Shown here piece after piece: positions 1-64,000 of a stretch of 64,000 nucleotides of DNA; position 1 is the stretch's first letter; each line of letters opens with the position of its first letter. The stretch spans positions 1 through 64,000 of the forward strand of contig NZ_UCNJ01000013.1 of the NCBI RefSeq assembly GCF_900473965.1. The letters run 5' to 3'. The position numbers and the translations under genes were made by a program. This DNA is from Synechococcus sp. UW179A. Its GTDB lineage: Bacteria; Cyanobacteriota; Cyanobacteriia; PCC-6307; Cyanobiaceae. Below the pieces are notes generated by a model that worked only from the letters and a program-made list of their open reading frames with translations, was not told the DNA's origin and ran no database searches.

Positions 1-1
1 T

Positions 2-53
2 CGACGCTGAACTCAGGGAAGGCGAAGCCGAACCCGCCAAGCTCGAAGGCTGA
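2..53 (+). CDS. C-terminal end of an unknown protein (partial)
   Basis: The window opens inside a reading frame that stays open to a TGA at 51-53 and encodes an acidic tail (ends EPAKLEG). A rho-independent terminator follows about 30 bases later, which supports a real gene ending here. Too little is present to name it. Confidence 0.5.
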   Translation, partial: DAELREGEAEPAKLEG

Positions 54-82
54 TCGATTGATCAGTCTCTAAGCCCAGCAAC

Positions 83-108
83 AAGCCTCGCTTTGAGCGG
101 GGCTTTTG
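83..108 (+). terminator. Rho-independent terminator
   Basis: Nine-base arms (83-91 and 97-105, with G-T pairs) around a 5-base loop, running into a short T tract. It closes the gene that enters from the left edge. Confidence 0.75.
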
Positions 109-145
109 TCTTGCGCTGGTTCCAGCGAAAGGCGCATGCCGGCCG

Positions 146-277
146 TCACGAGCGCAACAGCTTGAAAAGCGCCCACAGTGCTGCCGCCGCAAGCAGCTAG
201 TACAGCCATGACCACTGCAGCAAAATTGCCGCCAAGAGGCCCACGACAAACAGCACAAGAAATCTGCCGAGGGTCAC
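146..277 (-). pseudogene. Possible degraded two-helix membrane protein
   Basis: A minus frame from a GTG at 277 encodes a strongly hydrophobic stretch, meets a TAG at 197-199, then continues in the same frame as a second hydrophobic stretch to a TGA at 146-148. This could be a broken membrane protein or chance hydrophobicity. No ribosome binding site is clear. Confidence 0.25.
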
Positions 278-373
278 ACCAAGCTGAGTAAGGTCTCACC
301 ATCTAAGCCAACCCCATTGGCCGCATCGCCATGGCTGTGGTCCGTAGGGTTCTCACCAATGACTGCTGTTTAG

Positions 374-502
374 ATGAACGTGGACAAAGACTTGCAAAAG
401 CAGGCACGCAAAAGCCTGCTTGGCACTGACCCCTCAATCGCCAAATACATGCAGGTGCTTGAGCATGAGGTCTGTCACCTCAAAAACTCAACTCACACTT
501 AA
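374..502 (+). CDS. Small hypothetical protein, 42 aa
   Basis: ATG-initiated frame, basic N-terminus followed by a helical stretch and ending in a polar tail (KNSTHT). No recognisable domain and no strong Shine-Dalgarno sequence. It may be a truncated copy of a longer protein. Confidence 0.3.
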   Translation: MNVDKDLQKQARKSLLGTDPSIAKYMQVLEHEVCHLKNSTHT

Positions 503-564
503 GCCAGAAGATCGAGGTTCTGCAACAGCAGCGTGCAGGCTGATGAAATCAATGAGCCATCAGC

Positions 565-747
565 TCAAGCAACTCTGAGGATCGCGCTGATCAGATTCGG
601 GCGCTGCCGCAATTCAGAGGTGAACTCGCGGGCCAGGTTTCTGGCTTCCATCGCATCGGAGGCGTAAACGCAACCTTCTAGGGTTGCACCGCTGAGATCC
701 CGGTAGCGCACCAAGTAGCGATTGATCGTTTGCAATGGTGTCATCAA
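565..747 (-). CDS. Small conserved-type hypothetical protein, 60 aa
   Basis: Starts at tandem ATG codons preceded at good distance by a GGAG ribosome binding site. The product is a short alpha/beta-looking domain (NRYLVRYRDLSG near the start) without a signal peptide or membrane segment. It follows the 70-aa gene at 760-972 by 12 bases, so the two are probably cotranscribed. Function unknown. Confidence 0.65.
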   Translation of the reverse strand: MMTPLQTINRYLVRYRDLSGATLEGCVYASDAMEARNLAREFTSELRQRPNLISAILRVA

Positions 748-759
748 CTGGCTCCTGAC

Positions 760-972
760 CTAAGCGAACCCGAAACGGCGCGCGGCGCTCGTTTCAAACT
801 CGCGTCTGATTTGCACAATCGCTTCGCGGGCGAAGGCTTTCTCGTTTTCCTGCGCTGTGATGATCTGTTTGGTGAGCTGACGTAACTGCTCAATGTCCTC
901 ACAGGCATCGATCTCACGAAACGACGATTCAAGGTTGAATTTCTGCTCAACCGACAAGTGATGGTTGGTCAT
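760..972 (-). CDS. Small helical protein, 70 aa; paralogue of the 61160-61318 product
   Basis: All-helical, charged small protein beginning MTNHHLSVEQKF. It aligns without gaps over about 29 residues to the 52-aa product at 61160-61318 (shared F..ES..R.IDA, then L..L). The N-terminal LS.EQ.F pattern recalls the NblA phycobilisome-degradation family, but that is a resemblance only and the remainder does not clearly match. It heads a two-gene minus unit with the 60-aa gene at 565-747. Confidence 0.65.
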   Translation of the reverse strand: MTNHHLSVEQKFNLESSFREIDACEDIEQLRQLTKQIITAQENEKAFAREAIVQIRREFETSAARRFGFA

Positions 973-1134
973 GGTGCAGAGATGGCAAAAGCCTCACGTA
1001 AGTGAGACGTTGATTAGCTTGCCTCCAACGATCGCCACTCCTTGGCTCGATCGTGACAGTGAAATCCGCCCTGGGCCGAACACACGCTCAGGCTCAGGGC
1101 TTGATAAGCCAACCTTTGCAGGTGGCAGCGACGC

Positions 1135-1278
1135 TCAGAAACCGAGCTGATTGAGGATGCCCTGGCCGGTGAGCAGTTCGGTGCCCAGGCCTATCACGAA
1201 ACCAAGCATGGCCAGGCGGCCATTCCAGGTTTCAGCGAAATTGACAAAGCCAAAGCGGCGTTGTGTGGTGTCAGTCAT
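1135..1278 (-). CDS. hli: High-light-inducible protein (Hli/Scp), 47 aa
   Basis: Single-helix member of the chlorophyll a/b-binding family, expected in the thylakoid membrane protecting photosystems by binding chlorophyll and carotenoid. The diagnostic motif ETWNGRLAMLGF is present, followed by a GLGTELLTGQG turn and a short C-terminus. It lies 45 bases downstream of the metallothionein gene on the same strand and probably shares its transcript and leader. Nearly identical in its core to the Hli at 57097-57234. Confidence 0.9.
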   Translation of the reverse strand: MTDTTQRRFGFVNFAETWNGRLAMLGFVIGLGTELLTGQGILNQLGF

Positions 1279-1323
1279 GGTTTTAGGTGCAATGGTTTCA
1301 GATGCAGAAGTGAATCAGGGAGA

Positions 1324-1497
1324 TCAACCAGCGCAGTTGCAACCGCAGGGCTCATGGCCATGGCATGGCTCCCTATTGAGATGACCATTGGCGCAAGCTT
1401 GCGAACAGAAGAGCTGGTTGCCACGCCGCATGGCTTTGGCTTCCTCAACTGCGCAGCTGCAACCAGGACAGGCGCACTGAACAAGAACTGCTGTCAT
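1324..1497 (-). CDS. bmtA: Cyanobacterial metallothionein (SmtA/BmtA family), 57 aa
   Basis: Ten cysteines (8, 10, 13, 15, 31, 35, 45, 51, 53, 55) and histidines at 39, 46 and 48 are arranged as in bacterial family-14 metallothioneins: CACPGCSC at the front, FCSQACANGH in the middle, CGCNC at the end. These proteins bind Zn and Cd as a thiolate/imidazole cluster in the cytoplasm. The ATG at 1497 has a GGAG site inside a conserved leader (1498-1590). First gene of a metallothionein-hli pair. SmtA-type proteins usually have nine cysteines; this one has an extra. Confidence 0.88.
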   Translation of the reverse strand: MTAVLVQCACPGCSCAVEEAKAMRRGNQLFCSQACANGHLNREPCHGHEPCGCNCAG

Positions 1498-1590
1498 GGA
1501 TGTCTCCGAGAAGGACCTTTTCTTTCTATGCCTGCCTCACTGCGCTGAGCAGAGGGGACAGCCGACCTCAGAGGTACGGTTTCAGGATCT
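1498..1590 (-). promoter_or_regulatory. Conserved 5' leader, copy 1 (upstream of metallothionein-hli)
   Basis: Read on the minus strand, this leader shares ungapped blocks with 9777-9869 upstream of another hli gene: CCTGAAACCGWACCT, CGGCTGTCCC, CATAGA, GGTCC and CTCGGAGACAYCC ending at the ATG. Each block lies at exactly the same distance from the start codon in both copies (for example 58 bases for the CGGCTGTCCC block and 80 for the CCTGAAACCG block). The GGAG ribosome site is inside it. A cis-acting RNA or a promoter-plus-leader cassette are both possible. Confidence 0.7.
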
Positions 1591-1754
1591 TTCCGGACGA
1601 GTTGCAAAGAAGCAGATTCACAGGTTTTTTTTCATTTGACTCATCCACGCATCACAGAGGGCAACACATCCATCGGGTATCCGTAGCCGTTGTCACCGAC
1701 GCGTGCATTTGCGCTGGCCAGCATGAGTGCATCTACATCGTTGGAGTTGGACTG

Positions 1755-1892
1755 ATGAAAGCCAACAGCAACCGTTGCCAAGACCTGAACAAACAGCTGG
1801 CCATGTACCGCGCCTTCCGCGACATGGATGGCGTGGCAGCCGTGACCCGCGAGCTGCAGATGGACGCCTGCGCCTGCCCAGTCAAGAACTGA
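1755..1892 (+). CDS. Small hypothetical protein, 45 aa, ending in a Cys motif
   Basis: ATG-initiated frame encoding a helical peptide whose C-terminus carries three cysteines (one at residue 8, two in DACACPVKN). Coding-like amino-acid composition, no signal peptide. It precedes the DNA polymerase gene on the same strand by about 80 bases. Confidence 0.5.
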   Translation: MKANSNRCQDLNKQLAMYRAFRDMDGVAAVTRELQMDACACPVKN

Positions 1893-1973
1893 GCCTGATC
1901 GAGAGACCCAAAATCGTCCGGCACTCCTCAATCGCCGGAACCAGTCGAGACTGCCTGGAGAACGTCAAAGTCG

Positions 1974-3926
1974 TTGTTCGATCAGCAACTGCTATTTCCA
2001 AGGCCTGACGCCATCCAAGCGGCTGACCCGGTCCCTTTCTCCGGGGAGCCTCCCAATGGCATCCATTACATCGACAAGCCGGATGATCTGCCGGATCCCG
2101 ACTCGATGGCACTGTCCATTGGCTTTGATCTGGAGACGTTCAACCGGCGCACCGATCTCTGGCGACACAAGGCCAGCCTCAGCCCATCTCTCGGTGGAGA
2201 AATTCGTCTGGCTCAGCTGAAGACGGCTGACAGCAACAGCACGCTGGTGATTGATGTTGCGGTGATCGGCCAACCGGCCGTTGATTGGCTGTGCACACTT
2301 GTGCGCAACCCTGAGCGCATGTTGGTGGGCCACAACCTCCTGTTTGAAGCCACTTTTCTGATCGCTGCCGGGATCAGACCGCTTTGCCAGTGGTGGGACA
2401 CGATGCTGGCCTGTCAGATCATCGGCGACTTGCCGAGCAACAGCCTGGCCGCCGCGACTGCTCACTACCTGAAGCGTGCACTCGACAAGGGAGAACAGAC
2501 CAGCGATTGGGGCAATGGCCTCACCGCCAGCCAGCTGCGCTATGCGGGTCTGGATGCCGAGATTGTTCTGCCTCTTGGGCGTGCGCTGCATCAGCAACTT
2601 GTGGCCACTCAACAGGTCGCGGTACACCGGCTTGATTGCTCCATGATCAGTGCCTGCGCCGATGGTCAGGTTCGAGGTCTGGCAGTTGATATGGAGGCTG
2701 CACTCCAATCCAGAACGAGGGCTCTAAGCGAACGGGAACGCTTGGCATCGGAGGTGCAAAAAACACTCGAGATCGAGAATTACAGGAGTCCGGACAAGTT
2801 GCAGAACGCCCTGAGTCTTCACCTGGGCGAACCGATCGACAACACAAAAGACCGGACTCTGAACTCTTTCCTGCCCGATCCTGTGATCGGGCAGCTGCTT
2901 CAGCTGAAGGCGCTGGATCAGGAACTGAAAGAGGTGAACTGGCTGCTTGAAGAAGCCAGGCTCACGGATGGCCGGGTCCGTCCCTACTACCGGATCATTG
3001 GTGCCAGCACTGGTCGCATGAGCACCAGTGCCCTGATCCGCGAAATCAGCAGTCACGTTCCCTCCGATACCGAGCGGTTCAAAACAGGCCAGAGACAAGG
3101 CGAACCCAAAGTCGTGAAACTCGGGCAGTGCGGGTTCAACTTCCAGGGCATCACCGGCGATCGCAAAAAAGCACTGGGCACCGGCAACCCCAACAGCGTG
3201 CTGATGGACCTCGACTGGTCATCCATCGAGATCCGTCTCCAGGCCAGTCCAAAGCTTTACAACGACGATGGTCAGCGCAGGATCCTGCTGGAGGGAATCG
3301 ACCCGCACGCCTACATCGCCAGTCAGGCCTGTGGACGCGAAATCACCAAAGCGGATCCGGAGCGCTCAACGATTGGGAAACGCGCCAATTTCGCCCTGGC
3401 TTATGGCTGTGGGCTTTCTGGTGTTCGCCAATTGCTCTCCCGCGCTCGCGGTGAGCAGGTCACGGAGATGGAAGCCCACAAGGTTTACGAGGCTTGGCAT
3501 CGCTTACACCCTCAGATGAGCCAGGAAATGGAGAAGTTCTCGAGCGGAAACCTAACCGAAGTGCGCAGTATTGCCGGGCGGCGAATGACATTCCGCAGCA
3601 ACCAGGCGGGCCCGGACGGCATCAGACCAATGCAACCGCTGGGACGAACCAACGGAATCAATTTCCCTGTTCAGGGCTCTGGTCGTGATCTGCTTGCCGC
3701 TGCGCTTGGTGACCTTTGGCCTGCGTTGGATCGCTTCGCAGGTGTTCACATCGTTGGCCTGATTCACGATGAGATTCTTCTCGAGGTTCCACGGGATCTG
3801 GTGGAGGAAGTGAAGGCCGTCGTCTTGGCCACGATGACCTCAGAGAAGCTTCAGAACCAGTACCTAGGTGACATTCCCCTGGAGGCGGATTGCAACATTG
3901 CAGAGAGCTGGGGAGAGGCTCACTGA
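1974..3926 (+). CDS. DNA polymerase family A with 3'-5' exonuclease, lacking the 5' nuclease domain
   Basis: A 650-aa template-directed DNA polymerase. Exonuclease motifs: DLE at 52-54, NLLFE at 121-125 and YAGLD at 190-194. Polymerase motifs: motif A DWSSIEIR from Asp414 (Trp where Tyr is usual), motif B with Lys469 and Tyr477 of RSTIGK...YG, and motif C HDE at 598-600. Bacterial Pol I is normally about 900 aa with an N-terminal 5' nuclease, absent here, so it resembles the short phage/plasmid-type enzymes. Start taken as TTG at 1974, with GGAG 13 bases upstream; the true start could be slightly downstream. Probably an accessory polymerase beside a chromosomal polA. Confidence 0.9.
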   Translation: MFDQQLLFPRPDAIQAADPVPFSGEPPNGIHYIDKPDDLPDPDSMALSIGFDLETFNRRTDLWRHKASLSPSLGGEIRLAQLKTADSNSTLVIDVAVIGQPAVDWLCTLVRNPERMLVGHNLLFEATFLIAAGIRPLCQWWDTMLACQIIGDLPSNSLAAATAHYLKRALDKGEQTSDWGNGLTASQLRYAGLDAEIVLPLGRALHQQLVATQQVAVHRLDCSMISACADGQVRGLAVDMEAALQSRTRALSERERLASEVQKTLEIENYRSPDKLQNALSLHLGEPIDNTKDRTLNSFLPDPVIGQLLQLKALDQELKEVNWLLEEARLTDGRVRPYYRIIGASTGRMSTSALIREISSHVPSDTERFKTGQRQGEPKVVKLGQCGFNFQGITGDRKKALGTGNPNSVLMDLDWSSIEIRLQASPKLYNDDGQRRILLEGIDPHAYIASQACGREITKADPERSTIGKRANFALAYGCGLSGVRQLLSRARGEQVTEMEAHKVYEAWHRLHPQMSQEMEKFSSGNLTEVRSIAGRRMTFRSNQAGPDGIRPMQPLGRTNGINFPVQGSGRDLLAAALGDLWPALDRFAGVHIVGLIHDEILLEVPRDLVEEVKAVVLATMTSEKLQNQYLGDIPLEADCNIAESWGEAH

Positions 3927-4049
3927 GAAAGTCGCGTTCATCGACTAAGCCAATTCCTTACAAGCATCGGACAGGTTTATGCGAGTTCATCTGCTACATC
4001 CGCCACAGGCGAGATCCACGAAAGGTTCAGGGCAAGACAAGCCCAAGAC

Positions 4050-4078
4050 TTGTTATTCATGGCAGGCAAGGTATAAAT
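4050..4078 (+). promoter_or_regulatory. Putative promoter of cyAbrB gene
   Basis: A TTGTTA box (4050-4055) and TATAAA (4072-4077) are separated by 16 bases, placing the start of transcription roughly 20 bases before the cyAbrB ATG. Prediction from spacing only. Confidence 0.4.
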
Positions 4079-4104
4079 ATGGTTGACGAATTCTTTTATC
4101 TGAA

Positions 4105-4473
4105 ATGCTCACTGGTGCCGATCTACTGGCCAAGGTCAAAGAACTGGGCGATGTGTCCAAAACTGATCTGGCAACTGCTTGTGGGTATGTCTCAAAGAAG
4201 AAAGACGGTTCTGACCGGGTGAACTTCACCGCTTTTTACGAAGCACTGCTGAATGCCAAAGGCATCGAACTGGGTGGTGGTTCTGCTGGCATGGGCAAAG
4301 GTGGTCGCAAACTCAGCTACACCGCCAAAGTTCAAGGCAATGGCAACCTCCTGGTTGGCAAGGCTTATACAGCCATGCTCGACCTTGCTCCTGGGGATGA
4401 ATTCGAGATCAAGCTCGGCAAGAAGGCGATCCGCCTGATTCCTGTCGGAGGGGAGGAAGAAGGAGAGGAGTGA
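4105..4473 (+). CDS. cyAbrB-type transcription regulator (AbrB family)
   Basis: A 122-aa cyanobacterial AbrB protein. The N-terminal part (LTGADLLAKVKEL, then a CGYVSKKKDG turn and RVNFTAFYEALL) and the C-terminal AbrB-like half (LVGKAYTAMLDL, PGDEFEIKLGKKAIRLI) follow the cyAbrB plan. These dimeric DNA-binding proteins act as broad regulators of carbon/nitrogen and redox metabolism in cyanobacteria. Monocistronic: own promoter upstream and a strong terminator at 4513-4541. The tail is very acidic. Confidence 0.9.
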   Translation: MLTGADLLAKVKELGDVSKTDLATACGYVSKKKDGSDRVNFTAFYEALLNAKGIELGGGSAGMGKGGRKLSYTAKVQGNGNLLVGKAYTAMLDLAPGDEFEIKLGKKAIRLIPVGGEEEGEE

Positions 4474-4512
4474 TCAGGCCACTAGGGCCAATCACCACTT
4501 AGTCGTTAGAAC

Positions 4513-4541
4513 GCAGGGTTGCTGGTCAGCCCTGCTTTTTT
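4513..4541 (+). terminator. Rho-independent terminator after cyAbrB
   Basis: Six-base arms GCAGGG/CCCTGC with an additional internal GCTG/CAGC pairing, followed directly by six T. Confidence 0.85.
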
Positions 4542-4607
4542 GTGCTTCAGCCAACCGAAGCGGCCTCAGGGCCTATCAACTAAAGTGCTGCACTAAGCGG
4601 ATTTTCG

Positions 4608-4850
4608 GTGAGCACAGAGAAACTCCATTGGAAAGACTTATCTCTTCAAGAGCTGGAGCTCGTTCTGAAATCGGAGGACGTCACAGGTGAACCAGAAGAT
4701 TATGAATACATCAGGCAAGGCGGAACCTTGCAAGTGCTCAACGACGAGTGTTCCATCGAAATTTCAGTTTCTCTGGGAAAAGAGCAACCAGACGGATTAA
4801 CTCAGGTTGAGCCAAAGGCCAAAGCCATTGAAGACAATCCACCAAGCTAG
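4608..4850 (+). CDS. Hypothetical protein, 80 aa
   Basis: GTG-initiated frame encoding an acidic, soluble protein (WKDLSLQELELVL near the N-terminus, then a short beta-rich region around VLNDECSIEISVSL). Possibly the first of three small plus-strand genes running to 5495. No recognised domain. Confidence 0.6.
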   Translation: MSTEKLHWKDLSLQELELVLKSEDVTGEPEDYEYIRQGGTLQVLNDECSIEISVSLGKEQPDGLTQVEPKAKAIEDNPPS

Positions 4851-4875
4851 AGTTTTAACAAGCTTTGAGTAGACT

Positions 4876-5043
4876 TTGTTAAGCCTGATTCCTCCTTATT
4901 ACCTGGCGGCACTCGGACTGGGGCTGGCAGCAATTGTTGTGGTCCTCTTTTATTCCTTCACTCGAACAACCAACTATGAAGTGCAAGAAAAGCTAAAGAA
5001 AGCTCAGCTCAGGAAGCAACGGCAACAGGCCAAAGATCTTTAA
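4876..5043 (+). CDS. Small single-pass membrane protein, 55 aa; paralogue of 7540-7683
   Basis: TTG-initiated frame. One membrane helix (LIPPYYLAALGLGLAAIVVVLF) followed by a charged amphipathic tail rich in Lys, Gln and Arg. The core pattern LxxxPxYYLxxLGxGLAxxVVVLF recurs in the minus-strand gene at 7540-7683, which supports both being real. It sits between two hypotheticals on the same strand. Function unknown. Confidence 0.6.
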   Translation: MLSLIPPYYLAALGLGLAAIVVVLFYSFTRTTNYEVQEKLKKAQLRKQRQQAKDL

Positions 5044-5054
5044 GCCTTGAACTC

Positions 5055-5495
5055 TTGTTTGATGATCCAATTCTAAAGGTTGAGCTCCGGGCAGCGAAAA
5101 TTCCTGGGTTACCAGGATTGGTTGCTGACCATAACTGGCTACTTGTGATTCGTTGTAATGAAGCAACCGGCCATCAGACATGTGATCGCTGGGAAATCTG
5201 GCAATTCGCGCGCCAGAATCATTGCTGCTGGGGACATCTTCACAAGAACCTTTTGGCTCCTTGCCAGGGTGTTGGCAGTGGTCCATCGCATTTGATCAAG
5301 CAATGGATTGGCGATGATGCTCTGAGTATGGCTGAGAAGATTGAATCCTCACCTAGCAACTACCCCTTCAAAGAGACCTACAGGTACTGGCCCGGCCCGA
5401 ACAGCAACACGTTTGCGCAATGGATCGTTCGCGAAAAAATGAATCTTGGTAACCGAGCAATTGGAAAAAGTTTCCCTGTTCCAGGCACCGTCTGA
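5055..5495 (+). CDS. DUF3750 domain protein
   Basis: 146 aa from a TTG at 5055. The C-terminal segment TYRYWPGPNSNTFAQW followed by an AIGK motif is characteristic of the DUF3750 family, and the middle carries several Cys/His/Trp residues. No signal peptide; probably cytoplasmic. Starts 12 bases after the membrane-protein gene stop, so probably cotranscribed. The biochemical role of the family is unknown to me. Confidence 0.75.
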   Translation: MFDDPILKVELRAAKIPGLPGLVADHNWLLVIRCNEATGHQTCDRWEIWQFARQNHCCWGHLHKNLLAPCQGVGSGPSHLIKQWIGDDALSMAEKIESSPSNYPFKETYRYWPGPNSNTFAQWIVREKMNLGNRAIGKSFPVPGTV

Positions 5496-5524
5496 CGACA
5501 ATGCCAGCTAGGTGATCGGAGGCA

Positions 5525-5722
5525 TCACTGCTCAAGCGCCTGGATCATCCGATCTTTTGCCTGAATGATCTCAGTCATCTGCTCAGCAGTGCCACCCAGA
5601 TCCGGATGAGCCGTCCTGGCCGTCAGCTTTTATGCAGCCTTGATGGCCTGCTCAAAGATGTTGCCATCGGCTGGTAAGCCCAACTGTCGGCGATCCACCT
5701 CACTGCCTGGCCTGCCAGCCAT
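5525..5722 (-). pseudogene. Broken J-domain protein
   Basis: The frame from ATG 5722 (MAGRPGSEVDRRQL) runs into TAA at 5630-5632, then continues in the same frame through a typical J-domain segment with HPDLGGT to TGA at 5525-5527. Without the internal stop it would read as the end of a DnaJ-type co-chaperone; the frame also stays open upstream of 5722. A functional J-domain gene of a different type lies at 55219-56067. Most likely a nonsense-inactivated gene. Confidence 0.55.
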
Positions 5723-5792
5723 CCTGTCCGTGAGATCAGACCAAGTTGCGCGGGATTTCGATCTCGCTCGGATTGACGAACGGAGAAACCGC

Positions 5793-5826
5793 CCCCCGCC
5801 AGACACTCTGCGGTGTCTGGCGGGGG
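5793..5826. repeat. Perfect 14-bp inverted repeat (hairpin)
   Basis: Arms 5793-5806 and 5813-5826 are perfect reverse complements around a 6-base loop, very GC-rich. No T tract follows on either strand, so it is not a classical terminator. It lies between the broken J-domain gene and the 58-aa gene. Confidence 0.7.
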
Positions 5827-5939
5827 ACCTCCTTCAAGTGTTGCCAGACGCAAAGCGACACCCCAGAACAAACAGTGACGGATGAAGTTCTGTTCGGGAG
5901 AGCCACTGGAGGTGAAGTCGAAGACTTCTCCATAGGGGA

Positions 5940-6116
5940 TCAGATTTTCAAGTTTTGACCAAAAACCTCATCGATCTTGTCGTGACCGTTGAGACCAACA
6001 GTTTCAAAAATATCCAGCAGGAAACACGCTGCTGCATCGAGGGTCGTCATCTGCGGAGCAGCTTCAACAGCGCCGTTGATCGCCCTGAGCCGATCCGGTG
6101 TGGCCAGCTGCTTCAT
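5940..6116 (-). CDS. Small hypothetical protein, 58 aa, overlapping the upstream gene
   Basis: Begins at ATG 6116, overlapping the stop of the 6113-6601 gene in an ATGA arrangement, which implies translational coupling. The product is helical (MKQLATPDRLRAINGAVEAA, then CFLLDIFETVGLNG) with no signal peptide. The coupling to a putative ribbon-helix-helix protein suggests a two-gene functional unit. Function unknown. Confidence 0.6.
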   Translation of the reverse strand: MKQLATPDRLRAINGAVEAAPQMTTLDAAACFLLDIFETVGLNGHDKIDEVFGQNLKI

Positions 6117-6601
6117 TCGCTGAATGTGTTCAGGCAGCCGAGCAGCTTCTTCCTGAACTTGACGTCTGTGTTTTCAATCAAATCAAGCAGCGCCTGCCTG
6201 CCTGCATCTGACAAGGATCGGTCACGGTCCATCTTCTGCTCGATATTGAAAATATTGATCTGCTTGGCAGTGACACCCGGCAAGTTACTGGCGTCTTTTC
6301 TGCAGATCTCCCATCGCCTGGCCTGAAGACGGGCTGCATCCCAGGCGTAGAACTCCGAGCGGTCAAGACGGGCCTGCTTTGTAACGTGCCGCTCAGCCCG
6401 GGGCGGTTGTGCTGGAGAAGCCGAACAGCCAGTCACCAGCTGATCGACAACCTTGCCGCAAGTCACGCCCCCTTGTTGAGCAAGACAGTCCAGCAGCTTG
6501 ATGGTCCGGGGCTGGAGCCAGACCTTAAGGCGTCTCGCCCCAGGACTGGCCGATGGATCGAAACGACCACTAGCACTGTGTTTTGAGGGCATAGTATTCA
6601 T
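6113..6601 (-). CDS. Putative ribbon-helix-helix-type regulator, 162 aa
   Basis: Start taken at ATG 6601 because a GGGAG site lies six bases upstream; an upstream TTG is also open. After a disordered basic N-terminus, RLKVWLQPRTIKLLDCLAQQ followed by a second helix (VTCGKVVDQLV) resembles the strand-helix-helix of Arc/MetJ-type DNA-binding proteins. The remainder is a helical C-terminal domain without a recognised family. Coupled by ATGA overlap to the 58-aa gene. DNA binding is inferred from pattern only. Confidence 0.6.
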   Translation of the reverse strand: MNTMPSKHSASGRFDPSASPGARRLKVWLQPRTIKLLDCLAQQGGVTCGKVVDQLVTGCSASPAQPPRAERHVTKQARLDRSEFYAWDAARLQARRWEICRKDASNLPGVTAKQINIFNIEQKMDRDRSLSDAGRQALLDLIENTDVKFRKKLLGCLNTFSE

Positions 6602-6862
6602 CGTGATCTCCCGGATCAACTCAACCGATCCGACGACTACTGATCGAACCTGCTTGTCAGCTCAAAGAAAGAACTGGGGGCTGCCGTCAGCCAGGCTGCG
6701 CTGGTCTGAGCTGCGGCTGGCCGTGATCCGCTCACCAAGAGAATACAAAAGGGCATCACGGCCAAGACATCAAACAGATGTGCCATAGATGGTTTCCCTG
6801 GCAATCATCTGATCATTAAAAACGAAAAGGCCAAGTAAATTCGGTCTACCTGCAAGCATCAC

Positions 6863-7096
6863 ATGTCGATGGAGGAATTGAAAAGATTTTTAGTTGCCAT
6901 GAGAGCCGACAAGACGCTATATGAAAAGGTTTCAAGTTTTGCGACTGCGAACGAGATCGCTTCGATCGCCACCAACCTGGGATTTGAATTCACTGAAACC
7001 GAACTGAAATCAATCTCCAATCAGAATGTTGAAGGTGTAAAGATCAAGACACAAGACACTACACCTTCGTATAATTTTGGCGAGGGCGGCAACTGA
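6863..7096 (+). CDS. Nif11-domain protein (RiPP leader-like), 77 aa
   Basis: The first 50 residues match the Nif11 leader pattern (MSMEELKRFLVAMRAD, then helices, then LGFEFTETELKSI). Nif11 domains serve as leader peptides of ribosomally made natural products, including the prochlorosins of marine picocyanobacteria. The remaining 25 residues contain no Cys and end in GEGGN, so a double glycine sits at the very end with essentially no core peptide behind it. No LanM-type enzyme is in the window. It may be an orphan leader, a decayed precursor, or a stand-alone Nif11 protein. Confidence 0.8.
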   Translation: MSMEELKRFLVAMRADKTLYEKVSSFATANEIASIATNLGFEFTETELKSISNQNVEGVKIKTQDTTPSYNFGEGGN

Positions 7097-7109
7097 GACC
7101 CCACAAGCA

Positions 7110-7250
7110 TCAATCAGGCATCAGGTATTCCAGAAGCAACGAAAAACTCCACAGCCCAGCAATAGCGATCAATCCCAACAGAATCAAAGTAGTGGGATTC
7201 ACCACATCGACAGCCTCTTCAGGCAATTCCTTAATTGCATTGCTTTCCAT
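7110..7250 (-). CDS. Small single-pass membrane protein, 46 aa
   Basis: From ATG 7250 (GTG 7262 is also open): a short acidic N-terminus (MESNAIKELPEEAVDVV), one hydrophobic helix (TLILLGLIAIAGLWSFSLLL) and a five-residue tail. Convergent with the Nif11 gene, ending 13 bases after it. Function unknown. Confidence 0.5.
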   Translation of the reverse strand: MESNAIKELPEEAVDVVNPTTLILLGLIAIAGLWSFSLLLEYLMPD

Positions 7251-7539
7251 TTGATTTTGCACAAGACTATTAACAACTAAACACATGCTATGCCATGACT
7301 CAAGATTTAAGTATTGCCCGATACTTTCGACACTTTTAATGCGGCATTGAGCGGCAATTCAATTCCGGGCTAGTAGCTTTCGATAATTTTTCTTGTCGCT
7401 TCCTGTCAAGCTCTTCACAAAGAACAATGAACAAGCCTGTTCATCCAGAAGACAGTACGGACAAAGGTCTTCAGCGAACTCATCAAGCCTTCAGTGGACA
7501 ATCAAGTCGCCATGGCGAAGAACAGAGGGCTCCCAGCCC

Positions 7540-7683
7540 CTACCGACGTCGGCGGTTCATTTCATGCTTTGAGGTCTCGCTGAAAGCCGTGAATAAAACA
7601 ACAACCACCGACGCAAGGCCAAAGCCAAGAAAAACAAGATAATAAGAAGGAAGAATACTTAGCATTTGAGTCGGTGTTTTCAT
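7540..7683 (-). CDS. Small single-pass membrane protein, 47 aa; paralogue of 4876-5043
   Basis: ATG 7683 (or internal ATG 7665). One membrane helix in the pattern LSILPSYYLVFLGFGLASVV followed by a short tail ending in four arginines. Clear relative of the 55-aa product at 4876-5043, but with a shorter, basic C-terminus. Function unknown. Confidence 0.6.
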   Translation of the reverse strand: MKTPTQMLSILPSYYLVFLGFGLASVVVVLFTAFSETSKHEMNRRRR

Positions 7684-8039
7684 TATCTTAACCAAAACTC
7701 AAAAACCAAACTGCACATTGCTACTCAATTCCGATTAATCTATTTCATGAATTTGCATTATTTTTTAGGGGTCTGTCGACGATGTGTTGTCTGGCTTGAT
7801 CATCAGTACGGCAGCAGCAATAGCTGGGAAAGCACTGTTGCGGCGCCGGTCAGGGCCAAACATCCGTACAGGCGAAGCAGAACTGATCCGCGCCGGCCGA
7901 CCACCACGTCATGATCGATCGCTACCTGCAGATCTTTCGCATCATCTCCCAGGATTGGATTTGACACACCTGAACATCCAGCAGAAGAGCTGACAAACAC
8001 TGATGCCATGTTCAACGTGTGGGGACCTGGGCCATCCCA
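7684..8039. other. Intergenic, no supported gene
   Basis: A short plus-strand frame from a TTG near 7784 (MLSGLIISTAAAIAGKALL) is possible but has no ribosome site and a low-complexity end. Nothing else is visible. Confidence 0.3.
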
Positions 8040-8384
8040 ATGCTTCCACTAAAATCACCCGCTCTCGCCTTGTTTGCCGTTGCGCAAGCCTTCACTGTTG
8101 GTGTGTTGCCAGGCCAGGCAGCTCAAGACTGTGGACCAGGCGCTCATTGGGTTCAGACTGGACCCATGCTGGGTTCTGGTTATTGCAAGCCCAAGCACCA
8201 CAGAGACCATTTCGTTTGCGCCATCGGCTATCACTACGCAGGACAAGGACGTTGCGTTCGAAATGGTCCCTGGTGGACGGGCCGCAGACCTGTGAATTGG
8301 GGGCCTCATTACGAGCCACGAAACAAATCAGGCAGCGTCACCTTTGAAGGGCCAAATGGAGGCGAGGTCAAGCTGAGATGGTGA
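8040..8384 (+). CDS. Secreted hypothetical protein, 114 aa
   Basis: Start taken at ATG 8040, giving a typical signal peptide (LALFAVAQAFTVGVLPGQAA). The mature part has four cysteines (DCG, YCKP, FVCAIG, RCVRNG), probably two disulfides, and is rich in Gly, His and Trp. A GTG start at 8019 is also open. Likely periplasmic or secreted; no family recognised. Confidence 0.7.
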   Translation: MLPLKSPALALFAVAQAFTVGVLPGQAAQDCGPGAHWVQTGPMLGSGYCKPKHHRDHFVCAIGYHYAGQGRCVRNGPWWTGRRPVNWGPHYEPRNKSGSVTFEGPNGGEVKLRW

Positions 8385-8592
8385 TCCGCAGCATCAATGA
8401 GATGAACCCCTTTCAGGTCGTGTCTGGAGGCTCATATTGTGATTTGATTATTGCAAAAAGAGACCAAGTGATTCACTAATAACAAACCTGCCTGATCAAG
8501 AAATAAATCATCGATTAGTTATTATTTGCGACAATCTATAGCAGCCATGAAATCTTCTTGCGACGCCAGGAATATTGATTCAGGCTGAAGGC

Positions 8593-9477
8593 ATGGCCTC
8601 TGAATTCACGATTCGCCCCGTCCAACCGGTTGACATTCCACTGATCAACAACTGGGCGCGCAGTGAAGGATTTGCCCCTGGTAGTGGTGACATTGGAATT
8701 TATCGCCAGACGGACCGCCAGGGAATTTGGACGGGTTGCCTGGGTGAAGAACCGATCGGATGCATCGCAGGCATTCGTTACAACCATGCCTACGGTTTTA
8801 TCGGGCTCTACATCGTGCGCCCGGATCAGAGAGGCCGAGGCTATGGAGTGAAACTGTGGAGAGAAGCTCTCGATCACCTCCATGACGTGAGCTGCATTGG
8901 GCTCGAGGCAGCAGAAAACAGAATTGATGATTACTTCAACTGGGGCTTTCAACCCGCTTCAACAACGACACGTTGGCAGCTTGAGGTTGACTCACTTCCC
9001 CACCAGCTCAGATCGGGGGAAGAACCGGAAGAGCTGAGATTGATGCATGGAGATGGCATCCCTGAACCCAAAATCCAGATTTACGACGCCGATCGTGAGC
9101 TCAACCCCAGACCACACTTTCTGTCGGACTGGCTGAAGCACCCAGCCGGCACTGTGACGGCACTGCTCGACAGCAGGCATGACTGCCATGGATTTGCCCG
9201 AATCCGGCCATGCCTACTCAAAAATGAAACAGGCTGGCGCATCGGCCCCTTATTAGCGGATTCCCCTGAACTGGCGGAGTTGTTGATCAGGGATCTCCTC
9301 AGTGCAAGACAGGGATTAGTGATCATTGATTCGCCGGGGGGCAATGCACTGGCCGCACCGTTGCTGCAGAAACTTGGTTTCACAGTTTCTGGACGCACGC
9401 TGCGGATGTATCGAGGAGTGATGCCATCCCGACAACTGGATGAGGTATACGGGCTCGCCTGCCTTGAGCTTGGGTGA
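8593..9477 (+). CDS. GNAT-family N-acetyltransferase with C-terminal second domain
   Basis: 294 aa from ATG 8593; a TTG at 8575 would add six residues. The N-terminal GNAT fold shows the acetyl-CoA loop RPDQRGRGYGVKLW around residues 76-90, preceded by the beta-strand IGLYIV. The second half resembles the YitH/HolE-type acetyltransferase-like domain that often follows such GNATs (IIDSPGGNALAAPLLQKLGF, then RMYRG). Expected to acetylate a small amine; substrate unknown. Monocistronic. Confidence 0.85.
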   Translation: MASEFTIRPVQPVDIPLINNWARSEGFAPGSGDIGIYRQTDRQGIWTGCLGEEPIGCIAGIRYNHAYGFIGLYIVRPDQRGRGYGVKLWREALDHLHDVSCIGLEAAENRIDDYFNWGFQPASTTTRWQLEVDSLPHQLRSGEEPEELRLMHGDGIPEPKIQIYDADRELNPRPHFLSDWLKHPAGTVTALLDSRHDCHGFARIRPCLLKNETGWRIGPLLADSPELAELLIRDLLSARQGLVIIDSPGGNALAAPLLQKLGFTVSGRTLRMYRGVMPSRQLDEVYGLACLELG

Positions 9478-9590
9478 GACCTGCCAAAAACAGCAAGTCA
9501 GACCTCCGGTCAAGGGCGTAACGGATTCAGCGGATTGGGCTCAGACCGACGAGCAGAGGGGAGCAGCTCCAACGGTCTGAGCGCATCGGA

Positions 9591-9776
9591 TCAGAGACCC
9601 AGCGCCATCAACAGTCCTTGGTGGAGCAAGGCCTCGGTACCGATCAGAGCTACAAAGCCGAGCATGGCCAGACGTCCGTTTAGGCGTTCAGCTTTCGCTA
9701 GTCGCTCACGGCGCATCTGAGCTGCAGCAAGGTCCTGCCAGTACCGCTCATCAGCCAAAAGGGTTGCAGTTGTCAT
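9591..9776 (-). CDS. hli: High-light-inducible protein (Hli), 61 aa
   Basis: Longer hydrophilic N-terminus (MTTATLLADERYWQDLAAAQ) than the 47-aa type, followed by the chlorophyll-binding helix AERLNGRLAMLGFVALIGTE and a C-terminal LLHQGLL. Thylakoid photoprotective single-helix protein. Its start codon is preceded by copy 2 of the conserved leader. Confidence 0.92.
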   Translation of the reverse strand: MTTATLLADERYWQDLAAAQMRRERLAKAERLNGRLAMLGFVALIGTEALLHQGLLMALGL

Positions 9777-9869
9777 GGGTGTCTCCGAGTGGGACCAGAC
9801 CGGTCTATGACCACTGGAGCTGGTTCGGAAGCCGGGACAGCCGCCCTGGAAGGTTCGGTTTCAGGACCT
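9777..9869 (-). promoter_or_regulatory. Conserved 5' leader, copy 2 (upstream of hli)
   Basis: Same block order and identical spacing to the ATG as copy 1 at 1498-1590, although the bases between blocks differ. Conservation of distance without indels argues for function in the transcript or in the positioning of a promoter. Confidence 0.7.
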
Positions 9870-10284
9870 TACCCAGTCGGATTGAAGGGGAGCAGGATGG
9901 CCGCTTCTGATCTACTGCTGAGCAGGAATGCATGGACTTGTCAGCCATTATTCATCCTCTGAATGATGTCGGCGACACATCGACTGACCCAGCTGAGGTG
10001 GCAGCTTTGAAGTCCAATGAGTCAGAGGTGGCTGATTGGTCGTTCGGGCGCTGGTGGGACAGCGCCAGGACGTTATGGCATCCGCAAATGATTCACTGGC
10101 ATGGATGCATTTCATCAGCACTGATGATTCAGGTGATGCAAGGCTTTTCGGGCAGCTGTTGCCAGGTTGTAAGTCCAATCTGATGGTCGATTGGTCGCCT
10201 AGGTGGGACCGGTGCTGAACGACTCAGCGCCGGGCTAGGCCAGATGGATCCAAGCCTGAGCCGCCGATGGCCCAAGCAAATGCC
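9870..10284. other. Intergenic with an imperfect internal repeat
   Basis: Two imperfect copies of an ordered set of short strings (AAGTCCAAT, GATTGGTCG, GTGGGAC) occur at 10010-10060 and 10171-10209. No convincing gene was seen. The repeat could be decayed coding or RNA sequence. Confidence 0.35.
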
Positions 10285-10995
10285 CTATGCCGACTGAACA
10301 GGCATCCACTGGGATTGATGTTCAGCAAGAGGTGATCGTTCCAGAAGCCTGGAAACCCCCAGTTGTTCACGCCAGGCAATCAGTGATTGATCCCATTTCT
10401 CTTCCCAGCGAACAGACAACAGGGAAACCTGTAACTCGTGAGCCAGTTGAATTCCAAACTCCACACATCGCCAGATCAGTTGATTTTCAGAAGGCTGAAT
10501 CAAGCCGTGCGCAATCCAGGTTGTCATTACAGCGAGAGCCCCAGGCGACCTGTAGCGACAGGCGTAATAGGCCGAAGCCACCGCCTCACCGGCGACGGTG
10601 TCAGGCAAACCGAAAACCAAATGATGAAAATCATGGGTTCTACGCAGACGATTCGCGAGATATTCCCAGTCTTCATTGGTTTCAGAAACGGATGGGGGCA
10701 GTTCCTCCAGATGTTCAGCATCCAGTCGCCGTTGCAGGCATGCCGCCAGACTTGCCGGGGGCGCACTGCGTCGCTCAGCTGGTGATGGCCACGTTGGGTC
10801 ATAGCGATCTTTCAGAATCAGTTGATGATCTGATTCGCGAGCTAAATCCATAAATCCACGCTGACTCAACTCACTGGAGTCGATGTGCTTCAACATCCGA
10901 AAAAGATGATTTGTGGTGTGGTCGGGATCTTTGGCCGTTTGTAAAAAACCCACAGCTGCGTCAAGGGCTATGGCGCGGAATTCCTTGATTGCCAA
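10285..10995 (-). CDS. Coq4-family protein
   Basis: 236 aa. The zinc-binding signature HDxxHx(11)E of Coq4 is complete: His121, Asp122, His125 and Glu137 in HDFHHLVFGLPDTVAGE. The following helices (ASAYYACRYRSPGALAVMTT) fit the family. Eukaryotic and proteobacterial Coq4 act in ubiquinone biosynthesis; cyanobacteria make plastoquinone, so the role here must be different or related to another prenylquinone or terpenoid step. No signal peptide. Stands alone on the minus strand. Confidence 0.8.
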   Translation of the reverse strand: MAIKEFRAIALDAAVGFLQTAKDPDHTTNHLFRMLKHIDSSELSQRGFMDLARESDHQLILKDRYDPTWPSPAERRSAPPASLAACLQRRLDAEHLEELPPSVSETNEDWEYLANRLRRTHDFHHLVFGLPDTVAGEAVASAYYACRYRSPGALAVMTTWIAHGLIQPSENQLIWRCVEFGIQLAHELQVSLLSVRWEEKWDQSLIAWREQLGVSRLLERSPLAEHQSQWMPVQSA

Positions 10996-11141
10996 TTGGA
11001 AGCCATCAATCTCTTCAACGAATTATTGTTGCGAACACACCCAACCACTCACAAGCTGGCTGCTTGCACGAGCTCAGCCCAGGCCAGTGAATTCCAGTTG
11101 TGTGAGCTTTGCGAGAGTTCCCCTGCATCATTGAGGACGCA

Positions 11142-11375
11142 GTGCAGATTTTCGGACTCGATCAATCCCTGATCTTCGAATGGCTCTCTGCCTGGTTGGT
11201 GCTGAACTGGGGCGCACACCTTGCTTTGCGCCAGGGCCTTGCTGAAGACACCCGTGATGGTCATGCGCTAGGAGCGTTCCCCAAGCTCAGCAACCAGTTC
11301 ACTTACGTGCTGCATTCGCTGGCCATTGCCTGGTTGATCCAGTGGTCGTGGAGGCTACTCCCGCCGATTGGATGA
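11142..11375 (+). CDS. Possible membrane-associated hypothetical protein
   Basis: GTG start chosen at 11142 (a TTG at 11109 is open). 77 aa with two hydrophobic segments (LIFEWLSAWLVLNWGAHLAL; FTYVLHSLAIAWLIQWSWRL). No strong ribosome site and no family recognised; the composition looks coding. Confidence 0.4.
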   Translation: MQIFGLDQSLIFEWLSAWLVLNWGAHLALRQGLAEDTRDGHALGAFPKLSNQFTYVLHSLAIAWLIQWSWRLLPPIG

Positions 11376-11404
11376 TCGCGGAAGCCTGAGCACGATTGCC
11401 GGCA

Positions 11405-11590
11405 TTAAACCGGATTGATCCGATGCGTATCGGGCAGATGTGAGACCTGAGCAGTGAGCATGCAGTCGACGATCCGGTGGATGTAGGCAGCCCGGCGCAT
11501 GTTTTCCATGGTTTGCCATTTAGCTTCGCCCATGGATTGGCGGGCGACTGCGATCGCGGCGAGTCCGGCGAGATTCTGAGCGCGGTCCAT
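11405..11590 (-). CDS. Small hypothetical protein, 61 aa
   Basis: ATG 11590 gives a helical protein (MDRAQNLAGLAAIAVARQSM, then WQTMENMRRAAYIHRIVDCM). TTG 11596 is an alternative start. Soluble, no motif recognised. Confidence 0.5.
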   Translation of the reverse strand: MDRAQNLAGLAAIAVARQSMGEAKWQTMENMRRAAYIHRIVDCMLTAQVSHLPDTHRINPV

Positions 11591-11633
11591 GGGCAAAGCC
11601 CTATTGACCAGGATCTAACCGGCTGGCTTTTCC

Positions 11634-11759
11634 ATGGCAATCCGCAGATCAGCGAACCCCATTAATCCGTACGAACAAGCTTGCGCATGCCCTGATGGCT
11701 GCGGAGATTCATGCCAATGCTTCAGATGCTGCAATCCATGGTCATTCCTCAAAAGTTGA
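11634..11759 (+). CDS. Possible Cys-rich 41-aa peptide
   Basis: ATG-initiated frame with seven cysteines at 17, 19, 23, 27, 29, 32 and 33 (CACPDGCGDSCQCFRCC) inside 17 residues. The CxC and CC spacing recalls metallothionein-like metal-binding peptides. No good ribosome site, and no paralogue in the window, so chance cannot be excluded. Confidence 0.4.
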   Translation: MAIRRSANPINPYEQACACPDGCGDSCQCFRCCNPWSFLKS

Positions 11760-11936
11760 CGTCCAAATGACGGCCAGAAAGCTGATCAGCCCATCAACAT
11801 CTGCGCTGAAAAAATCGGCCTCCGTGAGAACCGAAACGCCTTGCATGATCCAGTCTCCATCAACAAAATGAGACCCGGATAGAAAACTCAGGGATGAAGG
11901 AGTTAATCGTATATTTTGCGTCACTAATTTTAACCT

Positions 11937-12293
11937 TCAAAGCAAAAAATCAATTAGCCGAAATTTAAGCCGTTGAGATCGACAACGACAAAGACAACCT
12001 CCATGGATCCAGCTGAAAAGGCTGTAAGAGCAGATATGTATCTTTGGCGGAAAACTTGTTGCATCGGCGTGGAAGACCCGTGCGAATGGAGTTTGTGAAG
12101 CGAGCGCTTGCTGGATGAGATTCATTGCTTTGCATTTGTCTCCAAGCACTTTGCGAGGAGTTGGCCAACTCCCAGAGAGTCGACCAGGATCTGACATGGC
12201 GTTGTTGCCGGTGCTCGTCATCACCCTGATCAAGCCGATCAGCGCACCGGTGGGCGACAGCGCCTCCAGCCGACCTTCTGCATGTTTTGCCAA
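11937..12293 (-). CDS. Hypothetical protein, up to 118 aa
   Basis: ATG 12293, overlapping the 3' end of the DUF1651 gene. The N-terminal 90 residues look coding (ALSPTGALIGLIRVMTSTGN; AMNLIQQALASQTPFARVFH); the last part (CRCRSQRLKFRLIDFLL) may be read-through of a decayed end. No family recognised. Confidence 0.4.
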   Translation of the reverse strand: MAKHAEGRLEALSPTGALIGLIRVMTSTGNNAMSDPGRLSGSWPTPRKVLGDKCKAMNLIQQALASQTPFARVFHADATSFPPKIHICSYSLFSWIHGGCLCRCRSQRLKFRLIDFLL

Positions 12294-12535
12294 GCCTCGA
12301 TGGCATTTTGCTCGAGCATCCGTCTCTGGCTCTGAGGCTCCGGAGGATGGGGTCTCACCCAGCGATAGGTGCTAAGGACCACCCAGCGACCATGGGCGGT
12401 TGAGTGACCATTGCTGAACCTCACCAGCAGCTGCTCATCACCATTCACCAACCAGCCATCTCTGCCGGTCTGCAGCGGTGGTTCATGGGTGGTGTAATCC
12501 AGGTTTGGCATACGGGGAGTTTCGCCGTGATCCAT
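12239..12535 (-). CDS. DUF1651 family protein, 98 aa
   Basis: Matches the picocyanobacterial DUF1651 plan: GWLVNGDEQLLVRF near the front, a middle W/R-rich region, then RRMLEQNAIEAWQNMQKVGW and a PP near the end. A second member is at 48037-48264. Small soluble protein of unknown function, frequent in marine Synechococcus genomic islands. The N-terminal 25 residues are probably disordered. Confidence 0.75.
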   Translation of the reverse strand: MDHGETPRMPNLDYTTHEPPLQTGRDGWLVNGDEQLLVRFSNGHSTAHGRWVVLSTYRWVRPHPPEPQSQRRMLEQNAIEAWQNMQKVGWRRCRPPVR

Positions 12536-12603
12536 ATCAACGCGGGGCAGAGTTCACAGAACCTCACTCCAGACGCTGCTCTGAAACGGGTGGGCAGCGG
12601 TAA

Positions 12604-12708
12604 CTAGCCAATCAGCTGGGTCAACAGAGCTGCGGATCCCAGTCCCCCGAAAAACAGGGCTGTAGGCAGCATGGCTGGCCAGACCGATGGCTGAGTCGGA
12701 TCGGACAT
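12604..12708 (-). CDS. Possible 34-aa membrane peptide
   Basis: ATG 12708 with an AAGGGA ribosome site five bases upstream. A polar start (MSDPTQPSVWP) is followed by one hydrophobic helix (AMLPTALFFGGLGSAALLTQ). Typical of cyanobacterial mini membrane proteins, but unnamed. Confidence 0.45.
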   Translation of the reverse strand: MSDPTQPSVWPAMLPTALFFGGLGSAALLTQLIG

Positions 12709-12824
12709 CAGTTCCCTTCATCAATAACTCTGAGAAAATAAAAGGTTCTGCGATGACCTCGGGTGATGAGCTGATGGAGCGCAGGTCGTATTTGCTTGAC
12801 TGCCTGGTATCTGAGTGATTCACA

Positions 12825-12965
12825 AGCCAATCGCTTGGACGACTGAAGTGGAGATCTCCGCACCAGGAGCAGGCGGTTGTCCCCCTGGAAGTGCTGAAAG
12901 CATTGCTCGAGATTGAACTGGCGTCGGGTGACGCGACAACCAACGGCACGGATCCCCGCCGTTGA
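12825..12965 (+). pseudogene. Remnant of an unknown gene 3' end
   Basis: A plus frame with coding-like composition (WRSPHQEQAVVPLEVLKALL, then EIELASGD) ends in TGA at 12963-12965 and is followed at once by a terminator at 12972-12996, but no start codon is present. Probably the truncated tail of a lost gene. Confidence 0.35.
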
Positions 12966-12971
12966 TCAAGA

Positions 12972-12996
12972 GCCTCCCCTGAGACAGGAGGCTTTT
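12972..12996 (+). terminator. Rho-independent terminator
   Basis: GCCTCC/GGAGGC arms with a 9-base loop and four T. It lies inside the longest possible M28 frame and is the reason for choosing a downstream start for that gene. Confidence 0.7.
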
Positions 12997-13005
12997 CCTG
13001 CCTGG

Positions 13006-13869
13006 ATGTCTGCCTACCCGGCGAATCAGACTGAAGCAATGGCACTGCTGTCACTCGCCTGCCGCAAGGATCTGGAAGCCATCGCCATTCCCCGTCATGC
13101 CAGCTGGGATCCGGTGGGTCTGATGGCCGTGCGCAGTTATGTGCGCGAGCAGCTGGCCGCTCTCGGGAAGGTGGAGGAACAGCCGTTCAGGCGCAGCAGC
13201 CATCAGGGGGTGAATCTGATCCTGAAACTTCCCGGCCGCAACCCCGGGCGCCGGCCGCTGCTGGTGGGCGCCCATTACGACGGGCCCATCCAGTCGGTCG
13301 GAGCTGATGACAACGCCAGTGCAATGGCTGCTCTGCTGGAGCTGGGCAGACGCTGGAGCACGGCACCCCCGCGGCGACCCGTGTGGCTGGTGGCCTTCGA
13401 TCAGGAGGAATGGGGGCTGCTCGGCAGCTCAGCACTGGCCGACCGGCTCAAGGCAGATCGGCAACGACTCAAGCTGATGGTGAGTCTGGAAATGCTCGCC
13501 TACACCAGCAACACGCAGAGCTACCCCCACCCCGCCATGGGCAGGCTCTACGGCAACCGCGGCGACTTCATTGCCCTGGTTGCGAATGCCCGTGCTGGCC
13601 TGATGCTCTCTCGGCTCACCCATGCCATGGGGCAACACGTGAGAAGCAAAGCGCTGCCGGTGCCGCGCGCTGGAATCGATGTGCCCGCAGTCCGCCGCAG
13701 CGATCACAGCCCATTCTGGGATCGGGGGTACAACGCCCTGATGGTGACGGACACCTCCTTCATGCGGAACCCGCACTACCACCGGATGAGCGACACGATC
13801 GACACGCTCGATCTGCCCTTCCTGGCCTCAGTGATTGATGGACTAGAGCTGGCGCTGGGGAGACTGTGA
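13006..13869 (+). CDS. M28-family zinc metallopeptidase
   Basis: 287 aa from ATG 13006, chosen because the frame upstream crosses a terminator; ATG 13039 is an alternative. Zinc ligands and catalytic residues of M28 are in place: GAHYDG (His90), ADDNAS (Asp102), FDQEEWG (Glu134, Glu135), SLEML, and a C-terminal His in HYHRMSDT. Such enzymes are aminopeptidases or carboxypeptidases. No signal peptide is visible with this start. Two decayed pieces of a second copy lie at 15688-15800 and 17148-17281. Confidence 0.88.
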   Translation: MSAYPANQTEAMALLSLACRKDLEAIAIPRHASWDPVGLMAVRSYVREQLAALGKVEEQPFRRSSHQGVNLILKLPGRNPGRRPLLVGAHYDGPIQSVGADDNASAMAALLELGRRWSTAPPRRPVWLVAFDQEEWGLLGSSALADRLKADRQRLKLMVSLEMLAYTSNTQSYPHPAMGRLYGNRGDFIALVANARAGLMLSRLTHAMGQHVRSKALPVPRAGIDVPAVRRSDHSPFWDRGYNALMVTDTSFMRNPHYHRMSDTIDTLDLPFLASVIDGLELALGRL

Positions 13870-14270
13870 AGAATAGGAATGGAACTAGCTGAGTCAAGAG
13901 AGCCAAACCGCTTATTTAAACCAGGGAGTGCTACTTGTGAGAAGAATTAGATGATTGAGCAGATTGCACGCGAACAATTCAAACCAAGCAAATTTTTTTG
14001 TGACTAGCTTGCGGTTGCCGAACAAACCAATAAGATTTATACAAAACCCAACTCAAAATAATTGATTACCAGCCCCTAGGAAGCGAGTCAGCCTCAGAGA
14101 CCAAAAAGACCAATTAATTACCACCATTAACAATTAAGTTTCAACACTGAAAAGGGCTATTCCCCTTGACGAAGAAAACACTTAATACAAAGAACATCTC
14201 AATTCCAACAACTGGCGAAAGCGCCTAGCCCCGGCCACAGCAAAAAGAAAAAGAAACATTCATTAATGCT
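13870..14270. other. AT-rich intergenic, nothing recognised
   Basis: About 400 bases of AT-rich sequence between the M28 gene and the convergent PspC-type gene. No gene-like frame, repeat or clear terminator was seen. Confidence 0.4.
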
Positions 14271-15038
14271 CTATTCGCTTCGATTTATCAGCCTATCTTT
14301 TGCAGCAATGAACTCATCCTCTGAAAGGACTCCCTTACTACTAAGCGCTGCCAACTCTTGAAGCTCTGCCGCCAGGCCACCTCCTGAAAGCGAAGGCTTT
14401 TCGTGATACCTATCTATTTGCTCATCAATAAAGCGTCTGATAATATCGGCCTCATTATTTTTTTCAAGACCCGCAAACATAAAAGTATTCTCATCTTGAG
14501 CGGCAGCAAAAACACCTCCCCTAGACTCATTCCCACCCGGCAAAGTGAACTGTATAAATCCACTAAAAACGCTACCTGCTTCTCTGAACTGAATAGCAGT
14601 TACCGACCTAAACGGTATGGTTTTAGTACCACTTATTCCTTTGCTTAAAAACCCTAGAGCGCCTCTAGGCGTAATTGTAACTTTATCGGAAAAGACAACA
14701 AGATCCTCGCCTACTCCTTGAAGGAAAAACTTTGCCCCCGAGGGAAGCTCTACAGGCTTCTCAACAACAGGATTCAAACTACTGACAGAAGTATCCTGGC
14801 CTGAAATATTTCTCTCTTTTGACTTACTTGAGCGATTCAATCCCCTAGGAGCCTTCTCTTTCTGGGAACTTTTTACAGTGAAGGCCATGACCAAATAGGC
14901 AATCCAACCTACACCATAAAAAAAGCTAGTGACCACAAAAATGATTCGCCATACATTCGCCGATCCATATCCACTACTTTCAAGGCCAGAGCAGACTCCA
15001 GCAAAGACACTGTTTTTTCTTGACCTTGTGAGTGACAT
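14271..15038 (-). CDS. PspC-domain / DUF4429-like / SHOCT-domain protein
   Basis: 255 aa from ATG 15038; the longer frame to 15281 crosses a bidirectional terminator and is rejected. Residues about 1-50: PspC-type domain (SVFAGVCSGL, then a membrane helix VGWIAYLVMAF). After a polar linker, about 110-215: a PH-like DUF4429-type domain (GALGFLSKGISGTKTIPFRS). Last 40 residues: SHOCT oligomerisation motif (LSSKGVLSEDEFIAAKDRLI). Likely a membrane-anchored stress-sensing protein. Not linked to other phage-shock genes here. Confidence 0.8.
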   Translation of the reverse strand: MSLTRSRKNSVFAGVCSGLESSGYGSANVWRIIFVVTSFFYGVGWIAYLVMAFTVKSSQKEKAPRGLNRSSKSKERNISGQDTSVSSLNPVVEKPVELPSGAKFFLQGVGEDLVVFSDKVTITPRGALGFLSKGISGTKTIPFRSVTAIQFREAGSVFSGFIQFTLPGGNESRGGVFAAAQDENTFMFAGLEKNNEADIIRRFIDEQIDRYHEKPSLSGGGLAAELQELAALSSKGVLSEDEFIAAKDRLINRSE

Positions 15039-15085
15039 AAGACGAAAAGCCTCTTGGTTAATACTTACAATATTACAGCGACATA

Positions 15086-15117
15086 GAATAAAATCCCCCA
15101 AACGGGGGGTTTTATTC
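15086..15117. terminator. Bidirectional terminator
   Basis: Fourteen-base arms with one G-T pair: an A/T-rich base, then CCCCC/GGGGG around a 4-base loop, so that a T tract follows the stem on both strands. It separates the PspC-type gene from the secreted 90-aa gene. Confidence 0.8.
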
Positions 15118-15177
15118 TGCTTGATTCTGCAATCATCAATGCAAGGAGAACGCTTCTCCTTCGCTCGCCTCCAACCA

Positions 15178-15450
15178 ATGACCTTTTTCAGAATACTCTC
15201 ACCAGTTCTCATAATAAGCTCACTTTCCTTCTGCGTTGACAGCCGAATACCAGCGCGTGCGTTCTGGGTCGACGAATGCAAGATTATTCGCGAACAGCAT
15301 CAGCAGCATGCAAATGCCTCTTCTGCCATGGGAAGAGAAATGGATCGAATGATGGCTCGTGACGGATACTCAAGCTCTTACGCAGCTGACACAAGAGCCC
15401 TTAGCAACGCTATGTATAAATCAATACTCAGCGATAATGGATGCAAATAG
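15178..15450 (+). CDS. Small secreted hypothetical protein, 90 aa
   Basis: Signal peptide MTFFRILSPVLIISSLSF, with mature part starting near ARAFWVDECK. Mature region is helical and charged (EQHQQHANASSAMGREMDRM) and has two cysteines, one near each end. ATG 15139 would add 13 residues. Family unknown. Confidence 0.6.
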   Translation: MTFFRILSPVLIISSLSFCVDSRIPARAFWVDECKIIREQHQQHANASSAMGREMDRMMARDGYSSSYAADTRALSNAMYKSILSDNGCK

Positions 15451-15687
15451 AATGTTTATCAAGAAGCTTGCTTGGTTCATCAGCAAATAAAAGCATATTG
15501 GCAATTTTTAATTATAAACTGAAGACATATACACACCAGGATTCTCCATTTAGTGATTAATACAGGGAGTAATTGGAGCAGGTCTGCGGCGCAGAGAAGC
15601 AGAACAATATTCAGAAAATCATGACTACGAAATGCGATTTGAGGCGCTGACCCAACGGCACTATGCTCAGGCTGCTGTGCGAACTGA

Positions 15688-15800
15688 AGCTGGGATCCGG
15701 TGGGTCTGATGGCCGTGCGCAGTTAAGTGCGCCAACAGCTCGCCGCACTCGGGGATGTGGAGGAACACAGCTTCAGGCGCGGCAGCCATGAGGGCAGTGG
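15688..15800 (+). pseudogene. Decayed M28 peptidase fragment (N-terminal part)
   Basis: Closely similar to about 13102-13215 of the intact M28 gene (shared GCTGGGATCCGGTGGGTCTG and following bases), with TAT changed to an in-frame TAA and several substitutions. It is one half of a second copy whose other end is at 17148-17281. Confidence 0.8.
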
Positions 15801-15882
15801 CCATGGCAGTTAAGGAGGAATTCAAGCCATTGCATCCTCTAGCACGAATTCGTTCCAAAGATGCTGGGACTGATTGCTGTTA

Positions 15883-16071
15883 ATGGATCAAAAAAAGGCC
15901 CGGCATCCCGAAGCCATCACGCACCATATGATTCGAGCTGCAGTGGTCCTTTTCATCACGGCTGCTGCTGCCGTGACGTATTGGTCAGTGCGCAATCTGA
16001 AGAACGATATCTCGGTACCAACGACCGAACCAATGACTCAACAAGCTATGCCCCGGAACTCATCTCGCTGA
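15883..16071 (+). CDS. Small single-pass membrane protein, 62 aa
   Basis: ATG 15883 (TTG 15874 also open). Basic N-terminus, one helix (AAVVLFITAAAAVTYWSV), polar C-terminus. It sits inside the interval that separates the two M28 remnants. Function unknown. Confidence 0.45.
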   Translation: MDQKKARHPEAITHHMIRAAVVLFITAAAAVTYWSVRNLKNDISVPTTEPMTQQAMPRNSSR

Positions 16072-16156
16072 AGAGATTTCTTCGAATGATCGAAACCATT
16101 GTCTGCACATTGGACATCAGCAACTCGTTTGCGGAGGTTGCAGACAAATCCGATCA

Positions 16157-16285
16157 CGAGGAGGCATCTGGTCGATTGTTTTTTGGGGGCTGGCCTTGAT
16201 CTGGCAAGCCATTTCCTACAACCATCGACCAAAGCCGATTACCGAGGATGAGATCCAAAGCGAGATGAAGAAATTGGGTTCGTGA
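16157..16285 (+). pseudogene. Possible small membrane protein lacking a start codon
   Basis: A plus frame reads GGIWSIVFWGLALIWQAISY followed by a charged tail (KPITEDEIQSEMKKLGS) to TGA 16283-16285. The composition is convincingly protein-like, but no ATG, GTG or TTG precedes the hydrophobic part in frame, so the 5' end is lost or shifted. Confidence 0.4.
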
Positions 16286-16376
16286 TAGCTGTCGCAATCA
16301 ATCCAGTCGTCAGGCGTTGTGCCGATTGCCAACCGAATCGGACTGTCGCCCGAGCAGAGGCACCTGGATCTAGCCG

Positions 16377-16425
16377 CTGCCTTCCAGCACTCGGCGAGAC
16401 GGTCTCGCCGAGTGCTGGAAGGCAG
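16377..16425. repeat. Perfect 24-bp inverted repeat
   Basis: Arms 16377-16400 and 16402-16425 are perfect reverse complements with a single base between. It lies 10 bases past the stop of the minus-strand gene at 16436, as a terminator would, but has no T tract. Confidence 0.85.
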
Positions 16426-16435
16426 ATCTTTCGGA

Positions 16436-16993
16436 TCAGAACAGCTTGATCCTGATGGACGGTGCCGACGGCTTGGACTTTGTTTTCGGCTCAGCAGGAG
16501 TGCTGTCCGAATCGGAATCGCTCGAGCTGCCGTACGTTTCGCCATAACAATCAGTGATCACAGCCTGATTTCCTGCTCGCACATCACTGAAGCTCACATT
16601 CAGATTGATCACTGAAGGGTTCAACATCACGGCCTGAGTCGACAGCACTGCATAGTTGCCCGGCTGAGTGCCATCAACAACGGTTCCTTTTGGAGGTGCC
16701 CAGGTGGCTGAAAACGTTCCACGGGTGACATTGGTGCGAATCGGTTCTTCGCAGTAACCGGCTTTGGTGAGATCGGCGCGAATCCTGGCCAGCAGTGCTT
16801 CAAGGGTGGTGTTTTGATGACGGCTATTCAGCGCCAATTGCCCCAGCGGGTTGGCACTGAACATCATCTCGGCATTGGATCCCAGGCTGGGAGGAAGGCT
16901 TTTGAGCAGCTGTTTGACCGGCTCCGCTGAGACAGGAATGAAGCCTCCGCTCAAAGCGGCGAAGAGCGATAACGCTGCGATTCTGCGAATCAT
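16436..16993 (-). CDS. Secreted hypothetical protein, 185 aa
   Basis: Signal peptide MIRRIAALSLFAALSGGFIP with cleavage near VSA. Mature domain includes CEEPIRTNVTRGTFSATW and a conserved-looking beta-rich core with a single later cysteine (ITDCYGETYG), probably forming one disulfide. Tail is a Ser/Asp repeat then Lys-rich. Periplasmic or secreted; no family recognised. Confidence 0.7.
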   Translation of the reverse strand: MIRRIAALSLFAALSGGFIPVSAEPVKQLLKSLPPSLGSNAEMMFSANPLGQLALNSRHQNTTLEALLARIRADLTKAGYCEEPIRTNVTRGTFSATWAPPKGTVVDGTQPGNYAVLSTQAVMLNPSVINLNVSFSDVRAGNQAVITDCYGETYGSSSDSDSDSTPAEPKTKSKPSAPSIRIKLF

Positions 16994-17147
16994 GTGTCAA
17001 TCAACCTGTGATCAAAAATCTAGGGATCCACCACCTCGATCACGGCCCCTTAACTTCTCTTATCCAGCGGCATCAAGAACGGTTTCGCTCCATTGAGTGG
17101 CCGATCAAATGTGAACCGACGATGGCCCCTGCGTCTGCCCGCTCTGG

Positions 17148-17281
17148 ACCACAAAGCCCTGATGGTGACGGACATCTCCTTCATGCGAACTCCGCACGAC
17201 CACTGGAGGGGCGACACGATCGGCAGGCTGGTTCCATCCTTTCCGGCCTCAGTGATTGATGGAGTGGAGGTGGCGGCATGA
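17148..17281 (+). pseudogene. Decayed M28 peptidase fragment (C-terminal end)
   Basis: Matches the last about 130 bases of the intact M28 gene (shared CTGATGGTGACGGACA, then CCTCAGTGATTGATGGA) and keeps an open frame to TGA 17279-17281. The His-containing motif has become PHDHWRGDT. Its stop overlaps the ATG of the next gene. Confidence 0.8.
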
Positions 17282-18198
17282 GCTATAGATCATCAAGAAC
17301 GCCGAAATCGTGTTTTGTGGATTCCGCTGAATTGAAAGGGTATTTTTCCAAACGTGTCAGCCTGAGCAGTGCTGATTTAGCGGCTATGGCGCAATTATTT
17401 GCGCAATTGTATGGAGAGTTTCAAACCGAAATCGTCCATAGAGTTTGCTGCACTGATGCGATCGATCGGCCATACATATGGGTTGATCCGCTGGAGGGTC
17501 GCAGCTCACATGTGATTTTGTTTTTTCATGGTGGTGGATACACGATGGGAAGCTCGAAAGATCACATGCAGCTGATTGCATCTCTCGTTGAACTGTCTGG
17601 AAAGACATTTTTAGCGGTTGATTACCGGCTTTTCCCTGCAGTCACTTTTCCCGCTCCTCTTGACGATGCTGAAGCCTCTTACCGCTGGCTGCTTGAGCAA
17701 GGATTACCAGCATCCCGCATTGGTCTGGCGGGCATCTCAGCGGGCGCTGCCCTGGTGACGCAGCTGGTGCATCGTTGCGCAAAGAAGTCTCTGGGATGCC
17801 CTGCTGTGGCCATGGTGATGTCGGGCCTGCACGATTTTCGCTTTGATCGCCCATCAATGGCTTTCAATTCCTGCCTGGACCTTGTCTCCCTGAACAGACT
17901 GGAGTCGATCGTTGAATTCTATTTCCCTGATCAATCATCATTCGAATCTGATGATGTGCTTTGCATCAATCAAAATTACAACCACTATCCGAAAACATTA
18001 TTTCAAGTTGGTGATCAGGAAATATTGTTGAGCGACGCCATTGAGATGCATCAATCCTTGAGATCACAAGGTCATGATGTGCATTTAAACGTTGTTCCAA
18101 AAATGATTCATTGTGGCCAGATGTTTGCTCGCGACTATCCGCCCGGACAGTCAGCTCTCGAGCAGGCGGCAGGCTTCATCAAAAGTGCATCGGAGTAA
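17278..18198 (+). CDS. Alpha/beta hydrolase, hormone-sensitive-lipase type
   Basis: 306 aa. Oxyanion motif HGGG at 84-87, nucleophile elbow GISAG with Ser154, and a C-terminal His278 (KMIHCGQM) define a family IV esterase/lipase. DYRLFPAVTFPAPLDDA between them is typical of the family. Cytoplasmic (no signal peptide). ATG 17278 overlaps the stop of the M28 remnant (ATGA), so its expression may once have been coupled to that gene. Substrate unknown; short acyl esters are likely. Confidence 0.88.
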   Translation: MSYRSSRTPKSCFVDSAELKGYFSKRVSLSSADLAAMAQLFAQLYGEFQTEIVHRVCCTDAIDRPYIWVDPLEGRSSHVILFFHGGGYTMGSSKDHMQLIASLVELSGKTFLAVDYRLFPAVTFPAPLDDAEASYRWLLEQGLPASRIGLAGISAGAALVTQLVHRCAKKSLGCPAVAMVMSGLHDFRFDRPSMAFNSCLDLVSLNRLESIVEFYFPDQSSFESDDVLCINQNYNHYPKTLFQVGDQEILLSDAIEMHQSLRSQGHDVHLNVVPKMIHCGQMFARDYPPGQSALEQAAGFIKSASE

Positions 18199-18387
18199 TG
18201 CTCGATCCTGATCAAAAGGCGCGCGCGAAGCGCAACGCAAACGACACCAGAGCGGCAATCAGGTCAGCAGTAACACCAAAAAGATCCGGATGGAGGCTCA
18301 AGATCATGACGCGATTGATCTATGAAGGGTGGTCGCACGACGACGGGCCCGGAGGCAACAGCCAGACGGCCGGGCAGGTCGTCATCT
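18199..18387. repeat. Direct repeat copy 1 (about 185 bp)
   Basis: High similarity to 20656-20840 in the same orientation, with a 4-base indel and scattered substitutions. Each copy follows a hydrolase gene. On the minus strand it carries a 31-aa hydrophobic ORF. Confidence 0.85.
18212..18307 (-). CDS. Putative 31-aa hydrophobic peptide in repeat copy 1
   Basis: ATG 18307 to TGA 18212-18214 encodes MILSLHPDLFGVTADLIAAL continuing to VSFALRFARAF: a polar start, one hydrophobic helix and a basic end. Copy 2 retains most of the peptide but loses its stop through a 4-base deletion. Size and layout resemble type I toxin or other small membrane peptides, without a specific family match. Confidence 0.4.
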   Translation of the reverse strand: MILSLHPDLFGVTADLIAALVSFALRFARAF

Positions 18388-18755
18388 CCACGGCTGGAAC
18401 GCAGCCGTATCAACCAAGGCATTCGACCAGTCCATCAGCGCGAACCTGATGCTGTGCAGAAGCAGACTCACCGCTTCAGGTCAAGCTCAAGTGAGGTGTT
18501 CTGCTCACGGGCGAGGATCTCTGGACAAGCAGATCACTACAGCCTCTAACCACCATCGACAACCTTGCTGATCAGATCCTTTGATCTCCGCCGAGAGCAA
18601 ATCAGCTAATGAAGAGATCAAAGAGGAATCAAACTGATCCAGCCTGGACCTGAGAACTTCGAGAAGTCATATGACCACTTCATTAACGAGCCGCTGTCAT
18701 GAATAACACTTTGAGTAGAGTTGTGAAAGCAATATTCCCGCCTTAATCATTAGCC
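18388..18755. other. Intergenic, nothing recognised
   Basis: Short frames only. The last about 80 bases are AT-rich and probably contain the promoter of the amidase gene. Confidence 0.3.
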
Positions 18756-20534
18756 ATGGGTCATTCCACGGGATCGAAGATATTCAACCAGGCCACATGG
18801 CTTGCACTGACTCTCAGCACAGCCTGTCTTCTGACTGAGAAGTCGGTGGCAAACCCGATCGAAAGCGGCAACTATCCGATCGAGGAGTCCACCATTGAAT
18901 CCATCCACACCGCCATTCAAGAGGGAGTAATTGATTGCGAGCAATTAATTGAGAGCTACTTGAATCGGATCAAGAAATATAATTTCAGCCTTACAAGAGG
19001 AGCTCCTCTAAACGCATTTGTTGCACTGAATCCGAATGCAGTCAGACAGGCAAAGGCTCTTGATAGGCGCTTCCAACAAAACAATGAATTGACGGGCTTT
19101 CTTCATTGCATCCCGATTGCCGTCAAAGACAACATTGATACCGTTGACACTCCTTCCACATCCGGATCGCTGGCTTTACTTGGCTCTCAGCCAGTCAGCA
19201 ATGCTTTTCTGGTGAATCAATTAAGAGCCGCTGGTGGCATCATTATTGGCAAAGCCGCCATGGATGAATTCGCTTCGGGTGGGGAGGGAATCAGTGGCCG
19301 TAGTGGAAGAATCGGCAATGCTTATGACCCCAATCAAAACTCCGGTGGCTCAAGTGGAGGATCTGCAGTTGCGGTGAGTGCGAACTTTGCAGTACTGGGG
19401 ATCGGCACGGACAACAGCGGCTCGGTGAGAGTACCTGCAGTCTTCAACGGCGTTTACGCGATTCGACCAAGCACGGGGCTGATCAGTCATTCAGGGATTC
19501 TGCCGAGAGGCAACCGGGATGGAGTGGCAGGCGTGATGGCCAGGTCCATTCCTGACCTTGCTGCAGGCCTTGCTGCGATAGCCAACAGCTCTGATCCAGA
19601 TGATGATTTAACGACATCAGTACCGCGCAAAGATTCCTATGCCAAGCATTTAAAAAATGCCTCACTTGATGGAAAACGAATAGGCGTCATTCGCAGCGTT
19701 GCAGGCAATGCAGTTTTTGACACCAACGACAAGCCTTCAGTGGCTGTATTCAATCAGGTCAAGGCCCGACTCAAGAGTCAGGGTGCATCTCTGGTTGAGA
19801 TCGACCTGCCCTTGTTCGACTCGAACAGAGCTAACAACATGGCGGGCGAGGCGGAAGAAGTTAACCAATACCTGAGCTCTTTTGCATCAACCAGAAAGAG
19901 TTATCAGGACATATGCTCATCAGGCCGTACACGGCTGAGCGAGAAAACCTGCTTTGGACACATTGAAAGTCTTGCTCCCAAGTACAGCGAGCAATACGCT
20001 GCTGCGTTAAACACTTTTGAGAAGAACAAAAACTATCTGGAAGGGTTGATGAGAAAAGATAACGTTGATGCCTTACTGATGCCTCTCAGCTCCTGGCAGC
20101 CACCCAGCTATTACGATGATATGTATCGCACAGCTACAACGGAATCGCCTGTTGCATCGAACTCCGGATTGCCGGCCATTGCCTTGATTGCCGGTTGGAC
20201 ACCAGCAACTCCAGCGATGCCGATCGGTTTTGAATTGATTGGTTTTCAATATGGAGAGGGTGATCTGATCGGCCTCGCGCAGGCCTATTCCTCCGGACTT
20301 CCTGGCAGGCCTTTACCTGAATTGAAAGCAGGCAACGGTGACTTTTCCTTCGAGGAAATATGTGTTCAGGGAATCAATAACTTCATCACTGAGGCTGGCT
20401 GGCGCAGTTATCAGCAGTTCCTCAAGAATGGTGATGGTGAGACGATTCGGCCAGCTGCTTATCAGAGGTTTTTTAAGCAGCAAACACAACAATTCGCCCA
20501 AGACAATCAACAGTCTGTCCAGGCTTGTCAGTGA
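18756..20534 (+). CDS. Secreted amidase (amidase-signature family)
   Basis: 592 aa with an N-terminal signal peptide (WLALTLSTACLLTEKSVA). The Ser-cisSer-Lys triad is seen at Lys124 (IAVKDN), Ser199 (GGSSGG) and Ser223 (DNSGSVRVPA); the spacings 75 and 24 are those of GatA-type enzymes. The export signal and added C-terminal region (FEEICVQGINNF, then QQTQQFAQDNQQ) show it is not GatA but a periplasmic amide hydrolase. Substrate unknown. Stands alone, flanked by the two copies of the 185-bp repeat. Confidence 0.9.
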   Translation: MGHSTGSKIFNQATWLALTLSTACLLTEKSVANPIESGNYPIEESTIESIHTAIQEGVIDCEQLIESYLNRIKKYNFSLTRGAPLNAFVALNPNAVRQAKALDRRFQQNNELTGFLHCIPIAVKDNIDTVDTPSTSGSLALLGSQPVSNAFLVNQLRAAGGIIIGKAAMDEFASGGEGISGRSGRIGNAYDPNQNSGGSSGGSAVAVSANFAVLGIGTDNSGSVRVPAVFNGVYAIRPSTGLISHSGILPRGNRDGVAGVMARSIPDLAAGLAAIANSSDPDDDLTTSVPRKDSYAKHLKNASLDGKRIGVIRSVAGNAVFDTNDKPSVAVFNQVKARLKSQGASLVEIDLPLFDSNRANNMAGEAEEVNQYLSSFASTRKSYQDICSSGRTRLSEKTCFGHIESLAPKYSEQYAAALNTFEKNKNYLEGLMRKDNVDALLMPLSSWQPPSYYDDMYRTATTESPVASNSGLPAIALIAGWTPATPAMPIGFELIGFQYGEGDLIGLAQAYSSGLPGRPLPELKAGNGDFSFEEICVQGINNFITEAGWRSYQQFLKNGDGETIRPAAYQRFFKQQTQQFAQDNQQSVQACQ

Positions 20535-20655
20535 CGGCACTGCTGATCCAAGTTGTCCCTGCCGCAGGACCCCTTACCGGAAGATCTCAACTTGATGCAT
20601 TGGGCTGGCGGGCCTGTCATCACTGCAATGGTTGGACCTGGAAGCCATCGCAGTG

Positions 20656-20840
20656 ATGCTGGATCCTGATCAAAAGGCGCGCAGCGCAACGCAAACGACA
20701 CCAGAGCGGCAATCAGGTCAGCAGTAACACCAAAGAGATCCGGATGGAAGCTCAAGATCATCTCGCGGTTGATCTGTGAGGGGTGATCTCACGACGACGG
20801 GCCTGGAGGCAACAGCCAGAAGGCCGGGCACGTCGTTATG
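20656..20840. repeat. Direct repeat copy 2 (about 185 bp)
   Basis: Same orientation as 18199-18387. On the minus strand the 31-aa peptide frame begins at ATG 20761 (MILSFHPDLFGVTADLIAAL) and then runs on because of a 4-base deletion near 20682. Confidence 0.85.
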
Positions 20841-21239
20841 TGCGGGACTCGCATGGAACCGGGTCAGCTGGAGGCCTAAACAACTCACCAGAGAAGACCA
20901 AGAACAAGTTGGAACCATCAACAAGCACTGCAAAAGTGTTTGACAAAAAGCAAACACACCAAGTCCTCCCTGCGGGCTTTCAATCTTCATTGCAGCCATA
21001 CTCAGAGCTCTGGTGCTGTGATGCATATCTGGAGTAGTGCCGATACAGCAGCAACTCCGAACTACCGATCAGGCTGATGTCTCCTTTCCATCAAACAAGT
21101 TCGTGAGCAGTTGCCAATTCTCCATTCCGTTGCCACCAAGGGTGAGTGGGAAGCGCTCTTGGTGGGGCGCCCACGTCATGAGGACGGAGGCGGCTTAGGT
21201 CGCCCCCCTCTTGATGCAATCAATTTGCGATTTCCAGCC
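20841..21239. other. Intergenic, nothing firm
   Basis: A minus frame to 21026 (SPQGGLGVFAFCQTLLQCLL) and a plus frame from 21111 are open, but neither has a ribosome site or coding-like composition throughout. Confidence 0.3.
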
Positions 21240-21407
21240 TCAGGCGGCCTTGCTCTGCTCAGACTCCTCTGCTTCTGCTTCGGCGCGCAGGAAACGTTTA
21301 CGCTGAGCTGATTCATAGCCAGACAGTTCAACCCGTTTCTTCTCGATTGGTTTGCGATTGGGCTTATCCAAACCCATCAGCAGGGGATGAATTCCTCTTC
21401 GGCTCAT
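21240..21407 (-). CDS. Small basic conserved-type hypothetical, 55 aa
   Basis: ATG 21407 chosen (MSRRGIHPLLMGLDKPNRKP); the frame extends to 21458 but the extra residues are low complexity. Strongly basic first half, acidic Ala/Glu-rich end. Probably soluble; nucleic-acid or ribosome contact is possible from charge only. Confidence 0.6.
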   Translation of the reverse strand: MSRRGIHPLLMGLDKPNRKPIEKKRVELSGYESAQRKRFLRAEAEAEESEQSKAA

Positions 21408-21696
21408 TGAATTTGTCCGTTTATTTGGATTTCGCGTCCTGGTCGGATGACCATCCACGTGAAGAAATAATGCCGCCCCCCAATCAGCAATGCGGTGTGA
21501 TTGGAGACAAATGAAACTAATCTTCGATCACTTTGGAGTGATTGATCTCCAGTCGCAAAACCTCTTTGAGCTGACACTTTCACCCACTTAAAACATCTTC
21601 AGCCGTTTTGACATCCAATCACGGGCTTGATGAGCTGCTCCAACAACAGTCTTGGGTGGTTGTCGCAGTCAGACTGCCCCCAACCGCACCGCAACG

Positions 21697-22203
21697 ATGC
21701 TGACTGAGCTGGCCACCAGCCTGATCGCCATGGCGGTTCCGACAACCATGGGCACTTGCCCTCAGGGAGTGATCGAACAGCTCGATGGGCTCTACCGCTG
21801 GCAGGTGCAGCGTATGGACAGCAACGAAGACCGGGTCAAAGCGCTCTCCAGCCAGCGCCAGCGTTTCACACCATCACTGTTCAGGTTGCTGATAGAGGCA
21901 AGACAGCTCACACCCTCAAGCGATGGTCGCTTCCTCGATTTCGATGTGTTCAGCAACACTCAGGTTGCCACCTTCGGAGCCAAGGTCAGCGGCTGCAGTG
22001 CAGAAAACGGAAACAGCATCCAGGCAAGGGTGGATGTGGAGGCCGGCCTCACCGGCAGACCCAGCGGAACCCCACGCCGGCTGCTGTATGAGATGAACCA
22101 GGACGGCGCAGGCAGCTGGCGCATCAACAACATCACCTATCTCGATGGGAAGGTCTTTCAGCTGAGGAGCTTTCTGCAGGAGCTGGTGCATCCAACGCAC
22201 TGA
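21697..22203 (+). CDS. Secreted DUF3828-like protein, 168 aa
   Basis: ATG 21697 chosen, giving a short export-like N-terminus (MLTELATSLIAMAVPTTMG). The body, with YRWQVQRMDSNEDRVKALSS, a middle DFDVFSNTQ and the end WRINNITYLDGKVFQLRSFL, resembles DUF3828-type small periplasmic domains. It ends 41 bases before ggt on the same strand, so cotranscription is likely. Confidence 0.6.
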   Translation: MLTELATSLIAMAVPTTMGTCPQGVIEQLDGLYRWQVQRMDSNEDRVKALSSQRQRFTPSLFRLLIEARQLTPSSDGRFLDFDVFSNTQVATFGAKVSGCSAENGNSIQARVDVEAGLTGRPSGTPRRLLYEMNQDGAGSWRINNITYLDGKVFQLRSFLQELVHPTH

Positions 22204-22244
22204 ACCACACCCCCACGCAGACGCTCAGCAACGGCCAAGCTGAT

Positions 22245-24041
22245 GTGCAAAGCCAACGTCGCCGCTTGCCTAGCCCTGTTCCACTACTCAGAGCTCTGCT
22301 ACTGATGCTTAGTGCCAGCAGCCTTGCGGCAGCTGCAGCAGCACCGGTCAGCCGTGACGATCCGGAATCCGCCGACCCAGACCGCAAGCCCATCTCCACA
22401 GCCGCTGGCTCTGCGGTTGTCGTCACCGCCAATCCACTGGCCAGTGCGTCGGCACTGAGCGCCCTCAAAAACGGCGGCACAGCCGCGGATGCTCTGGTCA
22501 CAGCTCAGGCTGTACTGGCCGTCGTTGAACCACAGAGCTCTGGCCTCGCCGGTGGTGGATTCCTTCTCTACTGGGATGGACAGCACCAAACCTTGGAGGT
22601 GCTAGATGGTCGCGAGGTCGCTCCCGAACGTAGCCGTCCTGGAGACCTGCTGACGCCAACCGGACAACCCATGCCTTGGCGAGACGCCACGGCCAGGCTC
22701 AATGCAATCGGCATCCCCGGAACAGTGGCGCTGCTCTGGGACGTGCATCAACAGTTCGGGCGCCTGAGCTGGGCAAGCACGCTGCAACCGGCGATCAAGC
22801 TGGCCAGGGATGGCTTCAGCCCAAGCCCGCGACTGCTGCGCTCCATCAGCCTGGCCCAGCGCATCGGAGTGAGTCACAGCAAAGCGTTTCAGGAGCTTTA
22901 TCTACCCGGCGGCAAGCCACCGCCTGCTGATCAGCCCTTCCGCAATCCTGCCCTGGCACGCACTCTGGTGTCACTGGCGCATGACGGCGGACCTGATTTC
23001 TATCGAGGCGCTTTAGCCCAGCAGATATTGAGGGAGATGGCCACGCTGCAAGCCAGCGAAGCTGAATTCCGCGGCTGGAGTGACACCGATCTAGCCACTT
23101 ATTCCGTGCCGCGTCGCCAACCGCTTTGCAGCGAGCAACTGAAGCACCAAATCTGCACCATGCCACCACCGAGCAGCGGCGGCGTGGGCATGTTGCAGAC
23201 CCTGGCCCTGCTGAGCCAGGCCACGGATCTGCCCGGATCCAGCGCCGCTGATCCACAGACCTGGCGGCAACTGGCCAAAGCCCAGACCTGGGCGGATGCC
23301 GACCGCCTCTATTGGGTGCATGACCCGACCGATGGGGGTGTTCCCGCCGCGGCCTTGCTCGATCCGACCTACATCAAGACCCGCGCCGAATCCATGCAAG
23401 CCACACCCGCAGTCCAACCCAAACCGGGGCTACCAGCAGGACTTAATCACTATCCCTACGGCCGCCCAGACAAGGGCCGCGAACAGGGCACCACCCAGGT
23501 CACGATCGTTGACGGGTTTGGCAACATCGCCAGCTACACCTCGTCGGTGGAGACGGTGTTCGGCAGTCGGCACCTGGTGGCCGGCATGGTGATGAACAAT
23601 CAGCTCACCGATTTCGCTTTTGAGCCACTGGTTGACGGACTATCGGTAGCTAACCGCCGCCTGCCGGGCCGGCGGCCGATGTCGTCGATGGCACCGACAC
23701 TGGTGTTCAAGAACGACCAGCCGGTACTAGCACTCGGCAGCCCCGGCGGTCGCAGCATTCCCCATCTGCTCAGCCGGGTGCTGCTCTCCTCACTGATCTG
23801 GAGGGAACCACCACAGCGGGCCGTGGGGCTTCCCCATCTCTCCAGCCGCGGCCGCACGCTGGTGCTGGAGCAAGATCCACCGCTGTCCTGGCCGCTGCCA
23901 CCCGACCAGCTCCAGAGCGAAGCCACAGACATACGCCGTCAACGCGTCGGCAGCGGCACTGCCCTGGTGCAGAGGATCAACGGCCGCTGGCATGGGGCAG
24001 CGGACCCCCGCCGGGAAGGCACATCCCTGGCGCTGCCTTAA
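22245..24041 (+). CDS. ggt: Gamma-glutamyltranspeptidase
   Basis: 598 aa, GTG start, signal peptide (LLRALLLMLSASSLAAAAAA). The precursor is expected to self-cleave before the nucleophile Thr416 in GTTQVTIVDGFGN, where canonical TTH is TTQ, giving large and small subunits. The binding-site motif GSPGGRSIPHLL and LVAGMVMNNQLTDF also fit. Periplasmic enzyme hydrolysing glutathione and other gamma-glutamyl compounds, probably for amino-acid salvage. Alternative start ATG inside the signal region is less likely. Confidence 0.92.
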   Translation: MQSQRRRLPSPVPLLRALLLMLSASSLAAAAAAPVSRDDPESADPDRKPISTAAGSAVVVTANPLASASALSALKNGGTAADALVTAQAVLAVVEPQSSGLAGGGFLLYWDGQHQTLEVLDGREVAPERSRPGDLLTPTGQPMPWRDATARLNAIGIPGTVALLWDVHQQFGRLSWASTLQPAIKLARDGFSPSPRLLRSISLAQRIGVSHSKAFQELYLPGGKPPPADQPFRNPALARTLVSLAHDGGPDFYRGALAQQILREMATLQASEAEFRGWSDTDLATYSVPRRQPLCSEQLKHQICTMPPPSSGGVGMLQTLALLSQATDLPGSSAADPQTWRQLAKAQTWADADRLYWVHDPTDGGVPAAALLDPTYIKTRAESMQATPAVQPKPGLPAGLNHYPYGRPDKGREQGTTQVTIVDGFGNIASYTSSVETVFGSRHLVAGMVMNNQLTDFAFEPLVDGLSVANRRLPGRRPMSSMAPTLVFKNDQPVLALGSPGGRSIPHLLSRVLLSSLIWREPPQRAVGLPHLSSRGRTLVLEQDPPLSWPLPPDQLQSEATDIRRQRVGSGTALVQRINGRWHGAADPRREGTSLALP

Positions 24042-24456
24042 ACCACCTCTTAATCAGAAAGTCGGTTGCCGTGAACTTCTGCCCTCCACGGCAAATGCAG
24101 CCCTGGACCTCGCCGGCGTCGAATCCCCGCAGCGATGAAGACTTGCTGGCCTTGCGGATAGCGCCATAGTTGCAGCGTTTCACCTGCACGCTGTCACAGC
24201 TGCGCAAGGCCTGAGACAGCGGCGGCTATTCGGCCAAGGCCCCGGGCTCAGTTGAATCCGCGCCGCCAGCAAGCTCCCCGGCAGGATCTGTTGAAACCAC
24301 TGCACTGGCCGAGCGAGGGATACAAACGGTGCTACTACCCACAGTGATGTAACCAGAATCCAGGGCGCACCTGCCTGGGTCCGTATGAGGACGCCATTGA
24401 GCCTGGGCCGGAAGTATGGAAGTCGCGGCCAGAACGGCCAACAGGTACCGAGCCAT
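23977..24456 (-). pseudogene. Secreted protein interrupted by an in-frame TAG
   Basis: From ATG 24456: signal peptide MARYLLAVLAATSILPAQA, then a short mature part with two cysteines to TAG 24226-24228 (76 aa). The same frame continues with coding-like sequence (VQVKRCNYGAIRKASKSSSL, then GCICRGGQKF) before running antisense into ggt. Either a nonsense mutation truncated a larger Cys-containing secreted protein, or the 76-aa form is the real product. Confidence 0.55.
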
Positions 24457-24661
24457 GCATGACAGGACAGGGGACTTTTCTATGTGTGCATCTCTGCATT
24501 TGTGATGTCAAGGACTCTCAGCAACACCTCACCACGCGTTCAACCAGTCTTCAAACCCGGCAGGTCGAGGCTCTGATCTGGGTTCAAGCCAGTGAGCCAG
24601 ACCACTAACTGCGAAACACCAGCTGCCTCGCTAGAAGATTTCGTGACTGCTGCTCCATGCC

Positions 24662-27391
24662 ATGAGCTCCCGTGCTTGGTCCGATGCATACGTCACAGCC
24701 GATGGAAGCGATCTGAATGCCGAGGCACTGCTTGAGGCCTTTCAATCCAGCAGCGGTCTTGGCGACCTGAGCGACGACGAGACCGACATCGTCCTCTCCG
24801 CCATGGCAGCGACGCTGTGGTCCTATCCACTGAATGAAACCCATCGGTTTTACAACCTCGACACGGTTGCCCAGGCACCAGCCAATGAGCTGTTCAAGCC
24901 AGCATTTGCTGCCAGCTGGCTGAACAAGAATTCAGCGCCAGCTCCGAATGCCTCGGTGCTCTACATGACCGCCTGGCTGGACCTGAGCCAGCTGAGTGAC
25001 AGCGATCATGGAGAGCAGGTGTTGCATCTGCCTGCGAACCCGGATGATCACTACTACGTGCTCGCTGTTCTCGACAGCTACATCAACACAGTTGGTTCGT
25101 TTGGGACAAGAGATCCCATCGACGGTGATTCCAAGACCCCCCAATTGATCCTTCTGGCAGGCCCTGACAGCCCCTATTACGACCAGGCCGGCTCAACGGT
25201 GGAGATCACCGATGACACAGGGAATCAAACCAGCATGCATGTGCTCCAGGTGGACACCTCGCGAGGATGGATCACAGCGCGGATCAACACCAACACTCTG
25301 GATGCAGAGACGATGGAGGCAACCCGTTCCTTCATCAATGGCAGCGAGAATGGGGCCAGAAAGGGCTTTCAACTCACCTCACTGAGCGACTTCAAGACCA
25401 GTGGAACGGTGCCTTACGCATCGCCGATCACCGAATCCTCCTCCGGTGACGATGTGGATGCAGCAAGTCGCAGATGGGGGGACATTCCGAAGTCCGCCTT
25501 CAGATTCTTCGAGCAGGTCGATCAGGCACTGACGCTGAATCCTGTGCCATCCGAACTGGATGCTCAGACCAGCACCACACCCGCGTCGTATCAGATCTGG
25601 GTCGACAACCAGAACGTCAACCAGGATGCTGTCGACAGCAGACGCTCCTACCAGCCACCCTCCGCTCTCGGCGCTGAGAAGCAGGCCGCACTGAACAGGC
25701 GCTTTGCCGCAATTGGCCTCAACCTCAGCACAGGGTTCACCAAACCCAGCTGGTCCGCCAGGGACGAAGTGATCTTCGAAGCGTCCTACCAGGCCGCCCT
25801 GGAGCTGCTTCGTGCGGCCACAACAGAACTTGTGAGAGGCGAGAAAGACACCAACAACGGTTGGAACATCACCAACGACAACATCGGTGTCTACCCCAAC
25901 GACTGGAGTTCATGGCTGGTTCGAGCCGGCACTGCTGTGGATGGTGGTGCCGCCAACATTCCCAATGACGCGGTGTATCCCACCACTGAAATTGATCAGC
26001 ACGGTGAATCACTGACAAGCACCTACACCTACAGAATCACCATCCCATCATTCCGGCCGGAATCAGAAAATCCTGTTGAAAGCAATGGACCGGCGCAGGG
26101 GTTCTGGGCTTACACGATTTATCAGCCGAATCCCGGCAATGCCTACCAGCCGTTTCTGATCGAAAACGCCATCAGCAACACGACCTATTCGCCGATCAGT
26201 GCCACCGCCACGCTCACAGTCGACGGCAAACTCAAGACAAGCACACCCGGCAACTGGAATTCAGGCACAGCCGAGGGCACAGCCTTGATCACAGACTCAG
26301 AGATCGACGTTGAGGGCTTGGATCCCGACACCATCTACTACGTGAAATCAGCGGAGTATCTGGATGACGGCAGCAATCTGCTGCTCACCTTGTCGTCCGA
26401 CTACGAGCCTGAGTTCAGCAGGCGCGGCATCCCCATCGGCGGAGGCGGCTCGGCCGGGGATCCGACCAATATCACCGGCTCAACAGGCAGCTCCATCGGC
26501 TTCGGCTGGATCAATCCTGTGGCTCAGCTCGGCTCCAATCAGCAACAAGGGATCAGCAGCTCTGACACCACGCTGCAGGCGCAAAGCGATGGTTCAATCC
26601 GCCTGCATCTCTCCAGCCTTGAACCGCAGAGCGACCCACAGAACTGGCTGCCCACACCGCTGGCCATTGGCTCAGGGTCATCCGATCCAAAAGAAGCCAG
26701 CAAATTCCAGGTGATGGCGCGTTACTACTGGCCCACGAGCGATGGACAGTCGATTCTCAACAAATCCGCCCCTGAGCTGTACCTGCCGCCGAAGGTGGAA
26801 CGCCTGGGGCTGAACCGGCTCGAAACCTGGAGTCTCCTGAGCGACTCCGCTGAAGAACGGGTGAAAGCCGAAGATGCCGCATTCGGATCCACCACCCCCC
26901 TCCACATCACATCGCCGTTCAACGGCGATGTCGTTGGAGCCCTGATCGACCTCAGCATCCTGCCCCAGGCCCTCAACGGCCAGACCGCAACGGTGAATTA
27001 CAGCTACTCCCAAGACAGCGACGACGACAACAGGCTCTTCTTCTATGCCATCGACGACCTCACCGGCAGCATTGACGGTGTCCTGCCCGATGACAGCAGC
27101 TACCTGGACAAGGCTTGGGAGAGGCGGATGAACCCCGAGTCTCCGATTGAAACGAGCATCGGTTCGATCCAGGAAGGGGACATCCAGCTGAAGGCCGGTC
27201 AGCTCTACGCCCCGATCGTGCTCAACGGTGAAGGGTTGATGTTCACGGCATTCGACAGCGCCAACGCCAACGGCTACCGACATTTCGATCTGCTCAGCGG
27301 CAGCAGCTTCGCCTTTGAGGATCAGCTCTACGGCAGCAGTGAACACGACCGCAACGACGGCTTGTTCTCGATTCATTCGATTGACCTTTAA
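24662..27391 (+). CDS. Large DUF1254/DUF1214 protein with DUF4114-like C-terminus
   Basis: 909 aa, ATG 24662, no classical signal peptide. About 70-230: DUF1254-type domain (YMTAWLDLSQL, LPANPDDHYYVLAVLD, TVGSFGTR). About 400-520: DUF1214-type domain (NDWSSWLVRAG, YPTTEIDQHG, FWAYTIYQPNP). The last 100 residues (AGQLYAPIVLNGEGLMFTAF, then FAFEDQLYGSSEHDRNDGLF) match the DUF4114-like end of the 52093-54018 product. The family is linked to cell-surface or secreted proteins; leaderless export (type I) is an inference. The acidic, Asp/Ser-rich composition suggests calcium-dependent stability. Confidence 0.8.
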   Translation: MSSRAWSDAYVTADGSDLNAEALLEAFQSSSGLGDLSDDETDIVLSAMAATLWSYPLNETHRFYNLDTVAQAPANELFKPAFAASWLNKNSAPAPNASVLYMTAWLDLSQLSDSDHGEQVLHLPANPDDHYYVLAVLDSYINTVGSFGTRDPIDGDSKTPQLILLAGPDSPYYDQAGSTVEITDDTGNQTSMHVLQVDTSRGWITARINTNTLDAETMEATRSFINGSENGARKGFQLTSLSDFKTSGTVPYASPITESSSGDDVDAASRRWGDIPKSAFRFFEQVDQALTLNPVPSELDAQTSTTPASYQIWVDNQNVNQDAVDSRRSYQPPSALGAEKQAALNRRFAAIGLNLSTGFTKPSWSARDEVIFEASYQAALELLRAATTELVRGEKDTNNGWNITNDNIGVYPNDWSSWLVRAGTAVDGGAANIPNDAVYPTTEIDQHGESLTSTYTYRITIPSFRPESENPVESNGPAQGFWAYTIYQPNPGNAYQPFLIENAISNTTYSPISATATLTVDGKLKTSTPGNWNSGTAEGTALITDSEIDVEGLDPDTIYYVKSAEYLDDGSNLLLTLSSDYEPEFSRRGIPIGGGGSAGDPTNITGSTGSSIGFGWINPVAQLGSNQQQGISSSDTTLQAQSDGSIRLHLSSLEPQSDPQNWLPTPLAIGSGSSDPKEASKFQVMARYYWPTSDGQSILNKSAPELYLPPKVERLGLNRLETWSLLSDSAEERVKAEDAAFGSTTPLHITSPFNGDVVGALIDLSILPQALNGQTATVNYSYSQDSDDDNRLFFYAIDDLTGSIDGVLPDDSSYLDKAWERRMNPESPIETSIGSIQEGDIQLKAGQLYAPIVLNGEGLMFTAFDSANANGYRHFDLLSGSSFAFEDQLYGSSEHDRNDGLFSIHSIDL

Positions 27392-27442
27392 GCCAAAGCG
27401 CCACCTCCGTTCGTCTTGACGATGGCAGAATCGGTCTGGGAC

Positions 27443-29077
27443 CTAGCGAGCCAGCCAGGGCCACTCGATGCCGAGGGTCTCCAGCGGATCCATCACCAGC
27501 TTGTTGAGCGCACGCCCCAGCAATACTTGCGGCTCATCGGAGCGGATCGGGATCACGGGATGCTGCTTTGTTCTGGGTACGCCGTCACCGAGCACGATGC
27601 CGCGCCGCAGCAGCGAGTTGCCCGCCTCCAGACCACACACGTAAGCGCGTTCCTGGCACAGCCCCTTGGCACCATGCTCTCTTGCGCCCATCCGCACCCA
27701 GTCGCCGGCGCAGACCACCGGTGCCAGGGACGTCTCCAGCGGTGGTCGCTTGCTGAAACTCCCCGGCGAGAACAGCGACACCGAACCCGGATAGCGCCGC
27801 ACCTCCTGATCCACCACTCGGGCCTCAGCGAAGGCAGGCTGCGCCATCGGCAGCAGATCCTGCATCAGGCAGTCGACAATCTGCTGATCACTGAGCTCCG
27901 CGATCGCCGAGGCGTTGTAGAAGTCGCTGGCGATCACTGATCCCTGTGGCGTCTGACCGCCCCAGAGCGCCGACTCGGCACCCTTCTGCAACTGATCGAG
28001 CATGAAGAAGGTGGCACCGGAGCCTTGCAGTGCATTGAAGCGCGAAAACACATTGGCGGGATCGGCAACCGCCACGTAGCGATCCAGCCACAGACGCACC
28101 GACACCACATCGATGCTTCCGAGCGTGCCGGCCTGCAACAGCTCCGGCGCCAGCACGCCGCACTGCGGCGACTGCGCCATCAGGGCACCCATACCCTTGG
28201 CTCCCACCGCCAGCACCACCGCATCCACTTCATCGAGCACAGCGCTGCTGCCTGTCATCAGGTTGCGGGTCTCCAGCGAACGAATGCTCTGGCCGTCGGC
28301 AGACATATTCAGCCTGGTGGCTAGCGTTCCGCCCAGCACCTCCAGTTGGTGCTGAGCTTGCAGTTGAGCACTCAGCGGTGCAATCAGTTGTTCAGCGATT
28401 GTCTTGCTGCCGATCCAGCGCACATCAAACGAATCCTGATGGGCCAGGGCGTAGTAGTAGAGCAGCTCCATGGTCACCGCCGCCGAGAGCTCTTCCGGCG
28501 GCTTGAACAGCCCCACCAGCAGTGTGGGCCGCAGGAAGTCGTCGATCATGCGATCACTAATGCGCAGTTGTTTGAACAGCGTCAGCGCATCGATTGCGTC
28601 GTAGCTCCTATACACCGCATCGCTGCGGTTGAGATCAAGCATGGCGTAGAGCAGGCCGGCGATACTGAGCCGGTCAGGCAGCGGCAGCCGCTTGAAGTTC
28701 TTCACCGTGGCCAGCACCTGCCCCACCGGACTGGGCAGCTGCGGCGCATCACCAAATACGGGTGCCGTGGCCTCCAAACCTTCCGGCGACCAAAAAGCAC
28801 TGGTGGTGAAATCGGTGTAGATCGGGCCGAGCCCCAGCTCATCGGTGAGTGAATTGATATTGGGGTAGTCCTTCCAGAAGCCGCGGGTGCCGGCTTCAAA
28901 CGGTTTGCCACTTTCGGTGGTGATCGGCTCACTAACGCTGGGATCCGCCATCCCATCGATCAAGGTCACGCGCACACCGGCTTCACAGAGCGCCTTGGCC
29001 GCACCCCAACCGCCCCAGCCAGCGCCCACCACCACCACATGCGATTGCTGTTTTGCTGAAAAACCCGTCTCGGCCAT
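27443..29077 (-). CDS. FAD-dependent oxidoreductase (phytoene-desaturase-like)
   Basis: 544 aa from ATG 29077; a TTG at 29098 would add seven residues. N-terminal dinucleotide-binding fold HVVVVGAGWGGWGAAKAL and C-terminal FAD motif APVVCAGDWVRM with LEAGN are those of amine-oxidase/carotenoid-desaturase-type flavoproteins. Substrate unknown; a carotenoid or another isoprenoid is plausible. It is the last gene of a minus run with the POR-like SDR 45 bases upstream. Confidence 0.85.
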   Translation of the reverse strand: MAETGFSAKQQSHVVVVGAGWGGWGAAKALCEAGVRVTLIDGMADPSVSEPITTESGKPFEAGTRGFWKDYPNINSLTDELGLGPIYTDFTTSAFWSPEGLEATAPVFGDAPQLPSPVGQVLATVKNFKRLPLPDRLSIAGLLYAMLDLNRSDAVYRSYDAIDALTLFKQLRISDRMIDDFLRPTLLVGLFKPPEELSAAVTMELLYYYALAHQDSFDVRWIGSKTIAEQLIAPLSAQLQAQHQLEVLGGTLATRLNMSADGQSIRSLETRNLMTGSSAVLDEVDAVVLAVGAKGMGALMAQSPQCGVLAPELLQAGTLGSIDVVSVRLWLDRYVAVADPANVFSRFNALQGSGATFFMLDQLQKGAESALWGGQTPQGSVIASDFYNASAIAELSDQQIVDCLMQDLLPMAQPAFAEARVVDQEVRRYPGSVSLFSPGSFSKRPPLETSLAPVVCAGDWVRMGAREHGAKGLCQERAYVCGLEAGNSLLRRGIVLGDGVPRTKQHPVIPIRSDEPQVLLGRALNKLVMDPLETLGIEWPWLAR

Positions 29078-29122
29078 GGCGCTGCTGTGCGTGGACACAA
29101 GTTAGGGAGATCAGCCGGTGCT

Positions 29123-30088
29123 TCAGGTGCTGAGGCTGCGCGTGATCAACTGCGCGGAGAGCTGCCAGAGGGCTTCTGCCTTCTGCAGATCGGCCCCCTC
29201 GACACTGGTGTCGGTCGGCTCCAGTCGATGCCCACCGAAGCTCACGACTTTGTTGGTGAAATAGCTGAATCCGGTCGGGATCTCAGGATCATTCACCAGC
29301 TGTGCCAGCAATCGGCCAGCGTTGTCAACGGATTCAGTGATGCGCAACAGATCACGAGCCACAAACGCGAAGGCCCCCATGCCCAGCGGATTGCTGCGCT
29401 TGTTGTACCGAAAAAAGCCGCCGCTGTTGCGGGTGATCACCAGCCCTGGGCTCCAGGCGATCACCGGCATGGCAGCATCCAGCTGCCGGTTGAGCTCGCG
29501 CGCCATCAGCACGTTGCAGAGCTTGCTGTCCTTGTAGGCCTTGTTGCCGTCGAAGCGGGCGCTCCCGTTCAGCATCGCGAAGCCAGCGCCGGCCCGCAGA
29601 CCCTCCAGCTCTCCGAGATCCGCAGGCTTGCCCACCTTGCCGGCACCGCTGCCGGGGTTGTGCACCTCTGATGCGGTGATCACCAGCCGCGGGCGGGCTG
29701 CCCTCTGAAGCAACGGCAGCAGCCTCATCGCCATCAGCTGATGAGCCAGCTGGTTTACCGCAAAGGTGAGTTCGATGTTCTGCGCCGAAAACTGTGCTTC
29801 GGAAGCACCGGCGTATTGCAAGCCAGCATTAAGCACCAGGGCATCCAGCGCTGTTTCGTCTGCCAGCAGCTGGTTGCAGACCTCCTCGACGGCAGAGAGA
29901 TCAGCCAGATCGCAGGTCACAGAGCGCGCCGAGCCGGAAAGCTGGCTCAGCGTCTGATCGGCCGTGGCCTGGTTGCGGCAAAGGATCGTGAGCTCATGCC
30001 CCTGGGCGCTGAGAACTTTTGCGGCCTCGAATCCCACACCAGAACTGCCTCCAGTGAGCAGCACTCGTTGGGATGCAGAATCAGCCAT
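29123..30088 (-). CDS. SDR related to light-dependent protochlorophyllide reductase
   Basis: 321 aa from ATG 30088. NADPH motif TGGSSGVG near the N-terminus, NAGLQYAG, and catalytic YKDSK in KAYKDSKLCNVLMARELNRQ. The segments around GKPADLGELEGL and the C-terminal LWQLSAQLI strongly recall POR rather than generic SDRs. A true POR is about the same length but more conserved around its Cys residues, so this is best seen as a POR-like paralogue. It overlaps the upstream gene by 8 bases. Confidence 0.82.
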   Translation of the reverse strand: MADSASQRVLLTGGSSGVGFEAAKVLSAQGHELTILCRNQATADQTLSQLSGSARSVTCDLADLSAVEEVCNQLLADETALDALVLNAGLQYAGASEAQFSAQNIELTFAVNQLAHQLMAMRLLPLLQRAARPRLVITASEVHNPGSGAGKVGKPADLGELEGLRAGAGFAMLNGSARFDGNKAYKDSKLCNVLMARELNRQLDAAMPVIAWSPGLVITRNSGGFFRYNKRSNPLGMGAFAFVARDLLRITESVDNAGRLLAQLVNDPEIPTGFSYFTNKVVSFGGHRLEPTDTSVEGADLQKAEALWQLSAQLITRSLST

Positions 30089-30881
30089 GGAGCTGGAACA
30101 CGTAGAGCTCGGCGTCACGATCGCTCACCACATAAACCCTGTCACGTGCTGAATCCACGGCAATGCCTTCGGCTTTGCGCACAGCTTTGGATTTGCCCCC
30201 TTCATGGAGCGTCAGATCAAGGCGCTGCAGCACCCGATTGCGATGCCAGTCGTAATGGAACAGGCATTGCCCCTGATCGCTGGCGATCCAGAGCGTGTCA
30301 CGCCGGCTGTCGTAGCTCAGTCCGGAGAAGTCCAAGCGGCGAGGCCCCACGTTCGGATGGGAAAAACCGTTCTCCTGATTCAGCAATCTCGACGACAGGA
30401 TCGTGCTGCAACCGGCATCAAGCTCAATCAACAGACCGGGACGGCCTTCCTTGACCACGAACACGTGCTGATTGCTGGTATTGACGGTGATCCCCTCCAG
30501 GCCCTTGTTGTCGGGCTGAGCGGGGAAGTGCATCGCAACGCTGGCGTAGTTAGCCATCTCAGACAGGGGGCGATGCTGCAGTTCGCGGCGACTGGCGAGA
30601 TCAATGCTGATCACGGCGTTGGCGTCTTCCTGCACCGCGAATAGCCGGCGGCCATCACCACTCAAGGCGAGACCTTCCAGATCCAACACGCTCACGAAGA
30701 ACGACTCGCTGGTCATCAGCCGACCCTCGAGATCCATACAAAAGATGGCCTTAGTGTCGTCACTAACGGTGTAGAGCGCCGTGCCATCTGCATTCAGGGT
30801 GAGGCCCGAGGGTTCATTCAGGCCGATGCCTGAATCACCGATGTTGTGCCTGTTGATCAACTCGAGGCGAAATGCCCCCAT
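30081..30881 (-). CDS. SdiA-regulated-type beta-propeller protein
   Basis: 266 aa from ATG 30881 (TTG 30962 is the longest frame). Repeated beta-propeller blades (GLTLNADGTALYTVSDDTKA, DLEGLALSGDGRRLFAV, NKGLEGITVN, AEGIAVDSARDRVYVVSDRD) match the SdiA-regulated/YjiK-type and esterase-like phytase-fold families. No signal peptide with this start. First gene of the three-gene minus unit; coupled to the SDR by overlap. Confidence 0.75.
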   Translation of the reverse strand: MGAFRLELINRHNIGDSGIGLNEPSGLTLNADGTALYTVSDDTKAIFCMDLEGRLMTSESFFVSVLDLEGLALSGDGRRLFAVQEDANAVISIDLASRRELQHRPLSEMANYASVAMHFPAQPDNKGLEGITVNTSNQHVFVVKEGRPGLLIELDAGCSTILSSRLLNQENGFSHPNVGPRRLDFSGLSYDSRRDTLWIASDQGQCLFHYDWHRNRVLQRLDLTLHEGGKSKAVRKAEGIAVDSARDRVYVVSDRDAELYVFQLHG

Positions 30882-31281
30882 CAGCGCCCGAGCCAACAAC
30901 TGAGCTGATTGTGAATCCAGTTCAGGCCAGCCATGGGCGTTGAACCGCTGGGCGCAACACAATGTGAACGCTAATGAGAATCACTTGCTCTAAGAGGAAC
31001 GGCCATGCTTTGTTGAGACTGAATCTCAGATGCAAGGGCAATGCTTCGGCTGTTCGGCGATCGTCAATCCCTGCTGGAGGCACTGATGCAGGACTGGGCC
31101 GAAGCCCAGCTGCAACTACCAAGTGCAAGCGAAATCCCTCAGCGCCTGCGCATCCAGCCCAAGCCCGCACGCTCCTCCGGAAACTGAGCTCAACGGAAGA
31201 ATTACCAAAATTGCTCAGCTCCTCCCCCAGGCTCTCTAATGTCTGGACATCAGGAATTCGTTCTGCAGGAGGAATTGCGCG

Positions 31282-31476
31282 ATGTCTGATGGCAAGCACA
31301 AGTTCGAGGAGTATGAGTTGCCTTACGGCACCAACGAAAAGCATTCATCTGAGGAGTTCGACCCCAAAAAGGATGCGGGTGTTAACAACCCCGACAGTCG
31401 ACACCGCGACAAGGTGCTCGACGAGATCTGCGACACCCATCCCGGTTCACCGATGTGCAAAGTGTTCGACGAGTGA
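31282..31476 (+). CDS. CP12-like small protein (C-terminal motif only), 64 aa
   Basis: Excellent GGAGG site before ATG 31282. Acidic, probably disordered protein ending in EICDTHPGSPMCKVFDE, which follows the C-terminal cysteine-pair motif of CP12 that binds GAPDH. The N-terminal cysteine pair that binds phosphoribulokinase, and the AWDAVEE-type core, are absent. Redox control of the Calvin cycle is the inferred area. Own terminator at 31499-31523. Confidence 0.7.
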   Translation: MSDGKHKFEEYELPYGTNEKHSSEEFDPKKDAGVNNPDSRHRDKVLDEICDTHPGSPMCKVFDE

Positions 31477-31498
31477 GGAGTTGAACAAGCGTTACGAC

Positions 31499-31523
31499 CC
31501 CCACCCTCAAGTGGGGTTTTTTT
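31499..31523 (+). terminator. Rho-independent terminator after CP12-like gene
   Basis: CCCCAC/GTGGGG arms, 6-base loop, seven T. Confidence 0.9.
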
Positions 31524-31547
31524 ATGGCCTTGGCCATCAGACCAAAC

Positions 31548-31967
31548 TCAGCGAATGCTGTCGAAGGCCTTGGCGCGCACCTTGCGGAAATTAGGCGTGG
31601 CATTGGCCGTTGAGCGGGTAATAGCCAGGATCAGACCACCGATCAGCGCCAGGTTCATATAAAGGCCTGTGTCGATCGGGAAGGTATGGAAGATCAGGGT
31701 GGTGGGCACCAGAAACACCAGCAACAGTGCGGCACCCAGGATTGTGTCGCCGCCGAACACCAGCAGGATCGAACCGGCGATTAGCACCAGAATCGCTGCG
31801 AACAGCAGCACATTGGCCAGCGGTTCAGGAATCCCTTTAGAGGCGATGAAACCCGCATTGCCAGTGAAGTCGGTGAGCTTGCCGGGCAGCGCATGCACAA
31901 ACACAGCAGCAAGAAACAAGCGGCCCAAAAAATCCAGAACCCGAGAGGGCGAGACGGGGGTAGTCAT
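31548..31967 (-). CDS. DoxX-family membrane protein
   Basis: 139 aa with four predicted helices; LGRLFLAAVFVHALPGKLTD at the front and the IPEPLANVLLFAAILVLIAG segment fit the DoxX/DoxD superfamily. Inner-membrane protein associated with redox or sulfur metabolism in various bacteria. Divergent from the cupin gene that follows. Confidence 0.85.
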   Translation of the reverse strand: MTTPVSPSRVLDFLGRLFLAAVFVHALPGKLTDFTGNAGFIASKGIPEPLANVLLFAAILVLIAGSILLVFGGDTILGAALLLVFLVPTTLIFHTFPIDTGLYMNLALIGGLILAITRSTANATPNFRKVRAKAFDSIR

Positions 31968-32036
31968 ATCGATCGTGCGGTCGCGGGCAACGCCTTAGTA
32001 GTGGTTGAAACAATAGTGACCGATTCAAGTGAGGCC

Positions 32037-32513
32037 ATGCGAGCTCCCGTCCTCTCACTGATCACCTTCGCCGGCTTGCTACTTCCGGGCGCAGGGGCTC
32101 TGGCGCACGGAAACCACAGCCCCCAGACCGTGACGCCCGCCAGCGAACAACGCACTGCCCCCCGTGATGCTCCGTCCACAACCGAGAAGGTAAGCGTGGA
32201 ACCCCTGGGCAGCCTGGATCTTTCCAGGGAATTCGCCGCACTGCAAGGTCGAGTGCTACGCACCCGAAGAATCACCATTGCTCCCGGTGGATCGGTGGCC
32301 TGGCATCAGCATCAGCAACGGCCCGGTGTCGCCTACCTGATCAATGGCTCCCTGATCGAGATCCGCGATGACGGATCCGGGCCACGTTCCCTCCAGCGCA
32401 AAACCGGAGATGCGGTGTTCGAGTCCACCGGGGTGCTCCACGGCTGGAGAAACGACTCGGATCAACCAGCCACCGCCGTGGTGATCGATCTGGTACCGCA
32501 AACACAACCATGA
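32037..32513 (+). CDS. Secreted cupin-domain protein
   Basis: 158 aa from ATG 32037, giving signal peptide VLSLITFAGLLLPGAGALA. One cupin barrel: VAWHQHQQRPGVAYLINGSL carries the first metal-ligand motif, and GVLHGWRNDSDQPA the second. Periplasmic small-molecule binding or oxygenase-like role; ligand unknown. The long upstream extension to 31893 is antisense to the DoxX gene. Confidence 0.8.
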   Translation: MRAPVLSLITFAGLLLPGAGALAHGNHSPQTVTPASEQRTAPRDAPSTTEKVSVEPLGSLDLSREFAALQGRVLRTRRITIAPGGSVAWHQHQQRPGVAYLINGSLIEIRDDGSGPRSLQRKTGDAVFESTGVLHGWRNDSDQPATAVVIDLVPQTQP

Positions 32514-32562
32514 ATGACCTGATCACAGCATTCATAAGCTGAAGGCCCGCGGACTCGGCAGC

Positions 32563-33303
32563 GTGAGCGACTATCAGGGACATGCCGCCGACTATCAGAC
32601 AGCCAAGCGCCAGCCCTGGCGCACCTACCTTGAGCAACCCTCCGCACTGGCGCTGCTCGGGGACCTGAGTGGCCAGTCCGTCATCGATCTTGGCTGTGGG
32701 GAAGGTCACTATTCCCGCTTGCTGAATCAGCTCGGTGCCGCCGAGGTGCTGGGGATCGACCTATCCGGCGACATGGTGGAGCTGGCACGATCCCAGGAAC
32801 GGAGCCATCCCGTCGGGATCCACTACCAGGTCGGTGATGCCGCCGACCTGGTGCTGGAGCAGCCGGTTGATCTGGTGTTTGCGGGCTACCTTTTCAACCA
32901 TGCCCGCAACCGCGAAGAACTGCGAGCCCAGTTCCGCACTGTCAGCAGCCTGTTGCGCCCGGGGGGTCGGCTGGTGGCCCTCAACAACAATCCCGACGAC
33001 CACCCTTCGAACTTCAAAGCGGGTCGCCCCTACGGATACAGCAAAAGCATTGATGGACCTCTGGTAGAAGGGGCCGCGATCCATTACCGCTTCGTCTTGG
33101 AAGACGGCGGCGTCTTCGAACTCACCGATTACTACATCAGCCGTGAGGTGATGCAGATGCTGATGGAGGACTGCGGTCTGCAACAGGTGCGCTGGCCGCA
33201 GCCAATTCTGGCGGAAAAAGGGGTAGAGGCGCTGGGAGCCGATTACTGGACAGCAATCATGGCCACACCACCGTTCTGCCTGATCGAAGCCATCCGGGCC
33301 TGA
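32563..33303 (+). CDS. Class I SAM-dependent methyltransferase
   Basis: 246 aa, GTG start. SAM-binding motif I VIDLGCGEGHYSRLL, acidic residue at the end of strand 2 (GIDLSGDMVELA), and motif III-like LRPGGRLVALNN. Substrate unknown. It follows the cupin gene by 49 bases on the same strand. Confidence 0.88.
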   Translation: MSDYQGHAADYQTAKRQPWRTYLEQPSALALLGDLSGQSVIDLGCGEGHYSRLLNQLGAAEVLGIDLSGDMVELARSQERSHPVGIHYQVGDAADLVLEQPVDLVFAGYLFNHARNREELRAQFRTVSSLLRPGGRLVALNNNPDDHPSNFKAGRPYGYSKSIDGPLVEGAAIHYRFVLEDGGVFELTDYYISREVMQMLMEDCGLQQVRWPQPILAEKGVEALGADYWTAIMATPPFCLIEAIRA

Positions 33304-33324
33304 ACAGGAGGTGGCATCCGCGCG

Positions 33325-33819
33325 TCATTTGATCCATTCGGTGGTGGGCAGTCCTTCCACCGACGCCACCATCACCCAGATGACAGCAGGCTTATCGCTC
33401 TTGTTCTCCAAAAAGTGGGGTTCGGAGGAGCCCTCAAGGAAACTTTCACCGGGCTTGAAGACGCTGCTCACCTCGGTGCCATCCGGCTGAAGACGGGTGT
33501 TGAGAACATCACCGGAATCAACACCCTGCACGTACACCAGCATCGGAGCGGGGTGGGTATGCAGAGGAATCTTGCCGCCCACGGGAATCTCAACCTTGAA
33601 GAGACGCAGCTCCGTCTTTCCCTCCGGGTAACTCAGCTGAGTGCCGTTGAGCGTCTTTGAGCCTTTGAATACCTCTTCAATCTTGACCTCCGTTGAAGCG
33701 GCCAGTGCGGAACCAGGCGCAGCGGCGTTCGTGGTTTCAGTGCCGCGGTTCGAACAACCGGCAACACCCGTCATCACAACAGAGGCTGCCGCCAGGGCGG
33801 GAAGAACAATCTTGCGCAT
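33325..33819 (-). CDS. Cupin-domain lipoprotein
   Basis: 164 aa from ATG 33819. Lipoprotein signal with lipobox VAGC at about residue 22. Cupin core: GGKIPLHTHPAPMLVYVQG, then PGESFLEGSSEPHFLENKSD. Anchored in a membrane facing the periplasm. Convergent with the methyltransferase. Confidence 0.82.
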   Translation of the reverse strand: MRKIVLPALAAASVVMTGVAGCSNRGTETTNAAAPGSALAASTEVKIEEVFKGSKTLNGTQLSYPEGKTELRLFKVEIPVGGKIPLHTHPAPMLVYVQGVDSGDVLNTRLQPDGTEVSSVFKPGESFLEGSSEPHFLENKSDKPAVIWVMVASVEGLPTTEWIK

Positions 33820-33915
33820 GGATAGGGAAGCCAAATCAGACACCTCGGTCAGTGTGACCATGATTCAGCAGCCAGTCTTGATTCAGGCCAAAATTAGCTC
33901 TCACTCTGGAAAGCG

Positions 33916-34305
33916 ATGGCCGAATTCGATGCATCCACCCCGTTTATGTTGCTGGCGCGCATTCATGTGAAACCGGGCTGCGTGGATGACTATCTGAAGC
34001 TTGCTGAAGCCACCGATGCAGCAGTCCAGGCCAATGAGCCCGGCATGCTGCATCACACCTTTGATCAAGATCCAGCTGACCCCGAGGCTTTCGTCTGGTC
34101 CGAGGTCTACGCCAACGATGCGGCCTTCGCAGCGCACGTGAACAATCCACCGGTGCAGGAGTATCTGCAGAGGCATGCCGAATTGGGAGATGGCTTCAGC
34201 ATCGAGGTGTACGGCACCGTCGGCGCCGAATGCCGCACCCTGATGGAGTCGTTCGGGTTACCGCTGAAGATCTTTGAAAGCCGACTGGGCTACAGCCGTT
34301 GTTGA
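33916..34305 (+). CDS. ABM-domain (antibiotic biosynthesis monooxygenase-type) protein
   Basis: 129 aa. Ferredoxin-like fold signature: FMLLARIHVKPGCVDDYLKL, EPGMLHHTFDQDP, VWSEVYANDAAFAAHVNNPP. Family members are cofactor-free monooxygenases or heme/quinone-handling enzymes. Followed by a C-terminal extension of about 30 residues. Monocistronic. Confidence 0.8.
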   Translation: MAEFDASTPFMLLARIHVKPGCVDDYLKLAEATDAAVQANEPGMLHHTFDQDPADPEAFVWSEVYANDAAFAAHVNNPPVQEYLQRHAELGDGFSIEVYGTVGAECRTLMESFGLPLKIFESRLGYSRC

Positions 34306-34801
34306 ACACCACCTTCAAACCGTTCAGAGCTTCAACAGGTTCAGACCTGGCGTGGCAATTCTCTGAAATTGAGCCGGTTTCAACTCGGCATGGCTTGAGT
34401 GCGTACTGAGTGGATCTTTTTCAGCTGATTTCAGAGATGCCGCTGAATTCTGAGATCGAACAATCCTCAGAATCTAAGGCTCATCTGAGAACACGGCATG
34501 AATAGACAAACGACCAATTAACGAGCCAAAAAGCCGAAAAAAATTTTTAATACGTTGGTACGGGGTAAACCAGCGTAGACCGCCTGAAAAAAGTCTTCAT
34601 CAATCGTGCAAAGTTAGGGCGATTTCAGTTTCGTCCTACAACAATTTTTCGCCATCGCCAACACGCGGGAAGACCACAGAGCGCATCAATCAACCATTTA
34701 TATTGAAACTTCACAGATGTATTGCAACGGCGTGAACTTCCATTGCTGCATCAGCACGGTTGCGGAACAACACATACCTTGGGGTGCAACTGGACCAGGT
34801 G
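34306..34801. other. Long intergenic region, no gene recognised
   Basis: About 500 bases. The first part holds several short Ctgaa/ttCag imperfect palindromes, the middle an A/T run (near 34540). Likely regulatory for the GAF gene; no ORF with a good start. Confidence 0.4.
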
Positions 34802-35566
34802 ATGAAAACCGCTCTCATCCCTGAATTCGAACAGGAACGCCTCAAGGCCCTGAGTGAATACAGGATTCTTGGCACACGCCCTGAGCAGTCGTACGACGAC
34901 ATCACCCACATGGCCTCACTGGTGTGCGAAACACCGATTGCACTGCTGAGCCTGGTGGATAGCGAAAGGCAGTGGTTCAAATCAAAGGTGGGCATAGAGG
35001 CCGAGCAAACCCCCAGAGATTGGTCGTTCTGCGCCCATGCCATCCATACCGACCAGCCCCTGATCGTGACCGATGCGTTGCGCGACGATCGCTTTATCGA
35101 CAACCCGCTCGTCTGCGGTGACCCGAAGATCAGGTTCTATGCCGGCTTTCCACTCAACAACGAAACGGAGCACCGGATCGGCACCTTGTGTGTCATCGAC
35201 CGAAAGCCCAACCAGCTCTCAACCAATCAGCTGCAGATCATGGAAGCCCTGTCCCGACAGGTGGTTTCGTTCCTTGATCTGAGAAAACGATCAATCAATC
35301 TGCTCGAGTCGTTCTGCTCCGAAAGCAAGCCTTCGGGAATCATCTCCACCTGCAGCTATTGCCGCAAAGCCAAAGATGAGCGGGGCGATTGGGTCCATCT
35401 CGATCAGTACCTCGCCAAACGCAGCACCCTGAACTTCTCCCATGGCATCTGCGACAGCTGCATCGAAGAACACTTCCCTGAAGTCCTGGAGGCCTGGCAG
35501 GCAGAGAGCAGGGAGTCTGGACAACACGCTGAGAAATCGGCGCAGGTGATCAGTGATGAGGTCTGA
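34802..35566 (+). CDS. GAF-domain sensor with C-terminal CxxC/ShGiC motif
   Basis: 254 aa from ATG 34802 (ATG/GTG-type starts 14 residues upstream are open). GAF domain about 1-155 with the typical entry IPEFEQERLKALSEYRILGT and SFCAHAI, FYAGFPL, IGTLCVID strands. C-terminal 60 residues: CSYCRKAKDERGDW, then FSHGICDSCIEEHFPEV, a cysteine motif often appended to sensor kinases and GAF/PAS proteins. No kinase or cyclase domain, so it probably senses and signals through partners. Its TGA abuts the stop of the convergent glycosyltransferase. Confidence 0.85.
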   Translation: MKTALIPEFEQERLKALSEYRILGTRPEQSYDDITHMASLVCETPIALLSLVDSERQWFKSKVGIEAEQTPRDWSFCAHAIHTDQPLIVTDALRDDRFIDNPLVCGDPKIRFYAGFPLNNETEHRIGTLCVIDRKPNQLSTNQLQIMEALSRQVVSFLDLRKRSINLLESFCSESKPSGIISTCSYCRKAKDERGDWVHLDQYLAKRSTLNFSHGICDSCIEEHFPEVLEAWQAESRESGQHAEKSAQVISDEV

Positions 35567-36793
35567 TCAAGACAGCTGACGACCTTTCCAGGTCCAGCCG
35601 CGGCCAGTGAGCGTTCGCCACACCGACACCGGTCCGATCGCCCCCAACAGCAGGCCGCCGGCACCCATCAGCCACCAGTAGGTGAGCGGCACATCAAAGC
35701 GCCGGCGCTGCCAGAGACGCAGGACCAGCTGCTCCCCAATCCCCAGCGCCGACAACCCCACCAATAGCAGCCACCAGATCGACAGCTGGGGCAACAGCCA
35801 AAGCAACACAAGCGCCGAAGGCAGCAGCAGCCAGGGACCACTGAACATCAGCACAACCACAGCTGCGGCAGCGAGAGCCTTACCCACATCGCGATCGAGT
35901 CCGATCAACCAGTTTTTGGTCCACCCCTCCCAGAGTGAAGGCAGATCGGCATACATGCGCAGATCCACGGCATCAAGACCGAGCAGGTAGCGCAAGCGGA
36001 AGCCAGCAGCCTTAATGCCCCTAGCCAAGGCCAGATCCTCCACCACCTCGGCAGCGAGGGCGCGATGGCCGCCGACGGCCTCATAAGCGCTACGGCGAAA
36101 CAGCATGAACGGCCCTGCCGCGAAGGCCACCACTGAATCAGGATCATTGGTGGCCTCGATCGGAAACCCCAGCCCCAGCAGACTGGCCATGATCGGTTGC
36201 ACCATCCATTCCGCCAGGCAGCCGCAACCGAGCCGCGGGGCCAGGCTGAACAGATCCGCCTCCTCCCGGATCGCCTGAGCGAGTGCACGGCGCAAAGCTT
36301 CGGGCTGCAGACGCACATCGGCATCGATGAACAGCACCCAGTGGCTGCGCACCTGCTCCATGGCTCGCGTGCAGGCCCAATTCTTGCCCACCCAACGCTC
36401 ACCGGCAGGGCGCGGACCAGCCCTGAGCAGCTCAAACGGCGGACCGTCAGCATTGTGTTCAGCCGCCGTTTGCGCTGCCCTTTCAGCGGTGACATCCGCG
36501 GAGTCGTCATCCACCACCAGCACCTGCCACTCACAACAGGGACGATCACTGGTAAGCACACTGCTCAAACAAGAACCAATGTTCTCGGCTTCGTTGTAGG
36601 CAGGGATGACCACGCACAGCGAGGTGTCCGGAGGGTCAAACTCGGTGGCGGCCTCCAGGCAAGGGGCAATCGAAAAAACCCGCTGCAACCCAACCAGGAC
36701 AATCAACAGACCAGAGCAGGCAGCAATAGCGATGGCCACCAACACCAGGGCTGCGATCAGCAGAGGGTTCAAGGCAAGATCCGGATTGATCAC
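35567..36793 (-). CDS. Membrane glycosyltransferase family 2 (HpnB/CruG-type)
   Basis: 408 aa. One N-terminal helix, then a GT2 catalytic domain: VVIPAYNEAENIGSCL, VVDDDSAD, FIDADVRL (DxD), VVEDLALARGIK (ED motif); three to four C-terminal membrane helices. This layout is shared by hopene-associated HpnB and by the carotenoid glycosyltransferase CruG of cyanobacteria. Acceptor is therefore a hopanoid, carotenoid or lipid; not resolved by sequence alone. Confidence 0.85.
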   Translation of the reverse strand: MINPDLALNPLLIAALVLVAIAIAACSGLLIVLVGLQRVFSIAPCLEAATEFDPPDTSLCVVIPAYNEAENIGSCLSSVLTSDRPCCEWQVLVVDDDSADVTAERAAQTAAEHNADGPPFELLRAGPRPAGERWVGKNWACTRAMEQVRSHWVLFIDADVRLQPEALRRALAQAIREEADLFSLAPRLGCGCLAEWMVQPIMASLLGLGFPIEATNDPDSVVAFAAGPFMLFRRSAYEAVGGHRALAAEVVEDLALARGIKAAGFRLRYLLGLDAVDLRMYADLPSLWEGWTKNWLIGLDRDVGKALAAAAVVVLMFSGPWLLLPSALVLLWLLPQLSIWWLLLVGLSALGIGEQLVLRLWQRRRFDVPLTYWWLMGAGGLLLGAIGPVSVWRTLTGRGWTWKGRQLS

Positions 36794-36858
36794 TCCAGGA
36801 AATCACCCTGGGCTTCTGAACAACCGACGCGAGTCCACAAGCAGGGACATCCAATGAC

Positions 36859-37041
36859 TCAGTTCAACAGCACAGCACCAGTTGCCAACAAATCTCGGCG
36901 GTAGCGACCGAGACCGGAGCGACTCACGTGGGCGACTTGGGAACAGCCGTTCATCCAGAACTGCACGCAAACCGACTCTTCAGCACAGCTGTTGATGGAT
37001 GGACCAGAGGAAGAACTTTTAAGTCTGGAAACAGAACCCAT
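36859..37041 (-). CDS. Possible small Cys-containing protein, 60 aa
   Basis: From ATG 37041: SINSCAEESVCVQFWMNGCS, then HVSRSGLGRYRRDLL. Three cysteines and a basic end look protein-like, but no ribosome site is clear. The longer frame to 37104 is also open. Confidence 0.35.
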   Translation of the reverse strand: MGSVSRLKSSSSGPSINSCAEESVCVQFWMNGCSQVAHVSRSGLGRYRRDLLATGAVLLN

Positions 37042-37297
37042 GAAGCAGCCGCAGATGGGCGCATGACACCGCAGCTGAACGCAAGCTGATGTGTGATCGA
37101 TCACAGATCAGAGATCAAGAATCGATGGCAGTGAATCGCTGGTATCAACGGCCACGATTCAACAGATTTGTTCCAGAAATCAGTGGATTCAGCAAGTCGA
37201 CAAGGCTGTACAAGCTGCACAGCATCGGTAATTCTTTTGAAAAGGCCCTTCACCTGTTTTGACCTTCTCTTCTCTGAAGCCACGCAGAATAAACTCA

Positions 37298-37717
37298 GTG
37301 AAAACCGCCCATCTTTCTGGCGTCTGGCAACTGATGCGCTACGAAATCGAAGTTAAATCGAGCGGAACTATCTTTGAGCCAATGGGGAAAAAACCAACAG
37401 GTGTTGTGATTTTCACAACGGATGGTCATGTCTCATTCACGCTCACTGCTGAAGGACGAAAACCGCGGGAAAGCGAAAAAGACAGCGCTGATTTACTTAA
37501 TAGTGTGATTGCTTACACCGGAACCTACAGGCTGGAGGCAGACCGATGGATCACCAAGGTGCATGTGGCATGGAATCCCGAATGGGTTGGGACGGAGCAG
37601 ACCCGTTATTACCAAATCGAGCAGGATCAACTAAGTGTGCAAACTCCCTGGAGAGTGATGCCGAACTGGACAGAACAAGGGCTTAGCCGCAGCAACGTCA
37701 CGTTTCGGCGTTGTTGA
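37298..37717 (+). CDS. Lipocalin-like domain protein
   Basis: 139 aa from GTG 37298 (TTG 37259 is the longest frame). The pattern LSGVWQLMRYEI, PTGVVIFTTDGHVSFTL, YTGTYRLEADRW and NWTEQGLSRS is that of lipocalin-like domain proteins seen in many bacteria. Soluble; probably binds a small hydrophobic molecule. Confidence 0.75.
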   Translation: MKTAHLSGVWQLMRYEIEVKSSGTIFEPMGKKPTGVVIFTTDGHVSFTLTAEGRKPRESEKDSADLLNSVIAYTGTYRLEADRWITKVHVAWNPEWVGTEQTRYYQIEQDQLSVQTPWRVMPNWTEQGLSRSNVTFRRC

Positions 37718-37724
37718 TGAACCG

Positions 37725-37985
37725 TCAGGGCTTGCGTGAGCTACCGCCCTTGCCCCCTGATCCATGACGGTTCCGGTACCCCTGTGCCTCAGCGAGATGG
37801 CGCAGGAAAACGATTTGGTGACGATCGGGGAGACCAGCAGCAGCGATCAGACCCAGCAGCCCGAACACCAGGCCCGCAAGAAACCACATCCGGCTGTTGC
37901 GCGCCTTCTGCTGCGCAAGCGTCGCAGCGAGGAAGGCACTGGCCAGATGTGAAGCGGCAATCAACAGCAGCAGCATCCAGTCCAT
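37725..37985 (-). CDS. Two-helix membrane hypothetical, 86 aa
   Basis: ATG 37985. Helix 1 LLLLIAASHLASAFLAATLA, helix 2 MWFLAGLVFGLLGLIAAAGL, then a basic Gly-rich tail. ARNSRMWFLAGLVFGLLG is the pattern of small proteins of unknown function often annotated as hypothetical membrane proteins. Convergent with the lipocalin-like gene. Confidence 0.65.
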   Translation of the reverse strand: MDWMLLLLIAASHLASAFLAATLAQQKARNSRMWFLAGLVFGLLGLIAAAGLPDRHQIVFLRHLAEAQGYRNRHGSGGKGGSSRKP

Positions 37986-38037
37986 GGGCAGAGACACTCG
38001 TCACACCAACTAGCTAGCCACAACAACCGCCTACAGC

Positions 38038-38847
38038 TCAAGCCGCTGTCAACAAGGGCTCATACATCATCAGAGCATGGTTCTCGACAAGCAACTGTTC
38101 CGAGCTGGAGCCATCCATGTTCTGTTGAATCTGGAAAATCTGATTGTGCCTGGAATAGCCACCCCAGACCTGCTGCTTGATCTGGTGATGACGCTCTTCC
38201 AGGATGTAAATCGAGGAATAGTTGATGTCACAAAAGAGCTCACCATGCAGGTGGGTCTTATCCAGCCATAAATGAATACGAAAGCAATAGGGTGTGTGAT
38301 TGGTCAACTGAAGGTCAACATAGTTGTAAGCCAGTGTTGCACCTGCCCCGAAAGGTATTGATCGATTCACATCAGGGAAAACATCAAATCCATGCCGCCA
38401 ACGCTCTGTGAGTGTGAGAGGACTATGCCCTGCAATCCAAAACAAGAGATTTCCAAGCTGACAAAGTCCACCTCCCGGACCTTGAGCAATCGTCCCCTGT
38501 TTCAAAACCAAACCATCCAGATAACCTTTGCTTCTTGAGGGTCGACCAAGCAACTTCCACACTGAAAATGTGTCTCCAGGGCGCAAAACAACCCTGTCCA
38601 ATCGGGCAATGGCCAGCTCGAGATTCCTGCGCTTGTTGTGTTGAAGCTGAAGATCAACGCCTCGCAAAGGGCGAAGAATCAACGACTGATGATGGAACTT
38701 CAGATGTTTGATCACCAGGGAGTCCGAACGAGTCGCCCAGGTCTGGCCACCCGTAAACCAGTGGATCTTTCTTTTTGCGATGTGGAACTCACGCCCCAGC
38801 ACTTGCCGGATTCTGCTGCGTTGAATGGGTTGGGAAAGCTCAAACAT
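38038..38847 (-). CDS. VanW-family protein
   Basis: 269 aa. The signature LRPGDTFSVWKLLGRPSRSK, QGPGGGLCQLGNLLFW and HGFDVFPDVNRSIPFGAGAT is that of VanW. Family function is poorly known; members occur with cell-envelope genes. No signal peptide. It lies 25 bases after the WD40 gene stop on the same strand and could be the third gene of the zinc-linked minus operon. Confidence 0.85.
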   Translation of the reverse strand: MFELSQPIQRSRIRQVLGREFHIAKRKIHWFTGGQTWATRSDSLVIKHLKFHHQSLILRPLRGVDLQLQHNKRRNLELAIARLDRVVLRPGDTFSVWKLLGRPSRSKGYLDGLVLKQGTIAQGPGGGLCQLGNLLFWIAGHSPLTLTERWRHGFDVFPDVNRSIPFGAGATLAYNYVDLQLTNHTPYCFRIHLWLDKTHLHGELFCDINYSSIYILEERHHQIKQQVWGGYSRHNQIFQIQQNMDGSSSEQLLVENHALMMYEPLLTAA

Positions 38848-38872
38848 TCCGAGCAGAGAGATCGATCACTGG

Positions 38873-39922
38873 TCAACCACGAATTTTGAACGGCCACACA
38901 GAGACCCGTCCGTCGGAATCGATTGCCGCCAATGCGGTGTCGTCCGGCTTCCAACACACTGCACTGATCTTCTCAGCGGTGAAGGCGCCTCCCAGTGGAT
39001 TGCCATCACCATTGTGATCAAGCAGCCAGACGAACACCGAACCATCTCGTGCACCTGAGGCCAAAATCAGTCCTTCATGTGCAAAAGCCAGCGACGAAAT
39101 CGGCTCAGGATGGAGTACAAGCTGCCCAGGCAATGATCCTTCTGGACCATCACCTTGAAAATTCCACACAATGATCTGGTCACTGCCACCGGTGGCCAGA
39201 AACTGACCGTTCTGATCAAACGCCAGTTGACTGGGCTTGCCTGGATAGCCGGTCATCTCGGCATCCAGCCCGGTTGAACGGCGCCAGAAATGCACTGAAT
39301 TGTCCTGGCTACCGCAGGCCACGATGTCTCCATCGGGACTGAGCACCATGGAGACCAGTGATCCCTGCCATTTCAATTCCTGCGCAACTTGCTGCCTGGT
39401 GATGTCAAAGAAGCTGACCTTTCCATAGCAAGCAGTGGCGAGCTCATCAGGCTTGGACCAAGAGATCGAACTGACCGTGCTGGGGTGGTCCTCAGTGCAC
39501 CATTTCTCAACACCATCAGGGTGATAGATGTGAACGTTTTTCGATGCGGCAACCGCCAACATTTCGCCGCTGCCTGACCAGGCCAGATGCTCAACCCAGC
39601 CTCGTCCAGGCTTGATCGAATGCAAGATTTCTCCTCGCTGACTATCCCAAATCAGCACGCATCCATCCTGGCCGGATGTGGCGAAACGATCCCCTTTCGG
39701 ATGAATCGCCAAAGCCAGTAAACCGCCCTGGTGAATGTTGTTTTTGGTCCAGATCAGTTCGCCGGTCTTGCCTGCAAACAGAGACAGTCCACCAGCAACA
39801 TCGCCGACCAGCAGATTGTCTCCATCGCCCGTCCATCCACAGGCCAGCGCGTAGTCATCAACCTGGGCAGTCCAACCCTCATGAAGCATGCCCTGGGGGG
39901 CAAACGTCTTCAGATCAGGCAT
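38873..39922 (-). CDS. WD40-repeat protein linked to COG0523 GTPase
   Basis: 349 aa; about seven WD-like blades (for example ATSGQDGCVLIWD, VACGSQDNSVHFWR, ATGGSDQIIVWN, ASGARDGSVFVWL), forming a full propeller with no other domain. The start overlaps the end of the COG0523 gene by 13 bases, so the two are translationally linked. The context suggests a partner or scaffold in metal delivery. Confidence 0.85.
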   Translation of the reverse strand: MPDLKTFAPQGMLHEGWTAQVDDYALACGWTGDGDNLLVGDVAGGLSLFAGKTGELIWTKNNIHQGGLLALAIHPKGDRFATSGQDGCVLIWDSQRGEILHSIKPGRGWVEHLAWSGSGEMLAVAASKNVHIYHPDGVEKWCTEDHPSTVSSISWSKPDELATACYGKVSFFDITRQQVAQELKWQGSLVSMVLSPDGDIVACGSQDNSVHFWRRSTGLDAEMTGYPGKPSQLAFDQNGQFLATGGSDQIIVWNFQGDGPEGSLPGQLVLHPEPISSLAFAHEGLILASGARDGSVFVWLLDHNGDGNPLGGAFTAEKISAVCWKPDDTALAAIDSDGRVSVWPFKIRG

Positions 39923-41247
39923 TGGTCAAAGTCCTTGCGCATCTGAGCCTCATCAAGATTACGGCCGATGAACACAAGCTGATTACAGCGCGGTGCATCT
40001 CCCCACTCTTGCCCAGGCTGGGCGGTGAACAGCATGTGGACTCCCTGAAACACAACCCTCCGAGATTCGTTCTGATAGCTGATGAAGCCCTTGGTTCTGA
40101 AAATATCCACTCCTTTTTCTGCCAGCAGTGCTCCGATCCATTGATTGAGTTTTTCAGGGTCAACATTGCCCTGCCGTTCGATAGCAATTGAGCCGACCTC
40201 ATCGTCATGCTCATGCTCTGCAACCCAGACGCGCTCTTTAACCGGGCTCACTGATTGACCTGCCTTGATGATCTTCAGGTCAAACTCTTCAGCCGTGTGC
40301 TGGGCATAGAACCCGATCGTTTTCTCGCTCTTGACTTCGAACAGAAAAGATTTAGTCCCTTTTGAATTCAACTGAAGGCTTAGATGCTGATTGGGCGCGA
40401 TGGAATCACCTGGCTCAAGTGATTGAGCGGCCTGGGCAAACAGCCGAACGCACTGCTCTGCACTCTGCTTCAGTGCATCTTCATCAACTTTTTGTCCTGG
40501 GATAGCTACCAAAGACATCTCAGGATCAGGGCCCTCTTCGAGAGTCATCTCATACTGACCTGGCTCAAGTTTGTAGACCCCAGTCCATTCAAAGGGATAT
40601 TCAGGTTCAAGGAAGGTGGGCCGACGCTCAAGGATCTGATCAAGATCGAAGGCGCTCAGATTGAGCACCGTCTCGACAGGTACTTCAGCCTGAGTGCTGC
40701 GCACCACGCGGGCCATGGTGTTCATATCCCGCAGGCGTGATTCCAACTTCACCAGTGATTCTTCAGGCACAAGGTCAGACTTGTTGAGGATCAGCACATC
40801 TGCGAATGCCACTTGTTCAGAGCTCTCATTGCTTCTCTCAAGTTGTTGGTCAATATGGGCAGCATCAATGAGTGTGACTATTCCATCAAGAGTGAATTCT
40901 TCCCGAATTTCATCATCCATAAAAAATGTCTGAGCAACCGGCCCGGGATCAGCAAGTCCGGTGGTTTCAACGAGGACGTAATCAAATTTGTCGCGTCGCT
41001 TCATCAGGTTTCCCAGAACTCTGATCAAATCCCCTCTCACAGTGCAACAAATGCACCCATTGGACATTTCAAAAACTTCCTCATCAGCATTGATCACAAG
41101 TCCCTGATCAATACCTACTTCCCCATACTCATTTTCAATCACGGCAATACGCTTGCCGTGTTCTTCACTTAATATTTTATTCAATAAAGTTGTCTTGCCG
41201 GAGCCCAAATAGCCGGTGAGAATCGTAACGGGTACTTTTTGATACAT
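39910..41247 (-). CDS. COG0523 GTPase, probable zinc chaperone (ZigA/ZNG1-like)
   Basis: 445 aa from ATG 41247. G-domain: P-loop GYLGSGKT at 12-19, metal-binding CICC with Cys65, 67 and 68, ETTGLADP, and NKSD. The C-terminal CobW_C region contains EHEHDDE, a possible extra metal site. It is preceded by a Zur-type palindrome and divergent from znuA, which indicates zinc-limitation control and a role moving Zn to client proteins. First gene of the operon with the WD40 protein. Confidence 0.9.
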   Translation of the reverse strand: MYQKVPVTILTGYLGSGKTTLLNKILSEEHGKRIAVIENEYGEVGIDQGLVINADEEVFEMSNGCICCTVRGDLIRVLGNLMKRRDKFDYVLVETTGLADPGPVAQTFFMDDEIREEFTLDGIVTLIDAAHIDQQLERSNESSEQVAFADVLILNKSDLVPEESLVKLESRLRDMNTMARVVRSTQAEVPVETVLNLSAFDLDQILERRPTFLEPEYPFEWTGVYKLEPGQYEMTLEEGPDPEMSLVAIPGQKVDEDALKQSAEQCVRLFAQAAQSLEPGDSIAPNQHLSLQLNSKGTKSFLFEVKSEKTIGFYAQHTAEEFDLKIIKAGQSVSPVKERVWVAEHEHDDEVGSIAIERQGNVDPEKLNQWIGALLAEKGVDIFRTKGFISYQNESRRVVFQGVHMLFTAQPGQEWGDAPRCNQLVFIGRNLDEAQMRKDFDQCLI

Positions 41248-41299
41248 AGGTCTTGGGCGGCACTCTTTCAACAGGCTAGTGAGGCCAGCCAGCCGCTGC

Positions 41300-41313
41300 G
41301 ATAATGATTATCA
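41300..41313. promoter_or_regulatory. Zur-type operator between COG0523 gene and znuA
   Basis: Perfect 13-bp palindrome GATAATGATTATC (41300-41312), the core of Zur boxes. It lies 53 bases from the COG0523 ATG and 63 from the znuA ATG, in position to repress both divergent units when zinc is sufficient. A Fur site has similar sequence; gene context favours Zur. Confidence 0.85.
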
Positions 41314-41375
41314 TTCTTAAGCGCTGAGCTCTATCGAGCCTGCGTTATCAAATTCGTCTTAGCTTTCACAACTGA

Positions 41376-42392
41376 ATGGCTTCTGTGTTTTCGCGCCTAG
41401 GCGCAATCTCTCTCCTGGTCGGCCTAGTGGCCTGCGGAGCACCGAATGCAACCAACAATGAGGCAAGCCAGGCCAAGAGAGTGAAAGTGGTCACCACTTT
41501 TCTGCCGATCACACTGTTCACTGAAGCGGTATCTGGCGACTGCGCAGAGGTCACGTCATTGATTCCGCCCAATCTGGGGCCCCATGATTTTCAGGCCACA
41601 CCCTCCGACTTGGCAGATCTCAGCGGGGCGAATGTCCTGGTCAAAAACGGACTGGGAATGGAGGAGTTCCTCGATGATCTGATCAGTTCAGCTGACAACA
41701 AGGATCTGGTGGTGATTGATTCCAGCAGTGGCGTGGAGACAATCAAAGCGGCTGGTGGCGGACACCATGCTGACCACCACGACGATGACCATCACGACGG
41801 TGAACACCATGAGGGTGAGCACCATGACGATGATGATGACCACGATCACGGCCATGGACACAGCCATGGTGAATACGATCCCCACATCTGGCTCGACCCG
41901 GTTCGCGCTGCCCAGCAGGTCGAGAACATCAGAGACGGGCTTGTCAAAGCTGACCCCAGTTGCGCCGATGGATACAAGAAGAATGCAGACCAATACACCG
42001 CCAAGCTCGAGGAGCTGAACACGGAGTTCACTGCCAAGCTCAAGCCTTACAGCGGTAAGACATTCGTTGCCTTCCACGACTTCGCCACCTACTTCGCCAA
42101 CCGTTATTCGCTGAAAGCGGAATTCCTGGTTGACCTGCCGGAGATGAATCCAAGCCCGGCCGATCTGCAACGGGTGGCCGCTCAGGTCAAGCAATCAGGC
42201 TTGAAAGCCCTGCTCAGCGAGCCTCAGGAGGGCAATCGTTCTTTCAATGCCTTGGCGAAAGATCTCGGGGTGAATATCGTTGAATTCAACCCGCTTGAGA
42301 CCGGCTCAGCAGAGTCCGCCAAGAAGCCAGGAACTTACTTTGAGGTGATGCGCTCCAACGTCAACAATCTGATCAATGCCATTGGGGACTGA
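41376..42392 (+). CDS. znuA: Zinc ABC transporter substrate-binding lipoprotein
   Basis: 338 aa, lipoprotein signal with lipobox LVAC near residue 21. Cluster A-I fold: VVTTFLPITLFTEAV, NLGPHDFQATPSDL (first His ligand). The His/Asp-rich loop at about 127-165 with more than 20 histidines precedes DPHIWLDP; this charged loop is the mark of Zn-specific ZnuA. Binds Zn in the periplasm and delivers it to ZnuB. First gene of znuA-znuC-znuB. Confidence 0.95.
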   Translation: MASVFSRLGAISLLVGLVACGAPNATNNEASQAKRVKVVTTFLPITLFTEAVSGDCAEVTSLIPPNLGPHDFQATPSDLADLSGANVLVKNGLGMEEFLDDLISSADNKDLVVIDSSSGVETIKAAGGGHHADHHDDDHHDGEHHEGEHHDDDDDHDHGHGHSHGEYDPHIWLDPVRAAQQVENIRDGLVKADPSCADGYKKNADQYTAKLEELNTEFTAKLKPYSGKTFVAFHDFATYFANRYSLKAEFLVDLPEMNPSPADLQRVAAQVKQSGLKALLSEPQEGNRSFNALAKDLGVNIVEFNPLETGSAESAKKPGTYFEVMRSNVNNLINAIGD

Positions 42393-42398
42393 CGTTTG

Positions 42399-43169
42399 AT
42401 GCCCAACCCGGTGGTGGTGGTGAGCGACCTGTCGGTTGAACGATCAGGTCGCCTCGCGGTTGAACAGGTCTCGTTCGAACTCCCGAATGAGAGCGAGACT
42501 GCTGTGGTTGGACCCAACGGCGCCGGCAAAAGCACTTTGGTGGCCGCCTTGCTCGGACTGATTCCAAAAAAGGAAGGAACGGTTCAGATACTCGGAGAAC
42601 AGCTTTCGGCCAACGGCGACCTGCCCGGTGCCATCCGGTCTCAGATTGCCTACGTTCCGCAGAGTCTGGCCCTACAGGGACGTTTTCCCCTGACGGTGGC
42701 CGAGTTCGTCGGCTACGGGTTTGATCCTCCAGGTCCGCGCTGGCCATGGCATCAGCATCAGAGACGCAAAGCCGCCGTTGAGAAATCCCTGGATCGCACC
42801 GGTTGCATCGATCTAAGAAACCGTCTTCTCAGTGAACTGTCGGGAGGTCAGCTCAAACGTGTGATGCTCTCGTTCTGCGTTGTTCGGCCCCGTCAGCTGC
42901 TAGTGCTCGATGAAGCACAGGCAGGCCTTGATGTGCCTTCGAACGAGCGCTTCCAGCAACTGTTGCTTGAGCTGCGACGTCAAGAGGGATGGACCGTTCT
43001 GCACGTCTCTCACGATCTCGACATGGTGCGTCGCAGCAGCGACCAGGTGCTGGGCCTCAATCGCCGCCTCTGCTGCAGTGGGTCACCTGATCACACCCTC
43101 ACTCCTGAACGTCTCATTGATCTGTACGGGCCCAACATGGTTCCTTACAGGCATCAGTGTCATGGTTGA
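42399..43169 (+). CDS. znuC: Zinc ABC transporter ATP-binding protein
   Basis: 256 aa from ATG 42399, six bases after znuA. Walker A GPNGAGKST, Q-loop AYVPQ, signature LSGGQ, Walker B LLVLDEAQAGLD and switch HVSHD are all intact. Supplies ATP hydrolysis for zinc import. Overlaps znuB by 8 bases. Confidence 0.95.
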   Translation: MPNPVVVVSDLSVERSGRLAVEQVSFELPNESETAVVGPNGAGKSTLVAALLGLIPKKEGTVQILGEQLSANGDLPGAIRSQIAYVPQSLALQGRFPLTVAEFVGYGFDPPGPRWPWHQHQRRKAAVEKSLDRTGCIDLRNRLLSELSGGQLKRVMLSFCVVRPRQLLVLDEAQAGLDVPSNERFQQLLLELRRQEGWTVLHVSHDLDMVRRSSDQVLGLNRRLCCSGSPDHTLTPERLIDLYGPNMVPYRHQCHG

Positions 43170-44019
43170 CACTCAGGCACTGGCACTTGTCCTCGCCGAA
43201 CCTTTCATGCAGCGCGCGCTGATTGGCGGTCTGCTCACGGGAGCGCTTGGAGGATTACTGGGCAGTGTTGCCGTGCTCAGGGAACTGTCCTTCTTCAGCG
43301 ATGCGCTCGGTCACTCCGCCTTGCTTGGTATCACGATTGGAATCCTGATCGGCGTGAATCCCACGCTGGTTCTGATCCCCTTTGCGGTGCTATTCGCCAT
43401 CCTGGTGAATCAACTTGTGGAAAGGAGCTCTCTCCCCACGGATGCACTGCTCAACATTGTCTATTCCACCTCACTGGCAGCAGCGATTCTGTTTCTCAGC
43501 CTGGTGGAGAGCTATCGGGGCGGGATTCGCCAGCTGCTGTTTGGCGACATTCTCGGGGTCAGCAGTCTGGACCTGATCGTGATCGGCATGCTGCTGGCTG
43601 CTGCTCTGATCTATCTAAGCCTGAGCCTGCGAGCACAGGTGCTGCTGACCCTGAATCAGGATCTTGCCGGTGCAGTCGGTGTCCAAACCCGCTGGCACCG
43701 GCTGGCCTTCATCGTGCTGCTCGCCGTGGTTGTAGCGGTCTCGATCAAGGCTGTTGGCGTGTTGCTGATCAGCGCCTTTGTCGTGATTCCATCCTGTGCG
43801 GGCCGTCTGCTCTGTCGTCGTTTCCCGCTCTATGTGTTTGTCTCATCGATCCTGGGAGGCACCTGTGCCCTGCTTGGCTTGCTGGCATCCGGACTCACCA
43901 ACCTGCCATCAGGGCCCTCCGTGGTGATGGTCCAGTTTCTCGGATTCCTGATCGCCCTGATTCTCAGTTCACGCGTCTTCAGACGACCATCAACGACAGA
44001 ACCTGCACCCCAGCCCTGA
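43162..44019 (+). CDS. znuB: Zinc ABC transporter permease
   Basis: 285 aa from ATG 43162. Eight to nine membrane helices; GGLLTGALGGLLGSVAVLRE at the N-terminus, FFSDALGHSALLG and SIKAVGVLLISAFVVIPSCA match the ABC-3 permease family. Frame upstream to 42910 is only open by chance inside znuC. Last gene of the operon. Confidence 0.95.
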   Translation: MVDTQALALVLAEPFMQRALIGGLLTGALGGLLGSVAVLRELSFFSDALGHSALLGITIGILIGVNPTLVLIPFAVLFAILVNQLVERSSLPTDALLNIVYSTSLAAAILFLSLVESYRGGIRQLLFGDILGVSSLDLIVIGMLLAAALIYLSLSLRAQVLLTLNQDLAGAVGVQTRWHRLAFIVLLAVVVAVSIKAVGVLLISAFVVIPSCAGRLLCRRFPLYVFVSSILGGTCALLGLLASGLTNLPSGPSVVMVQFLGFLIALILSSRVFRRPSTTEPAPQP

Positions 44020-44058
44020 CATGGGCCGATAGGTTCTCGGAGCAGCAGATCAGTCTTG

Positions 44059-45321
44059 ATGACCGTGGCGACATGTCCGAGCACCGGTGCTGTCACGGGC
44101 CTCAGGGAGACGCTCGAATTTTTCAATGACCCTGGCTTCGCTAGCAAACGCTTTGCCGCCCATGGCGATGTCTTTGAGACCCGTCTGCTGGCCCAGCGCA
44201 TTGTGTTCATCCAGGGGGAGCGGGCTATTTCCGATTTGCTGAAGCAGGGAGCAGCCCTCGAGGGCTGGTGGCCGGAGAGTGTGCGACAGCTGCTCGGCAG
44301 CCGGTCGCTGGCCAACCGCAGCGGTCCCGCTCACAAAGCACGCCGCCGCGTGGTGGGTCAACTGTTCTCCAGCGGCGCACTCTGCCGCTACACCCCATCG
44401 ATCCAGGCTCTGATCGAGCAACTGATCTTTGAGCTGCAGGAAAGCCATACTCCCCAGCCTCTTGCAGCCCAGATGCGACGCTTTGCCTTTGCAGTGATCG
44501 CCACCACGGTGCTGGGGCTCGATGCCAGCGATCGCGATGCTCTGTTCACTGACTTTGAGATTTGGACCCAGGCTCTGTTCTCCATTCCACTCGCTATACC
44601 GGGAAGCCCCTTTACCCGAGCACTGGCTGCGCGGGAGAGGTTGCTCGCCCGCCTGAAATTGGTGCTGCAACGCAGCGACTCCAACCAGGGCGGACTAGAT
44701 CTACTCAGCGGTGGGCTGGATGAAGACGACATACCACTGGATGACGACGACCTTGTGGAGCAGTTGTTGTTGCTGTTGTTCGCTGGCTATGAGACAACGG
44801 CATCATCGCTGAGCTGTCTGTTCCGTGCTCTACTACTCAACCCGGATGTAGAGCGCTGGTTACTGCCAGAACTGCTGAAATCTCCGTGGCCTTTCCAGGC
44901 CTCGCACCGATCACCCCGCCTGGATGCAACGGTTCTCGAGGTGATGCGGCTCACGCCGCCAGTAGGAGGATTCTTCCGCCGCAATCTACAACCGATCAGG
45001 TTGGCCGATGTGGAGGTTCCCAAGGATCGGGTCATTCAGGTGGTGCTGGGTTCAGTCAACCCTGAGCAAGCCAGTGACATCGCCGCATTCCGACCGCAGC
45101 GTCATCTAGATGGATCGTTTAATCAGACGCTGCTGCCCTTTGGCGGTGGTGAACGAGTCTGCCTCGGCAAGGCATTGGCCGAACTGGAGATCAGGCTGAT
45201 GACCGTGGGACTGATGCAACAACTGCAACTGCGGCTGGTGGCCGATCAGGACCTCTCCTTGAAGCAGATCCCCAGTCCGACACCGCGTGATGGACTGCTG
45301 GTGAGCGTGGAGCCTCGTTGA
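44059..45321 (+). CDS. Cytochrome P450
   Basis: 420 aa from ATG 44059. I-helix oxygen-activation motif LLFAGYETTASS, K-helix EVMR, and the heme-thiolate loop FGGGERVCLG with Cys368. Overall closest in feel to the cyanobacterial CYP120-type group, which oxidises retinoids, but the substrate cannot be told. Soluble, no N-terminal anchor. Follows znuB by 39 bases; likely its own unit. Confidence 0.92.
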   Translation: MTVATCPSTGAVTGLRETLEFFNDPGFASKRFAAHGDVFETRLLAQRIVFIQGERAISDLLKQGAALEGWWPESVRQLLGSRSLANRSGPAHKARRRVVGQLFSSGALCRYTPSIQALIEQLIFELQESHTPQPLAAQMRRFAFAVIATTVLGLDASDRDALFTDFEIWTQALFSIPLAIPGSPFTRALAARERLLARLKLVLQRSDSNQGGLDLLSGGLDEDDIPLDDDDLVEQLLLLLFAGYETTASSLSCLFRALLLNPDVERWLLPELLKSPWPFQASHRSPRLDATVLEVMRLTPPVGGFFRRNLQPIRLADVEVPKDRVIQVVLGSVNPEQASDIAAFRPQRHLDGSFNQTLLPFGGGERVCLGKALAELEIRLMTVGLMQQLQLRLVADQDLSLKQIPSPTPRDGLLVSVEPR

Positions 45322-45702
45322 AAGCGGATCCGATCCAAGATCCCTGAAAACAACAGGTCTGATCATGAACTAAGTGCTTGAACTGAATCTGATCGACATC
45401 TTTGGAACTCATATAGGCATCGGCGGAGTCAACTGGTAAAGCGATTTTGAATCACTTTGAAAAAGCCATTAACAATCCGCATCCATTGAACTGTTTTCAC
45501 TAGCTCAGGGCATATCGTTGCAGGCTCCAACCTGAAGAGATCTACACATGTATTTAATAAACTCTTGAAGCATCAAAGATGACAAACAACAGCAGCTAAT
45601 CCAGCAAACACCTATTCAAGTCAAAAAGAGCACCTCAGCAGGGATAAAGACTGGACAAGAACAAAATCCGACATACAGTAAAGAATAGAAAAAATATGAA
45701 CA
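45322..45702. other. Intergenic before the transporter-kinase pair
   Basis: About 380 bases becoming strongly AT-rich toward 45700. No gene-like frame; probably the promoter region of the transporter. Confidence 0.4.
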
Positions 45703-46689
45703 ATGCTTGCCAATCAAAGCTATTCGGTAATTATCGCGATGATGATCCTGACCCTGGTGTGCTGGGGCTCATGGGCAAACACACAAAAGCTCGCAAGTAC
45801 GATTAGATTTGAATATTTTTACCTCGACTACTCAATCGGCGTCACATTATCAGCTTTTTTAATTGGCTTTCTTGCCGGAGGAAATACTCCTACGGGCAAA
45901 TCCTTCCTTGAAAATATAGCCAGCGCTGACTTCAAGCACGTGGTCTATGCATTAATTGGTGGCATCATATTTAATGTAGCTAACTTTCTACTTGTAGCGG
46001 CAATCGAAATCGCAGGCATGTCAGTTGCATTCCCCATCTCAATTGGAATTGCAACAATTCTCGGCGGAATCCTGAACTATATGATCGATCCTCAGGGCTA
46101 CCTTCCGTTATTCTCAGCTGGAATGGTCATGATGGCCCTAGCCGTGATCTCGGCGTCTCTGGCCTATGGACGCATTAAATCTGGCAGCACCGTTCAAAAG
46201 CCTAAAGGCCTCGTCATTGCACTCGCCTGCGGGTTACTGATGTCACTATGGTCTCCGCTTGTAACCTTTTCCTATTTACCTGGAGAAGCAGCTCTTGATG
46301 TATTTGGAGCCTTCGCAATGATGGGAGTTGGCATCATTGCATCATCCATACTTCTTTTCCCATATGTTATCAAAAATCCGATCATTCCCACCAAAATCGA
46401 TGATCAGACTCGATTCACAAAGCAACCCATTGCCCATCATGCTGGAGGCTTTTTAGGAGGAATAATATGGTCTGCAGGCACAATGAGTTTTTACTTGGCA
46501 TCCACTCGCGCAGGCGCTGCCGTTGCGTACACCTTCGGCCAGGGAGCCCCCCTGATGGCAACCGCATGGGGCCTATTTGCCTGGAAGGAATTCAAGGGGG
46601 CGACAGGATCAGGCAAATACTTAATCGCTCTTTTCGCCTTTTACGCAGCGGGCCTAACCCTGCTTGCCAAGGCAGCATCTCAGGGATAA
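45703..46689 (+). CDS. GRP/ureide-permease-type sugar transporter
   Basis: 328 aa with about ten membrane helices. The N-terminal TLVCWGSWANTQKLAS is the signature of the drug/metabolite-superfamily branch that includes glucose/ribose porters and ureide permeases. GMSVAFPISIGIATILGGIL and the C-terminal YTFGQGAPLMATAWGLFAWK fit. The ribokinase gene follows 30 bases later, pointing to ribose or nucleoside-derived sugar uptake. The pair is more AT-rich than its surroundings. Confidence 0.82.
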   Translation: MLANQSYSVIIAMMILTLVCWGSWANTQKLASTIRFEYFYLDYSIGVTLSAFLIGFLAGGNTPTGKSFLENIASADFKHVVYALIGGIIFNVANFLLVAAIEIAGMSVAFPISIGIATILGGILNYMIDPQGYLPLFSAGMVMMALAVISASLAYGRIKSGSTVQKPKGLVIALACGLLMSLWSPLVTFSYLPGEAALDVFGAFAMMGVGIIASSILLFPYVIKNPIIPTKIDDQTRFTKQPIAHHAGGFLGGIIWSAGTMSFYLASTRAGAAVAYTFGQGAPLMATAWGLFAWKEFKGATGSGKYLIALFAFYAAGLTLLAKAASQG

Positions 46690-46719
46690 AGTTAAAAGAT
46701 GCAAGGTTAAATCCATAGA

Positions 46720-47601
46720 GTGAAAAATTCCCAAATCATCTGCTACGGCTCTTTAAATATTGATTATGTTTATCAGGTTGAAGAGATCGCCTCTCCAGGA
46801 GAAACAATCAATAGCAAGTCACTACAAATCTTTCCAGGAGGAAAAGGCGCCAATCAAGCATTGGCTGCAGCTCGCGCCGGCGGACAAGTACACCATGCAG
46901 GAAAAATAGGTCATGACGGAGAATGGATGTTGCCTGACCTGCAAAACGATCAGATTGACACCAGCAATATCGTCATCTCAGATGGTGTTACGGGACATGC
47001 CATCATCCAGGTAGACAGATCCGGAGAAAACGCCATCGTTCTATTTGGCGGTGCTAATCAGAAAGTTACCAAGCAAGAGATTGAGAAGACTCTTTCAAAA
47101 TTTGATAAAGACTCGATTCTGATGCTCCAGAACGAAACCAGTGAGATTGCATATATCCTGGAAATAGCAATTGAACAGGAGATGTTTATTTGCCTGAATC
47201 CTTCGCCCATTTCCAATACAATCCAAACACTCGACATCAGCGGCATCAGTCTGCTTGTAGTCAATGAAATAGAGGCTCGAGCACTTGGCGGCGATGCCTC
47301 TGATCAGATGCAGAATTTAAGAAACAAATGCCCGAGTGCCATCATCGTTAAAACGCAGGGTTCGAAAGGAGGAGTCGTATCGTTACCTGATGCTGGAGAA
47401 ATCATTTCTTACCAATCCAGACAAGTCATTACTGTTGACACCACTGCAGCTGGGGATACGTTTTTGGGGTATCTCGTTGCAGGTTTGAGTAACGGTGTCG
47501 AGATCCGAGACGCGATCAACATCGCTTGCCGTGCAGCTGAACATTGCGTCACAGTGAAGGGAGCACAGTCATCCATTCCGCATCGAAAGCAACTTGACTG
47601 A
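46720..47601 (+). CDS. rbsK: Ribokinase (PfkB family)
   Basis: 293 aa, GTG start. N-terminal substrate motif GSLNIDYVYQV, glycine motif GGKGANQA at 40-47, and catalytic base Asp246 in TTAAGDTFLGY. Phosphorylates ribose or a similar pentose. Two-gene operon with the transporter. Low GC relative to neighbours suggests joint acquisition. Confidence 0.88.
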   Translation: MKNSQIICYGSLNIDYVYQVEEIASPGETINSKSLQIFPGGKGANQALAAARAGGQVHHAGKIGHDGEWMLPDLQNDQIDTSNIVISDGVTGHAIIQVDRSGENAIVLFGGANQKVTKQEIEKTLSKFDKDSILMLQNETSEIAYILEIAIEQEMFICLNPSPISNTIQTLDISGISLLVVNEIEARALGGDASDQMQNLRNKCPSAIIVKTQGSKGGVVSLPDAGEIISYQSRQVITVDTTAAGDTFLGYLVAGLSNGVEIRDAINIACRAAEHCVTVKGAQSSIPHRKQLD

Positions 47602-47657
47602 TGCCCTGGCGATCAATTCCACTCTTGATCAGCAAACACACAACACAGAACATGGCT

Positions 47658-47882
47658 TCATGCGATCCACTGATCGGCATCCATGATCGTTTTGATCAGC
47701 AATCCAAGTCGCTTGAACTCAGCGAAATTAAGATCTTTCACAGCTTGATCAAGGCCACAATCGACCCAGTCGCCATTACGTTTCTCGTAGATCGTGAAGT
47801 CCTGATCCAGCGACTCACGCTTGATGCAATAGATGAGTCCATCATCATTCAGGAACTCAGTGGATTCCAGTTGCAGGCCCAT
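47658..47882 (-). CDS. Small hypothetical protein, 74 aa
   Basis: ATG 47882. Acidic, soluble, coding-like: GLIYCIKRESLDQDFTIYEK, then GLDQAVKDLNFAEFKRLG. No family recognised. Confidence 0.6.
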   Translation of the reverse strand: MGLQLESTEFLNDDGLIYCIKRESLDQDFTIYEKRNGDWVDCGLDQAVKDLNFAEFKRLGLLIKTIMDADQWIA

Positions 47883-48036
47883 GCCTTCAAGCCCCTCAAG
47901 GCCTAGCGCGAATCTAAAGATTAAAAGGCGAGATGCTTTACCTCGTGCGGATCAAGTGCACGTCGTTCTGACTTTCAGTCTCAGCGGCAGCAAAGCCAAA
48001 ACTATGGGCATTGAGATCGGAGGTGCTGATGCAGGC

Positions 48037-48264
48037 TCACCAGACAGCTTCAGAGACGGTCCACCCAAGGGTCTGGAGCTGCTTCCAGAGGATCACAGCG
48101 TCCTCATATCTCATTGACCTTCGGCTCTTCAGCAATGCAGGTTCGTTACCGGGCATTGCCCGTCCATGATCAACGAACACCATGACGTCCTTCACCCAAG
48201 ACTTGGGATCACGATGAAAGTGGCAGATCCAATACTTTTCACGATCCGCCAACCAGGCTTCCAT
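48037..48264 (-). CDS. DUF1651 family protein, 75 aa
   Basis: Starts MEAWLADREKYWICHFHRDP, followed by WVKDVMVFVDHGRAMPGNEP, a stretch of basic residues and LWKQLQTLGW. A close match to the usual DUF1651 pattern of marine picocyanobacteria. Second family member in the window after 12239-12535. Function unknown. Confidence 0.85.
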   Translation of the reverse strand: MEAWLADREKYWICHFHRDPKSWVKDVMVFVDHGRAMPGNEPALLKSRRSMRYEDAVILWKQLQTLGWTVSEAVW

Positions 48265-48362
48265 TTGATACTGCCTCGACAGTTAAAGCTTACTGAGAGG
48301 GCTTGTCGCCCAGAGCACATCGGCAAATGCCAATACATGTGAACCACAAAAGATTATGCGTT

Positions 48363-48505
48363 TCACACTGGACCTAAAGAGTCCCATGCATTGCCGTCTT
48401 GATCCAGAACCTCAGCCACATCGCATGCCGCCAGAATTGCCTGTTGCCCTTTGCCAAAGCATCAACAGACTCAAGTTCGAAGTGTTCTGCGTATTGAGCA
48501 GTCAT
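48363..48505 (-). pseudogene. Frameshifted small gene
   Basis: ATG 48505 opens MTAQYAEHFELESVDALAK; the coherent continuation (GQQAILAACDVAEVLDQDGN, then AWDSLGPV) lies in another frame to TGA 48363-48365. The shift falls near a run GGCAAAGGGC. Either a decayed gene or, less likely, a programmed shift. Product unknown. Confidence 0.5.
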
Positions 48506-48559
48506 CAGCTAACCGGCAAACTTGCCCAACGATGACATTGGAAATCTACAGTTAACCGA

Positions 48560-48709
48560 TTAATTTAAATCGTCATCCAAGCTAAATTCTTTATACAAAG
48601 CTTCTGCTTCTTCATCACTGTCAGAAGCATACAAATTTTCAATACGATTCTGCCACCATTCGCTGATCGTAGAAGAGCTTTCTTTTTCCCAGCCTGAAAG
48701 AGATGACAT
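48560..48709 (-). CDS. Small acidic protein, 49 aa (WW-RI family member 1)
   Basis: ATG 48709. MSSLSGWEKESSSTISEWWQ, then NRIENL and a Glu/Asp-rich C-terminus (SDEEAEALYKEFSLDDD). Shares the pattern WE...WWxxRIxxL....EEAxAL with the neighbour at 48796-48969, so both are likely real and arose by tandem duplication. AT-rich compared with the core genome. Confidence 0.6.
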   Translation of the reverse strand: MSSLSGWEKESSSTISEWWQNRIENLYASDSDEEAEALYKEFSLDDDLN

Positions 48710-48795
48710 GTGTGAGATCCTTTTCGTTTTTATACCTGCTGCCAATTAACAAGGCAATGATTTCATTACATACGTTATGTAGCTATTACTACTGA

Positions 48796-48969
48796 TTAGC
48801 CGTCCGATAGGCGGACAATCGGACTATTTCCTCCATCGCAAATATATTCAGAGAAAAGAGCTTGGGCTTCTTCTGGCATGCTGTCGTTCTGCAATGCTTT
48901 AATTCGATCCTTCCACCAAATCCCTGTCAGGCCAGAGTTTTTAGCTTCCCAAGATTTTGATAGATCCAT
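48796..48969 (-). CDS. Small protein, 57 aa (WW-RI family member 2)
   Basis: ATG 48969. MDLSKSWEAKNSGLTGIWWK, then DRIKALQND and MPEEAQALFSEYICDGG. Tandem paralogue of 48560-48709, 86 bases upstream of it. Function unknown. Confidence 0.6.
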   Translation of the reverse strand: MDLSKSWEAKNSGLTGIWWKDRIKALQNDSMPEEAQALFSEYICDGGNSPIVRLSDG

Positions 48970-49153
48970 TTTCAACCTCTTTTGATGTCCAACATATCCG
49001 GGGTTGCATTGAGCCAGGAGTAGCGGAGACTACGCTATTGAACATGCTTAACCTAGGCTTTAAAAGGAGCTGATACGAATCAGCTTGTGATGCCAAGGAC
49101 AAACTTCCAGAGCTTTTTAATTTCTCTACTCCTTACCTCATTCTGTATGTTGC

Positions 49154-49345
49154 TTAATACTCCTGAGTAATCTTTGAACCAGTTTCAGAGCTATGAACGG
49201 CAATAACGTCCGTCTCTGGCACATCACATTTGGCACTCTTTACAAGGATGCAATAGCCATAACGAGCACAGTGAGGAGGGCGGCTTGGGTCATTAAAAAG
49301 AGACTTGATCTTCTGTTGCCAGTATTTCTGTTTAGTCCTTACTAC
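49154..49345 (-). pseudogene. Remnant related to the WW-RI small proteins
   Basis: An open minus frame without a start codon reads TKQKYWQQKIKSLFNDP, then HCARYGYCILVKSAKCDVPE to TAA 49154-49156. The YWQQKIKSL segment parallels WWQNRIENL and WWKDRIKAL of the two upstream paralogues, with a longer Cys-containing C-terminus. 5' end missing. Confidence 0.45.
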
Positions 49346-49450
49346 CTATTTGGAATCAGTTAGCTGTAACTCTTTTGGCGTTTAGATCATGACGCAGGAA
49401 ACAAAAGCCTTTGAGCTCCAATATTTAATTTTGTTGGTCATTACACTGAA

Positions 49451-49585
49451 TTAGTCATCGAGCATCAACATGTCTCCCCATGGGTTGGCAGCCCAATGCA
49501 AAAACTCAACCAATCGAAGACTGGTGAGACACATCAGGAACCCTGCGTGACAATCAGTCTTGATGACATTTAGCTCTTGGTTCAT
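49451..49585 (-). CDS. Possible small protein, 44 aa
   Basis: ATG 49585 with AGGGAG three to four bases upstream. Reads MNQELNVIKTDCHAGFLMCL, then LRLVEFLHWAANPWGD. Plausible but unsupported by homologues in the window. Confidence 0.35.
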   Translation of the reverse strand: MNQELNVIKTDCHAGFLMCLTSLRLVEFLHWAANPWGDMLMLDD

Positions 49586-49664
49586 GAACTCCCTATGTGC
49601 ATCAAGCTTTTCACTAAAAGAGAATAGGCGAAGTTATAAAATAGGTGAAAAGGAGCGTATTCTT

Positions 49665-49925
49665 CTAGAGCAAAGACGGGAAACACAGCGGAGAGCTTTT
49701 TAAACTGCCCTTCACTGAAACGTCTTTCATCACCTGTTCTTGCGGTTTTATCCACTGCTGAATGATCTTTTTGGAGATGTCAGCAGATGGCTGGGTTGTT
49801 GTCGTAATATCAATTATCTCTACCGCCTCTCTGTTCTCTTGTAGACCCTTTGACTTCATTAAAGCTTGTAATTTCTTCTCTAGCTCTGCATAAACCTTTC
49901 CCGTGGCGGAACAAATCCATAGCAT
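49665..49925 (-). CDS. Hypothetical protein, 86 aa
   Basis: ATG 49925. Helical first half (TGKVYAELEKKLQALMKSKG), then beta-type EIIDITTTTQPSADISKKII. Coding-like, no recognised family. The C-terminal LKSSPLCFPSLL may be a decayed end. Confidence 0.45.
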   Translation of the reverse strand: MLWICSATGKVYAELEKKLQALMKSKGLQENREAVEIIDITTTTQPSADISKKIIQQWIKPQEQVMKDVSVKGSLKSSPLCFPSLL

Positions 49926-50233
49926 TATTCGTGGTTCCTAGAGGCGGGTCAACCGTGTTTTGACTAATTGCTCACATCAAACAGGAACAACAATCAGACA
50001 GGCATACCAGTTGTCGGACCGACTAGAGGCTTTGGTGAAACAATGACGCCTGCTGCCCACTCGATCAGTCAAGAAATAAGTCAGCACTGAAGGTGCAGAC
50101 CGAGTTTCTGCAAGAAATTTGAGCTTAAAACTGTCTCTTCGATCCGCAAGGGTCGGCTTTCCGTTTCTGTACGCATCGCGGCTACCCGTTCCGGCAGCCA
50201 CGATTGTTGGTTGATTAACCCCCACTTGAAGCC
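49926..50233. other. Intergenic, nothing recognised
   Basis: A minus frame is open across most of this interval, but its translation is arginine/serine-rich without domain character and has no ribosome site. Confidence 0.3.
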
Positions 50234-50854
50234 ATGCATGACCCCCGCGCTGCACTCCTGCAGCACAACAGCGGACACTGGAAGGGTTGTTTCATTCGGC
50301 TTGGCAGCAGCGGCAAGGAGGAAGATCGTTTCCCGACATCGCTTCAGGTTGAGGAACGCGATGGTGTGATTGAAAACTGCCTCACCTACCGGTCCACCGG
50401 TCAGCAGCGGTCGATGAATTTCGAAAACGTGCCTTTCACCATGCAGGTGAATTCACATGGAGCATGGTCACTTGGCCCGAGTGCGATCACTCCGCTCGCT
50501 TGGGTGGGAGAACTGAGCGTTGTCCATGGCGAAGAGCGGCGGCGGGTTGTTGCACGCCATGGATTCCATGGTCTCGATCAGGTTGTCTACATCGTTGAAA
50601 CAAAAGCAGGCGGCGAACCCACAACACCAGCACAGCCGCTGCAGTGCACAACAAGGACCAGCGGCAACTGGATGATCTGGCAACCAGAGTCGAATGTTGA
50701 GCTGTTGCTCGATGCGAGAGATCGGCAGATGGGAGATGCCACGGCCTGTGGCCTGCGCTGGATCAGTCCCCAGGGTCAGACCCATCAGATCGTGCGGCGC
50801 TACGACACCAGTGGATACCTCGAGAACCTCTCGGAAGCAGAGCTCTGGAGATGA
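50234..50854 (+). CDS. DUF3598-like (lipocalin-fold) protein
   Basis: 206 aa. NSGHWKGCFIRLGSSGKEED at the N-terminus, then alternating strands ending SGNWMIWQPESNVELLLDAR and QIVRRYDTSGYLENLSEAEL. This calycin-type plan is that of DUF3598, related to the CpcS/T phycobilin lyases of cyanobacteria. Binding of a pigment or lipid is possible but not shown. Confidence 0.65.
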   Translation: MHDPRAALLQHNSGHWKGCFIRLGSSGKEEDRFPTSLQVEERDGVIENCLTYRSTGQQRSMNFENVPFTMQVNSHGAWSLGPSAITPLAWVGELSVVHGEERRRVVARHGFHGLDQVVYIVETKAGGEPTTPAQPLQCTTRTSGNWMIWQPESNVELLLDARDRQMGDATACGLRWISPQGQTHQIVRRYDTSGYLENLSEAELWR

Positions 50855-50865
50855 CGGTTCAGGGG

Positions 50866-51246
50866 CTATCTGCTGCAGAAATCATCAAGCATGGATTGTT
50901 TGCACTCGGAGAGCGTCATGCCGTAAACGATGGCGTTTCCGTTGGCTGGATTGCGCAGACCGAATGAACCTGCAAATCCCCGCAGCATCCACTCTCCACC
51001 GCGAGTGTCCTTGTAGAAACCCACATTGCGCGCAACTCCATCCTTGAAGCGAGTAAACACATCACTCGCGCCGTCTTTCCACTCCAATCGGAAGACGCCG
51101 CATGGAGCACCAGGGCAAAGAAACGTTCGCCTGCAGCCAAGACTTCGATTGTTGTAGAGGCAGCTCGACCACTGATTGGCCCTGGCCGATCCCAGTGAGC
51201 CAAAAGCAATCACAGGCAAAGCAAAGGCAATCAACAATGCGCGCAT
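50866..51246 (-). CDS. Small secreted hypothetical, 126 aa
   Basis: ATG 51246 gives signal peptide MRALLIAFALPVIAFGSLGS. Mature part has six cysteines (SCLYNNRSLGCRRTFLCPGA, then PCG, and SECKQSMLDDFCSR at the end), so three disulfides are likely. Periplasmic. Eleven bases after the next gene upstream on the same strand. Confidence 0.65.
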   Translation of the reverse strand: MRALLIAFALPVIAFGSLGSARANQWSSCLYNNRSLGCRRTFLCPGAPCGVFRLEWKDGASDVFTRFKDGVARNVGFYKDTRGGEWMLRGFAGSFGLRNPANGNAIVYGMTLSECKQSMLDDFCSR

Positions 51247-51257
51247 AGTTGACGAGC

Positions 51258-51449
51258 TCAATCCAGGTCCCAGCATTCACTGCCATTCCTAGTCATCAGA
51301 CAAACCAGACCCGATTCCCTGCTGATCACCCGATAGGTATGACCATCTGCGTCACTTTTGGACCGTGCGTGCCACAGAGCATGATCCTTGGTGTCATGCA
51401 AATCAGTCTGATGCCAACCAGCGTCGGTTAGCTCTTCAATCTGAAACAC
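51258..51449 (-). CDS. Small hypothetical protein, 63 aa
   Basis: GTG 51449. FQIEELTDAGWHQTDLHDTK, then a beta region TYRVISRESGLVCLM and a WDLD end. Single domain, soluble. Probably cotranscribed with the secreted protein that follows. Confidence 0.55.
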   Translation of the reverse strand: MFQIEELTDAGWHQTDLHDTKDHALWHARSKSDADGHTYRVISRESGLVCLMTRNGSECWDLD

Positions 51450-51712
51450 GGAATCATGATCAATCTCTCATCAAGATGTGTACTTAAGGCAAACATCTTG
51501 AGAAGCAACGGAAAGATCTCGGGATTGGTTCATCTCAAGTCGCAGTTGATGGTTCAAGCAGGCTGAACAGACCTGATCAGAAGACGATCACGGGGGCATA
51601 CTTTTAGAGACAAATGCACTGCGCCGCAGATGGTCTCAGCGAACAGCGGATTATTGAACCCAGACCGCCTACCAGCCGCCCACCCCAGCACCCAGGAAAC
51701 ACTTTGCAGTCC

Positions 51713-51730
51713 GTTACAAATTGGCGTAAC
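51713..51730 (+). promoter_or_regulatory. GTTAC-N8-GTAAC element upstream of hli
   Basis: Inverted pair GTTAC (51713-51717) and GTAAC (51726-51730), 41 bases before the hli start. GTTACAAA also occurs 31 bases upstream of the hli at 57097-57234. The half-site resembles the HLR1 repeat bound by RpaB at light-regulated promoters, but the canonical direct repeat with 4-base spacing is not present. Confidence 0.35.
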
Positions 51731-51753
51731 ATTGCTTCATACGCAGAAATTCC

Positions 51754-51954
51754 ATGAGCTCCTCAGCCTCCACCCAAGATCAGTGGTATCAAGAAGCAGC
51801 TGCGAGCCAGATCAAAGGCGAGCGTCTTGTGCGTGCAGAACTGTTGAATGGTCGCGTCGCAATGATCGGCTTCGCCGTCGGTGTGCTCACCGAAGCACTG
51901 ACAGGTCACGGCATCATCAGCCAGATCACTTTCGGGGTGTTAGGCCTCAGCTGA
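51754..51954 (+). CDS. hli: High-light-inducible protein (Hli), 66 aa
   Basis: Hydrophilic front (MSSSASTQDQWYQEAAASQI), chlorophyll-binding helix RAELLNGRVAMIGFAVGVLT and C-terminal LTGHGIISQI. The usual Leu after Arg in NGRxAM is Val. Thylakoid photoprotection. Monocistronic with its own upstream element. Confidence 0.92.
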   Translation: MSSSASTQDQWYQEAAASQIKGERLVRAELLNGRVAMIGFAVGVLTEALTGHGIISQITFGVLGLS

Positions 51955-52092
51955 GCTCTGTTTGTTAATAGTTCACTCGAAGCACCACCCTAGCGATAAC
52001 TAAAGTGGTTCTTTTTTGGTGGGATCTTCAGATCAGCCCCTGGGAAAAACCAGTGATGTTCCCTAACTTTCGATCGAAAGCTTGCTCACACG

Positions 52093-54018
52093 ATGGTGCT
52101 TGTTTACAGCAAGTGGGCCAGTCCGCTGCTTGACAGCATCAACGCCGACATCGCCAACACATCGACACTGGCGTCGAGTCTGCTCACATCCATCGTCTAC
52201 GGAGCTGATCTGTTCGGCAACGAAGCGATGTTTTTGACCGGCAACTTCGGCTTCGACGGGTACATGGGCGTCCCACGCCTGATGGGCGCCAATGCAAAAC
52301 AGGCGGCTGCGCAATTCAATGTGGCCTGGCAGAGCATTGATCCGGCTCTGAACCCATCCCTCAGGGCACTCACATCCGCCGCGAGCCTGGTGGGCGCGAG
52401 CGGCACCTATGCCACCAGACTGCTGCTCGCTGACACCATGCCACTGGTGTTCAGCTTTCCCGTGCTGCCCTCGTCCCTGGATGCCGACGGCAGTGACTTT
52501 GAAGTAACCCTCAGTGACGGCACAACGGTGACCCCCCAGATCGCGGGTCTGTTGCCGAACCTCGAGTACAACGAACGCCAGACTGTCGTGATCGATGGCG
52601 ACTTCGGCAATCGCATCACACCTGGCAGTCCCGGTGCCAGGTACCCGATATCGGTGGCAATCGTCAACGACGGCACACCGCTGCAGATGATCGGCAGATC
52701 AGGGCCGGTGAGCGCCGTTGGGCTGTCGATCGACAGCAGCAACTCCTACGTGGCAGGTAACGGTCCTCGACTGGTGTCCGCGAAGCTCAATCTGTACAGC
52801 GATCTAGGAGAGGGCGGACCCGTCGGTGTCGGTGCTGCATCACAACACAACAGTGGATCCGATTCCTACGGCGATCAGGCGCAGTACCGGTTAAGGCTGT
52901 ACACCAGCGCTGGTTTTTCACCGGACGGTATCGCGAGCCTGATGCCGGATGACTTCAGCCGATTTTTCCAGCTGAAGGCCACCACGGAAAGCGGAGAGAA
53001 CATCACGATCACTGAAACGGGAGTGTCCTATGCCATCGGGAATCAAGGCACGATCAGCGTGGTCGGCCTCGCTGATCTGGCACCGGCAGGCACTCCTTTG
53101 AATGCGGCTTATGTCGAGGACCATGACAACTACTACGACGTCATCCTTGAAGGTGATCTGAATGCCATCAAGGCACTGAGTGCTGTGCGCATGCCATCCG
53201 GGAATGGCTACAGCGCTGTGTACAACCCGGGTGGGCCCGGCAACAGTCCCGATGCTCCCGCTGCTGCTCTGGGACCGTTCACCGTGCCCAGCCAGGACCA
53301 CAGCATTCCGATCAGCTTCGATCTGGACGGTTCCAAACAGGTCACCTTTGTGGAAACCGACGGTGCTGTCTTGCGCAATCCTTGGAATCTGCAACCTGTG
53401 GGTCGCCTGTTGGGAACTGCTGTCGAAGACACGGTCACAGGACAGACAATCCTGGCTTACATCGATCCTCAGGAACGGCGATTCTTCAGCAGTTTCATCG
53501 CTTCCTCCTCCAACGCAAGCGACCTGGCGAACGGTCGCAGCGAGCTGTCCGATATCGATCTGATCGACACCAGAGACGCCGACGCAGCAAGCGGTGTAGT
53601 CGTCACCGGATCCTTCAGTCGATCGGCTGAAGACGACTCTATTCTGCAGTGGTATTCGGTCAGCGACGCCGAGGGCACGCTGGTGGATCCACTGAGCGGA
53701 TCAATCCTGAAACCCAGCGAACCTGGATATGCCGAAGCAGCAAGCCGTCGCGCCGATCTGATCAACAACAACACGTTGGAGTTGATCAACTCTGTGATCA
53801 CTCCCTTCAGGATCACCCTGGAGAGCGGCTCGATTTATGCACCGCTGATCACCAACCAGACAAGTGGTGAACAATACTTTGCCTTTGCCGAAGCCAATGC
53901 CGACGGGCTAGAGCACTACACCGGATTCGGCACCAACAGCTGGGGCCTCGAAGACATCTTCGGGGGCGGTGATCGCGACTATGACGACATGATTGTGCGC
54001 TTCAGCCTCAGCAGCTGA
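52093..54018 (+). CDS. Large DUF4114-domain protein, 641 aa
   Basis: Acidic, no classical signal peptide. The N-terminal about 400 residues hold beta-rich repeats of unknown type (SDFEVTLSDGTTVTPQIAGL; VVIDGDFGNRI). The middle (ISFDLDGSKQVTFVETDGAV) resembles surface-layer or haemolysin-associated sequence. The last 60 residues, YAPLITNQTSGEQYFAFAEA then FGGGDRDYDDMIVRFSLS, are a clear DUF4114 domain with an Asp-rich putative calcium site. Likely secreted or surface protein, exported without a leader. Relative of the C-terminus of 24662-27391. Confidence 0.75.
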   Translation: MVLVYSKWASPLLDSINADIANTSTLASSLLTSIVYGADLFGNEAMFLTGNFGFDGYMGVPRLMGANAKQAAAQFNVAWQSIDPALNPSLRALTSAASLVGASGTYATRLLLADTMPLVFSFPVLPSSLDADGSDFEVTLSDGTTVTPQIAGLLPNLEYNERQTVVIDGDFGNRITPGSPGARYPISVAIVNDGTPLQMIGRSGPVSAVGLSIDSSNSYVAGNGPRLVSAKLNLYSDLGEGGPVGVGAASQHNSGSDSYGDQAQYRLRLYTSAGFSPDGIASLMPDDFSRFFQLKATTESGENITITETGVSYAIGNQGTISVVGLADLAPAGTPLNAAYVEDHDNYYDVILEGDLNAIKALSAVRMPSGNGYSAVYNPGGPGNSPDAPAAALGPFTVPSQDHSIPISFDLDGSKQVTFVETDGAVLRNPWNLQPVGRLLGTAVEDTVTGQTILAYIDPQERRFFSSFIASSSNASDLANGRSELSDIDLIDTRDADAASGVVVTGSFSRSAEDDSILQWYSVSDAEGTLVDPLSGSILKPSEPGYAEAASRRADLINNNTLELINSVITPFRITLESGSIYAPLITNQTSGEQYFAFAEANADGLEHYTGFGTNSWGLEDIFGGGDRDYDDMIVRFSLSS

Positions 54019-54038
54019 ACAACACTGTCATTTTCCAG

Positions 54039-54242
54039 TCACTCGTCCTTGGCCTGGCCTGACGCAGCAATCCTGGCGTCCGCCCAGCGGGCAAAGAAGT
54101 ACACCCCTACGAACAAAGGCGTGTAAGCCAGCCACATCTGTTCAGGAGCCAGACCACTGTTGTTGATCACAGTCAGTCCACCATATCCCACCAAAAAATA
54201 GATCAAAGCCCGTCGAAGGGCGCCCACCTGCTTGGGATTCAT
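54039..54242 (-). CDS. Small two-helix membrane protein, 67 aa
   Basis: ATG 54242. MNPKQVGALRRALIYFLVGY, then a second helix WLAYTPLFVGVYFFARWADA and a polar tail. Convergent with the DUF4114 gene, 20 bases away. No family recognised; resembles small conserved cyanobacterial membrane proteins. Confidence 0.65.
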   Translation of the reverse strand: MNPKQVGALRRALIYFLVGYGGLTVINNSGLAPEQMWLAYTPLFVGVYFFARWADARIAASGQAKDE

Positions 54243-54281
54243 GTCACGGCTTGCGATGAAATCATCCTAAGGAGCTTCACC

Positions 54282-54554
54282 ATGCAACAGAACTCGCGGA
54301 CTGTCGCGATTGCCACGTCCAAACCTGAACTGGACGTTAACGATGCGTTCAATAGCTCGCATCCCATGACCCAAGACCAGGCAATTGAACTGATTGGAGC
54401 CGCAGTGGATTACAGCCGGCAGCGCTGCAGGGTTTTGAACAGCACTGAACGTCGCGGCGACGCCGATGCGATCCACAGTGAATTCGAAGAATGGCTGAAT
54501 CCTTCCGGAGATTGCCTGCCGTTGATTCCCTGTCCGCTTCCAGAAGACAATTGA
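54282..54554 (+). CDS. Small hypothetical protein, 90 aa
   Basis: ATG 54282 with AAGGAG eight bases upstream. Contains MTQDQAIELIGAAVDYSRQR, then EFEEWLNPSGD. Soluble; no recognised family. Confidence 0.65.
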   Translation: MQQNSRTVAIATSKPELDVNDAFNSSHPMTQDQAIELIGAAVDYSRQRCRVLNSTERRGDADAIHSEFEEWLNPSGDCLPLIPCPLPEDN

Positions 54555-54707
54555 ACATGCCTTGTAGCTGCACGAACGTCATCACTGTTGACCAGCCTGC
54601 TATGAAAGTGTTGTCGAGATTATCGACATCGTTCACCTCGTCTTTGACGAGGCGCAGTTCGACTCAGGCCATGGAACGGGGACCTGAGCTTGCTTCGAGG
54701 AACCACC

Positions 54708-54812
54708 ATGACACTGACCTATCGCGGCCAGAAGTACGCGCAGAACACCGCTGTCGTTAAGAGCAGCGACCGTCCTGAACTCGTGTACAGAGGCCAGAAA
54801 GTGGCCAGATGA
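54708..54812 (+). CDS. DUF4278-type peptide, 34 aa
   Basis: ATG 54708 with GAGGA upstream at 8-bp spacing. MTLTYRGQKYAQN at the front and VYRGQKVAR at the end give two copies of the YRGQK core of DUF4278 proteins. Very small even for the family. A terminator follows at 54836-54859. Confidence 0.65.
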   Translation: MTLTYRGQKYAQNTAVVKSSDRPELVYRGQKVAR

Positions 54813-54835
54813 GATCCGCCGACATCCGGCACAAC

Positions 54836-54859
54836 GCTCTGCTCCGTCAGGGCTTTTTT
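54836..54859 (+). terminator. Rho-independent terminator
   Basis: Six-base arms with one G-T pair (54836-54841 and 54848-54853) followed by six T. Confidence 0.7.
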
Positions 54860-54860
54860 C

Positions 54861-55184
54861 ATGCGTCTGCACAATCCCCTGAAACTGAGCTCCCGGCTTC
54901 TGCTGCTGGCCGCCTGCTTCACGATCGCCCAACCAGCAACAAGGGTTGATGCCGACAGCACGATGGCCCATTGCTTACTGAGCGATCAAAACCCTTCCCT
55001 GCCGGTTGAATCAGGTCCATGCCGGTTCAGCCAGCGCCAGGGAAACGTGACCATCATGTTCCGCAGGCGGACATTCGACTTCCCTTACAGAGAGGCAGGG
55101 TTGCGTTACCAGCGCAGCAACAGCAAAGCAGGCATTCGCTTCGACATGTCCGAAGGATCATCAATTGAAGTGCTGTGGCGATGA
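54861..55184 (+). CDS. Small secreted hypothetical, 107 aa
   Basis: Signal peptide LKLSSRLLLLAACFTIAQPA. Mature region beta-rich with two cysteines (HCLLSDQN, GPCRFSQRQGNVTIMFRRRT). Probably periplasmic. No recognised family. Confidence 0.65.
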   Translation: MRLHNPLKLSSRLLLLAACFTIAQPATRVDADSTMAHCLLSDQNPSLPVESGPCRFSQRQGNVTIMFRRRTFDFPYREAGLRYQRSNSKAGIRFDMSEGSSIEVLWR

Positions 55185-55218
55185 GGCCAGCGCATTAGAT
55201 GTCTTCGCAGCGTTGCCT

Positions 55219-56067
55219 TCAGGCCATCAACAACTGATAGGCGTCATTGACCCGGCGAAAAGCATCCGCCGATCCGCCCAGATCGGGGTGATGCTGCTTG
55301 ACCAGGGTCCGGAATGCCTGCTTGATTTCTTCCTGGGACGCATTCGTCTTCAACCCGAGGACCGCCAGCGCTGCGAAACGCGGATCACTAGATCCACAGC
55401 TTCCCTGCTCGTTTGGCTCACGATCCGTTGCACGTTGATCGCTACGCGTCCGACGACTACTGCTGCCGCCTTCCTGCCGATGATCCTGGCGCTGCCAATG
55501 GCGCTGGCCCTGGCGATGGCGTTGGCGCAGTTCCTCCACCACCCGGCGGGGGTCCTCATCAAGCCATTCACTGGCCCGCACCCCATACAGCGCGAATGAC
55601 GCCAGCACCGCCGCTGTTTTCTTGGTGGGCTTTGACCCAACGGCAGCCAACAGATCAGTGCCCAGACCACTGACCACTCGGTCGAGCCTCTGGCTCAGGC
55701 TGAGCTGAGAGTGAAAGCTGCTGCGATTGAGCTGATCAATCAGCAGTTCAAGGCCATGCTGACGCAGCACACTCCAACCCGGCTGCATCGCCAGGGAATC
55801 TCCCCAGCGCTGAACCTGCTCTGAACTCACAAGGGCCGATGGTTGTTGCCGGTTCCAATCAGGATTGGCATCGCGCTGAGGTTGCTGCCTCTGTTGCCGG
55901 CGCAAACGATCGAGCTGCTGATGCAACCGCTGCACCTCCCTGCGCAAGGCATCATTTTCCCGCAGCAAAGCTTCCACATTGCTGGTGACTCGCTCAGCGT
56001 GGTTCTGACGGTTCCGATCGTCACGGGTTGACGATGAGGACGACCACTGGCGCGGATCAAAGCCCAT
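55219..56067 (-). CDS. J-domain protein with N-terminal coiled coil
   Basis: 282 aa, ATG 56067. Residues about 25-65 form a charged coiled coil (NDALRREVQRLHQQLDRLRR); a conserved-looking middle domain follows (KTAAVLASFALYGVRASEWL). A basic, low-complexity linker leads to a C-terminal J-domain (about 225-282): FAALAVLGLKTNASQEEIKQ, then HPD in KQHHPDLGGSADAF. J-domain at the C-terminus is typical of several cyanobacterial co-chaperones that recruit DnaK to a specific client. Confidence 0.88.
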   Translation of the reverse strand: MGFDPRQWSSSSSTRDDRNRQNHAERVTSNVEALLRENDALRREVQRLHQQLDRLRRQQRQQPQRDANPDWNRQQPSALVSSEQVQRWGDSLAMQPGWSVLRQHGLELLIDQLNRSSFHSQLSLSQRLDRVVSGLGTDLLAAVGSKPTKKTAAVLASFALYGVRASEWLDEDPRRVVEELRQRHRQGQRHWQRQDHRQEGGSSSRRTRSDQRATDREPNEQGSCGSSDPRFAALAVLGLKTNASQEEIKQAFRTLVKQHHPDLGGSADAFRRVNDAYQLLMA

Positions 56068-56148
56068 GAAATCCGCGCGACGGCGACCGGCTGAGCGAAT
56101 GCCAAGAGACTACGAGCCAAGGGCAATGGACGAGGTCACCATTCGTTG

Positions 56149-56853
56149 ATGCGGAGGGCAGGATGGTGCTCTGCAGCAGCTTGGCCATTGGCGACTTATC
56201 TCGTGACCGGTGCCAACAGGGGTATTGGTCTTGCCTATTGCCAACAGCTCCTGACCCGTGGAGACAAAGTGATCGCGGTCTGCCGTCAGTCCAGCGATGA
56301 ACTGAATGCCCTTGGCGTACGCGTGGAATCAGGGATCGAACTCACAAGTCGAGACTCAGTCGCCGCACTAGTCAATGGACTGAGAGACCAACAGCTGGAC
56401 ATCGTGATTCTCAATGCAGGGATGCTTCATTCGATGGGGTTGAGCGACCTGGACCCGGAAAGCATTCGCCAGCAATTTGAAGTGAATGCTCTGGCTCCTC
56501 TCTTGCTTGCCAGGGCTCTCATTCCGTTGATGCCTGAGGGTTCAAAACTGGTGCTGATGACCAGCCGGATGAGTTCCATCGAAGACAACAGCTCTGGGGG
56601 CTCCTACGGCTACAGGATGTCGAAAGTGGCACTGAACATCGCTGGAAAATCACTTGCGGTTGACCTGCAGAGCCGAGGTATTGCCGTGGCGATTCTTCAT
56701 CCTGGCCTGGTTAAGACTCGCATGGTCAGATACAACCCCAACGGCATCAGCCCGACGGAGTCTGTCAAGGGACTGATTGCACGGATTGACGAACTAACTC
56801 TCGAGAACAGTGGCAGCTTCTGGCATGCCAATGGCACAGTGCTGCCCTGGTAA
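56149..56853 (+). CDS. Short-chain dehydrogenase/reductase
   Basis: NAD(P)-binding LVTGANRGIGLAYCQQLL, NAG (ILNAGML), catalytic YGYRMSK with Ser earlier (MTSRMSS), and C-terminal LHPGLVKTRM. ATG 56149 used; a TTG at 56188 (LATYLVTGANRG) would give the more usual SDR N-terminus. Similar to csgA/carbonyl-reductase-like SDRs. Substrate unknown. Confidence 0.88.
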   Translation: MRRAGWCSAAAWPLATYLVTGANRGIGLAYCQQLLTRGDKVIAVCRQSSDELNALGVRVESGIELTSRDSVAALVNGLRDQQLDIVILNAGMLHSMGLSDLDPESIRQQFEVNALAPLLLARALIPLMPEGSKLVLMTSRMSSIEDNSSGGSYGYRMSKVALNIAGKSLAVDLQSRGIAVAILHPGLVKTRMVRYNPNGISPTESVKGLIARIDELTLENSGSFWHANGTVLPW

Positions 56854-56868
56854 AAAACGAAAACAACA

Positions 56869-56893
56869 ATAAAAAACCCCTGTTCAAGACAGA
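56869..56893 (-). terminator. Terminator for the hli-TM minus unit
   Basis: On the minus strand, CCTCTGT/ACAGGGG arms with a 5-base loop are followed by six T. It lies about 45 bases past the stop at 56939. Confidence 0.65.
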
Positions 56894-56938
56894 GGTCGAC
56901 TGAATCAAGCAGCGAATGAAATTTGTTGAATCAGTGAA

Positions 56939-57100
56939 TCAGAAATAATTGCTGAGGGCGTCCAGCGATGACCAGAGGTACTTCACAACAATGTTGGCAC
57001 CAACTCCGAGGGTCGCGATGAACGCACCAAAAAGAATTAGTTGGACGTAGCCAACCCGATCTTCCGGTGCCCAAACATCATGCTCCTGTATGGATTTCAA
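56939..57100 (-). CDS. Small membrane protein coupled to hli, 53 aa
   Basis: TTG 57100 overlaps the hli stop (TTGA). KSIQEHDVWAPEDRVGYVQL, then helix LILFGAFIATLGVGANIVVK and WSSLDALSNYF. The overlap indicates translational coupling to the Hli protein, so a partner in the thylakoid membrane is the simplest inference. Unnamed. Confidence 0.6.
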   Translation of the reverse strand: MKSIQEHDVWAPEDRVGYVQLILFGAFIATLGVGANIVVKYLWSSLDALSNYF

Positions 57101-57234
57101 CCGAGACCAACCTGGGAAAGAATTCCCTGACCAGTCAGAAGCTCGGTACCGAGACCAATCACAAAGCCCATCATGGCTAGACGTCCATTCCACTGCTCAG
57201 CAAAAGCAGAGAAACCAAATTTTGCGTTGTCCAT
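57097..57234 (-). CDS. hli: High-light-inducible protein (Hli), 45 aa
   Basis: MDNAKFGFSAFAEQWNGRLA continuing MMGFVIGLGTELLTGQG: chlorophyll-binding EQWNGRLAMMGF motif complete. Core nearly the same as in 1135-1278. The longer frame to 57495 lies antisense to other genes and is rejected. GTTACAAA is 31 bases upstream. Coupled to the 53-aa membrane protein. Confidence 0.92.
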   Translation of the reverse strand: MDNAKFGFSAFAEQWNGRLAMMGFVIGLGTELLTGQGILSQVGLG

Positions 57235-57413
57235 CGGGAAGAATCGCGAGTGCCCCCTTTGTAACAGATTGTTTCGTCCTTGTGTGAGTCGACGTGCAAA
57301 TGAATAGTTGCTCTGAGTCATGAGTGATCTCAGGAGCCCCGCTGGCATCACCATCGCAACCCGATGCAGCACGGGTTCGAGGCAGGCAAGATGACACTTC
57401 AGCCTGGCCAACG

Positions 57414-57620
57414 ATGGACCAGCCAACGCCTGCAAAACCATCGCTTCAGGACATTCTGCTGCGAGCTCTGCGGATTGCCGCAAGCACCGTCGCAATCGTG
57501 GAACTGCTGCGCAACAACTGGACCGGGGGAGTCCTCGCGGCCATGGCCTGGGTTCTGTTCACCCAGGTCGAGCGATTGCGCGGCTCTGCAGACGAAGACA
57601 TCGACAACGGATCCCGCTGA
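57414..57620 (+). CDS. Small single-pass membrane protein, 68 aa
   Basis: ATG 57414 chosen. LQDILLRALRIAASTVAIVE, then helix WTGGVLAAMAWVLFTQVERL and an acidic tail. Ends seven bases before the phzF-type gene, so likely cotranscribed. Confidence 0.6.
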   Translation: MDQPTPAKPSLQDILLRALRIAASTVAIVELLRNNWTGGVLAAMAWVLFTQVERLRGSADEDIDNGSR

Positions 57621-57627
57621 GCAACTC

Positions 57628-58464
57628 ATGGCAGGGCCGATCCCGATCGAACAGGTTGCCGCCTTTGCTGAAGGTCCATTTCAGGGCAACCCTGCAGCTG
57701 TCTGCCCCCTGCAGACTTGGCTGCCGGATCGGCTAATGCAGGCGATCGCATCTGAGAACAATCTTTCTGAGACCGCCTTTTATGTGGGCACTGAAGGGCA
57801 CTATGACCTTCGCTGGTTCACTCCCACCTGTGAGGTTGATCTCTGCGGACACGCCACTCTGGCGGCGGGCCATGTTGTGTTCCAGCGTGAACCCAACCTC
57901 GAGATTGCGCAGTTCAGCTCCAACAGCGGACCACTGACGGTTCGCCGCAATGGACCGCAGCTCACTCTCGACTTCCCTCTGCAGCGTGGGGAAGCCTGCG
58001 CCGCTCCGACCGGACTTGACCGGATCCTCGGCACCAGTGCCGTTGCCTGTCTGCAGGCGCTGGATCTGATGGTGGTGGTCGCTGATGAGCGTGAGGTTGT
58101 TGCGATCAAGCCTGATTCGAAGGCTGTCGCCGCTCTTCCTGGACGGGGTCTGATCGTCACAGCACCTGGGTCAGATGTCGATTTCGTCAGCCGGTTCTTC
58201 GCACCGTCATGCGGAATCGAGGAAGATCCAGTCACAGGGTCAGCACACTGCACCCTGGCGCCTTACTGGGCTGATCAACTCGGCCGCACAAGCCTGGTTG
58301 CCCGTCAGCTTTCGGCTCGAGGTGGGCTGCTGCACTGCGCATTGACGGATGAAAGAGTGTTGATCAGCGGCCGCGTGATCCCTTATCTCAGTGGACTGAT
58401 TCACATCGATAGATCGTGCGTTGATCCAGGAAACAACGACGAACGTCCATCGACATTGGTTTAA
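57628..58464 (+). CDS. PhzF-family isomerase/epimerase
   Basis: 278 aa from ATG 57628. Family hallmarks: QVAAFAEGPFQGNPAAVC, catalytic Glu48 in ENNLSETAFY, RWFTPTCEVDLCGHATLAAG, and the second-half mirror EEDPVTGSAHCTLAPYWADQ. Two-fold diaminopimelate-epimerase-like fold. Members outside phenazine producers are of unknown substrate; no other phenazine genes are here. Confidence 0.92.
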   Translation: MAGPIPIEQVAAFAEGPFQGNPAAVCPLQTWLPDRLMQAIASENNLSETAFYVGTEGHYDLRWFTPTCEVDLCGHATLAAGHVVFQREPNLEIAQFSSNSGPLTVRRNGPQLTLDFPLQRGEACAAPTGLDRILGTSAVACLQALDLMVVVADEREVVAIKPDSKAVAALPGRGLIVTAPGSDVDFVSRFFAPSCGIEEDPVTGSAHCTLAPYWADQLGRTSLVARQLSARGGLLHCALTDERVLISGRVIPYLSGLIHIDRSCVDPGNNDERPSTLV

Positions 58465-58487
58465 GAGATATCGACTGGCACCGCTTA

Positions 58488-58637
58488 TCAACGCCGCGCA
58501 ACCCAAGACCAGACGAACCAGGCAATCACGCCGAGCAACACCCAGGGCAGCAGTGCACGCAACACAGTCACGGCGACGAGCACGACCAGCAGACTCACAG
58601 CACCACGCTTGACCAGCGCCTTGCTGTCGTCGGTCAT
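58488..58637 (-). CDS. Small membrane protein, 49 aa
   Basis: ATG 58637; a GTG at 58664 would add nine residues (VPLIPRWRY). MTDDSKALVKRGAVSLLVVL followed by two hydrophobic stretches and WSWVARR. Convergent with the PhzF gene. Function unknown. Confidence 0.5.
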   Translation of the reverse strand: MTDDSKALVKRGAVSLLVVLVAVTVLRALLPWVLLGVIAWFVWSWVARR

Positions 58638-58735
58638 GTACCGCCAGCGGGGGATCAGCGGCACGGCATCAGGGAAAGACCAACAATGATTTTAGAAGAT
58701 TTCTGCGCAGAACACTGATCTCAGGCTTTATTCGC

Positions 58736-59560
58736 TCACGGTCCTGCCTGGTCGTTGTTGAACTGATTGAGATCACAAAGCTCTGCAGCGTCGTTGTAGT
58801 AGTCGTCAAAACGATCCCAACGGAAGCTGCGCGGGTCATATCGACTGCGACTGCGGTCAACGGCTGCATGCGTGGTCAGACGCGTGATCGGTATCCCGAA
58901 TGTCGCTTGCCAAAGCAGCACCTGTTCTGCAAGTGATTTGTATTGCGCATTGGTGTAGCCAGAATGCCCGTCGGCGTCCCCGCGACCATCCGATGGCGTT
59001 ACCAGACTGATGTGCAGAGCGATGTTGTTGATCGATCCCACGCTGCCGGGACGATCCCGCAACGTGACGTCACCGAAGGCCGACATGCCGCTGCCGTAGG
59101 CACGCTTCTGATCAGGAACAATCCGCACACGACGACCATCCCGGCCAATCAGCATGTGATAACTCACCTGTTGATCATCATCCGGATGGTTGGTCTTGAA
59201 CAGGCCAAGAGCCTGAGCTTCGCTGATCACAGTTTCGTGCAGAACGATCACCATCGGCTTCACCTGCAGCTCACGTCCCCACGAATCCCTGGACTTGCGT
59301 TCTCCGAAATTGGTTGGGTGAGCCAACTGAATATCCTCCTCAGCAAGACCGAGACGCTGTTCACAGGCCTGAATCTCCTCCAATGATGATGCCGCGACAC
59401 GGCTGTCTCCAAGACGCATGAGAGGGGGCCTATCCGGGGATGGCAGAGCTCTACCAGCTCTGTCAGATACACCCTTACCGCCCGAATTGCCATCCAAAAG
59501 CGAGCATCCGCAAAGACCAATCAGCAGTGAAATCGCCAGCTGATGGGGAGCTGATCTCAT
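58736..59560 (-). CDS. N-acetylmuramoyl-L-alanine amidase (Amidase_2 type) lipoprotein
   Basis: 274 aa from ATG 59560 with lipoprotein-like signal (LAISLLIGLCGC). Zinc-site pattern of Amidase_2: VIVLHETV (first His), VSYHMLIGRDG, NIALHISLV, and late ITRLTTHAAVDRSRSR. Cleaves the amide between muramic acid and the peptide stem; acts in the periplasm. Followed upstream by another wall hydrolase on the same strand (59796-60710). Confidence 0.85.
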   Translation of the reverse strand: MRSAPHQLAISLLIGLCGCSLLDGNSGGKGVSDRAGRALPSPDRPPLMRLGDSRVAASSLEEIQACEQRLGLAEEDIQLAHPTNFGERKSRDSWGRELQVKPMVIVLHETVISEAQALGLFKTNHPDDDQQVSYHMLIGRDGRRVRIVPDQKRAYGSGMSAFGDVTLRDRPGSVGSINNIALHISLVTPSDGRGDADGHSGYTNAQYKSLAEQVLLWQATFGIPITRLTTHAAVDRSRSRYDPRSFRWDRFDDYYNDAAELCDLNQFNNDQAGP

Positions 59561-59795
59561 CACAGCATTCAGAGCGTTCAATGCACGGTTCAACATCTCA
59601 TACTTCACAGAATTCTCGACAACAGCGACATCAACAATGTTGACGAAAAAGCAAGACAAGCACCTGCATAAAAATTGCTCCATTCATCGTCATTCCATGA
59701 ATGGATAAGATGAATCAAGCAGAATAATCACAAGCTTACTGGAAGAACTTTGGTGCACAAAATGACAGGCGGCGCCATCGCACATGCAACTGCAA

Positions 59796-60710
59796 TCACT
59801 GCAGGAATGTGGGTTGTTGAACCATTTGCGGCCTCACGATCACTGCACCGATCGCATCAGGCACGGAGCTGAGATAACGAACGAACGAGCGCGAACGCAT
59901 CACGCCTCGCCCCGGAGCAGCATGGATAGCATCCAGCCGGGAACCCTCTCGGATCAGAACCCCCATGTGGCTCACATCAAGACCACCGACCCGCGTTGCC
60001 ACCGCAAAAATATCGCCGGACTGAAGACTGGGAAGTGCAGCCTCGAGCGAAGCAAGCGGCAGGTAATGCTGTTCGATCCGCCTTCCCTGCTCGCGTGCAC
60101 GAATGCATTCGAACCGATCAGGCGATTGCAGGGCGGGATAGCGATCACGGTGGCTCGACATGAAATTGAGCGGCAAATTCCGCGTGGCCTGCGCGGACCA
60201 AACAGGTTGCGACTCGATCACTCCCTGAGCCTGAGCTGAGCCAACCCAGTCATGAAAATAGTGCTGACGCGTGCAGTACCCGATCTCGCCGTTCCGATAG
60301 CGAAGGCGCTTGGTCCGAACAGCGAAATCATCAAAAGATTCAGCAGACACCACCGCGAGCAGTTGTTCAACAAACAACATGCAATCGAATTGCGTGAGAT
60401 CCAGGCGTAACTGCTCTCGGCCGGATTGATCGAGAGACATGGCCATATACGGACTGCCAACAAAAAACTCAGCGAGACGAGCGATGGCTTCATTGAGAGG
60501 CAATGCTCGAATCAGTGATTGAGCCCGTTTGAATCTTGTCCTGGTGCCTTCAACAACATGAACATCTTCGATGGACCTAGAAACCCTGGAAAGAGAACCA
60601 CCAGCAAAAACCCTGAGGGGAACAGCTGACTGGGCTCCCACCGCAACCTGCTGAATAGGAACGAGAACGATTGATGTCAGTCCGGCAATCAGGGGGGCGG
60701 TGAAATTCAC
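59796..60710 (-). CDS. DUF1460 cysteine hydrolase (NlpC/P60-like), secreted
   Basis: 304 aa with signal peptide (LIAGLTSIVLVPIQQVAVGA). Catalytic Cys110 in LTQFDCMLFVEQLL; catalytic His in GLDVSHMGVLIREG. DUF1460 enzymes are amidases of N-acetylmuramyl-L-alanine or peptide. Functional neighbour of the Amidase_2 gene 112 bases downstream. Confidence 0.88.
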   Translation of the reverse strand: MNFTAPLIAGLTSIVLVPIQQVAVGAQSAVPLRVFAGGSLSRVSRSIEDVHVVEGTRTRFKRAQSLIRALPLNEAIARLAEFFVGSPYMAMSLDQSGREQLRLDLTQFDCMLFVEQLLAVVSAESFDDFAVRTKRLRYRNGEIGYCTRQHYFHDWVGSAQAQGVIESQPVWSAQATRNLPLNFMSSHRDRYPALQSPDRFECIRAREQGRRIEQHYLPLASLEAALPSLQSGDIFAVATRVGGLDVSHMGVLIREGSRLDAIHAAPGRGVMRSRSFVRYLSSVPDAIGAVIVRPQMVQQPTFLQ

Positions 60711-60767
60711 ATCGGCTGAACTGCAGCATTCACACTCCCACGACTCGGATGGTCATGAGCGGACTAA

Positions 60768-61022
60768 TCAGGCTTGCGTCGCATGACGCCGACGGCCGAG
60801 CGGCTCAATCCAATGTTCAACCACGTCCCGATGCTGGAACCACTGAGGGGGCACCCGGCAACCGAGGTTCACAACACCATCGTCCATCAAGCGACCAAGA
60901 CGAACTGCAGCAGCCTCCTCGGCCCGCGAGAAGACGTGTTGATGAGAAGCAAGCCAATCAACTTCATCTTCCGTGATCACGCCTGAGGAGAGGCTTTCCA
61001 GAAACAGTTCGCCAAGAGTCAT
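60768..61022 (-). CDS. Conserved-type hypothetical protein, 84 aa
   Basis: ATG 61022. LGELFLESLSSGVITEDEVD, then LASHQHVFSRAEEAAAVRLG and LGRLMDDGVVNLGCRVPPQW. Compact soluble protein typical of marine Synechococcus. A perfect 8-bp-arm palindrome lies nine bases before the start. Confidence 0.75.
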   Translation of the reverse strand: MTLGELFLESLSSGVITEDEVDWLASHQHVFSRAEEAAAVRLGRLMDDGVVNLGCRVPPQWFQHRDVVEHWIEPLGRRRHATQA

Positions 61023-61030
61023 CGGAGCTT

Positions 61031-61048
61031 TGTAACGAAGTCGTTACA
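61031..61048. promoter_or_regulatory. Palindromic operator-like site
   Basis: TGTAACGA-AG-TCGTTACA, perfect 8-bp arms. It lies eight bases upstream of the minus gene at 60768-61022 and 112 bases upstream of the plus gene at 61160. Candidate repressor operator. Confidence 0.6.
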
Positions 61049-61159
61049 TCATGACGCTCGTGTCAGGCCATCGCGAGCGCAGCCACAGATCGGCCGTACC
61101 GACAAGCTCGCGACCCGACATGACATTTTTTTAAGATCGCTTCACTGGCAGGCCAATTC

Positions 61160-61318
61160 ATGCGTGTGAATCTTTCTCAGCAATTTGAAGCCGAGTCGAT
61201 CAAACGGATGATCGATGCCACCACTAATGTGCATGAGCTTCAGTCGTTGGCGCGGGAACTGACTGATCTTTATTTCCGTCAACGGGCTGCAACCGCCTGG
61301 GTTGTATCAGAACAGTGA
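61160..61318 (+). CDS. Small helical protein, 52 aa; paralogue of 760-972
   Basis: ATG 61160. MRVNLSQQFEAESIKRMIDA, then VHELQSLARELTDLYFRQRA. Aligned to the 70-aa protein at 760-972 with the same F..ES..R.IDA....L..L spacing. Function unknown. Confidence 0.65.
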   Translation: MRVNLSQQFEAESIKRMIDATTNVHELQSLARELTDLYFRQRAATAWVVSEQ

Positions 61319-61591
61319 TGGCAAACCGACTGCACTACAGACGCATCAATACCCCCATCGATTGATCGGCCCGCGAGCAACGATCAGACTGTTGCCTCCC
61401 AAGCTGAAAGGCCATTACGGCGTGAGCAGAAAATCGGAGCGCTGACAGTACAGCCAGGCCCATGCAAAGCGGACAATGGAGCAATCCCATTGCTCAAGCC
61501 TGGGATCATTTACTCCCGATCATGCGATTGCTTGCCATTTCTTGACCTGTAAACAGGAAAATCGGAGGATCAACGGCTTAGCACCCTCATC

Positions 61592-61792
61592 ATGCGCGCA
61601 TTCAGCATCGCTCTGGTCACAGCAACTGGATTGCTGACAACCACCATTGCTGTCGAGGCCAAAACAACCAGAAGCTTCAGCGGTTCAAGCCCAGCGGAAG
61701 TGGAGAAGAATGCCCGTAAAGCTGGTTATAACTACCCGGATGGAGACATGAACTGCTCCAGCAGGTGCAACCAGCGCTGGGCCAAGGATTAA
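61592..61792 (+). CDS. Small secreted hypothetical, 66 aa
   Basis: Signal peptide MRAFSIALVTATGLLTTTIA. Mature part SSPAEVEKNARKAGYNYPDG with two cysteines in NCSSRCNQRW. Periplasmic or secreted. Confidence 0.6.
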   Translation: MRAFSIALVTATGLLTTTIAVEAKTTRSFSGSSPAEVEKNARKAGYNYPDGDMNCSSRCNQRWAKD

Positions 61793-61836
61793 AACAACTG
61801 CGAGCGAATCCGTGACGACGTCCTGATCGAGGACGC

Positions 61837-62352
61837 TTACGTTCCAAAGGCCACCGTGCAAACCGCGTTGACCAACTGAGCTTGGCCACGATTTTCAGCG
61901 GTATGCCCGTTGAGATAACCACTGGTGCAGTCGGCACTCATCGGCGCTCCGTCAACGTTGAACATCACGGTGGATCCATTCACCCGAATACTGTCGTAAT
62001 CAAGTTGATAGGCACTGTTCGGCACGGCAATCGTTCGATTATTCGAATGAAAAGCCGAGCTGATCAACCCACCGATCACAGCAGCCCCTACAAGCTCTCC
62101 GAAACTGTTCCAGTCCCAACGGTTGTGATGGTGATTCCCATACCACTGGCCGTGATGGCCATACCAGGCACCACCGGCATAACGGTGGTGGTAATGGAAC
62201 TCAGCATGGTCGGAGTGATGGTGGGAGCCACCTCCTGAGTGATGGTGATTTTCACCGCCATGGTGATGCCCAGCCCAGGCAACAGGAAGTGCCAGTGGCT
62301 GAAGAGCGCACAGAGCACCCACCAACAGCTTCATCACTCTGCGGGAAAGCAT
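61837..62352 (-). CDS. Secreted His-rich protein, 171 aa
   Basis: ATG 62352. Signal peptide VMKLLVGALCALQPLALPVA, then about 60 residues with more than 20 histidines (for example HHHGGENHHHSGGGSHHHS; YGHHGQWYGNHHHNRW), followed by a glycine-rich hydrophobic segment (LVGAAVIGGLISSAF) and a folded C-terminus with two cysteines. Metal binding (Zn, Cu or Ni) in the periplasm is likely from composition. No metal-transport gene adjoins. Confidence 0.75.
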   Translation of the reverse strand: MLSRRVMKLLVGALCALQPLALPVAWAGHHHGGENHHHSGGGSHHHSDHAEFHYHHRYAGGAWYGHHGQWYGNHHHNRWDWNSFGELVGAAVIGGLISSAFHSNNRTIAVPNSAYQLDYDSIRVNGSTVMFNVDGAPMSADCTSGYLNGHTAENRGQAQLVNAVCTVAFGT

Positions 62353-63067
62353 TAGCGCGGCCTCAGTGAATTGATTCACTGAATGCTTAGCCACGCAGAA
62401 GCCACGCTGCATTCACCATTACTCAGTTCTCAACGCAGAACAATGCGTGATTGCACTGATTGCCGAACAGCCCAATGAACATCAACACTGGAGTTATCCA
62501 ATCGGAGGCACCGGATGACGGCAGACACTCCACCTGAGCAGATCTGAGAAGCGATTCGGCTGTAAGTTGCTGCTCCAACGTTTCCCTCAACCAACATGTG
62601 GTGCAATTGATCGGATCATCAAGGTCGATCCGATCAACCTAACCTCTTAGGAACCTGGCCCCAGAGTCTTACTGCAGGATTGTTCGCTTCTACTTTCCTT
62701 CGCTTCAACAACTGTCCTTCGCAACGAATTCAACCAGGATTCACGTTCAAATTCAGACAGGAAGCCAATGAACAAACGAGCGAGTTAGACCGTTCCATTC
62801 ATCCGGATGGTGCGGTCACCAAACCAGCAAATTGCTGGAAAAACCCCCGGAATTCAGCACCAACTCTGAATTCCGGGGGTTCATTCATGCGCACTAAAAT
62901 GAGTGTTACTCCTCTAAATCTACAGCTGCGATTGAAGAACTAATTACAGCACAACTTGCAACACTATCTGTCAGCCCGTTTGCACAATGATCGGCGATTA
63001 AACCGAACACGACATCTCCTGATCACGTACAGCATCAAACACACCCTGCTCTACAAGAAAAACATTC
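62353..63067. other. Long intergenic region with a strong hairpin
   Basis: No gene with a convincing start. It contains the 16-bp hairpin at 62842-62881. The right end may include the true 5' end of the GH57 gene in another frame. Confidence 0.4.
62842..62881 (-). terminator. 16-bp perfect hairpin, terminator-like on the minus strand
   Basis: Arms 62842-62857 and 62866-62881 are perfect reverse complements with an 8-base loop. On the minus strand five T follow the stem. No minus-strand gene is evident to its right, so its client is unclear. Confidence 0.6.
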
Positions 63068-64000
63068 ATGGCGGTCCAATCAGCACACCACCCTTCGATC
63101 TGTGGGAGAGAGCAGGAGCTGCGCACTCTGATGCAGACCTCAACCCGGAACTGGCCATCATCAACCGAGTGCAGGCGGCAAAATCTGAAATCTGGCTTCG
63201 CCTGCGCGCTGCACATGCATCAGCCAACGGTGCCCGCAGGACCGAATGGTGATCTGATCTCACACCTGCAATACATGCTGGAACATCCAGATGAAGGTGA
63301 TAACCACAACGCTGAGCCTTTCGCTCATTGCTACAGACGCATGGCTGATCTGATCCCGGAGTTGATTCAAGAGGGGTGCGATCCTCGGATCATGCTCGAT
63401 TACTCAGGAAATCTGCTCTGGGGCGTCACGCAGATGGGACGGAGGGACATCACTGAAGCTCTTCATTACCTGGCCTGTGATGAAGAGATGAATAGGCACG
63501 TGGAATGGCTCGGCACGTTCTGGAGCCATGCCGTGGCACCCTCCACACCCATCCCTGATCTGGCCCTGCAGGTCAGCGCCTGGCAACACCAATTCACAGA
63601 TCTATTTGGCGACAGCGCGCTTCAGCGGGTGCGGGGTTTCTCCTTGCCAGAAATGCACCTACCCAATCACCCAGACACGCTGTTTGCTCTGGTAAACAGC
63701 CTGCTAGAAGCCGGCTACCACTGGCTACTTGTGCAGGAGCACAGCGTGGAGCAGCTGGATGGTTCGCCCCTCAGCAGCCAACAACGCTTTGTTCCCAACA
63801 GGCTGGTGGCCCGTTCCTCCTCAGGAGAGGAGATCAGCATCACAGCTTTGATCAAGACCCAGGGTTCAGACACCAAACTCGTCGGGCAAATGCAACCGTG
63901 TGAGGAGGCATTTGGACTCAGTCGCCAACGGCTGGGCAACGCTGAGATCCCTTCTCTCGTCAGCCAGATCGCAGACGGAGAGAACGGTGGAGTGATGATG
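63068..64000 (+). CDS. Glycoside hydrolase family 57-type protein (partial, apparent frameshift)
   Basis: Runs off the window. In frame from about 63190 it reads FACALHMHQPTVPAG, then DNHNAEPFAHCYRRMADLIP, RIMLDYSGNLLWG and HVEWLGTFWSHAVAPS, all as in GH57 alpha-glucan-acting enzymes. The family-like N-terminus (STPPFDLWERAGAAHSDADL, then INRVQAAKSEIWLR) is in the other frame, ending at 63252. So a 1-base shift near 63190-63200 separates them. The ATG at 63068 is simply the first in the downstream frame. Pseudogene or sequencing error. Confidence 0.75.
   Translation, partial: MAVQSAHHPSICGREQELRTLMQTSTRNWPSSTECRRQNLKSGFACALHMHQPTVPAGPNGDLISHLQYMLEHPDEGDNHNAEPFAHCYRRMADLIPELIQEGCDPRIMLDYSGNLLWGVTQMGRRDITEALHYLACDEEMNRHVEWLGTFWSHAVAPSTPIPDLALQVSAWQHQFTDLFGDSALQRVRGFSLPEMHLPNHPDTLFALVNSLLEAGYHWLLVQEHSVEQLDGSPLSSQQRFVPNRLVARSSSGEEISITALIKTQGSDTKLVGQMQPCEEAFGLSRQRLGNAEIPSLVSQIADGENGGVMM

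Follow-up and report, generated by a model that had tools for sequence, protein, structure and literature searches.

The window analysed here, a stretch of 64,000 nucleotides, belongs to a draft genome (G000; 3.06 Mb in 35 contigs) and contains an amidase gene that is framed by two direct copies of one repeat. A gene for an alpha/beta-hydrolase, which we call the esterase, precedes the first copy, and both copies run antisense to the esterase and amidase genes (Table 1). Within-window comparison aligned the two copies over 198 columns with 89.9% identity (E 2.65e-71). The initial annotation had already recognised the repeat and its position on either side of the amidase gene, and both observations hold. 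The limits that it gave (18199-18387 and 20656-20840) fall short by about ten bases on the esterase side, where the 11 terminal bases of the esterase gene are common to both copies with 9 of 11 identical. A whole-genome DNA search with copy 1 as the query returned just two copies, both in the window, and a covariance model of the wider repeat family (R1, see below) likewise found just these two in G000. The genome is a draft, yet both copies lie in one contig and are 10% apart.

Table 1 Features of the amidase locus, with positions given in window coordinates
Feature	Position	Strand	Details
Alpha/beta-hydrolase (esterase) gene	17278-18198	+	Directly before copy 1; Pfam PF07859, E 3.5e-38
Repeat copy 1	18188-18385	-	Unit runs 5'-3' on the minus strand; takes in the last 11 bases of the esterase gene
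Repeat copy 1, covariance-model match	18227-18389	-	133 bits; itself among the 14 model-building units
31-aa open frame MILSLHPDLFGVTADLIAALVSFALRFARAF	18212-18307	-	Stop included; present in copy 1; most likely no gene
Conserved imperfect hairpin of copy 1	18338-18384	-	Outer stem TGACGA..TCGTCG, inner stem CCCGG..CCGGG
Block of 2.26 kb between the direct copies	18386-20645	+	Missing in relative G017
Stretch common to window and G019 amidase locus	18564-20559	+	78% identity
Amidase gene	18756-20534	+	592 aa; Pfam PF01425, E 1.6e-78
Repeat copy 2	20646-20839	-	Orientation as copy 1
Repeat copy 2, covariance-model match	20681-20843	-	121.5 bits; itself a model member

Several other features were seen ahead of this locus. 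A 49-base palindrome (16377-16425), 98% self-complementary, lies inside overlapping frames, and an Rfam match to mir-61, far below its cut-off, falls on it. Two further pairs of direct repeats stand in the same order, 13102-13208 with 15688-15794 (88%) and 13730-13854 with 17151-17275 (83%). The region from 15.7 to 17.3 kb has the look of a decayed second copy of a gene at about 13.1-13.9 kb.

The repeat carries a 31-aa hydrophobic frame on its minus strand, which had been described as intact in copy 1, with a 4-base deletion in copy 2, and had been proposed to encode a type I toxin or a small membrane regulator. The frame does exist in copy 1, where it would specify a hydrophobic helix with a basic end, and both window copies start with ATG. 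Its coding potential was assessed in an alignment of 14 units, comprising the two window copies, the orthologous G017 copy and 11 further units; a fifteenth row (window position 32833), a chance match of the core pattern, was left out. Minority letters amounted to 78, 73 and 81 at the three codon positions (27 columns each), with no excess at the third position of the frame among the 14 units, and the other offsets were equally flat. A stop follows after five codons in 5 of the 14 units, while in unit L037 a stop lies close to where the aligned stretch ends. Only the two window copies open the frame with ATG, the remaining units having GTG (9), TTG (2) or GAG (1). The changes between the copies had been called mostly silent or conservative, a statement whose basis is a small number of sites: a comparison of the two window copies with the G017 copy has 4, 1 and 2 variable sites by codon position.

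The 4-base difference between the window copies also reads otherwise than first described. The four bases are present in copy 1 alone and are absent from copy 2, from the G017 copy, which resembles copy 2 at this place, and from the other 11 units as aligned. The difference is therefore an insertion in copy 1 and not a deletion in copy 2. Since the end of the 31-aa form arises from this insertion, the supposedly intact copy is the odd one; the frame of copy 2 runs on to 77 aa (20528-20761), and the corresponding frame of the G017 copy lies within an open frame of 91 aa. A conserved short hydrophobic peptide frame, as expected of a type I toxin, was not found among the 14 units, a result that the initial annotation had itself named as part of what would speak against the peptide. 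When window positions 10000-30000 were searched with Rfam for an antitoxin RNA, the sole match to such an RNA was ohsC, sub-threshold at 28.7 against a cut-off of 50 bits (E 0.95) and located at 15085-15175, outside the repeat. For all its hydrophobic helix and the ATG of both window copies, a toxin or membrane regulator with early stops, flat codon positions, an unconserved start and a 31-aa form that exists only through an insertion strikes us as highly improbable. Judged from the aligned units, the frame is most likely no gene and the repeat non-coding, which removes one doubtful small-protein gene from the annotation. An origin of the frame as the tail of chrA was tried because the G019 amidase adjoins the end of a chrA remnant, and was rejected: among the matches listed between copy 1 and the chrA loci, no DNA match had E below 0.52 and no translated match had E below 0.095.

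Weak BLAST matches to a core of 39-52 bases, present in 5 of 60 genomes with the own genome counted, led to a wider repeat family. The covariance model R1, built from the 14 aligned units, detected 25 units, the 14 model members included, in 6 of the 31 genomes of the genus, namely G000 (2 units), G017 (7), G011 (3), G003 (6), G016 (5) and G002 (2). The search for further copies that the initial annotation had proposed yielded, within G000, none beyond the two of the window, and outside G000 the related units of the other genomes just named. Among 300 genomes drawn from the family and searched under stricter filters, G000, G011 and G017 alone gave a match; G002, G003 and G016 may not have been part of this draw. 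The exact hairpin pattern was found in five stretches, in contigs of Synechococcus sp. AG-673-A03, AG-679-A04 and AG-673-F03, by a search that may omit records close to the genome of the window. These three correspond to G002, G016 and G003, respectively, and we take them to be marine single-cell genomes. Their assemblies are fragmented and may contain chimeras, while G011 and G017 are single contigs. Among the genomes searched, the repeat family is bound to one small group of marine Synechococcus-like genomes.

Units of the family are about 165-190 bases long, intergenic and often tandem. Fifteen of the 25 stand in tandem at a spacing of 186-201 bases, as a unit u1 with a divergent unit u2, and such units adjoin with a common joint, TTCAATC. 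Four arrays sit behind a gene that we take to be hli-like, on the same strand. A tRNA origin of the joint was dismissed, there being no tRNA in 12 loci. A phage origin was likewise not borne out, as neither of two queries matched in a phage collection and the exact hairpin pattern had no match in IMG/VR contigs. Around the arrays of relatives, three further observations were made. In G017 an array and about 1 kb beside it are present twice at 96% identity (L033:8459-9784 and L034:4733-6059). Many short open frames that start like MSEEQLKAFLEKVKGD occur near the arrays of L033, L034 and L036, and presumably resemble Nif11-like leader peptides. A psbA-like gene (Photo_RC) adjoins one array.

The fold of the unit was examined in copy 1 and across the family. 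The 58-base stretch with the hairpin folds at -27.4 kcal/mol, with 3 of 200 shuffles as good, and 87.4% of the hairpin cells in the family are paired. Tested against shuffles across the family, the hairpin displayed no covariation beyond that of the shuffles. A larger fold of 27 pairs had 26 double changes against 10.3 in shuffles, counted on an alignment that had been fitted to the fold, and when the 25 units were folded anew to a consensus the result was -1.09 kcal/mol, which is almost nothing. For the whole of copy 1, shuffles were as good in 22 of 200 cases on the minus strand and in 5 of 200 on the plus strand. Rfam gave no match above the gathering score over 12 loci, and over the repeat in the window no match even at E 1. 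With no covariation in the hairpin, a near-empty fresh fold and an unexceptional whole-copy fold, an RNA structure is not established. These results bear on the proposal that the unit represents either a gene for a structured RNA or an element that ends transcription and has been copied to places behind genes. The highly paired hairpin, the double changes of the 27-pair fold and the position of four arrays behind an hli-like gene of like strand would all suit such an element, but the folding results just given do not, and the orientation to the neighbouring gene varies, the units behind the esterase and the amidase being antisense. We consider this proposal quite unlikely.

Comparison with relatives was then informative for the amidase locus itself. 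G017 keeps the locus, with an esterase protein that is 98% identical, followed by one unit, and the amidase was not found in this genome at E 1e-40. The expectation that a strain lacking the amidase would have one copy of the repeat is thereby confirmed in the one relative that keeps the locus. Its DNA (L032) matches that of the window to 18384 and then again from 21108. The 150 bases past the G017 unit, compared with the flank after copy 1, gave a best score below that of the best shuffle; a 29-base stretch within them is like the copy 2 flank and in the right order, and ties the best of 50 shuffles. Without clear kinship to either flank in G000, these 150 bases do not make a clean empty site. 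Pairwise identities among the two window copies and the G017 copy are 90, 92 and 93%; each of the three has 7 private differences, and two columns differ in all three. Insertion in G000 and loss in G017 are not separable from this star pattern. The G017 unit was also considered as a hybrid of copies 1 and 2. Private differences fall into four runs (shuffle P 0.025), but mostly in the order opposite to that of a simple deletion, and make no firm case for a hybrid.

The amidase gene is rare. It was detected in 2 of the 31 genus genomes, G000 and G019 (E 1e-40, own genome counted), and in 6 of 300 family genomes (E 1e-100, own genome counted), four of which belong to one other genus. The four loci of the other genus have no flank in common with the window; no direct repeats were found within 600 bases of them at E 0.5, and within 3000 bases there were 13-base matches only, at two of the four. 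In G019 the amidase protein is 80% identical; its gene sits where a chrA remnant ends, in a locus that is unrelated and lacks this repeat. Apart from the common stretch listed in Table 1, the remainder of the 17-kb G019 locus had no match to the window at E 1e-3. Copies of the chrA end lie on both sides of this amidase, 31 bases at 87% identity (L083:7145-7175 and 9289-9319), and a further 37 chrA-end bases at 86% are not in line with the 31-base copy. In G000 and G019, then, direct copies of local sequence enclose the amidase, the two places being unrelated, and only in G000 are these copies the present repeat. A plasmid origin of the amidase was rejected, since the 1140 plasmid records with a match were all below 60% identity and the best among the matches listed had 35%. 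Two observations concern the amidase and its leading flank elsewhere. Positions 18571-18688, before the amidase gene, have a 73% match in G011 (L113), which extends into a small open frame as far as its first codons; no amidase was found in G011. An amidase homologue in G170 (C1:112190-113416; L107) matches over residues 1-411 with two TAG codons inside, and is probably a decaying copy.

Gene blocks between units were also observed at other loci. At the locus of the hli-like gene, the u1-u2 array is unbroken in G017, G016 and G003, and is split in G011 by a 5.5-kb block, each side of which carries the same 109 bases of the unit. On contig C42 of G003, a 2.8-kb block splits an array that is unbroken in G017, here with 126 bases of the unit repeated to either side. 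Despite their different loci, the two blocks share two homologous stretches, of 2.1 kb (78% identity) and 0.9 kb (87%), lengths that take in the units. Four proteins were searched as a sample of the G011 block; one is AbrB-like by Pfam, and two had no match in NCBIfam. No Pfam recombinase was found among eight proteins scanned, these four included. In G002 an array is reduced to one unit and is about 185 bases shorter, which is plain loss.

The units that border the G011 block differ in type. The left unit is 84-88% identical to five units of the type found at other loci and 73-79% identical to three of the resident type. The right unit is 80-82% identical to three resident-type units and 75-83% identical to the five others, ranges that overlap, so that identity alone does not type it. 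At the 31 columns that separate the types, the left unit has the other type at 23, the resident type at 5 and neither at 3, while the right unit has them at 6, 19 and 6, respectively. Over the whole alignment, in which some of the columns lie outside the unit, the left array counts 34 other, 10 resident and 3 neither of 47 columns, and the right array 7, 22 and 7 of 36. The neighbouring u1 of G011 is 84-87% identical to resident u1 and 77-84% identical to four u1 of other loci, but is of the other type at 11 of 16 separating columns, and so belongs clearly to neither type. Because one bordering unit has the subtype of another locus, the G011 block probably arrived together with its own repeat unit. 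Unlike the units of the G011 block, both units flanking the amidase share one local subtype.

Enterobacterial ERIC and REP/BIME elements are intergenic, imperfectly palindromic, dispersed and limited to related genomes. The present repeat, non-coding and found at multiple loci, is likewise intergenic, imperfectly palindromic, dispersed and restricted to one group, a likeness by description and not by sequence. It differs from these elements in having 2-7 matching units per genome, in the tandem arrangement of 15 of its 25 units and in the gene blocks between units. A MITE-like or REP/ERIC-like element might have inserted twice beside the amidase, leaving an arrangement that is coincidental, and the imperfect palindrome, the intergenic position, the dispersal and the few copies per genome are what such an element would provide. 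However, the last 11 bases of the esterase gene occur in both copies, though possibly as part of the element, and this makes a copied locus likelier than two fresh insertions; tandem units, moreover, adjoin with a common joint. The repeats listed for the window include no inverted pair at the copy ends, and the duplicated stretches at the split loci are 109-198 bases of the unit itself. We hold two such insertions to be unlikely. Integron gene cassettes offer a second likeness, as they are blocks bordered by direct copies of an imperfect palindrome (attC), and here too direct copies of an imperfect palindrome border gene blocks. A motif scan for an attC site, however, found GTTRRRY in 2 of the 25 units, at two different columns, and RYYYAAC in 0 of 25, and no integrase was present among the four G011-block proteins tested. 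That the arrays are dedicated exchange ports of a lineage-bound cassette system, integron-like without attC and with a putative specific recombination enzyme acting on the palindrome, appears very improbable.

A different history would place the amidase between two old copies in the common ancestor, with G017 having lost it by recombination and the repeat having aided no entry. The near-equal distances among the three copies and their equal numbers of private differences look as if the duplication were as old as the split, and collapse of an array to one unit is known from G002. Gain is favoured, on the other hand, by the scarcity of the amidase in the genus and by its unrelated locations in G000, G019 and another genus. 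After a simple deletion the G017 unit should also be copy-1-like on the esterase side and copy-2-like on the far side, whereas the private differences are mainly in the opposite order, a weak point against deletion. We regard this history as somewhat improbable.

The reading that we prefer, with a probability of roughly 0.6, is that the repeat units act as portable homology for the gain and loss of gene blocks by recombination. Three loci each have a block that is enclosed by direct units in one genome and absent from at least one relative, and the sequences suggest that such repeats are sites where gene blocks are swapped in and out. Like units at several loci would provide homology for ordinary homologous recombination, and a block with units at its ends could recombine into, or be deleted from, a resident unit or array. 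Presence of the block would then leave direct copies on either side, and its absence one unit or array. The amidase, within the 2.26 kb between its copies, would be one such block. That host homologous recombination (RecA) is the agent is inferred, as is whether the amidase locus saw gain or loss. The proposal in the initial annotation that the amidase was inserted by way of the repeat agrees in outline with the G017 locus and with the two similar blocks elsewhere, although the data at the amidase do not tell an insertion in this lineage from a loss in G017. A weak point of portable homology is that one relative, G017, decides the amidase case, and does so with no clean empty site and with a star of three copies. 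The fragmented assemblies of G003, G016 and G002 count against it because chimeras are possible, as do the single local subtype of the amidase-flanking units, the right unit of the G011 block, which whole-unit identity does not clearly show to be resident, and the G019 amidase at its unrelated locus without the repeat.

Exchange through common flanks has a precedent in Prochlorococcus, where nitrate genes are described as gained and lost by homologous recombination in flanking core regions (PMC6370341). Blocks in both cases would come and go through recombination of common flanks; the Prochlorococcus flanks are core genes and the place is mostly fixed, whereas the homology here is a repeat present at several loci, so that blocks can change place. 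Among the titles and abstracts found in the open-licence literature, no such repeat is described in marine Synechococcus, and a term search of the main text of a 2008 genome paper (PMC2441476) returned no words beginning with 'repeat'.

Gene exchange is frequent among marine picocyanobacteria, and it is poorly understood how blocks that lack mobility genes come to their places. A recognisable repeat that marks the two ends of such exchanged blocks, in one group and at several of its loci, would make this process testable: the sites at which blocks enter could be predicted, and it could be asked whether recombination between repeats is sufficient.
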